Shown: one piece after another, positions 1-25,526 of the stretch
How the letters are laid out: every line of letters starts with the position of its first letter
How positions within the stretch are numbered: position 1 is the first letter of the stretch
Virus record (IMG/VR): IMGVR_UViG_3300040806_002074
Coordinates: 1 to 25,526 of that record
Direction: 5' to 3' (one strand)
DNA from: a virus
DNA: 25,526 nucleotides
The notes under the pieces: model-generated
What the model saw: only the letters and a program-made list of their open reading frames with translations
Told to the model about the DNA's origin: nothing
The model's database searches: none
Position numbers and translations under genes: made by a program

Positions 1-2
1 GC

Positions 3-134
3 GTTTTCATGGTTAAGGACTCACCAATCCGCCAAGTGGTTATGGACGTATACAGCATCCCAGAGAGCGCAATGGAACTCTACGGCGATGACTGCGAACG
101 TGGGATCATGCCTCTGCCAGAAGATATTAACTAA
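3..134 (+). CDS. C-terminal fragment of an unidentified phage structural gene
   Basis: An open frame enters from the left edge and gives 43 residues ending in PLPEDIN before TAA at 132-134. The start lies outside the window. The tail is acidic, with no recognisable motif. It precedes the nozzle-like tail gene by 67 bases on the same strand, so a head-tail connector or another tail component is plausible by synteny only. The frame has no internal stop over its visible length, which is weak evidence by itself; the reading-frame call rests mainly on the tight gene packing around it. Confidence 0.55.
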   Translation, partial: VFMVKDSPIRQVVMDVYSIPESAMELYGDDCERGIMPLPEDIN

Positions 135-201
135 GTCGTTTTCGTGGACTGAAATGCTCTCTACATGTATGGAGGTGGTAGAGTAATGAACGAGAAAAGT
201 A

Positions 202-1881
202 ATGGCCGGAATCAAAGTACAGACATTTGGTGGTATTATCCCTCAATTGTCGCCGCGCTTGTTGCCAGAAAGCGCCGCAACAATTGCCGAAAACGCGCGC
301 TTTGACTCTGGTCGACTTGCCTCTTGGCGCACACCGACCGTAATTAATGACCACGACGGAACAGAGTTTACTGTTCCGACAACAACAAAGACTATATATC
401 GGTATCGTGACAGGCAGGACAACGACTACTGGTTGATCTGGGACGACGTTGTTCACGCGGCCCCATCCCCCATTGCAGAAGACCCACATGATCGTCTGTA
501 TTGGACAGGCGACCTTTACCCCCGCATGGCTTTGGGCACCGAGATTACCGGCTCTGTGGCACCTACGTATGAGCCCACGGTTAGCAGAAAGCTTGGCGTT
601 ACCGCTCCGGAAGACGCCCCATCGGCAACGGTTACGGTAACAAGCGACGACACAACAGTCACCCCCCTGTCTAGGGCATATGCCTACACGTGGGTGTCAG
701 GCCTTGGAGAGGAGTCTGCCCCGTCTCCAGCGTCCGACATTCTTGATGTAAAGTCCGGCGAGACGGTGGCGCTTACGTTTACCGGCTCTTTGCCGGCCTA
801 TGTCTATAGCACAGCCTCTCGACCAGCCCTCCGCCGCATTTACAGAACAAACATCAACGGCGAGTACCAGTTTGTTCAAGACATTCTTGCAACTGTATCG
901 AGCGTCGACGATACGGTGCTGGACGAAAACCTTGGCGAGCTTTTAACCACTCAGAGCTGGAGCGCTGCTCCAGACGATGATGCGGGGGATCACCCCGACG
1001 GCCCGATGCGGGGGCTGACCACGATGCCAAACGGCGTGCTTGCTGGCTTTACCGGACGCTCTGTATTTTTCTCCGAGCCGTTCTTACCCCACACATTTCC
1101 AAGGGCTTACAGCCTAGTTACCAAATCTCCAATCGTTGGTCTCGCAAGTGTCAGTATTGGCCTTATGGTTATGACTGAGGGTAAGCCTGTTTTGATGACG
1201 GGGTCCTCTCCATCAAGCATGTCCGCCGTTGAGATCGACAACAATCAGGCGTGCGTTTCTAGCAGGTCTATTGTCGACATGGGGTCTGTGGCTTTGTATG
1301 CATCGCCAGACGGCCTTGTTGCGGCAGGCGAAAACGGAGTATCTCTTGTAACTGAAGGGATATTTAGCCGAGACCAGTGGCAGGAGCTGAACCCGCCCAG
1401 TATTCACGCCTATCATTATGAGGGGCGGTATATTTTCTTTTGGCAAAACGGCGCGTCAAGCGGCGGGTATGTATTCGACGGTCGAATGGAAATGCCGCTG
1501 ATTAGCACTCTGGACTACTACGCCCTTGCAGGATTCAACGACCCGAAGGATGACGCCTTATATTTGGTTATTGCTGAAGGTGCGGCGGCCAAGGTTAAGA
1601 AGTTCGACGGTGGATCGGCTCAGGCCTATACGTGGCAATCAAAGGAGATGAGAAGTGAAAGGCCTATCAATCCATCGTGCGCTCTAATTGACGCCGAGTC
1701 CTATCCAATCAGCTTTACGTTATACGCAGATGGTACACAAAAGCACACGCAGTCCGTGGCGAACGGCAACATGTTCCGGCTTCCGGCTGGCTATCTAGCC
1801 AAAGATTTTCAGGTAAAGCTTTCCGGAACCGGCGACGTTAACCAAGTCATGGTCGCCGAGTCTCCGGAGGAGTTCCTGTGA
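202..1881 (+). CDS. Virion structural protein, probable tail nozzle/hub
   Basis: A 559-aa protein. Its N-terminal pattern (residues about 4-36: FGG.IP.LSPRLLPE.AA..AENAR..SGRLAS) and the LYWTG..YPRM segment near residues 99-109 match a conserved structural protein of short-tailed phages that I associate with the tail-tube/nozzle position. The rest is beta-rich with repeated short hydrophobic strands, fitting a beta-propeller-like nozzle (inference). There is no signal peptide or membrane segment. ATG 202 is the only reasonable start because the frame is closed by TGA at 187-189; a modest GAG at 192-194 serves as its ribosome site, while the strong GGAGGT at 171-176 is placed for a different frame. 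The 3' end overlaps the fibre gene by GTGA. The exact name is uncertain; the structural role is fairly secure. Confidence 0.68.
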   Translation: MAGIKVQTFGGIIPQLSPRLLPESAATIAENARFDSGRLASWRTPTVINDHDGTEFTVPTTTKTIYRYRDRQDNDYWLIWDDVVHAAPSPIAEDPHDRLYWTGDLYPRMALGTEITGSVAPTYEPTVSRKLGVTAPEDAPSATVTVTSDDTTVTPLSRAYAYTWVSGLGEESAPSPASDILDVKSGETVALTFTGSLPAYVYSTASRPALRRIYRTNINGEYQFVQDILATVSSVDDTVLDENLGELLTTQSWSAAPDDDAGDHPDGPMRGLTTMPNGVLAGFTGRSVFFSEPFLPHTFPRAYSLVTKSPIVGLASVSIGLMVMTEGKPVLMTGSSPSSMSAVEIDNNQACVSSRSIVDMGSVALYASPDGLVAAGENGVSLVTEGIFSRDQWQELNPPSIHAYHYEGRYIFFWQNGASSGGYVFDGRMEMPLISTLDYYALAGFNDPKDDALYLVIAEGAAAKVKKFDGGSAQAYTWQSKEMRSERPINPSCALIDAESYPISFTLYADGTQKHTQSVANGNMFRLPAGYLAKDFQVKLSGTGDVNQVMVAESPEEFL

Positions 1882-4800
1882 GCTTACCCAGAACACCTGT
1901 TAAAGGTGACGCAGAGACTAGAAGGTTTCTTGAGGCCATACGGCAAGAGCTGGTCAGGACGTCTGGTCAGATGGTCACCATTGCCGACATGCGCAAGAAC
2001 GGGTTCTTCGAAAGCAACGGCATACCTCTGGACTTTGACGACCCCACAATTGCAACACCATCAGCCCCAACAAGTCTGCAGGCTAGCGGGGCGTTCCGGT
2101 CGATTGTATTAACGTGGGACTACGTCGACTATGTTGGCCACAGCCACACCCGTATCTATCGATCCACCACTAGTGCTTTTGCTGACGCAGAAGTGTTGGC
2201 TAACGTAGATGGCCGAGTCTACTCAGACGATGTTGGGTCCAACAAGAGCTATTACTATTGGGCATCAAATGTAAACTTAAACAATATTGAGTCAGCAACA
2301 AGTCAAGCGTCAGGTGTGAATGGAACTACACTTGCTGACACTCAGTTTTTACTTACAGCTCTTAACAGTTCTATTGGTAATTCACAGCTCAACACACAGT
2401 TAAGCACTCGAATTACTACAATTGAAACAACGCAGGACAGTTTAGAAACCCAGATAGATGATCTGGAAACGGCCTTTGGTAACTCCCAGTCTTCGGCTGA
2501 CAACTTGGCTGCGGCTCAGGCCGCTGCTGAGGCCGCCATTGCAGCAAAGAACGAAGCAATTGGCGCTAGAGACACTGCTGTTCAAGCTAAGGTTGACGCC
2601 GTCGCTGCGGAAGACGGTGCGGAGCTGGCGAAAGATAGCGCCCAGACTTCGGCAACAAATGCAGCAACGTCATCGGGGTCAGCGAGTAGCTCCGCAACAA
2701 ACGCAGCAACCTCAGCGTCTCAGGCCGCGAGCAGCGCGCAATCTGCGGCGACCTCCGCAACGGCGGCAAACACTGCAAGAACCTCTGCTGAAAGCGCCAA
2801 CGCAAGCGCGCAAACCGCCTCATCTGCAGCGGCTACGTCTGAAACAAACGCCGCGACCTACGCAACCAACGCACAAACAGCAGCAACTTCAGCTAACACC
2901 TCTAAGGTAGCCGCTGAGTCGGCAAAGGACGAGGCTCAAACGGCGGCTCTGGGTGCCTCTACTAGCGCGTCAACAGCAACGTCTGCGGCGACTGATGCCG
3001 CCAGCGCGGCAACGGCTGCCCAATCTGCTCAGACTTCAGCAGAAGCTGCTAACACCGCTGCTCAAACGTCCGCCTCTTCTGCTGCGACAAGCGCAACATC
3101 TGCTTTGGGATACGCCGACACTGCGGAGTCTGCTGCAACAACAGCAACTAGCGCATCGTTGGTGGCAACAGCAGCAAAGAACGACGCAGAAAGCGCGGAA
3201 ACAAACGCAGCAAACTCAGCAACCGCTGCGGCCAGCAGCGCAACGTCAGCAAGCGCGTCCGCCTCTTCCGCTGCAACAAGCGCGAGCGCTGCAGAAACAT
3301 CAAAGCTGAGTGCAGAAACCGCTCAAAGCGCTGCTGAATCAGCCGAGACTGGCGCTGAGGCTGCGGAAACCGCTGCGGTGTCGGCTAAAAACGCAGCAGA
3401 GGTGGCAAGCATTTCTGCCGTTAGCGCTCAAAACAGCGCAGAAGCAGCGGAGGCCAACGCGGCCACATCAGCCACAACCGCTGCGAACAGCGCAACGTCA
3501 GCAACCAACTCGGCCAATGCCGCTGCTGGATCAGCTACGACCGCTGCAACAAAAGCGACAGAGGCGAGTAACTCAGCTAGCGCTGCAAACACGTCTCGCG
3601 TTGCCGCAGATAGCTCTCGCGATGCAGCCGCTGGCTCGGCCTCGGCGGCAGCCACCTCAGCGTCGACAGCCGCAACACAGTCGAGTAATGCAAGCGACAG
3701 TGCAGCCGCAGCGGAAAGCTCTTCTGTAACGGCGACCGCCGCTAAAAACGACGCAGAAACCGCAGCAACAAACGCCTCTGGCTCGGCGACCAGTGCATCT
3801 AACTCCGCAAGTGCTGCGTCTACATCAGCCTCTAATGCGGCGGCCAGTGCAACGGCGGCAGGAACGTCGGCCTCTTCGGCCTCATCTTCAGCAGCAAGCG
3901 CATCGACAAACGCCGCCAGCGCTTTAAGCTATAGGGACCAAGCCGCTCAATCAGCAACCGATGCGGAGGGCTTTGCCCTTGCGTCGGCGCAAGATTATTC
4001 GGTGATCAATGCGCGATTAAATAACTTCAACAACACTGGTGTAAGTGTTGAGCAAAACGCTACGGTTACAGCCAGCACGGTAAGCGGACTTACCGGACAG
4101 TATACCGTTAAGATCGACAACAACGGTTACGTGTCTGGCTTTGGCCTTGCCTCAACGGCAAATGACAGCACGCCAACGTCAGAATTTATTGTTCGCGCCG
4201 ACAGCTTTTCGATTGGCAACCCTTCTGGGTCTGGCGTTCCGGATGCAACCCCATTTATTGTTAGAACAACCCCGACTACAATCAACGGCGTTTCTGTTCC
4301 TGTCGGCATCTACATGTCAGATGCTGTTATACAGAATGGTAGCATCACCAACGCAAAGATCGGTAATGCGTCAATTGATGATGCCAAGATAGCGAACCTT
4401 AGCGCAGCAAAAATTACGACAGGCTCTCTCGATGCCGCAAGGATAACGGTCGATAACGTAAGTTTGGACACTTACTATGATCCGGCCCTTGGTCGCAACC
4501 GACTGTATATTCGCGATCTTGGCGTAACAAATGCCAAGATAGACGACCTGACAATCGGCACAGAAAAAATACAAGACCTTGCTATCACCCGATCCTCATC
4601 GTTCTTTTATAATTTTTCTGGGTTTGTTTACCCAACACGGAACACTTGGTACGACGTAAGCACTGTATTTAATGGCTATGTTTTTGTCGGCGCGGGCGAG
4701 GGTGACTATGACTACTTTCAGTTCGGCTTTTACTATGTCGGAGAAAACCAAGGAAGCTACGATTACGTAAGCACAACCTACACACTGCAGTCTGGTATAA

Positions 4801-5108
4801 CGACAAGTTCTACAATTGCCTCTGGCGAGCAGCACGTTTCCATAGACGCCAACCTCGTCCTTCAAAGAGACGGAGGCAGTGACGACTATGTAGGCGCAAG
4901 GTGTGTCCGCACAAACGACGGCGCGGTACTGCCGCAACTCTACTCCTCTTTGCGTGTACGCTCTGGCAAGAGCACTTATGGCCTGTTCTTTTTTGATGAG
5001 GACCCCATCGCTGGAGTGCTTAACACATACAAAATTCAACTAATAAACAACAATGACGACTCCCGAGTTTGGGAGACATCTTTGCGCGTGACACTTTACA
5101 GGAAGTAA
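1878..5108 (+). CDS. Long tail fibre / receptor-binding protein
   Basis: A 1076-aa protein starting at GTG 1878, overlapping the upstream stop, with GGAGG at 1866-1870 seven bases before it. Order: an N-terminal attachment region (1-60); a fibronectin type III-like domain (about 61-150, with PSAPTSLQAS and VLTWDY); a Ser/Thr/Gln coiled coil (about 160-210); roughly 480 residues of almost pure Ala/Ser/Thr/Asn/Glu heptad-like repeat (about 215-700) resembling the lambda side-tail-fibre repeat, including SETNAA and ATKATEAS; a DUF1983-like region as in phage J/fibre proteins (about 709-870, with GVSVEQNATVTA and repeated 'NAKI' turns); and a Tyr/Gly/Asp-rich beta domain (about 890-1076) likely to contact the receptor. 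It probably trimerises. The next gene encodes a matching chaperone. Confidence 0.85.
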   Translation: MSLPRTPVKGDAETRRFLEAIRQELVRTSGQMVTIADMRKNGFFESNGIPLDFDDPTIATPSAPTSLQASGAFRSIVLTWDYVDYVGHSHTRIYRSTTSAFADAEVLANVDGRVYSDDVGSNKSYYYWASNVNLNNIESATSQASGVNGTTLADTQFLLTALNSSIGNSQLNTQLSTRITTIETTQDSLETQIDDLETAFGNSQSSADNLAAAQAAAEAAIAAKNEAIGARDTAVQAKVDAVAAEDGAELAKDSAQTSATNAATSSGSASSSATNAATSASQAASSAQSAATSATAANTARTSAESANASAQTASSAAATSETNAATYATNAQTAATSANTSKVAAESAKDEAQTAALGASTSASTATSAATDAASAATAAQSAQTSAEAANTAAQTSASSAATSATSALGYADTAESAATTATSASLVATAAKNDAESAETNAANSATAAASSATSASASASSAATSASAAETSKLSAETAQSAAESAETGAEAAETAAVSAKNAAEVASISAVSAQNSAEAAEANAATSATTAANSATSATNSANAAAGSATTAATKATEASNSASAANTSRVAADSSRDAAAGSASAAATSASTAATQSSNASDSAAAAESSSVTATAAKNDAETAATNASGSATSASNSASAASTSASNAAASATAAGTSASSASSSAASASTNAASALSYRDQAAQSATDAEGFALASAQDYSVINARLNNFNNTGVSVEQNATVTASTVSGLTGQYTVKIDNNGYVSGFGLASTANDSTPTSEFIVRADSFSIGNPSGSGVPDATPFIVRTTPTTINGVSVPVGIYMSDAVIQNGSITNAKIGNASIDDAKIANLSAAKITTGSLDAARITVDNVSLDTYYDPALGRNRLYIRDLGVTNAKIDDLTIGTEKIQDLAITRSSSFFYNFSGFVYPTRNTWYDVSTVFNGYVFVGAGEGDYDYFQFGFYYVGENQGSYDYVSTTYTLQSGITTSSTIASGEQHVSIDANLVLQRDGGSDDYVGARCVRTNDGAVLPQLYSSLRVRSGKSTYGLFFFDEDPIAGVLNTYKIQLINNNDDSRVWETSLRVTLYRK

Positions 5109-5110
5109 AA

Positions 5111-5491
5111 ATGAAAACGATCACGATCTACGACGCAAAGACTGGGCAACTGGGGCCTGTTATTAGTGGCCATCCAGACGACATGCCAGAAATACTGACG
5201 TCGATTGACGGGGCTCACGACTCATCGAAAAAGATATACAACTTAAAAACAGGGGAGCTTGACGACAGGCCTCCTCAGCCTCCGCATATTAACGAGCTTA
5301 GACAGGCTCGCAATGAAATGCTTGATAGTTATCGCTGGACTGTAATGCCGGACTCTCCTTTGACTGACGCTTGTCAACAGGCTTGGATGATCTGGTTGAA
5401 AAAGCTACACTCTCTTTTGTTAGATGTTACCGACACCGGATCGGTTGTTTGGCCAGAAAAGCCAGAGCTGGAATACCAAACGGAGAACTAG
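5111..5491 (+). CDS. Tail fibre assembly chaperone-like protein
   Basis: A 126-aa protein. The chosen start is ATG 5111, two bases after the fibre stop, with AGGA at 5100-5103; an earlier in-frame ATG would lie inside the fibre gene and lacks a ribosome site. The C-terminal half carries the pattern ELRQARNEMLDSYRWTVMPD...AWMIWLKKL...DTGSVVWPEKPE, which matches the phage tail assembly chaperone family (Phage_tail_APC-like: LR..RN..L....W....D.....W..YR..L......V.WP..P). These small proteins act in the cytoplasm to fold or assemble the fibre tip and are normally encoded directly after the fibre gene, as here. The N-terminal half (ITIYDAKTG...SGHPDDMPE) is a small beta segment also common in this family. 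Confidence 0.65.
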   Translation: MKTITIYDAKTGQLGPVISGHPDDMPEILTSIDGAHDSSKKIYNLKTGELDDRPPQPPHINELRQARNEMLDSYRWTVMPDSPLTDACQQAWMIWLKKLHSLLLDVTDTGSVVWPEKPELEYQTEN

Positions 5492-5492
5492 T

Positions 5493-5897
5493 TTGTTGTT
5501 AGCTGTAGACCCAGAAAAAGCATTGCCAGAGTTACGAAATCATATTGTTAAACTTGCAAACAAAAACACTTACCCAGAAATGCCTGAGTATTTGGAGGAC
5601 CATTTAAAAACAAACAAAGCCTTTCTATTCATGGACACTTCCGGTAGTGACTCATTTGTAGTATTGAGTACACATACCTGTCCCTACAGAAAGGTTCGCA
5701 CTCTTTTTATTTTAGCGGCTTTTTGTGGAGAGGGTGATGCTGATAAGTTATATGGAGAGCAAGTTGACCAGCTTGCGCGTGAGGCGGAATGTACTGAAGT
5801 AGAATTTGTATCTTCACGAAGGGGCTGGGAAAGAGCGGCAAAAAAATACGGGTACAGCCCCGTCGAAGTGACCTATAGGAAAAAACTCAATGGGTAA
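5493..5897 (+). CDS. GNAT-fold acetyltransferase-like phage protein
   Basis: A 134-aa protein when started at TTG 5493, which follows the previous stop by one base and has GGAG (5482-5485) seven bases upstream; the longer ATG frame would overlap the chaperone gene heavily. The middle has FLFMD...SFVVLSTHTCP followed by RTLFILAAFCGEGDADKLY and the C-terminal pattern LAREAECTEVEFVSSRRGW.RAAKKYGY. This layout (strand, helix, 'R.GW.r...k.Gf') is seen in small GNAT-like proteins that many podovirus-type phages encode among their tail and internal-protein genes. The substrate is unknown; catalysis has not been shown for most relatives, and a structural role is possible. Its 3' end overlaps the next gene by 8 bases. 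Codon use is more AT-rich than its neighbours, hinting at separate acquisition. Confidence 0.5.
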   Translation: MLLAVDPEKALPELRNHIVKLANKNTYPEMPEYLEDHLKTNKAFLFMDTSGSDSFVVLSTHTCPYRKVRTLFILAAFCGEGDADKLYGEQVDQLAREAECTEVEFVSSRRGWERAAKKYGYSPVEVTYRKKLNG

Positions 5898-6525
5898 GCC
5901 AAAGAAGCCAAGAGAGACTGAAGAGCAGAGAGCGTTAGCTGAGATCGCTGCTGAGCGCTTTAATCGCTACAAAGAAGTCTTTGCCCCGCTTGAAGACCAG
6001 TACATTCAGCAGGTTATGGATATCCGTAGCCAAGGTAACTACGAGACTGCTGGTGGCCTTGCTTCTTCTGCATTCCAGCAGAACTTCCAGACGGCGCAAG
6101 AAAACCTACAGAACCAAATGTTCCAGCAGGGTGTAGACCCGTCGTCCGGAGCCTTTGAAGAGAACAGTGCGGCCCTTCGCCGAGCACAGGCTGTGCGTCA
6201 GGGGCTTGGTGTCTCGGAGGCTAAGGTAGCAAACACCGACCGCTTTTACTCAGGCCTGCGCGGCATCATGAACTTAGGCCAAGGACAGGCCGCCAATGCG
6301 GTCAGCGGAATGGCGGACATTGCTCGGACTGCGCAGGAAAGGGCCAACACAGCAGCAGAAAGTGCATTCAACACTAGCAGCGCTGTGCGCTCAGGAATTG
6401 GTGCTGGGCTGGGTTACTTGGCCAGTCCGTTTGTCGATAAAGAGCTGCAGAAAAACAGACCAACCAGCGGACAGCCGTCTTCTACCGGATTTAGTCCGGC
6501 GTTTAATCCAACGGGAGGGCGGTAA
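5890..6525 (+). CDS. Internal virion (ejection-type) protein, paralogue A
   Basis: A 211-aa Gln/Ala/Asn-rich protein, mostly predicted helix, with a Lys-rich start (GKPKKPRE). Residues about 24-110 contain RYKEVFAPLEDQYIQQV and AFQQNFQTAQENLQNQMFQQG, which resemble the C-terminal half of the next protein, so the two look like diverged tandem copies. Residues about 125-180 are Ala/Gly-rich and moderately hydrophobic. Size, composition and position just before a very large polyvalent gene fit the small internal-core/ejectosome proteins of T7-like phages (gp14 type), but no clear sequence match can be claimed. ATG 5890 has AGGA eight bases upstream. Confidence 0.55.
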   Translation: MGKPKKPRETEEQRALAEIAAERFNRYKEVFAPLEDQYIQQVMDIRSQGNYETAGGLASSAFQQNFQTAQENLQNQMFQQGVDPSSGAFEENSAALRRAQAVRQGLGVSEAKVANTDRFYSGLRGIMNLGQGQAANAVSGMADIARTAQERANTAAESAFNTSSAVRSGIGAGLGYLASPFVDKELQKNRPTSGQPSSTGFSPAFNPTGGR

Positions 6526-6528
6526 AAG

Positions 6529-7233
6529 ATGGCGTTTTTTGAAACACTAGCAGAGATTATGGGCGGGGCTGATCAGATCGGCCCAGAGTTTCGGGCCGCG
6601 TTCCCTGAGATCACACCAAGCGCTCCAGCAATTGCGACAGCGCCGCCAACAGCGCAGGATGTCAATCAGGTCTCCGTGGTTGACCCAGAATCACTTCGTG
6701 GAATCGGCGGCTTGTTCGGCTACCTTGGCCAAGATTATTATGGGCAGGGCTTTACGTCACCTCCCGAAGGCGTCGTAACCACTGGCGAGCCAGCACCTAG
6801 CGGGCTGTACGGAGGGAATGTAACGTATAACCCCGCGACAAGTGCTTACTCCAACATCAACCCCGCAGCTTACTTGACGGACAAAAAGGAGGGGGCCTCC
6901 CGATTGAACGCCGCTGTACAGCGCGCTCAGTATCAAGACTATCTGAACCGCTTTGCTCCGATTGAAAACTATGCAGTGTCGGCAATACAGGGGCGCAACA
7001 CTGTCGACTTACCGTATGACATTGCAAGAGCCAATCAGTCCGTCATGAACGCCGGAGCGAACCTTCAGGGTCAGCAGCAGCGGTCCATGGGTAGATACGG
7101 TCTTCAGTACGCTGGCCCTAACATTGCGCAGTCTAATGAAATAACAGGCGGGCGCGTAGGCGCAATTAATCAGGCGCGCATGGCCGACGAGCAGCGCGCA
7201 ATGAACATGATAGCTAGCGGAGGTGGTTCGTAA
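6529..7233 (+). CDS. Internal virion (ejection-type) protein, paralogue B
   Basis: A 234-aa protein starting at ATG 6529, three bases after the previous stop, with GGAGG about nine bases upstream. The N-terminal 120 residues are Pro/Gly/Tyr-rich and probably extended (with PPTAQDVNQ and FGYLGQDYYGQG). The C-terminal half (about 133-234) is helical and Gln-rich: DYLNRFAPIENYAV, then NQSVMNAGANLQGQQQRSMG and GAINQARMADEQR, paralleling paralogue A in motif order and spacing. It is likely packaged or ejected with the DNA (inference from context). Its stop overlaps the next start as TAATG, which suggests coupled translation of the set. Confidence 0.55.
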   Translation: MAFFETLAEIMGGADQIGPEFRAAFPEITPSAPAIATAPPTAQDVNQVSVVDPESLRGIGGLFGYLGQDYYGQGFTSPPEGVVTTGEPAPSGLYGGNVTYNPATSAYSNINPAAYLTDKKEGASRLNAAVQRAQYQDYLNRFAPIENYAVSAIQGRNTVDLPYDIARANQSVMNAGANLQGQQQRSMGRYGLQYAGPNIAQSNEITGGRVGAINQARMADEQRAMNMIASGGGS

Positions 7234-7850
7234 TGGCTGGTCTTATTAATATAGGTCGTCAAACACTTGGTCAGGCAACGCAGGGGTTTGGTGCAGCATC
7301 TCAGCTTGAGCAGTCGCGCAACGCTATGGGCCGTCAAATCGAAGCCGCTCGCAACGCACAGCGCATGAGCATGGCAACCACCGGAGCTGGCCTCGGCTCG
7401 TCTATCGGTGTAAATAAGCTCATGGCAAACAATGCGATGGTGGATGCCTTTAATGCTGGTCTGTCTGCCCAACTCCCAGCGCCCTACCTTGGCACGGCGG
7501 CCACAACGACCGCGCCAACTATTAACGCTGTGTCGGCTGGTGCGGCACCTTTGAACTCAGCAGCGCTGACCGCTAATGTTGGCGGGCTTGGCACGGTCGC
7601 AACTCCGACTGGCGCGATGACACTAGCAGCGCCTACTAGTGCGGCTGCGCCCATAGCCGCTGTGGAAACTGGCGCAGCAATTCTGCCTGAAGCCATTGCA
7701 GCACAGACCGCTGCTGTTGAGGCCGGTGCCGCGACAGCGGGGGCGGCGAGTTCAACCGGAACGATGGCGGCCATCGGTGCCGTAGCCACTCCACTTTTAA
7801 TTGGCGCAGCGGGCGCGCTTCTGCTCGACAGCCTATTCGATATCTTTTGA
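7233..7850 (+). CDS. Ala-rich internal virion protein with hydrophobic C-terminus
   Basis: A 205-aa protein. ATG 7233 overlaps the previous stop (TAATG) and has GGAGGT eight bases upstream. The N-terminal 50 residues are a Gln/Arg-rich helix (GRQTLGQATQGFGAASQLEQ, then AMGRQIEAARNAQRM). The rest is extremely Ala/Thr/Val/Gly-rich, ending in a strongly hydrophobic segment (about 178-202: MAAIGAVATPLLIGAAGALLLDSL) that could insert in a membrane. That pattern suits a protein forming part of a trans-envelope DNA ejection channel, as described for T7-type internal proteins, but this is inference. No family name can be given. Confidence 0.5.
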   Translation: MAGLINIGRQTLGQATQGFGAASQLEQSRNAMGRQIEAARNAQRMSMATTGAGLGSSIGVNKLMANNAMVDAFNAGLSAQLPAPYLGTAATTTAPTINAVSAGAAPLNSAALTANVGGLGTVATPTGAMTLAAPTSAAAPIAAVETGAAILPEAIAAQTAAVEAGAATAGAASSTGTMAAIGAVATPLLIGAAGALLLDSLFDIF

Positions 7851-7860
7851 GGTCTAGTCA

Positions 7861-9099
7861 ATGATCGATCCAGCACAGTCCTTTTCAAACGCCCTGAACC
7901 AAGGGCTTGGCATCATGAAGTCCTATCGCGATGAAGCGCGTCAGGATGAAGATCGCGCGTTTGACAAAAAGATCAAGATGAGTGCGGAGAAGCGGCTCAA
8001 CGATGCTTTGCAATTAGAGGTAGAAAGAGGAAAGAGGCAGCAGGGAGAGTATGATTTTAGATATGGGTCCGGTCCCAACGGCGACCCAAGCAGGGCGGAA
8101 AAAGAGTTTAACGAACAACTGAATCTTACGAGAGAGCAGGTTCGAGCCGCAGCAGCAGGAGCAAACGCAGCTGAGTACAATGCGGACTTTGACCGAATGG
8201 AAGAAGACCGCCGTCTCAGGATCAGGGAGACGGAAGCTGGTATTCGTCAAAAAGACGCTTCCGCTAGCTCCAGCAGGGCAAGTGCTAATTTATATAATCA
8301 ACGGGCGCAAGCGGAGCGGGAAGAAAATAGGCGGAAGCAGGAAGAAGTGGAAGAAAGGCGTTTGATCACTGCTTTTCTGCAAGGCGACGCGACTGCGCTC
8401 AGCAACAGCCCCGCCGGACTGAGCGCGGTTGGGCAGATGGCCGCCAATGTTCTAAACGTCCCGTCCTTGTCGGAGGCTATCAGAAACCCAACTGGAGACT
8501 GGGTTAACGACCCCAGAAAAGTTTCTCAAGTTTTCAGCTTTTCTAGATATCAGATATCAAAGACTGCCAGTGAGGGTGGCCTGAGAACGCGCGATGCGCG
8601 AGGCGGCGGCTCCACACCCACTATACAAAACCCAAGGGCTGGGTCTCGCAACATTGACGGCAGAAACGTGCCAACTATTGAATTTGAAATTGCTGGCGTA
8701 GACGCAGAGACCGGCAGGCCAAAAGTAATCAAAAGATACGCTATAACTGAACGTTTGCTTGATGCTGGTGTTGCTGCCACAAAAATTAACAGGAGAATTG
8801 CCACCGACCCGAGTGCGCAAGCCCTGCTTATAGACCGACTGCAAGCAGACCCAAAAAACAGAGATGTCCTTAATGATATTGTTGAAGCTCGCGTCGAACA
8901 ACTTGAGGCTTTTCTAGAAGGTAAAAGGGATACCGACAGAAGTACAATAGAGGCCCGCACGGAACTCGCCCAGCTCACAGGTAGTAATCTTGGGGCCTTT
9001 CCGGTAGGAGGGACAGCCTACCAACGGATAGCGGCGGAAAACTCCAGTGTTGTTGCGCAAACAATATTTCGTGGTCTTGGTCGCGCATTCCAAGACTAA
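7861..9099 (+). CDS. Coiled-coil virion/internal protein
   Basis: A 412-aa protein starting at ATG 7861, with GAGGT six bases upstream. Residues about 20-175 are highly charged coiled coil rich in Arg, Glu and Gln (EEDRRLRIRETEAGIRQKDA, AEREENRRKQEEVEERR). Residues 250-310 contain beta-like segments (RNVPTIEFEIAGVDAETG, VIKRYAITE), and the C-terminus is helical. It has no transmembrane segment. Its place between the small internal proteins and the giant polyvalent protein parallels the middle internal-core protein (gp15 type) of T7-like phages, although the sequence gives no direct match. Possible role: scaffold for the giant protein inside the capsid. Confidence 0.5.
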   Translation: MIDPAQSFSNALNQGLGIMKSYRDEARQDEDRAFDKKIKMSAEKRLNDALQLEVERGKRQQGEYDFRYGSGPNGDPSRAEKEFNEQLNLTREQVRAAAAGANAAEYNADFDRMEEDRRLRIRETEAGIRQKDASASSSRASANLYNQRAQAEREENRRKQEEVEERRLITAFLQGDATALSNSPAGLSAVGQMAANVLNVPSLSEAIRNPTGDWVNDPRKVSQVFSFSRYQISKTASEGGLRTRDARGGGSTPTIQNPRAGSRNIDGRNVPTIEFEIAGVDAETGRPKVIKRYAITERLLDAGVAATKINRRIATDPSAQALLIDRLQADPKNRDVLNDIVEARVEQLEAFLEGKRDTDRSTIEARTELAQLTGSNLGAFPVGGTAYQRIAAENSSVVAQTIFRGLGRAFQD

Positions 9100-9118
9100 T
9101 AACTTGTTAGGCCAGTAG

Positions 9119-12100
9119 ATGACCGACTACCTTCGGAATGTAAACTTTTCGCTAGTTTATAACCCGCCAGAAAAGCTTAGGGCTGACGAAGGGCCCCAAG
9201 GGCCTTCGGGGCAACAGGCGGCGCAGCAGCCCCGAGGCCCTATTCAAAGTACTGAGGACCCCGCGATCAACTCGCTGCAGCGTCGCGCCGCAGAGATCGA
9301 TCAAAGGATTGCGCGCCGTGAGCAGCAGCTAAAGGACAGCGCCCTTGCCCGTGGCCTAAGCTGGCTTAGCGACATCTCTGCCCCCGACTGGCTCGGGGAT
9401 GAAGGGGGTGACTCCATCATCAATATTTTACGGGCCAGAAAAGAGGGCATCCTTACTGACATCGAGGACATCCGCCGCTCTCGCCAGCAGATTGTGGATC
9501 AGGGCGGATACGGAGAAGGCGGGTTCGGCGCGGCGGTAGAGCGCGGTCTCGGTAACGCACAATCTATGTATGGCGCTCTCGGCGCGATGGTCGGCGATGT
9601 CGAGAGTGACGACATCTCGAGCATCATTGAAGGCCGCAGCCGGACGCTGAGGGCTGGACGTGGCCGCGAAGAGCAGGAGGCGTATGAGCGCTTTCAGGCG
9701 GCAGACGGTCTGTGGGCGTCGGCGAAGGAGCTGTTCACCAATCCGCGAGAAATGATCAACATCGCGATTGAGTCTCTCCCGTCCTCAGTGCCTTCAATTG
9801 CTGGTAGTGTCGTGGCCGGTGGTGCGACCGGTATTGCAACGCGAAATCCTGTTGCAGCACAGCGCGCAGCCGCAGTCGGTGGAGGTCTTGGTAGCTTCGT
9901 CACTGAGTATGGCAACGCCATGCTTGAGACGCTTGCCAATAATGGCGTGGACCTTGGTAGCCCCGAAGCTCTAGAGCAGGCGATCCGCGACCCCAAAATC
10001 ATGGAAGAGGCTCGCGACCGTGGTGTGAAGCGCGGCATTGCTGTCGGTGTGTTCGACGCCATGTCTATTGGCCTTGCCGGTAAGCTCGGTGGTGGGAAGG
10101 TCGCCAGCAAAATTATTGGAGACACAGCTAGTGCCGGTACAGCTCGCAGGGTCGCTGGCTATACAGCTGGCGGTCTCGTGGAAACTGGAGCTCAGGGTGC
10201 CTTTGGCGCAGCCGGTGAGGCTGCCGGTCAGTTGGTTACTGAGGGTGAAATCACAAGCCCGCAAGACATCGTCGCGGAGTTTGCTGGCGAAATCCCGACC
10301 GGCGTAATTGAGTCAGCCGTTGGTAGCGCAATTCAGACACGCCGCGATCAAAACACTCGGCCCCAAGAAGACACCGAGCTGGCCGGAGCCCTTAGTGCGT
10401 TTACTGCTCAGCGCGGCGGACAAACCGAAACGCTCGCGCTTCCTGACGGCATCAGCCAAGAGCTTCGTGATCTCGGTGACCTGCGTGTGGGCGATCTGTC
10501 TTACACCGGTCAGCAGCTCTACAGCTTCGCCGAAAACAACATGAGCAATCCTCGAATTGCCGACATCATGTCTCAGCCGGTATCGGCGGGGACGAAGGTC
10601 CAGCAAGTCGCTCGCGTGATGAATGAGGCTGAGGCTGCCCGCGTTGAGCCGGAGGCTGTGCGCCGCATCGCTGAGGCTGTTGGTGGCACCACCTCAGTCA
10701 GCAAGACCAAAGAAATTGCGAACAGCGTACTGTCCCAAATTGGCGATCACATCATTGACGCAAGCCCGACACTGAGCGCGATTAGGGCTCAAGTAAGTAG
10801 TGACAAAAAGGGCAAGGGTTTTGTCACTGCCCTTCGCAGCGTTGTGAATTCCTACTCACCGCCTGCGCGCAGCGGTGGAACAATGATTGCTCGCCCTGAG
10901 CGGGGCGGCGATGGCAGCGTAATCATGACGCCGGATCAGGTGGCTGATGAAGCTCGGCGTGAGCGCGAGGCGCAGCAGGCCTTCCGTATGGCAGATCGCC
11001 GTCAGGAGCGCTTTGACAGAGCAACAGGAACCACTCGTCAGCAGGAAGACCTACGTGCCGGTGCTCCGGAGCCCGAGGCCCAGTTCTTCCTCGGAGAAAA
11101 CTACGGCGATCTTGCTGGAACTCCGGTTGAAATTGTGCAGGCGACATCGCCGGACACGGTCCGCCTGCAGTATGAGTCGCCCACGGAAACCGACTCTAGC
11201 GGTAGGCCGGTAACAATATCCGAAGAGGTCTCTGTTCTTGATGTGGGTGGCCGCGTTGTTCGCGGAACCAATCGCATGTCGCAGGACCTTGAGTCCAATC
11301 TGCGGAATCCGCAGCGGGGTGTCGGCACTGACATGAGCCCGCGCCGCTCTGTTGACCGGACGAGAACGCGAGCCGTCTCAACGAGGGAAGAGGCTGGCCT
11401 TCCCGCCATACAGACCAACCTAGTTAACGAGGGGTACCGGCAGCGTCCGCCGACCGATATCGGCTCTCAGAACGCTCAAGAAAACCCAGCGCAAGAAAAT
11501 ATCCCGCTGCCGCAGGGGGTCCAGTCCACGCCGGACCAAGCCCAGCAGCTACCGGCTCCACCACAAGACCCGCCCGCACCGCCGAGGCAACTTCCTGCGC
11601 CTAATCTTACCGAGCGGGAACAAGGCACCCCTGAAGCGCAAGACCGTGAGGCTATTTCTCAGCGCGCCCGCGCTGCGCGTGACCGTGCCAACGCTCTGGA
11701 AGAGAACGGCACCCTCTCGTTCGGCGAGTGGTTTGCGCTACGCCGCAAGATCACCGCCAACATCGAAGAAGCTGAGAGGGAACTCGACTCGCTCGAGAAC
11801 CCCATCAACTACGATAACGATCCTCGCATGGTTGAGGCGATGGACCGCTTTGACGCCGCTATTGATCGTGTCAACGAAACAGAGAACACAACTGAGGCTC
11901 GCAAGCTAGCAAAGGCCCTGATTAAAGAGGGCGTAATTGACGAGGAAGCCTACATCGAAATTGATGAGGCAATTAAGGACGAAACAGAAAGAGACTTTAA
12001 GCACGACGCTGCGATGTCGGCTATTCAAGACGCGATTGAGCAGCAGCGCGACAACGTTGCTGCCGATATTGAGGAAGAGATTTACTCCGAAGCTGACCAG

Positions 12101-15100
12101 AGAACCGGTCAAGGCGATACCCGTTACTCCGGTCGAGTCGAGCGCGCCGGTCGCCGCACTGTAAGGGCAAGCGAGGTGGTGGCGCGCACCCAGCCTCCGC
12201 GTGACACCGAAACTGCTGAGGCAGACGACGCTGCTCCGGACATCGATTATCAAGCCGTCATAGACGACCGCCTAAGCAAGATCGAAGCGCGTGGTGCGCA
12301 GGGCAAGATTATTGCTAAGCGCCTTCGTGGTCTCCTCAAGGATAAGGTGCTGACGGCTCCGCAGCTGTACGCTGCGTTCCGTGGCGGCGAGGTTGCGTCA
12401 AAGATTCTGCCTAAGAACTCCAAGGTAGACATCCTCTGGGTCCCCGTCCTGACTGCCGACAATGCTCAAGCAGCGCAGAACAGCGGTACGCAGGTTGGCG
12501 AAGAGGCGGCTGGCTCCTATCAGGCCTACGACATCAGCCAGAACGGTTTCCGTGGGATCATTAAACTGTCGCTTAGCGATAACGTTTCCTCGCTCGCTGA
12601 AGAGAATGCCGCGCACGAAGCCTTCCACGTTATTCAGGACATGCTGCGTGTATACGACCCGAAGGCATTCGAGCAGCTGAATACCGCATTCCGTGACGGC
12701 ATGCGTATCGATGACCTCGACGCCAGCATCCTGCGCAAGCTGAAGACCATCACCGTTGACGATAACCAGAGCGTGTACGACTCGCTCAAGGGATCGTTTG
12801 GCGACACGCCGCTCAGCAAGTACGAAGCGCAGGCCGTGGCATTCGGCGCGCTGGTCGATGCTAAGAACCGTGGCGTAGACATGAAGGGCCTAAAGGCCAG
12901 CTTCATTCGCGTTGTCGATTTCGCCAGCGACCTGTTCAGGGAGATTGGCCGACTGCTTCGCCGCGATGGCGTCACCAACCCCGCCACGATCTTTGAAGGC
13001 TACCGCGCAGGGACAGAACAAGAGTTCCTCAACGAATTCGGGGCACCTTGGGCGGATGGCGGTGGCGCGGTTCAGTACTCTGCAAGGACTAAGCCAGACC
13101 CGATCCGCACTCAAAAGGCCTACAAGCTTTTCCGTGTGAAAGAGGGTTCTCAGGGTCAACTGTTCCCGCTCTTTGTTAAGGCTAATGAACCGGTTGCTAT
13201 TGGGCAGTGGTTGGACGCTGATATCGGTGAGTCTGCTGGTGAGACAAAAACAGGCAGGCCGCAAGTTAAGTCTAAGATTGGTCCGCTCGCTCTTCGTGCC
13301 GGTTGGCATGCTGGCGACCTTCCCATAGCAACTCACATTGGTTCTAATCCATCCAGCCGTCGTGATCCGGAAACTGGAAAGACTAAGAAGCTTCCTACTG
13401 TTCGACCTGCTGATCAGGTATGGGCTGAGGTAGAACTTGCCGCTGACCGCGACTGGCAAGATGAAGCTAACAAGCGCGCTAAGCGCAATGCTCGCGGGGA
13501 GATTGTTGTCTCTACTGCACAGATCACAGACGAAATCCCCGAGGATGGTTTTTACCGGTACAAGACCAACCCCAACATGACCGGCAATTGGCTGATCAGT
13601 GGCTCAATGAAGGTCAACCGCATCCTCTCTGATGAGGAGGTGGCCCAGATTAATGATGCCGCCGGTGTGTCTGACCTTCCTCGTGAAGCGCCGTTTGACG
13701 CTGCTAAGTATGGTCTGAATGATGGTGTTCAGTACTCTGGCCGCAGAAGCAAGCCTCCGTATGATCATCCGTCAATCGGTTCTCAGGTCATAGCGCCCCC
13801 TATTACAGCTACGTCTACGATCCCGTTCCTGTACAACAACGGCAAGACGAAGACTGAGCAAACGCCAGAGGAGAGGCTTGCTCTGAAGGACGCTGTCCAA
13901 TTTATTCAGGAGCGGTCGAGGGCAGCTCTGCAGGCGCGCTTCGGCGTTGATCGGATCACTAAACCGGACCCCAAGACTGATCGTTATCTGATGCGCGCAA
14001 TCGCGTCAGAGGCAGAGGCGGCAATCCTTAAGGAACGCGCCACTGGCAACCGCTCGGCTCTCGATTGGTATACGAAGGCTATCGAGGACGCCATCGATGA
14101 GGCGTCGGCGATTTACCCGATGCTTGCCGACGACGACATTGCGGTCCGTCTGAGCAACCGCCTTGGGGTTGCCACCAAGGAAGACGCCCGCGTGATGTTC
14201 ACTACGGCTCTGGCAATCACGTCGCAGAACATGAAGGTTCGCGACAACGCACGCGCCACCACAGAGCAGTTTGACATATTCCTTGAGACGGGCCGCTTCG
14301 ATCCGACGAAGAAGTACGGCACCAAGGCCCCTTCGATCAGCAACAATCTGGCGCTCGCCAACTTCATGCTTGAGCGTGTCTTTGATGGCCGCGTCGCGGA
14401 GCTTGGTCAGTTCCTCAACACCGAATTTACGGTGGCAGAACTTAACAAGCTTGGCCGTGCTCTGCAGAACAAAGAGGGGCTTGAGAAGTCGCCGTTCAAT
14501 ATCAGCGGCGAGATGGCGTCCGAGAAAGTGTACGGCTCCGCAATCTTTGGCCCGAAGATCGGCAACGGTTTCTATCAGAACCTGAACCGCAACTTCTCCC
14601 CCGTCACCATCGATCTTTGGTTCATGCGACTTTGGGGCCGACTCACCGGCACGCTCGTGGGTAAGGACACGGCACTTAACAAGCAGATCGAAGCACTCCG
14701 TGAAGCGGTGGAGGCCGATGCGCACCCCACCACAAAGGTGCCGGACGGTTTTGCTGAGCGGTTTAATGGGGCGACGGACGGCGAGGTTATCGGTCTCGGC
14801 ATCGAGCTGGCTGCTGAATGGGAGCGTCAGTATAAGGCTCTGCAAAAGCAGGGCATGACGTCTGACCAGATCACGCAGCAGGGGCTGAAGCCGGAGTGGG
14901 CATTTAAGGCTGTCGCCCTTGCTGGTCAGAAGAAGCCTAACGATGCACCGGCCTCGGGCTCTCAAAGAAAATGGATTCGGGATGTCGTCAACGGCGCAGT
15001 GAAAATGCTGGCGAAGAACGGATACGACGTTACCCCTGCCGACTTGCAAGCCCTTGTATGGTATCCTGAAAAGGACCTCGTCAACCTTCTCAAGGAAGGA

Positions 15101-18100
15101 AAGCTTGAGGTTAACCTCAATGTGTCGTATGACACAGCCTTCTCTGAGCTAGCAGCAATAAGGAATGCCGATGCCACGTCAACCAACACCGATGCAGGAA
15201 ACCGAGGAGGCGACGGCGCTTCACGACAGGGAGATGGTGGGCGCAGTGCCGGACAAGCCGCTGTCGCCGGAGACGAAGCTTTGGCTGCGGGAGCAGCTCA
15301 AGAAGAAGGGGATCAAGTTCGCCGAACCCTTCCAGCCGACGTCAGAAACCGCCTCATCGAGCGAGGTGCCCGATACTCGGGTCGAACAGAACGACGAGAC
15401 CGAGGAGCAGGCAATCGAGGCGGAGAAGTTGCGCCGCTTGAGGGTGCGCCAAAGGTTCGCGGCGGAGGTCCAAACGCCGACCTCGTCCAAGTCGCGGAAG
15501 ACTATGCCTTAGAAAACGGCATTCCGCTTACTCGGCAGGCTGAATACGTAACAATCGACGAGGACTTCTCTCGTAGGCTGGCTCAGGCCTACGAAGAGAT
15601 GCAGGATACGCCTAACGACCCAGTGGTCCGTGAGGCGTATCGTGATCTGATCCGGCAAACCCGAGCTCAGTACGACGCTCTTGAGCGCGCTGGCTACCGG
15701 TTCACGCTTTTCGATGACGACAGCGATCCCTACGGGACAAACCCGTGGGAGGCGATGCGCGATCTTCGTAACAACAAGAGGATGGCGGTTTACTCCACCG
15801 TGGCCGGATATGGCAACGAGGGAGCTCAGTTTGACGTAAGCAGGAACCCCCTACTGGAAGACACGGGGCTTCGCTGGCCGGACCAGAATGGCAACCCCCG
15901 TCCGGTCCTCGCTAACGACTTGTTCCGAGCGGTTCATGATGCATTCGGACATGGTCTTGAGGGCGCTGGCTTCCGAGCGCGTGGTGAAGAAAACGCATGG
16001 CAGGCGCACGCACGCCTATTCACTGGACCGGCGCTTGGCGCACTGACCAGCGAGACTCGCGGCCAAAATAGCTGGTTAAACTTTGGTCCATACGGCGACA
16101 GGAATAAGAGCGCCGGTCTGTTCGACACCGTCTTTGCGGAACAGAAAGTCGGGTTGATGCCGGAATGGACATGGACTGAGCGAGTTGCAGTTGAGCGCTA
16201 CTCCGGTCGCGTTGGCGGCAGCATGGCAAACCGCCTTGCTGCAAAGGCACCGCCGCGTCCCAATGCACCCAAGTTCAGGGACGGGCCGTCGCTCCTTGGC
16301 GCGGACACCCGCAGCGCAAGGCGTGCATTTTTGGAAAACCAGTACGAGAGGTTCGTAAACCGAGCGCTGCCGATCAAGCAGCTCGTCAAGGAAATCGGTG
16401 ACGAGTTTAACGACAGCACAAACTTCGCTCGGGCTGAGGTGCTCATGGGCAGCGTTGTCGCAACGCAAACCCGTGACTTCAGAAACGAGGAGATCATTCC
16501 CCTTCTCCGAGAAATCTCTGCTCGTGGTCTCACGGTGGAGGAGGTTGAAACCTACCTCCACAACAAGCACGCGGAGGAGCGGAACACGGTTATTGCTGGT
16601 CGTAATGAGCTGTTCCCCGACGGCGGATCAGGCATCGCGACAGAAGACGCACGCCGATACCTCGCCTCTCTGTCTGATGCGAAGCGCAAGGGACTTGAGG
16701 CGGTGGAGAAAAAGGTCCGCGCCATAACCGACGGGACTCTGCAGCTGATGGTTGACTCAGGCGTTGAGTCTCCGGCTGCCGTGGCCGCGCTGCGAGATCA
16801 GTACAAGAATTGGGTTCCCTTGTTCCGTGAAGGGTTCGATGGAGGCAACCCTATCGGTGGCCGCCAGAGAGGCTCCAGCGTCGAGGGATCGTCTCTTAGG
16901 GCGGCTATTGGCTCAGAGCGGGCCGTCAAGAACATCATCTATAACATCGCCTCCCAGCGAGAGTCGGCGATTAACCGAGCGGAAAACAACCGCTTGAGCG
17001 GAACGGTCCTGCGTGCGGCTCTGGAAAACCCAGACCCCGCATTCTGGATGGTGATTGACCCCTCCAAGGTAACCCTCGAAGAAATTCGAGATCAGCTTGT
17101 TCGCATGGGTGTCGATCCGGAGATTGCCGAGGAGATTTACAAAGCCCCGCGTAAGGCGGCCTACAACAAAGAGACGGGCATGGTTGAGTCGGTTGTGGAC
17201 AACCAGTTCAAGCGCGCCCCGAATGTTGTCGCAACTCGCGTTGAAGGCACAGACAAGTTCATCGTTTTTAACCCGAACAACGAGCTTGCGACTCGCGTCG
17301 CACAAGCCATTCGCAATGACGACATGCCTGTCCTTGATGGGCTGAGCGGGAAGCTGGTTGAGTTTATTGGTCCACTCACGCGTATCTGGAGTCAGATGCG
17401 GACGCAGTACAGCCCTGAGTTTGGTCCGGTCAACTTTGTCCGCGATGTTGAGAACGCGCTGATCAACCTTGATGACACGCCCCTAAGCGGAAAGCAGGGG
17501 GCTGTGTTCGTCAAGGCTATGAAGTACGGCAACGTATTCAGAGTGCGGAACAGCAATCTAATCCGCGTCATCAGTGCCGCAGACAGTGGGCGGGCGGTAA
17601 GCCCCAAGGACCAAAAGCTTGCTGATCTTTTCGGTCGCTTTGAAAAGGCGGGCGGGCGAACCAGTATACGGAACACCTTCTTCCAATCCGACGATCCGAA
17701 AAAGATCGAAGCCCAGATGCAGAAGGTCTTCAAGCAGATCGCTGCGGGAAGGAAGTCGATCCCTGCCGAAGTGGCATCTGCCGTCACGGTTTGGAACGAC
17801 ACTCTAGAAATCGCAACGCGCTTGGCGATCTTTGAGACCGCCATTGAGGGCGGCATGACTGACGCGCAGGCGGCTGAACTCGCAAAGACGACAACCGTCA
17901 ACTTCCAACAGAGGGGGCAGTGGACGCGTGAGCTTAACGCGGGCTACGGCTTCTTCAACGCCAGTATCGCGGGGAACTCGCGAAACATTCAGGTCATGCT
18001 GAGCAAGGGCGGAAAGAAGATAGCACTCTGGGGAGTCGGCCTTGGCGTGATGCAAGGCATCATGCTGGCGATGGCTGGCTATGAGGAGGACGAGCCGCCG

Positions 18101-19006
18101 GAGTGGGTCAAGGACAACGCATTTATTATCCCGATTCCCTTCACGGACAAGTACCTTCCGATCCCGATGCTTCACTTCTACCGTGCGTTCCCCGCTATTG
18201 GGCGGCGCATGGTGGAGACGGCTCGGGGCCAGCTCACGGTCGGGGAGTTCCTTACGGGCTCGGTCAGGGCGGTTGTCAACGCGGTCAATCCATTGGCTTA
18301 CGGCGCAAGCTTTATTGAGTTTGCCGCACCGTCAGTCCTAGATATGGGTGTGCAGTACTGGCAGAACCTAGACGGCCTTGGTCGGCGCATCTACAACGAG
18401 GACTTCAACGACCTTAACCCCACAACCGGCATGAACCGCGCTCGCGGCGATATGACCATGATGTACGCGATGTACTCGAAGATTGCCGAGGGCATCAACG
18501 CCATTAGCGGTGGGGATGAATTCACTCGCGGTGAGTTCTCGCCGACGCCTGAGGAGATTAAGTTCTTTGTCGAAGAAACCGCGCCGCCAATCCGGTTTGT
18601 TTATCGGTCCTTCGGCGTGGCAGAAAAGCTCTTTGCGGGCGATGACGTTGAGGCAATTGAGCTGCCGTTCCTCCGCCGTTTCTACGGCCAGCGGTCGGGC
18701 AAGACAGCCGAGGGCGGCAAGTTCTACGAGAACGTGCTGGAGCTGAACAAGCTGAGGACGACCATACGGGGGCGCGATGAAGCAGGGGTCGATACGTCAG
18801 ACATCTACGAGCAGAACCCGATAGCCGAACTAACCGACAGCGTGGGGTCGTACTACCGCGAAGTCTCTGACCTAAGGCGTGAGCGCCGCCGGTTGATACT
18901 GGAGGGCAAGGACAGGGCCGAGATCAGGGCGCGGGACGAAGAGATCACCGCTAAGATGAAGGAATTCAACGATCTCGTGGCCGAATACAGAGAGGCCGAA
19001 GAGTAA
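9119..19006 (+). CDS. Giant modular polyvalent protein (3295 aa) with metallopeptidase and LPD38-type regions
   Basis: One uninterrupted frame of 9888 bases. Residues 1-1002 form a leader with coiled coil, an Ala/Gly-rich membrane-active stretch (about 215-405) and a Pro-rich linker (about 785-845). Five copies of [QR]YS[GA]R (Tyr at 1003, 1320, 1539, 2086, 2361) then delimit modules: a zincin-like peptidase with HEAFH at 1166-1170; a KLFRVK...YKTNPNMTG module; a long helical module with VTIDLWFMR and TPADLQALVW; a module with VHDAFGHGLEGAGF; and a C-terminal LPD38-like region. Known polyvalent proteins of phages and conjugative elements combine such domains and are thought to enter the cell with the DNA. 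The ribosome site is weak (AGG before ATG 9119). Lack of any frameshift over 9.9 kb argues for strong selection. Confidence 0.85.
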   Translation: MTDYLRNVNFSLVYNPPEKLRADEGPQGPSGQQAAQQPRGPIQSTEDPAINSLQRRAAEIDQRIARREQQLKDSALARGLSWLSDISAPDWLGDEGGDSIINILRARKEGILTDIEDIRRSRQQIVDQGGYGEGGFGAAVERGLGNAQSMYGALGAMVGDVESDDISSIIEGRSRTLRAGRGREEQEAYERFQAADGLWASAKELFTNPREMINIAIESLPSSVPSIAGSVVAGGATGIATRNPVAAQRAAAVGGGLGSFVTEYGNAMLETLANNGVDLGSPEALEQAIRDPKIMEEARDRGVKRGIAVGVFDAMSIGLAGKLGGGKVASKIIGDTASAGTARRVAGYTAGGLVETGAQGAFGAAGEAAGQLVTEGEITSPQDIVAEFAGEIPTGVIESAVGSAIQTRRDQNTRPQEDTELAGALSAFTAQRGGQTETLALPDGISQELRDLGDLRVGDLSYTGQQLYSFAENNMSNPRIADIMSQPVSAGTKVQQVARVMNEAEAARVEPEAVRRIAEAVGGTTSVSKTKEIANSVLSQIGDHIIDASPTLSAIRAQVSSDKKGKGFVTALRSVVNSYSPPARSGGTMIARPERGGDGSVIMTPDQVADEARREREAQQAFRMADRRQERFDRATGTTRQQEDLRAGAPEPEAQFFLGENYGDLAGTPVEIVQATSPDTVRLQYESPTETDSSGRPVTISEEVSVLDVGGRVVRGTNRMSQDLESNLRNPQRGVGTDMSPRRSVDRTRTRAVSTREEAGLPAIQTNLVNEGYRQRPPTDIGSQNAQENPAQENIPLPQGVQSTPDQAQQLPAPPQDPPAPPRQLPAPNLTEREQGTPEAQDREAISQRARAARDRANALEENGTLSFGEWFALRRKITANIEEAERELDSLENPINYDNDPRMVEAMDRFDAAIDRVNETENTTEARKLAKALIKEGVIDEEAYIEIDEAIKDETERDFKHDAAMSAIQDAIEQQRDNVAADIEEEIYSEADQRTGQGDTRYSGRVERAGRRTVRASEVVARTQPPRDTETAEADDAAPDIDYQAVIDDRLSKIEARGAQGKIIAKRLRGLLKDKVLTAPQLYAAFRGGEVASKILPKNSKVDILWVPVLTADNAQAAQNSGTQVGEEAAGSYQAYDISQNGFRGIIKLSLSDNVSSLAEENAAHEAFHVIQDMLRVYDPKAFEQLNTAFRDGMRIDDLDASILRKLKTITVDDNQSVYDSLKGSFGDTPLSKYEAQAVAFGALVDAKNRGVDMKGLKASFIRVVDFASDLFREIGRLLRRDGVTNPATIFEGYRAGTEQEFLNEFGAPWADGGGAVQYSARTKPDPIRTQKAYKLFRVKEGSQGQLFPLFVKANEPVAIGQWLDADIGESAGETKTGRPQVKSKIGPLALRAGWHAGDLPIATHIGSNPSSRRDPETGKTKKLPTVRPADQVWAEVELAADRDWQDEANKRAKRNARGEIVVSTAQITDEIPEDGFYRYKTNPNMTGNWLISGSMKVNRILSDEEVAQINDAAGVSDLPREAPFDAAKYGLNDGVQYSGRRSKPPYDHPSIGSQVIAPPITATSTIPFLYNNGKTKTEQTPEERLALKDAVQFIQERSRAALQARFGVDRITKPDPKTDRYLMRAIASEAEAAILKERATGNRSALDWYTKAIEDAIDEASAIYPMLADDDIAVRLSNRLGVATKEDARVMFTTALAITSQNMKVRDNARATTEQFDIFLETGRFDPTKKYGTKAPSISNNLALANFMLERVFDGRVAELGQFLNTEFTVAELNKLGRALQNKEGLEKSPFNISGEMASEKVYGSAIFGPKIGNGFYQNLNRNFSPVTIDLWFMRLWGRLTGTLVGKDTALNKQIEALREAVEADAHPTTKVPDGFAERFNGATDGEVIGLGIELAAEWERQYKALQKQGMTSDQITQQGLKPEWAFKAVALAGQKKPNDAPASGSQRKWIRDVVNGAVKMLAKNGYDVTPADLQALVWYPEKDLVNLLKEGKLEVNLNVSYDTAFSELAAIRNADATSTNTDAGNRGGDGASRQGDGGRSAGQAAVAGDEALAAGAAQEEGDQVRRTLPADVRNRLIERGARYSGRTERRDRGAGNRGGEVAPLEGAPKVRGGGPNADLVQVAEDYALENGIPLTRQAEYVTIDEDFSRRLAQAYEEMQDTPNDPVVREAYRDLIRQTRAQYDALERAGYRFTLFDDDSDPYGTNPWEAMRDLRNNKRMAVYSTVAGYGNEGAQFDVSRNPLLEDTGLRWPDQNGNPRPVLANDLFRAVHDAFGHGLEGAGFRARGEENAWQAHARLFTGPALGALTSETRGQNSWLNFGPYGDRNKSAGLFDTVFAEQKVGLMPEWTWTERVAVERYSGRVGGSMANRLAAKAPPRPNAPKFRDGPSLLGADTRSARRAFLENQYERFVNRALPIKQLVKEIGDEFNDSTNFARAEVLMGSVVATQTRDFRNEEIIPLLREISARGLTVEEVETYLHNKHAEERNTVIAGRNELFPDGGSGIATEDARRYLASLSDAKRKGLEAVEKKVRAITDGTLQLMVDSGVESPAAVAALRDQYKNWVPLFREGFDGGNPIGGRQRGSSVEGSSLRAAIGSERAVKNIIYNIASQRESAINRAENNRLSGTVLRAALENPDPAFWMVIDPSKVTLEEIRDQLVRMGVDPEIAEEIYKAPRKAAYNKETGMVESVVDNQFKRAPNVVATRVEGTDKFIVFNPNNELATRVAQAIRNDDMPVLDGLSGKLVEFIGPLTRIWSQMRTQYSPEFGPVNFVRDVENALINLDDTPLSGKQGAVFVKAMKYGNVFRVRNSNLIRVISAADSGRAVSPKDQKLADLFGRFEKAGGRTSIRNTFFQSDDPKKIEAQMQKVFKQIAAGRKSIPAEVASAVTVWNDTLEIATRLAIFETAIEGGMTDAQAAELAKTTTVNFQQRGQWTRELNAGYGFFNASIAGNSRNIQVMLSKGGKKIALWGVGLGVMQGIMLAMAGYEEDEPPEWVKDNAFIIPIPFTDKYLPIPMLHFYRAFPAIGRRMVETARGQLTVGEFLTGSVRAVVNAVNPLAYGASFIEFAAPSVLDMGVQYWQNLDGLGRRIYNEDFNDLNPTTGMNRARGDMTMMYAMYSKIAEGINAISGGDEFTRGEFSPTPEEIKFFVEETAPPIRFVYRSFGVAEKLFAGDDVEAIELPFLRRFYGQRSGKTAEGGKFYENVLELNKLRTTIRGRDEAGVDTSDIYEQNPIAELTDSVGSYYREVSDLRRERRRLILEGKDRAEIRARDEEITAKMKEFNDLVAEYREAEE
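12137..13075 (+). other. Module 2 of the giant protein: zincin-like metallopeptidase (MPTase-PolyVal type)
   Basis: Residues 1007-1319. The sequence AAHEAFHVIQDM supplies HExxH (His1166, Glu1167, His1170), the zinc-binding and catalytic motif of zincins. A downstream EAQAVAFG (Glu1236) is a good third ligand in the ExxAxxF arrangement. A short strand rich in hydrophobic residues (GFRGIIKLSLSD) lies just before the active-site helix, as in other zincins. Established knowledge: metallopeptidase domains of this kind recur in phage polyvalent proteins. Substrate unknown; self-processing or host protein cleavage are both possible. Confidence 0.7.
13088..13732 (+). other. Module 3 of the giant protein: KLFRVK / YKTNPNMTG module
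   Basis: Residues 1324-1538, between the second and third YS[GA]R motifs. It has a compact alpha/beta pattern: YKLFRVK (1335-1341), QLFPLFVKANEPV, LRAGWHAGDLPIATHIG, VWAEVELA, then YRYKTNPNMTG (1479-1489), NWLISGSMKV and RILSDEEV. I recognise the pattern as a conserved module of uncharacterised large phage proteins but cannot name it. The conserved Arg, His and Thr/Asn residues look like an active site, possibly an ADP-ribosyltransferase-like fold; that is speculation. Confidence 0.45.
13745..15373 (+). other. Module 4 of the giant protein: large helical module
   Basis: Residues 1543-2085. Mostly helical. The most distinctive stretch is NGFYQNLNRNFSPVTIDLWFMR (within 1816-1837), followed about 135 residues later by YDVTPADLQALVWYPEK. 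The 'fixed Gly-Asn, then T-D-W..R' and 'T..LQA..W' signals recall helix-hairpin-helix glycosylase-like phage proteins (DUF7178 type), but the match is weak. The last 70 residues are a low-complexity Gly/Arg/Asp linker that is also open in a second frame. Confidence 0.35.
15171..15512 (+). CDS. Candidate overprinted small gene nested in the giant gene
   Basis: A 113-aa frame offset from the giant gene. ATG 15171 is preceded by AAGGA (15160-15164) with six bases of spacing; the frame is closed upstream by a stop near 15143 and ends at TAG 15510-15512. The product is charged and protein-like (SPETKLWLREQLKKKGIKFAE near residues 33-53, then an acidic run and EAEKLRRLRVRQRF). Its codons mostly end in G or C, whereas the giant frame in the same stretch uses about ten CGA codons and many GGA. 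The giant frame nevertheless keeps a YSGR motif here, so both frames may be used. No homologue is recognised; a pair of compensating indels is the alternative. Confidence 0.35.
   Translation: MPRQPTPMQETEEATALHDREMVGAVPDKPLSPETKLWLREQLKKKGIKFAEPFQPTSETASSSEVPDTRVEQNDETEEQAIEAEKLRRLRVRQRFAAEVQTPTSSKSRKTMP
15386..16198 (+). other. Module 5 of the giant protein: VHDAFGH putative metal-dependent module
   Basis: Residues 2090-2360. Core segments: LFRAVHDAFGHGLEGAGF (2268-2285), GEENAWQAHARLF (2289-2301) and SETRGQNSWLNFGP (2311-2324), then KVGLMPEWTW. The regularly placed His2273, Asp2274, His2278, Glu2290/2291 and His2297 look like a metal centre. I have the impression that this block is conserved in many large phage proteins, but I know of no assigned activity. 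Confidence 0.45.
16211..19003 (+). other. Module 6 of the giant protein: LPD38-type C-terminal region
   Basis: Residues 2365-3295. The first 560 residues are helical and include FIGPLTRIWSQMRTQYSPEF and NFVRDVENALINL. From about 2928 the pattern NFQQRGQWTRELNAGYGFFN, a hydrophobic stretch (about 2965-2987), FIIPIPFTDKYLPIPM and NPL..GAS.IEF...SVLD matches large polyvalent-protein-associated domain 38, usually found at the end of such proteins. The final 45 residues are charged coiled coil (RRERRRLILEGKD). Confidence 0.6.
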
Positions 19007-19041
19007 AAAAGGAGCCCCGCCTTCCCAACAAGACGGGGCTC
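19005..19041 (-). terminator. Rho-independent terminator after the integrase gene
   Basis: Perfect 8-bp arms GAGCCCCG (19012-19019) and CGGGGCTC (19034-19041) around a 14-base loop, which itself can add a CTT/AAG pairing. Read on the - strand, the hairpin is followed at once by a run of six T (A-tract 19005-19010). On the + strand no T-run follows, so it acts leftward, 45 bases past the integrase stop, and protects the 3' end of the giant gene from opposing transcription. Confidence 0.85.
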
Positions 19042-19085
19042 TAGTACCATGAAAGGGTCCGAACGAAAGTCCACCCCTTTCCACA

Positions 19086-19910
19086 TCAAATCGAACCAAT
19101 GTTGTCGGCTACCTTGCGAAGGTGCTCAGTCGACAGGTGTGCGTATCTTTGAACCATACGGTCGTCAGACCAGCCCCCCATCTCTCGGACGGCAGCAGTG
19201 TGAGTTCCTCTTTGAATGTGCCAAGACGCCCAAGTGTGACGGAGATCATGCCACCGGAAGTTCTCTATGCCAGCCCGCTTCAGGGCATTTCTAAAGGCGC
19301 GCGTGTTGCTCCTACAAACCGGCTTTCCACCATAAGCAAACACCCAATCGGCGTGCCTGTTCTTCGCCCTCTGTCGCTTTAAAAGAACCTCATAGGCTGT
19401 GTCGTTCAGGGGAACAGACAAAGGCTTCCCGTTTTTCATCTTGTCCCCAGAGATCGTTACCATCCTGTTGGGGAGGTCGACCTCGTCCCACCTCAACTCT
19501 CTGACGTTTGCGTCCCTAAGTCCTGTGCTGAGGGCAAATACAACCTTGTCCTTGAGGTGGCTTGGAAGTTCTTTCAATAAGCGGCGAGCTTCATCCTTGT
19601 CTATGAAGCGAACCCTCGGCTGCTCCTCCATCCGCCTGATCTTTGGGGCGGTGGAAATCCACTCCCAATCATCTCGCGCCATGTTCAGGATACACCTGAG
19701 CACTGTCAGGTAGCGGTTGACGGTAGCCGGAACGCGCGTCGCGAGCATGTCATCCCTGATCTCGGAGACCACGCCCTTTGTGATTTTGTCTAACGGCTTT
19801 TCGTTTAGGTATTCGGTAAGAAGTGCGACGTATCTACGCTCCTCCTTTACCCACCTTCCGGTTCTTCCCGCGAGCCATCTGTCGGCTGCGTCGTTCCAAG
19901 TCTTCTCCAT
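19086..19910 (-). CDS. int: Tyrosine site-specific recombinase (phage integrase)
   Basis: A 274-aa protein when started at ATG 19910, which has AGGAGG a few bases upstream on the - strand; an upstream in-frame ATG at 19958 would overlap the preceding gene. An N-terminal SAM-like core-binding domain (about 1-90) is followed by the catalytic domain: Arg132 in STGLRDANVRELRW, Lys157 in ISGDK, His221 and Arg224 in HDLRHTWASW, Trp247 in GGW and the nucleophile Tyr256 in RYAHL. All the expected catalytic residues are present, so it should be active. It lacks the long N-terminal arm-binding domain of lambda Int, being short like other compact phage integrases. It integrates or excises the phage DNA at att sites, which I could not locate. 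Confidence 0.92.
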   Translation of the reverse strand: MEKTWNDAADRWLAGRTGRWVKEERRYVALLTEYLNEKPLDKITKGVVSEIRDDMLATRVPATVNRYLTVLRCILNMARDDWEWISTAPKIRRMEEQPRVRFIDKDEARRLLKELPSHLKDKVVFALSTGLRDANVRELRWDEVDLPNRMVTISGDKMKNGKPLSVPLNDTAYEVLLKRQRAKNRHADWVFAYGGKPVCRSNTRAFRNALKRAGIENFRWHDLRHTWASWHIQRGTHTAAVREMGGWSDDRMVQRYAHLSTEHLRKVADNIGSI

Positions 19911-19932
19911 TTTAGCCTCCTTGCTATCTAGT

Positions 19933-20283
19933 TTAACCTGTCCTGCGGATCGCGTCATCTCTTACAAGCCGGTAAGACATTGGCGCATCAAAGCCTAGGC
20001 GAAGCACCGGCTCCAAAGGACCGCCCTTAAATGAGTCGGTGTACATGCCAACAAGAACGATGCGTAGATCAGGGTTGACTCGAAAGTCATCCTTGATTGG
20101 CGTCAGCTCAAAGCTTTCGTACTTACCAACTGCGCTGCGCACAGAGATTTCTGCCGAGCGACTCTTCGGCTCATAGACAATGTTCTCTACCCGAATGATG
20201 TGATCGTAGGTGTCTTCGATGTCTTCAGTGAGTTCAGACCCCCCGTAGACCGAGCCGCCCTTTCTGCGCGTCATCACAAGCAT
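19933..20283 (-). CDS. Hypothetical protein upstream of integrase
   Basis: A 116-aa protein when started at ATG 20283; ATG 20274 is an alternative, and a TTG at 20370 would overlap the neighbouring small gene almost fully. The core is beta-rich (IIRVENIVYEPKSRSAEISV, YESFELTPIKDDF, LRIVLVGMYTDS), suggesting a small beta-barrel, and it ends in Arg-rich residues. No family recognised. Its stop is 22 bases before the integrase start and its 5' end overlaps the 56-aa membrane gene by about 50 bases, so the three are probably co-transcribed. It could be an excision or integration accessory factor by position only. Confidence 0.55.
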   Translation of the reverse strand: MLVMTRRKGGSVYGGSELTEDIEDTYDHIIRVENIVYEPKSRSAEISVRSAVGKYESFELTPIKDDFRVNPDLRIVLVGMYTDSFKGGPLEPVLRLGFDAPMSYRLVRDDAIRRTG

Positions 20284-20404
20284 TATAAAATACACTCCAC
20301 CACTTAATGAACTGCTTTGTAATCCAAAGAAAAGTCGCAGCGATGTACCAGCCGTAGTACAGATCACCAAGATAAATCAACAGACACGCAATCAATAAAG
20401 TCAT
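20234..20404 (-). CDS. Small membrane protein (56 aa)
   Basis: ATG 20404 on the - strand is preceded by GGAGG with five bases of spacing, one of the best ribosome sites in the window. The product starts MTLLIACLLIYLGDLYYGWY and continues with IAATFLWITKQFIKWW, giving one or two membrane-spanning segments in the first 40 residues, then a charged tail (DDAQKGRLGLRGV). The stop lies inside the next gene in another frame. It might be a superinfection-exclusion or other small membrane factor, but nothing in the sequence fixes this. It starts immediately after a strong terminator, so its expression needs read-through or its own promoter. Confidence 0.55.
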   Translation of the reverse strand: MTLLIACLLIYLGDLYYGWYIAATFLWITKQFIKWWSVFYNACDDAQKGRLGLRGV

Positions 20405-20415
20405 GGTACCTCCAC

Positions 20416-20440
20416 AAAAAAAGGGGGGTCGCCCCCCCTT
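20416..20440 (-). terminator. Rho-independent terminator between the SSB-like gene and the integrase cluster
   Basis: G6 (20423-20428) pairs with C6-7 (20432-20438) around a three-base loop; flanking AA/TT can extend the stem. On the - strand the hairpin is followed by seven T (A-tract 20416-20422). It lies ten bases past the stop of the SSB-like gene and just before the ribosome site of the 56-aa gene, separating the recombination genes from the integrase genes. Confidence 0.85.
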
Positions 20441-20449
20441 AGTTCTTTA

Positions 20450-20755
20450 TTAGAATGGAATGTCGTCGTCCAAGTCCGCCTTCTGAGGTTGGCTGTAGTT
20501 ATTGGACTGGGCTTGAGCCTCTGGATTTACTTTCTTAGTCCAAGACCGACCAGCAAAAAACTTGCCACTCTTTCCTTCGACGATACGAGCTTCAATGTTT
20601 AGCTCTTTACCGTCTTCGAGAACAAAACGGCCACTATAGGTCGGAACAGATTCCTCGTTCCAGCCCTTGTCGCGATAAAACTGCTTGCGCTCGGCGACTC
20701 GATCATCCTTGTCCTTGAACAGAACAAACGTATTTGGTTTTTGTTCGTAAGCCAT
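20450..20755 (-). CDS. SSB-like single-stranded-DNA-binding protein with acidic tail
   Basis: A 101-aa protein starting at ATG 20755, with AGAGGA seven bases upstream. It is short for an SSB but ends in a Gln/Asn-rich linker and DLDDDIPF, the acidic tip by which bacterial and phage SSBs recruit partner proteins. The middle (TYSGRFVLEDGKELNIEARI, then EGKSGKFFAGRSW) has the strand pattern of a small OB-like fold or DUF736-type protein, and the N-terminus NTFVLFKDKDDR is compatible. It sits in one leftward unit with an annealing protein and an exonuclease, so a role in protecting recombination or replication intermediates is likely. Confidence 0.65.
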   Translation of the reverse strand: MAYEQKPNTFVLFKDKDDRVAERKQFYRDKGWNEESVPTYSGRFVLEDGKELNIEARIVEGKSGKFFAGRSWTKKVNPEAQAQSNNYSQPQKADLDDDIPF

Positions 20756-20767
20756 TTGTATTCCTCT

Positions 20768-20941
20768 TTACTTTCTGCGGTTCTTCTCAAGGTGAGAAAG
20801 GTACAGGTTGACTGCTTGACGAATTACGCTCGCAATAGAGCGGTCTTCAGCAATCGACCAATTCAAAAGTTCTTTGTAGGTTGATTCATCGACTGTCGTC
20901 TGGACCAACCGGCTGGTTTCATCTCTCCGTATTCTTGCCAT
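20768..20941 (-). CDS. Ribbon-helix-helix (Arc/CopG-like) regulator
   Basis: A 57-aa protein. ATG 20941 lies three bases past the exonuclease stop, with GAGGA ending six bases upstream. Residues 11-20 (RLVQTTVDES) form the expected beta-strand, and 21-33 and 37-51 (TYKELLNWSIAED, SIASVIRQAVNLYLS) the two helices of a ribbon-helix-helix dimer, preceded by a basic arm MARIRRDE. Such proteins bind short inverted or direct repeats as dimers or tetramers and repress. No toxin partner is seen next to it, so a phage transcription regulator is more likely than an antitoxin. The dyad at 22548-22567 is a possible target. Confidence 0.72.
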   Translation of the reverse strand: MARIRRDETSRLVQTTVDESTYKELLNWSIAEDRSIASVIRQAVNLYLSHLEKNRRK

Positions 20942-20943
20942 GT

Positions 20944-21846
20944 TCATTCCTCAACTGAAGTTACTGCGTAAGTGATTACGCCAGTCTTCCGATAATCATC
21001 CATCGAACGACCTAGTTTGGAAAGCAATTCATCAGCGCCGATGTCTTTGTAAACGGCGGCGTGATCAACAGCGCCCCTCTTTTCTATCTTGGTTACCTTG
21101 ATGCGACCCGTGCGGAACGAACCATGTTGTTCTCCAAGCTCTTTTTTTAGCGCGTCAAACTCTTCTTTGAGCGGCTTGATGCTAGACTCGATTTGCTTAA
21201 TCTCTAGAAACAAGTCCGACATGCGCTCTGACCGCATATCGCTAACATGCTTTTCTTCGCTTTCAAGGTGCGTGCTAGCCATCGCTTCATCAGCGATAGT
21301 GGCGGTGTATTTTTTATGAAACTTCTCAAGCTTGGGTAGAGCTGACGCAAACCAGTCAGGATCGCGTGGAAGCCTCTCCAGCAAGTAGAGGTCGTCGTTA
21401 ATGTAGCAAAGGAAGTCCATCCAATCTATACCACACACCTCCATGACGTGCTGGCACTGGGCATAGTAGCTAGGCTTTTCATGTACAGAGTACGGCGTCT
21501 TGGCCCAGTATGGACACTTGATCTCCAAGCCCCCATCAATACCAATCAGTCCGTCAGGGCTAGCCCCAAGCCACGAGTACTTGTCGTGCTTGACCAGACC
21601 TGTCTCTTCGACCGTGTTGCCGCTCTTGCTTTCATAAAAGGCAAGGGCGACGGGCTCCATCTGCGTTCCGTGATTTGTGGCGGCGTTACCTTTAAACTCC
21701 TTCTCGGCACCAAAGTGCTCACGAACCATGTCCCTCATCACGTCGTCGGCTGATTGGTAGGGGTTGACGCCAAGGATGGCACCAACACGGCTTCCTGTAA
21801 TGACGCCAACGCGTGCCTTGAACCATTCTTCAGACCTCTGTTCCAT
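20944..21846 (-). CDS. YqaJ-family 5'-3' exonuclease (lambda-Exo-like viral recombinase)
   Basis: A 300-aa protein with the YqaJ/PD-(D/E)XK signature: RSEEWFKARVGVITGSR (4-20), a Glu at 64 in GTQMEPVALAFYE, LGASPDGLIG with Asp98, GGLEIKCP with Glu108 and Lys110, then YYAQCQHVMEVCG (128-139). These residues form the metal-dependent nuclease centre that degrades one strand of duplex ends. Residues about 200-240 are a coiled coil (LFLEIKQIESSIKPLKEEFD). The start overlaps the stop of the upstream annealing-protein gene (TAATG), the standard exonuclease-annealase pair of phage single-strand-annealing recombination. Confidence 0.9.
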   Translation of the reverse strand: MEQRSEEWFKARVGVITGSRVGAILGVNPYQSADDVMRDMVREHFGAEKEFKGNAATNHGTQMEPVALAFYESKSGNTVEETGLVKHDKYSWLGASPDGLIGIDGGLEIKCPYWAKTPYSVHEKPSYYAQCQHVMEVCGIDWMDFLCYINDDLYLLERLPRDPDWFASALPKLEKFHKKYTATIADEAMASTHLESEEKHVSDMRSERMSDLFLEIKQIESSIKPLKEEFDALKKELGEQHGSFRTGRIKVTKIEKRGAVDHAAVYKDIGADELLSKLGRSMDDYRKTGVITYAVTSVEE

Positions 21847-22457
21847 TACTTGGCCAACTCTTTCTTCCGCATGTCTTTGGCTGCAGAAATCTGCGCAACA
21901 AGAGCGGAGTCGTTGCGGTTCTTTGCGTAGCGCGTGGCTTTAGTAAAGGCAGACTTAAGTGTGTCTAGGTCCTTTGCGCCGGCGATTGTTGCCAGCAGCT
22001 TTTCTAAAGCGTCGTTGCCTTGCTGTACCGGCTTTTTCTCCGGCGCAGCAGCAGTCTGGGGTAGGTCTTCGCCCGCATATATATAGTGACCAAGGCCAAA
22101 AAGTGCCATCGCCTTAACCAAACAGCGCATTTTTGCGTCATTAACGGCGCGCGCGTCGGGGTTCTTAATGGCGTTGTTGCGGTGATCCATCACCGGCAGC
22201 CACATCTTCCTTGAATAACCGCCCACGGTGAGGACGCAGCGAACCTCAGCCGACCCGTCAGGAAAGCTGAAGCACTCATTGCCATTCTCAAAGTGATCGA
22301 AAGAAAACTTACTGTCAGGAAAGTTTTGCATCAGGGTGCCCCACGCCCACGCCCAAGAAAGGTATGTAAAGCCGTTCTTGCGCTCAACGTTGTCATTCAC
22401 GTTGACCGACGAAAGGGTGTTCCAGATGTCTTGCAGGGAGTGTTTAGTGTCGTCCAT
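21846..22457 (-). CDS. DUF1071-type single-strand annealing protein (Sak3-like)
   Basis: A 203-aa protein. ATG 22457 has GGAG eight bases upstream; a longer TTG start at 22511 lacks a site. The signature of the DUF1071/Sak3 group of Rad52-like phage annealases is visible: LSWAWAWGTLMQNFPDS (33-49), then KMWLPVMDHRNNAIKNP (84-100) and MRCLVKAMALFGLGHYIYAG (110-129) ending in EDLPQ. The remaining 70 residues form a Lys/Ala-rich tail, often used for partner binding. It pairs complementary strands exposed by the YqaJ exonuclease encoded downstream and would work with the SSB-like protein in the same transcript. Confidence 0.82.
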   Translation of the reverse strand: MDDTKHSLQDIWNTLSSVNVNDNVERKNGFTYLSWAWAWGTLMQNFPDSKFSFDHFENGNECFSFPDGSAEVRCVLTVGGYSRKMWLPVMDHRNNAIKNPDARAVNDAKMRCLVKAMALFGLGHYIYAGEDLPQTAAAPEKKPVQQGNDALEKLLATIAGAKDLDTLKSAFTKATRYAKNRNDSALVAQISAAKDMRKKELAK

Positions 22458-22675
22458 ATTGTCTTCTCCAATTTGACCACCCCCAAGTAGCAGTCCATTT
22501 TCTTTATTCAACCCTGTTGTGAAAAAAATATCAACGTTTGTTTTACCTGTGATGTTTCTGCATCACACATAAGCCAAGATCGAAAAATGTGTTTCGTGTG
22601 CGATAAGGGGCTTGCGATTTTTGTAGCCAGCATTATGTGCGGTGAAGGACGGCTAGCTCGACGGAGCGAAAAGCC
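22458..22675. promoter_or_regulatory. Divergent control region between leftward recombination and rightward replication genes
   Basis: This is the largest gap in the window apart from short spacers. It is AT-rich between about 22500 and 22625. It contains the operator-like dyad 22548-22567, and an AT-rich imperfect dyad at about 22517-22536 (GTTG ... CAAC around an A-run). I could not place a confident -35/-10 pair in either direction, so promoter positions are left open. Confidence 0.5.
22548..22567. promoter_or_regulatory. Operator-like perfect inverted repeat
   Basis: Arms TGTGATG (22548-22554) and CATCACA (22561-22567) are exact inverted complements separated by six bases, a typical size for a dimeric repressor site. 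It lies between the divergent transcription units, where a single regulator could control both. The local ribbon-helix-helix protein is one candidate binder. Confidence 0.55.
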
Positions 22676-22735
22676 ATGTTCGCCCTCGCGTGGTTTCTCC
22701 TTTCTCGCGTGGCCTGCCGTCTGTTTGGGCGAACA
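22651..22735 (+). promoter_or_regulatory. Structured leader: two successive hairpins with internal direct repeat
   Basis: First hairpin: GGCT-a-GCTC / GAGC-gaaa-AGCC across 22651-22675. Second: exact 9-bp arms TGTTCGCCC (22677-22685) and GGGCGAACA (22727-22735), enclosing two copies of CTCGCGTGG (22685-22693 and 22704-22712). On a rightward transcript these would form just before the replication gene, and they overlap a short ORF, so they could modulate its translation. A protein-binding DNA site is the alternative. Confidence 0.45.
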
Positions 22736-22789
22736 CTAAAGAGAAGTGGAGCATATATGAAATTGAAAAAATGGAGACCCACGCAATGA
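22676..22789 (+). CDS. Candidate short leader ORF (37 aa) coupled to the replication gene
   Basis: ATG 22676 is preceded by GGAG (22663-22666) with nine bases of spacing. The product begins MFALAWFLLSRVACRLFGR, a hydrophobic helix, and ends in a basic tail (MKLKKWRPTQ). A second in-frame ATG at 22757 also has GGAG five bases upstream, so the tail alone could be made. The TGA stop overlaps ATG 22786 of the replication gene as ATGA, the usual layout for translational coupling. It may be a coupling leader, a tiny membrane peptide, or chance; it is too short to decide by composition. Confidence 0.38.
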   Translation: MFALAWFLLSRVACRLFGRTLKRSGAYMKLKKWRPTQ

Positions 22790-23517
22790 GCGGGTGGATT
22801 CGCTTGCATCGTGGGTGGCGCGACTGTGGCGCGTTTAGCTGCGAGCCTGCATCAGAACGAGAGGCTTGGGTTCACTTACTAGAGACGGCTGCTTGGAAGC
22901 CAATGATCCGCAGATGCGGCAAGGGTGATGTCGTTGAGGTTGCCCGAGGTCAACTGCATACTGCAGAAAGAACTCTTGCCAGAATGTGGCAGTGGGACAG
23001 GAAGCGCGTGAAGCGTTTTCTAAAACGCCTCGAAAAATATTCCATGATCTCGCAAAAAACGGGACCATCCGGAAACCTGATAACGATCTGTAATTACGAC
23101 GAATATCAGACCGAGGGGACCATCGATGGGACCATCAATGGGACCATTCAAGGACCATCCGAGGACCATCCGAGGACCACACAAGAAGAAAGGAAAGAAA
23201 GAAAAGAAGGGAAAGAAGAAAAGAATACTAGTTTTTATGAGTTCGAAGGGGCCGTCATTCGACTTAGTTCGAAACACTTCAGCGAGTGGAAGAAGGTGTA
23301 CAGCGCAATCCCCGATCTCAGGTCGGAGCTTTATTCACTCGATGCGTGGTGGCAAGGACAGCCTGACGCACGGAAGAAAAACTGGTTCAACGCATCGAAG
23401 GGAATGCTTAACGCAAAGCAGCAAGAGATCAGGAAGCAGGAGCGTGCAAGAAGCTCGTCCTTGTCTCGACTTGCTGCTGAGGCAAAACAGTACGCTGGCG
23501 ATGGAGGCCATGAATGA
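22786..23517 (+). CDS. Phage replication initiator (lambda-O-like, winged-helix N-terminus)
   Basis: A 243-aa protein starting at ATG 22786, with GGAG nine bases upstream; ATG 22771 is in frame but lacks a site. Residues 1-105 form a winged-helix region (WIRLHRGWRD..., VARGQLHTAERTLARMWQWD, KRVKRFLKRLEKYSMI, then NLITICNYDEYQ) typical of phage replisome-organiser proteins. Residues 110-148 are a polar linker encoded by DNA repeats and a purine tract. Residues 150-243 are a helical region with W-rich LYSLDAWWQGQPDARKKNWF, likely to contact the helicase. The following primase-helicase gene overlaps by ATGA, as expected for an initiator-helicase pair. Confidence 0.72.
   Translation: MSGWIRLHRGWRDCGAFSCEPASEREAWVHLLETAAWKPMIRRCGKGDVVEVARGQLHTAERTLARMWQWDRKRVKRFLKRLEKYSMISQKTGPSGNLITICNYDEYQTEGTIDGTINGTIQGPSEDHPRTTQEERKERKEGKEEKNTSFYEFEGAVIRLSSKHFSEWKKVYSAIPDLRSELYSLDAWWQGQPDARKKNWFNASKGMLNAKQQEIRKQERARSSSLSRLAAEAKQYAGDGGHE
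23116..23184 (+). repeat. Iteron-like tandem repeat inside the replication gene (candidate origin)
   Basis: Six consecutive units with core GGACCAT: starts at 23116, 23128, 23140 (12-bp units GGGACCATC-AT type) and 23152, 23163, 23174 (11-bp units GGACCATCCGA type, the last degenerate). A seventh isolated copy, GGGACCATCC, is at 23061-23070. The units encode the linker of the initiator. The arrangement resembles lambda ori, where iterons lie inside gene O. Confidence 0.6.
23183..23225 (+). repeat. Pure purine tract next to the iterons (possible unwinding element)
   Basis: Forty-three consecutive A/G bases with no pyrimidine, A-rich, directly after the iteron array and followed by an AT-rich stretch to about 23240. 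It encodes a Lys/Glu-rich linker. Easily melted or triplex-prone DNA beside iterons is what an origin needs; it may instead only reflect selection for a charged linker. Confidence 0.5.
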
Positions 23518-25340
23518 ACGTGTCGGATATATCAGCGCGTCTTAACGACTCGCTCCTCGCTACCTTAAGACACCTCTTACCCGCTGGGGTAATACAGGGA
23601 TCGGAGTACTGTGTAGGCGGAATAGGCGGCGAGAAGGGGCAATCCCTTCGCATCCACATGTCGGGTAATAAGGCTGGCGTCTGGAGTGACTTCGCCAGCG
23701 GAGAGAGCGGCGGAGACCTGCTCGATCTTTGGGCCGCCGTTCGCGGACTGCAGCTTGTCGATGCAATCGACGAGGCTCGCGGCTGGCTTGGTGTAGAGCG
23801 CCCCAAGTTCGTAGCCCCGACAAAAGAATACAAAGCACCCATCAAGCCGGAAGGGTTGCGCAGGCTAGATGCGACTCCGGTTGAGCGTTACTTGTCCGAT
23901 GAGCGTGGGATCAGCGCAGACACAGCAAAAGCCTTTCGCATTGCTGCGGATGGCGACCGTGTCTTGTTCCCCTTCATAGACCCGCAGGGTGAAACTCGGA
24001 TGATCAAGTTCCGCGATATCAACGACAAGAAAAAGCAGGGCCCGACGTCGGCTGGGCAAATGCCGATCTTGTTTGGATGGCAGGCGGTTGACGCTAACGC
24101 CCGAGAGGTATGGATAGTCGAGGGCGAGTTCGACGCAATGGCGGCCCACCAGATGGGCGTGTCGGCATTGTCGGTACCCTTCGGGGGAGGCAAGGGCGCA
24201 AAACAACAGTGGATCGAGAACGAGTACGACAACCTCGACCGTTTCGAAACCATCGTGCTGGCAATGGATATGGACGACGAGGGAGAGCTGGCCGCTCGCG
24301 AGATCGCAGAGCGCCTCGGCCTGCACCGGTGTGTTAGGGTAACGCTGCCAAAGAAAGACCTAAACGACTGTCTCCTTGAGGGAGATGACGTCGCAGCAAT
24401 TAGAGGGACGGGGAAGGGATACGACCCCGATGAATTGAAATGTGCCACCGAATACCGAGAAGACATCTTGAAGGAGCTCTTCAACAGCGAAGAGGACACA
24501 AGAGGATTTGCTCCGCTTTTGAGGGGCTTCGACCGGAAGTTCCGATTCAGGGATGCAGAACTGATAATCTTGAACGGGATCAACGGGCACGGCAAAAGCC
24601 AGTTGGCGGGGCAGTTTAGCCTCGACGCAATGGCTCAGTCCAAGCGCGTTTGCATAGCCTCTATGGAAATGCCGGCCCGCCGCCTTCTTACTAGGCTCAC
24701 GAAGCAGGCTGGAGGTGTTGAAGAGGGTAGCCAGACTGAAAGCTTCGCGAACACAATCATCGATTGGTACGCAGAAAAGCTGTGGCTCTTCGACCTTGTC
24801 GGTACAGCCAAGACAAAACGAATGCTCGAGGTGTTTCAGTACGCGCGTCGCCGATATGGGATCGAGGTTTTCATCATCGACAACATGTCGAAGTGCGGCA
24901 TCGGTGACGACGACTACACCGGACAGAAGGCTTTTATGGAAGAGCTTTGCGACTTCAAAAACACGACTGCGACTACCGTGTTCCTTGTCACACACTCACG
25001 CAAAGGCGAGAATGAAGACAGTCCAACGGGCAAGATGGACGTTAAGGGCAGTGGGTCTATCACCGACCTTGCAGACTCTGTTCTCACGATATGGAGAAAC
25101 AAGCGCAAAGAAAAGAAGATTGCCGACCTTAAGTTCGAGGGCGAGGAGGTGCCGGAAGAGATTGAGTTCGAGCCCGACTCCGTTATTTTTTGTAGCAAGC
25201 AGCGCAATGGGGAGTGGGAAGGAACCGTCGGAACATACTGGTCTGCAGGCGCAATGCAGTTTAAGAACGCGCCCAAAGAGCAGGCCCGCCAGTACGTCGC
25301 CTACACAAAACCGCAGGTAAAAGAGGAGAGTTATATATGA
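23514..25340 (+). CDS. Primase-helicase (TOPRIM plus SF4 DnaB/Twinkle-like helicase)
   Basis: A 608-aa protein; ATG 23514 overlaps the initiator stop. The N-terminal region (about 20-92) keeps the W.DF.SGESGGDLLDLW pattern of a primase zinc-finger domain but has only one Cys, so the zinc site seems lost. The TOPRIM domain spans about 198-290: VEGEFDAMA (Glu203/Glu205) and AMDMDDEGE (Asp252, Asp254). The helicase has Walker A GINGHGKS (355-362), Walker B FIIDN (Asp456), LVTHSRKGE with sensor His494, and SKQRNGE with putative arginine finger Arg564. This is the T7 gp4/Twinkle arrangement: it unwinds the fork as a hexamer and may prime the lagging strand. Whether it primes without zinc ligands is uncertain. 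Confidence 0.9.
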   Translation: MNVSDISARLNDSLLATLRHLLPAGVIQGSEYCVGGIGGEKGQSLRIHMSGNKAGVWSDFASGESGGDLLDLWAAVRGLQLVDAIDEARGWLGVERPKFVAPTKEYKAPIKPEGLRRLDATPVERYLSDERGISADTAKAFRIAADGDRVLFPFIDPQGETRMIKFRDINDKKKQGPTSAGQMPILFGWQAVDANAREVWIVEGEFDAMAAHQMGVSALSVPFGGGKGAKQQWIENEYDNLDRFETIVLAMDMDDEGELAAREIAERLGLHRCVRVTLPKKDLNDCLLEGDDVAAIRGTGKGYDPDELKCATEYREDILKELFNSEEDTRGFAPLLRGFDRKFRFRDAELIILNGINGHGKSQLAGQFSLDAMAQSKRVCIASMEMPARRLLTRLTKQAGGVEEGSQTESFANTIIDWYAEKLWLFDLVGTAKTKRMLEVFQYARRRYGIEVFIIDNMSKCGIGDDDYTGQKAFMEELCDFKNTTATTVFLVTHSRKGENEDSPTGKMDVKGSGSITDLADSVLTIWRNKRKEKKIADLKFEGEEVPEEIEFEPDSVIFCSKQRNGEWEGTVGTYWSAGAMQFKNAPKEQARQYVAYTKPQVKEESYI

Positions 25341-25526
25341 CGGAAGAAAAGTTTGCCGAGTCGATCCGCGAGGTGGCAAAGATGCTGCGACAGGCGGAGG
25401 TCGACGTCGCTATAACCGAAGCCGACCTTAAGCGGGAGGTGGCAAAGATGATGGTCAAGGCAGAGATCGAGGGGAACAAGAGCGCTGTGTCCCAGTCTCG
25501 CTATGCAGATGAGTGCGACAGCGTCT
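25337..25526 (+). CDS. 5' part of a gene following the primase-helicase
   Basis: ATG 25337 overlaps the primase-helicase stop (ATGA) with GAGGAG eight bases upstream. Sixty-three residues are visible before the window ends: MTEEKFAESIREVAKMLRQA, then EVDVAITEADLKREVAKMMV, a helical Glu/Lys/Ala-rich start with heptad spacing. No family recognised. By coupling it belongs to the replication operon. Confidence 0.6.
   Translation, partial: MTEEKFAESIREVAKMLRQAEVDVAITEADLKREVAKMMVKAEIEGNKSAVSQSRYADECDSV

Follow-up and report, generated by a model that had tools for sequence, protein, structure and literature searches.

In-gene origins of replication are already known from phages lambda and SPP1 and from RepA_N plasmids. 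The stretch of viral DNA analysed here (the window; 25,526 nucleotides, positions 1 to 25,526 of IMG/VR record IMGVR_UViG_3300040806_002074) raises the question of whether it holds another, as direct repeats and a purine tract lie inside its apparent initiator gene and an original prediction, made from the letters alone, had placed a lambda-ori-like origin there. Our reading, to which we give a probability of about 85%, is that the gene encodes an initiator of the G38P type and contains its own origin, the repeats of which are read by the N-terminal domain of the protein. The features concerned are collected in Table 1.

Table 1. Coordinates of the initiator locus in the window.
Feature	Position	Strand	Basis
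Initiator gene	22786..23517	+	phrog_2514, 6e-21 over residues 1-146; hhalign to SPP1 G38P
N-terminal winged helix-turn-helix DNA-binding domain (predicted), residues 1-108	22789..23112	+	AlphaFold2 model, fold matches
Recognition helix (predicted), residues 71-83	22999..23037	+	DSSP on AlphaFold2 model
Repeat 1, GGACCAT	23062..23068	+	Wing-coding DNA; conserved position -18
Constant block ATAACGATCTGTAATTACGACGAATATCAG, 30 bp, encodes ITICNYDEYQ	23080..23109	+	Codon choice in 81 genes
Repeat 2, GGACCAT	23117..23123	+	
Repeat 3, GGACCAT	23129..23135	+	
Repeat 4, GGACCAT	23141..23147	+	
Repeat 5, GGACCAT	23152..23158	+	
Repeat 6, GGACCAT	23163..23169	+	
Repeat 7, GGACCA, then C (GGACCAC)	23174..23179	+	
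A+T-rich tract, candidate unwinding element	23183..23237	+	Stability, third-position AT in relatives
Next gene, Toprim primase and DnaB-type helicase	23514..25340	+	PF13155, PF03796; phrog_239, 2.8e-118

The initiator gene, its repeats and its A+T-rich tract

Judged by sequence comparison, the product of the gene (243 amino acids counting the methionine at 22786; residues are numbered from the serine at 22789 as residue 1) is a DnaD-like winged-helix initiator, a replisome organizer of the SPP1 G38P type. In PHROGs, the N-terminal part is grouped with DnaD-like helicase loaders (phrog_2514, 6e-21), and the sole match of the C-terminal part is phrog_17247, a family of unknown function, so that the helicase contact given to this part in the original prediction is putative. 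Pfam assigned no family to the protein, HTH_Crp_2 and HVO_A0114 being the only entries at E≤1. The AlphaFold2 model shows a confident N-terminal block (pLDDT 92-97 across residues 21-100), a linker predicted to be disordered at residues 113-160, and C-terminal helices beyond it. Fold matches of the N-terminal domain in the PDB comprise winged helix-turn-helix domains of the CRP/CodY type and the RepA_N initiators 4pql, 4pt7 and 5kbj, with Z of 7-9. The initiator gene is overlapped by 4 bp by the primase-helicase gene, which is also the next gene in the relatives L004 and L093; several relatives have a different downstream neighbour. No signal for a folded leader RNA was obtained in the region before the initiator gene (z -0.42).

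Several other features of the record were observed around this locus. Between the initiator gene and the divergent Sak gene lies a perfect inverted repeat (22549-22566, GTGATG-tttctg-CATCAC), which looks like an operator. The minus-strand region 19086-22511 encodes an integrase, an SSB-like protein, a YqaJ/RecE-like exonuclease and the Sak annealing protein, pointing to a temperate phage that brings a recombination set of its own. One open frame of 3295 aa (9119-19006), in which a Large polyvalent protein domain (LPD38) was recognized, takes up more than a third of the record, and the tail-fibre-like protein encoded at 1878-5108 has a long stretch that is repetitive and rich in Ala/Ser.

The gene carries, within one 118-bp stretch, seven of the 13 GGACCA words present in the whole 25.5 kb, and the same arrays were recovered by Tandem Repeats Finder. 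The original prediction had described six GGACCAT copies and an isolated one, 11-12 bp apart and exactly in the linker. Copies and spacing stand (12, 12, 11, 11 and 11 bp within the main run, repeats 2-7), and most copies do fall in the disordered linker, but the seventh reads GGACCAC, and the first lies in DNA encoding the wing and is not isolated. This first copy is located 55 bp (5 x 11) before the next, at -18 from the ITICNYDEYQ codons, and is taken as a member of the array because of this distance and because its position is kept in relatives. The seven copies are found in all three codon frames (0, 1, 1, 1, 0, 2 and 1) and are read in order as GPS, GTI, GTI, GTI, GPS, EDH and RTT, so that a peptide repeat does not explain them. 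A peptide repeat as the cause of the array was likewise ruled out by synonymous resampling of the gene with the protein kept: the 20,000 recoded genes averaged 0.65 copies, and none had more than 4, let alone seven.

Following the array, the 43-base purine tract of the original prediction proved exact (23183-23225, the runner-up in the window being 16 nt long), and the thermodynamically least stable 50-mer of the whole window (23188-23237) overlaps it. Across 81 relatives, A or T occupies 71-73% of the third positions in the tract, where the synonymous usage of each locus would predict 40%; the letters themselves vary (60 of 197 third-position changes across 14 independent pairs). Composition is thus conserved and sequence is not, a pattern in the compared genes that fits selection for easy melting. 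GC skew, which had been suggested as a check, follows gene orientation and is uninformative as an origin marker. Initiators often repress their own genes, and binding within the gene could block transcription, so that the protein-bound array might be an autoregulatory, copy-control or partition-like site and not an origin. We regard this as unlikely: the array in the relatives is followed by an A+T-rich tract that appears to be selected for composition, as for an unwinding element, and two known systems considered below also argue for an origin.

Arrays and a constant block in relatives

Scans of viral contigs yielded a non-redundant set of 133 relatives that carry the motif [IV]TICNYDxY; a scan of genome contigs gave two relatives only. 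A significant in-gene array (a repeated hexamer around the motif compared with synonymous shuffles, p<0.01) was detected in 90 of the 133. The other 43 were negative in this exact-word test, which is weak in A+T-rich genes, many of the 43 among them; most of them are A+T-rich genes whose AACAA-type repeat occupies a different register, and some may truly be array-less. The A+T-rich relatives L230-L305 form a second group with NNACNAgCAA repeats at registers of about -20 and 47, in which recognition may be different.

The repeated words are specific to lineages and include GGACCA, GGGACA, GACGCA, GAGACA, GCGACA, CGGACA, GATACA, GGTACA, GGCACA and GAAACG, among others; eight GGGACA words are found in a named phage, Sulfitobacter phage pCB2047-A. 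Layout, on the other hand, is constant: ahead of the motif, copies lie at about -42, -30 and -18, and behind it they follow from 37 or 48 on. Neighbouring copies are 11 or 12 bp apart in 352 of 485 intervals (210 at 11 bp, 142 at 12 bp), the remaining intervals being mostly near 23, 44, 55 or 66 bp, and the -18 copy is separated from the first downstream copy mostly by 66 bp (6 x 11), else by 55-56 bp. A second origin array was looked for in a 45-kb relative, and one array only was found.

Conservation of the repeats extends beyond the amino-acid sequence, as the original prediction had proposed to check. Between the window and its closest relative, L003 (L002/L003, 92% protein identity), none of 41 third positions changed in the repeats, block and tract, compared with 48 of 203 elsewhere (Fisher p 6e-5). 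Over 14 independent gene pairs, third-position changes amounted to 3/146 in the repeat words and 350/1547 elsewhere (p 7e-12). The outcome named beforehand as contrary to an origin, a peptide linker kept while the DNA repeat is lost, is reversed: in the relatives it is the DNA array that persists and the peptide that is lost. These data also bear on the proposal that the array is a slippage-made tandem repeat without DNA function, tandem repeats being known to grow by slippage and a linker predicted to be disordered being able to tolerate them. Such a product is very improbable here, given that third positions are conserved in the repeat words and not in the rest, and that the copies flank the invariant ITICNYDEYQ codons at fixed distances of 55 or 66 bp.

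These invariant codons form a block that sits between the arrays, where the 11-bp lattice is without copies, and that holds the palindrome GTAATTAC. Since the loci were collected via this peptide motif, the way of sampling itself accounts for part of its conservation at the amino-acid level, but not for its codon choice, as the search patterns were degenerate. The third base of the first codon of ITICNYDxYQ is A in 99% of the 81 genes (60 ATA, 19 GTA), cysteine is encoded by TGT in 66/81 and asparagine by AAT in 69/81, and the two tyrosines, three codons apart, are TAC in 74/81 and TAT in 75/81, respectively. Opposite codons for the same amino acid at so short a distance are not codon bias and argue that the block is conserved as DNA too. 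Over the 14 independent pairs, third positions of the block changed in 17 of 140 cases (p 0.004). On this comparative evidence, the block is kept as DNA across relatives with different repeats, which suggests that constraint on the DNA helps to preserve ITICNYDEYQ, a peptide motif that is among the most conserved in these proteins. No known function was found for a 30-bp block with the palindrome GTAATTAC.

Covariation of the recognition helix and the repeat word

The variety of words was compared with the residues of the protein. For this comparison the word register was fixed from the DNA alone, and residues 85-98 were left out because their codons make up the upstream copies, which makes a high signal there circular. 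In 81 genes (effective number 69) and 82 columns, the strongest covariation with hexamer base 3 was that of residues 71 and 75 (z 7.3 and 7.5, respectively); the null here was simulated, under a simple substitution model, on a tree that left out the helix. Combined scores were 8.3 for residue 71, 5.7 for residue 72, 5.5 for residue 60, which belongs to the preceding helix, and 5.0 for residue 75, the remaining helix columns reaching at most 2.2. A repeat of the analysis (n=85, with ten further genes and clear-spacing arrays only) gave 6.9, 6.3, 4.5 and 4.9 for residues 71, 72, 60 and 75, respectively. In the aligned genes, the repeat word thus tracks residues 71, 72 and 75 beyond the tree-simulated null, and the origin of the array by slippage in a tolerant linker is already contradicted by this covariation.

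Individual correspondences could be recognized. E or D at residue 71 goes with GACGCA, and K71 next to S72 or N72, combined with an acidic residue (D or E) at 75, mostly with GGGACA; K-S at 71-72 with R at 75 is paired with GAAAC, K-D at 71-72 with GCGACA, and P at 71 with CGGACA. In the window protein, the helix residues that covary with the word by tree-controlled mutual information are R71, K72 and K75, and this R-K..K combination corresponds to GGACCA. When two genes less than 40% identical have the same residues at 71, 72 and 75, their hexamers are identical in 67% of cases (n=15), against 5.2% for the other such pairs, and in cross-prediction between genes less than 45% identical the triplet 71/72/75 outdid 3,000 of 3,000 random column triplets. 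For 36 held-out genes, a predictor based on the helix was correct in 31%, compared with 33% when the word was taken from the gene most similar in the remainder of the domain and 7% after shuffling; for the 13 with a good helix match, the figures were 69%, 54% and 14%, respectively. The helix codons themselves contain the repeat word of their gene in only 1 of 85 genes. No description of this helix-word relation was found in a literature search, which reached few subscription papers and is weak evidence of novelty.

One gene gives both a DNA-reading helix and its own apparent binding site. Sequence databases contain about a hundred of these pairs or more, differing in their words, as data on how a winged helix sets base preference and on how the specificity of initiators and origins changes without loss of replication. 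Opinion could fall evenly on either side of a broader proposal, namely that the initiator gene across the family is a self-contained, fast-diversifying specificity module in which helix and word change together, and in which the 30-bp block serves a separate origin function. If true, the three helix residues and the in-gene word would provide a natural winged-helix recognition code. In-gene arrays may also offer a route to the origins of uncultured phages from sequence.

Comparison with known in-gene origins

The closest parallel is found in SPP1. A profile of 19 family members was aligned with SPP1 G38P by hhalign with a probability of 99.2 (E 1.6e-19, 133 columns), the window protein and G38P both match phrog_2514, phrog_186 and phrog_35955, and a tblastn search of named phages with the relative L010 retrieved SPP1 gene 38 (5e-7). 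The SPP1 origin oriL lies within gene 38, where its direct repeats are bound by G38P and adjoin an AT-rich unwinding element (PMC6316719); the gene 38 sequence has GACA at -7, 62, 73, 84 and 95, followed by an AT-rich stretch. The two systems share a homologous N-terminal domain, the location of all origin parts within the initiator gene, direct repeats of about 11 bp after the same motif (NYEKWQ in SPP1) with one upstream copy, and an AT-rich tract after the array, in the window a sequence feature only. They differ in that SPP1 has words of the CGACA/AAGACA types with the helix SNTKVN, another C-terminal part, separate helicase and loader genes, and a second origin, oriR, for which the 45-kb relative of the window showed no counterpart. 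The fact that G38P binds direct repeats at the same place and that this place is oriL (PMC6316719) speaks against an autoregulatory, copy-control or partition-like site in place of an origin.

In Staphylococcus aureus phage 80alpha, deletion of ORF20, a G38P homologue, is not complemented in trans, which the authors took as a sign of an embedded origin (PMC5499656). This result is also at odds with such a non-origin role of the array and, as in the window, places an inferred origin within a G38P homologue. S. aureus phage PVL orf46 (DnaD-like) likewise has an in-gene AACATCAAA-type array after NYDFYQ. Unlike in the window, the words of 80alpha ORF20 and PVL orf46 are A+T-rich, and the partner in 80alpha is a DnaC-like loader instead of a primase-helicase. 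The replication protein of L313 (OP712483.1, Pseudomonas phage PSV3 NODE_5) is almost identical to PVL orf46, and for this reason the contig, labelled as a Pseudomonas syringae phage, may be contamination.

Plasmid initiators of the pSK41 RepA_N type follow a similar plan, with a winged-helix N-terminal domain, Rep boxes inside rep, a linker encoded by the ori and a separate C-terminal domain (PMC5703833). The layout predicted for the window resembles this plan. The number of Rep boxes in pSK41 is four, however, and a semi-palindromic form has been described for most iterons of the RepA_N group (PMC7145576). The RepA_N domain model (PF06970) had no match in the window protein, and the RepA_N fold matches to its N-terminal domain (4pql, Z 8.2; 4pt7, Z 8.1; 5kbj, Z 7.3) are equalled or exceeded by CRP chains.

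Based on SPP1 oriL, 80alpha ORF20 and the pSK41 plan, 23062-23237 is read as the origin of the phage and the N-terminal domain as its reader. The candidate origin of the original prediction gains support from the homology to G38P/oriL, from DNA-level conservation and from the covariation of helix and word. In the mechanism that we propose, the winged-helix domain would read the GGACCA repeats via residues 71, 72 and 75. With the copies on an 11-bp lattice, bound initiator molecules would all come to lie along the same side of the DNA, and the nucleoprotein assembly that they could build would strain and open the adjacent A+T-rich tract, where the C-terminal part and the primase-helicase would then be loaded. 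That the protein of this phage binds the array, that the tract opens, that loading follows and that replication starts here is inferred, as is any role of the constant 30-bp block.

The likeness to lambda ori put forward originally holds for the logic, repeats and an AT-rich region lying within the initiator gene in both cases, and phrog_345, a family named O-like, weakly matches SPP1 G38P, the relative L024 and lambda O. That the locus is a true lambda-O-type origin and its protein a member of the O family is nevertheless highly implausible. Direct profile comparison of lambda O with the family gave an hhalign probability of 0.2, on which homology to the lambda O N-terminal domain was rejected; the bridging phrog_2514 is matched by the C-terminal part of lambda O and by the N-terminal part of the window protein; and lambda O has been called unrelated to G38P (PMC5499656). 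Lambda carries four annotated iterons of 18 bp, about 20-24 bp apart, in agreement with the earlier remark that repeat sequence and size differ, and is thus an analogue and not a relative. The locus is best placed among the G38P-type in-gene origins. Three things are added to the known cases: the words vary across the family, they correspond to three residues of the helix, and a constant block is kept between the arrays.
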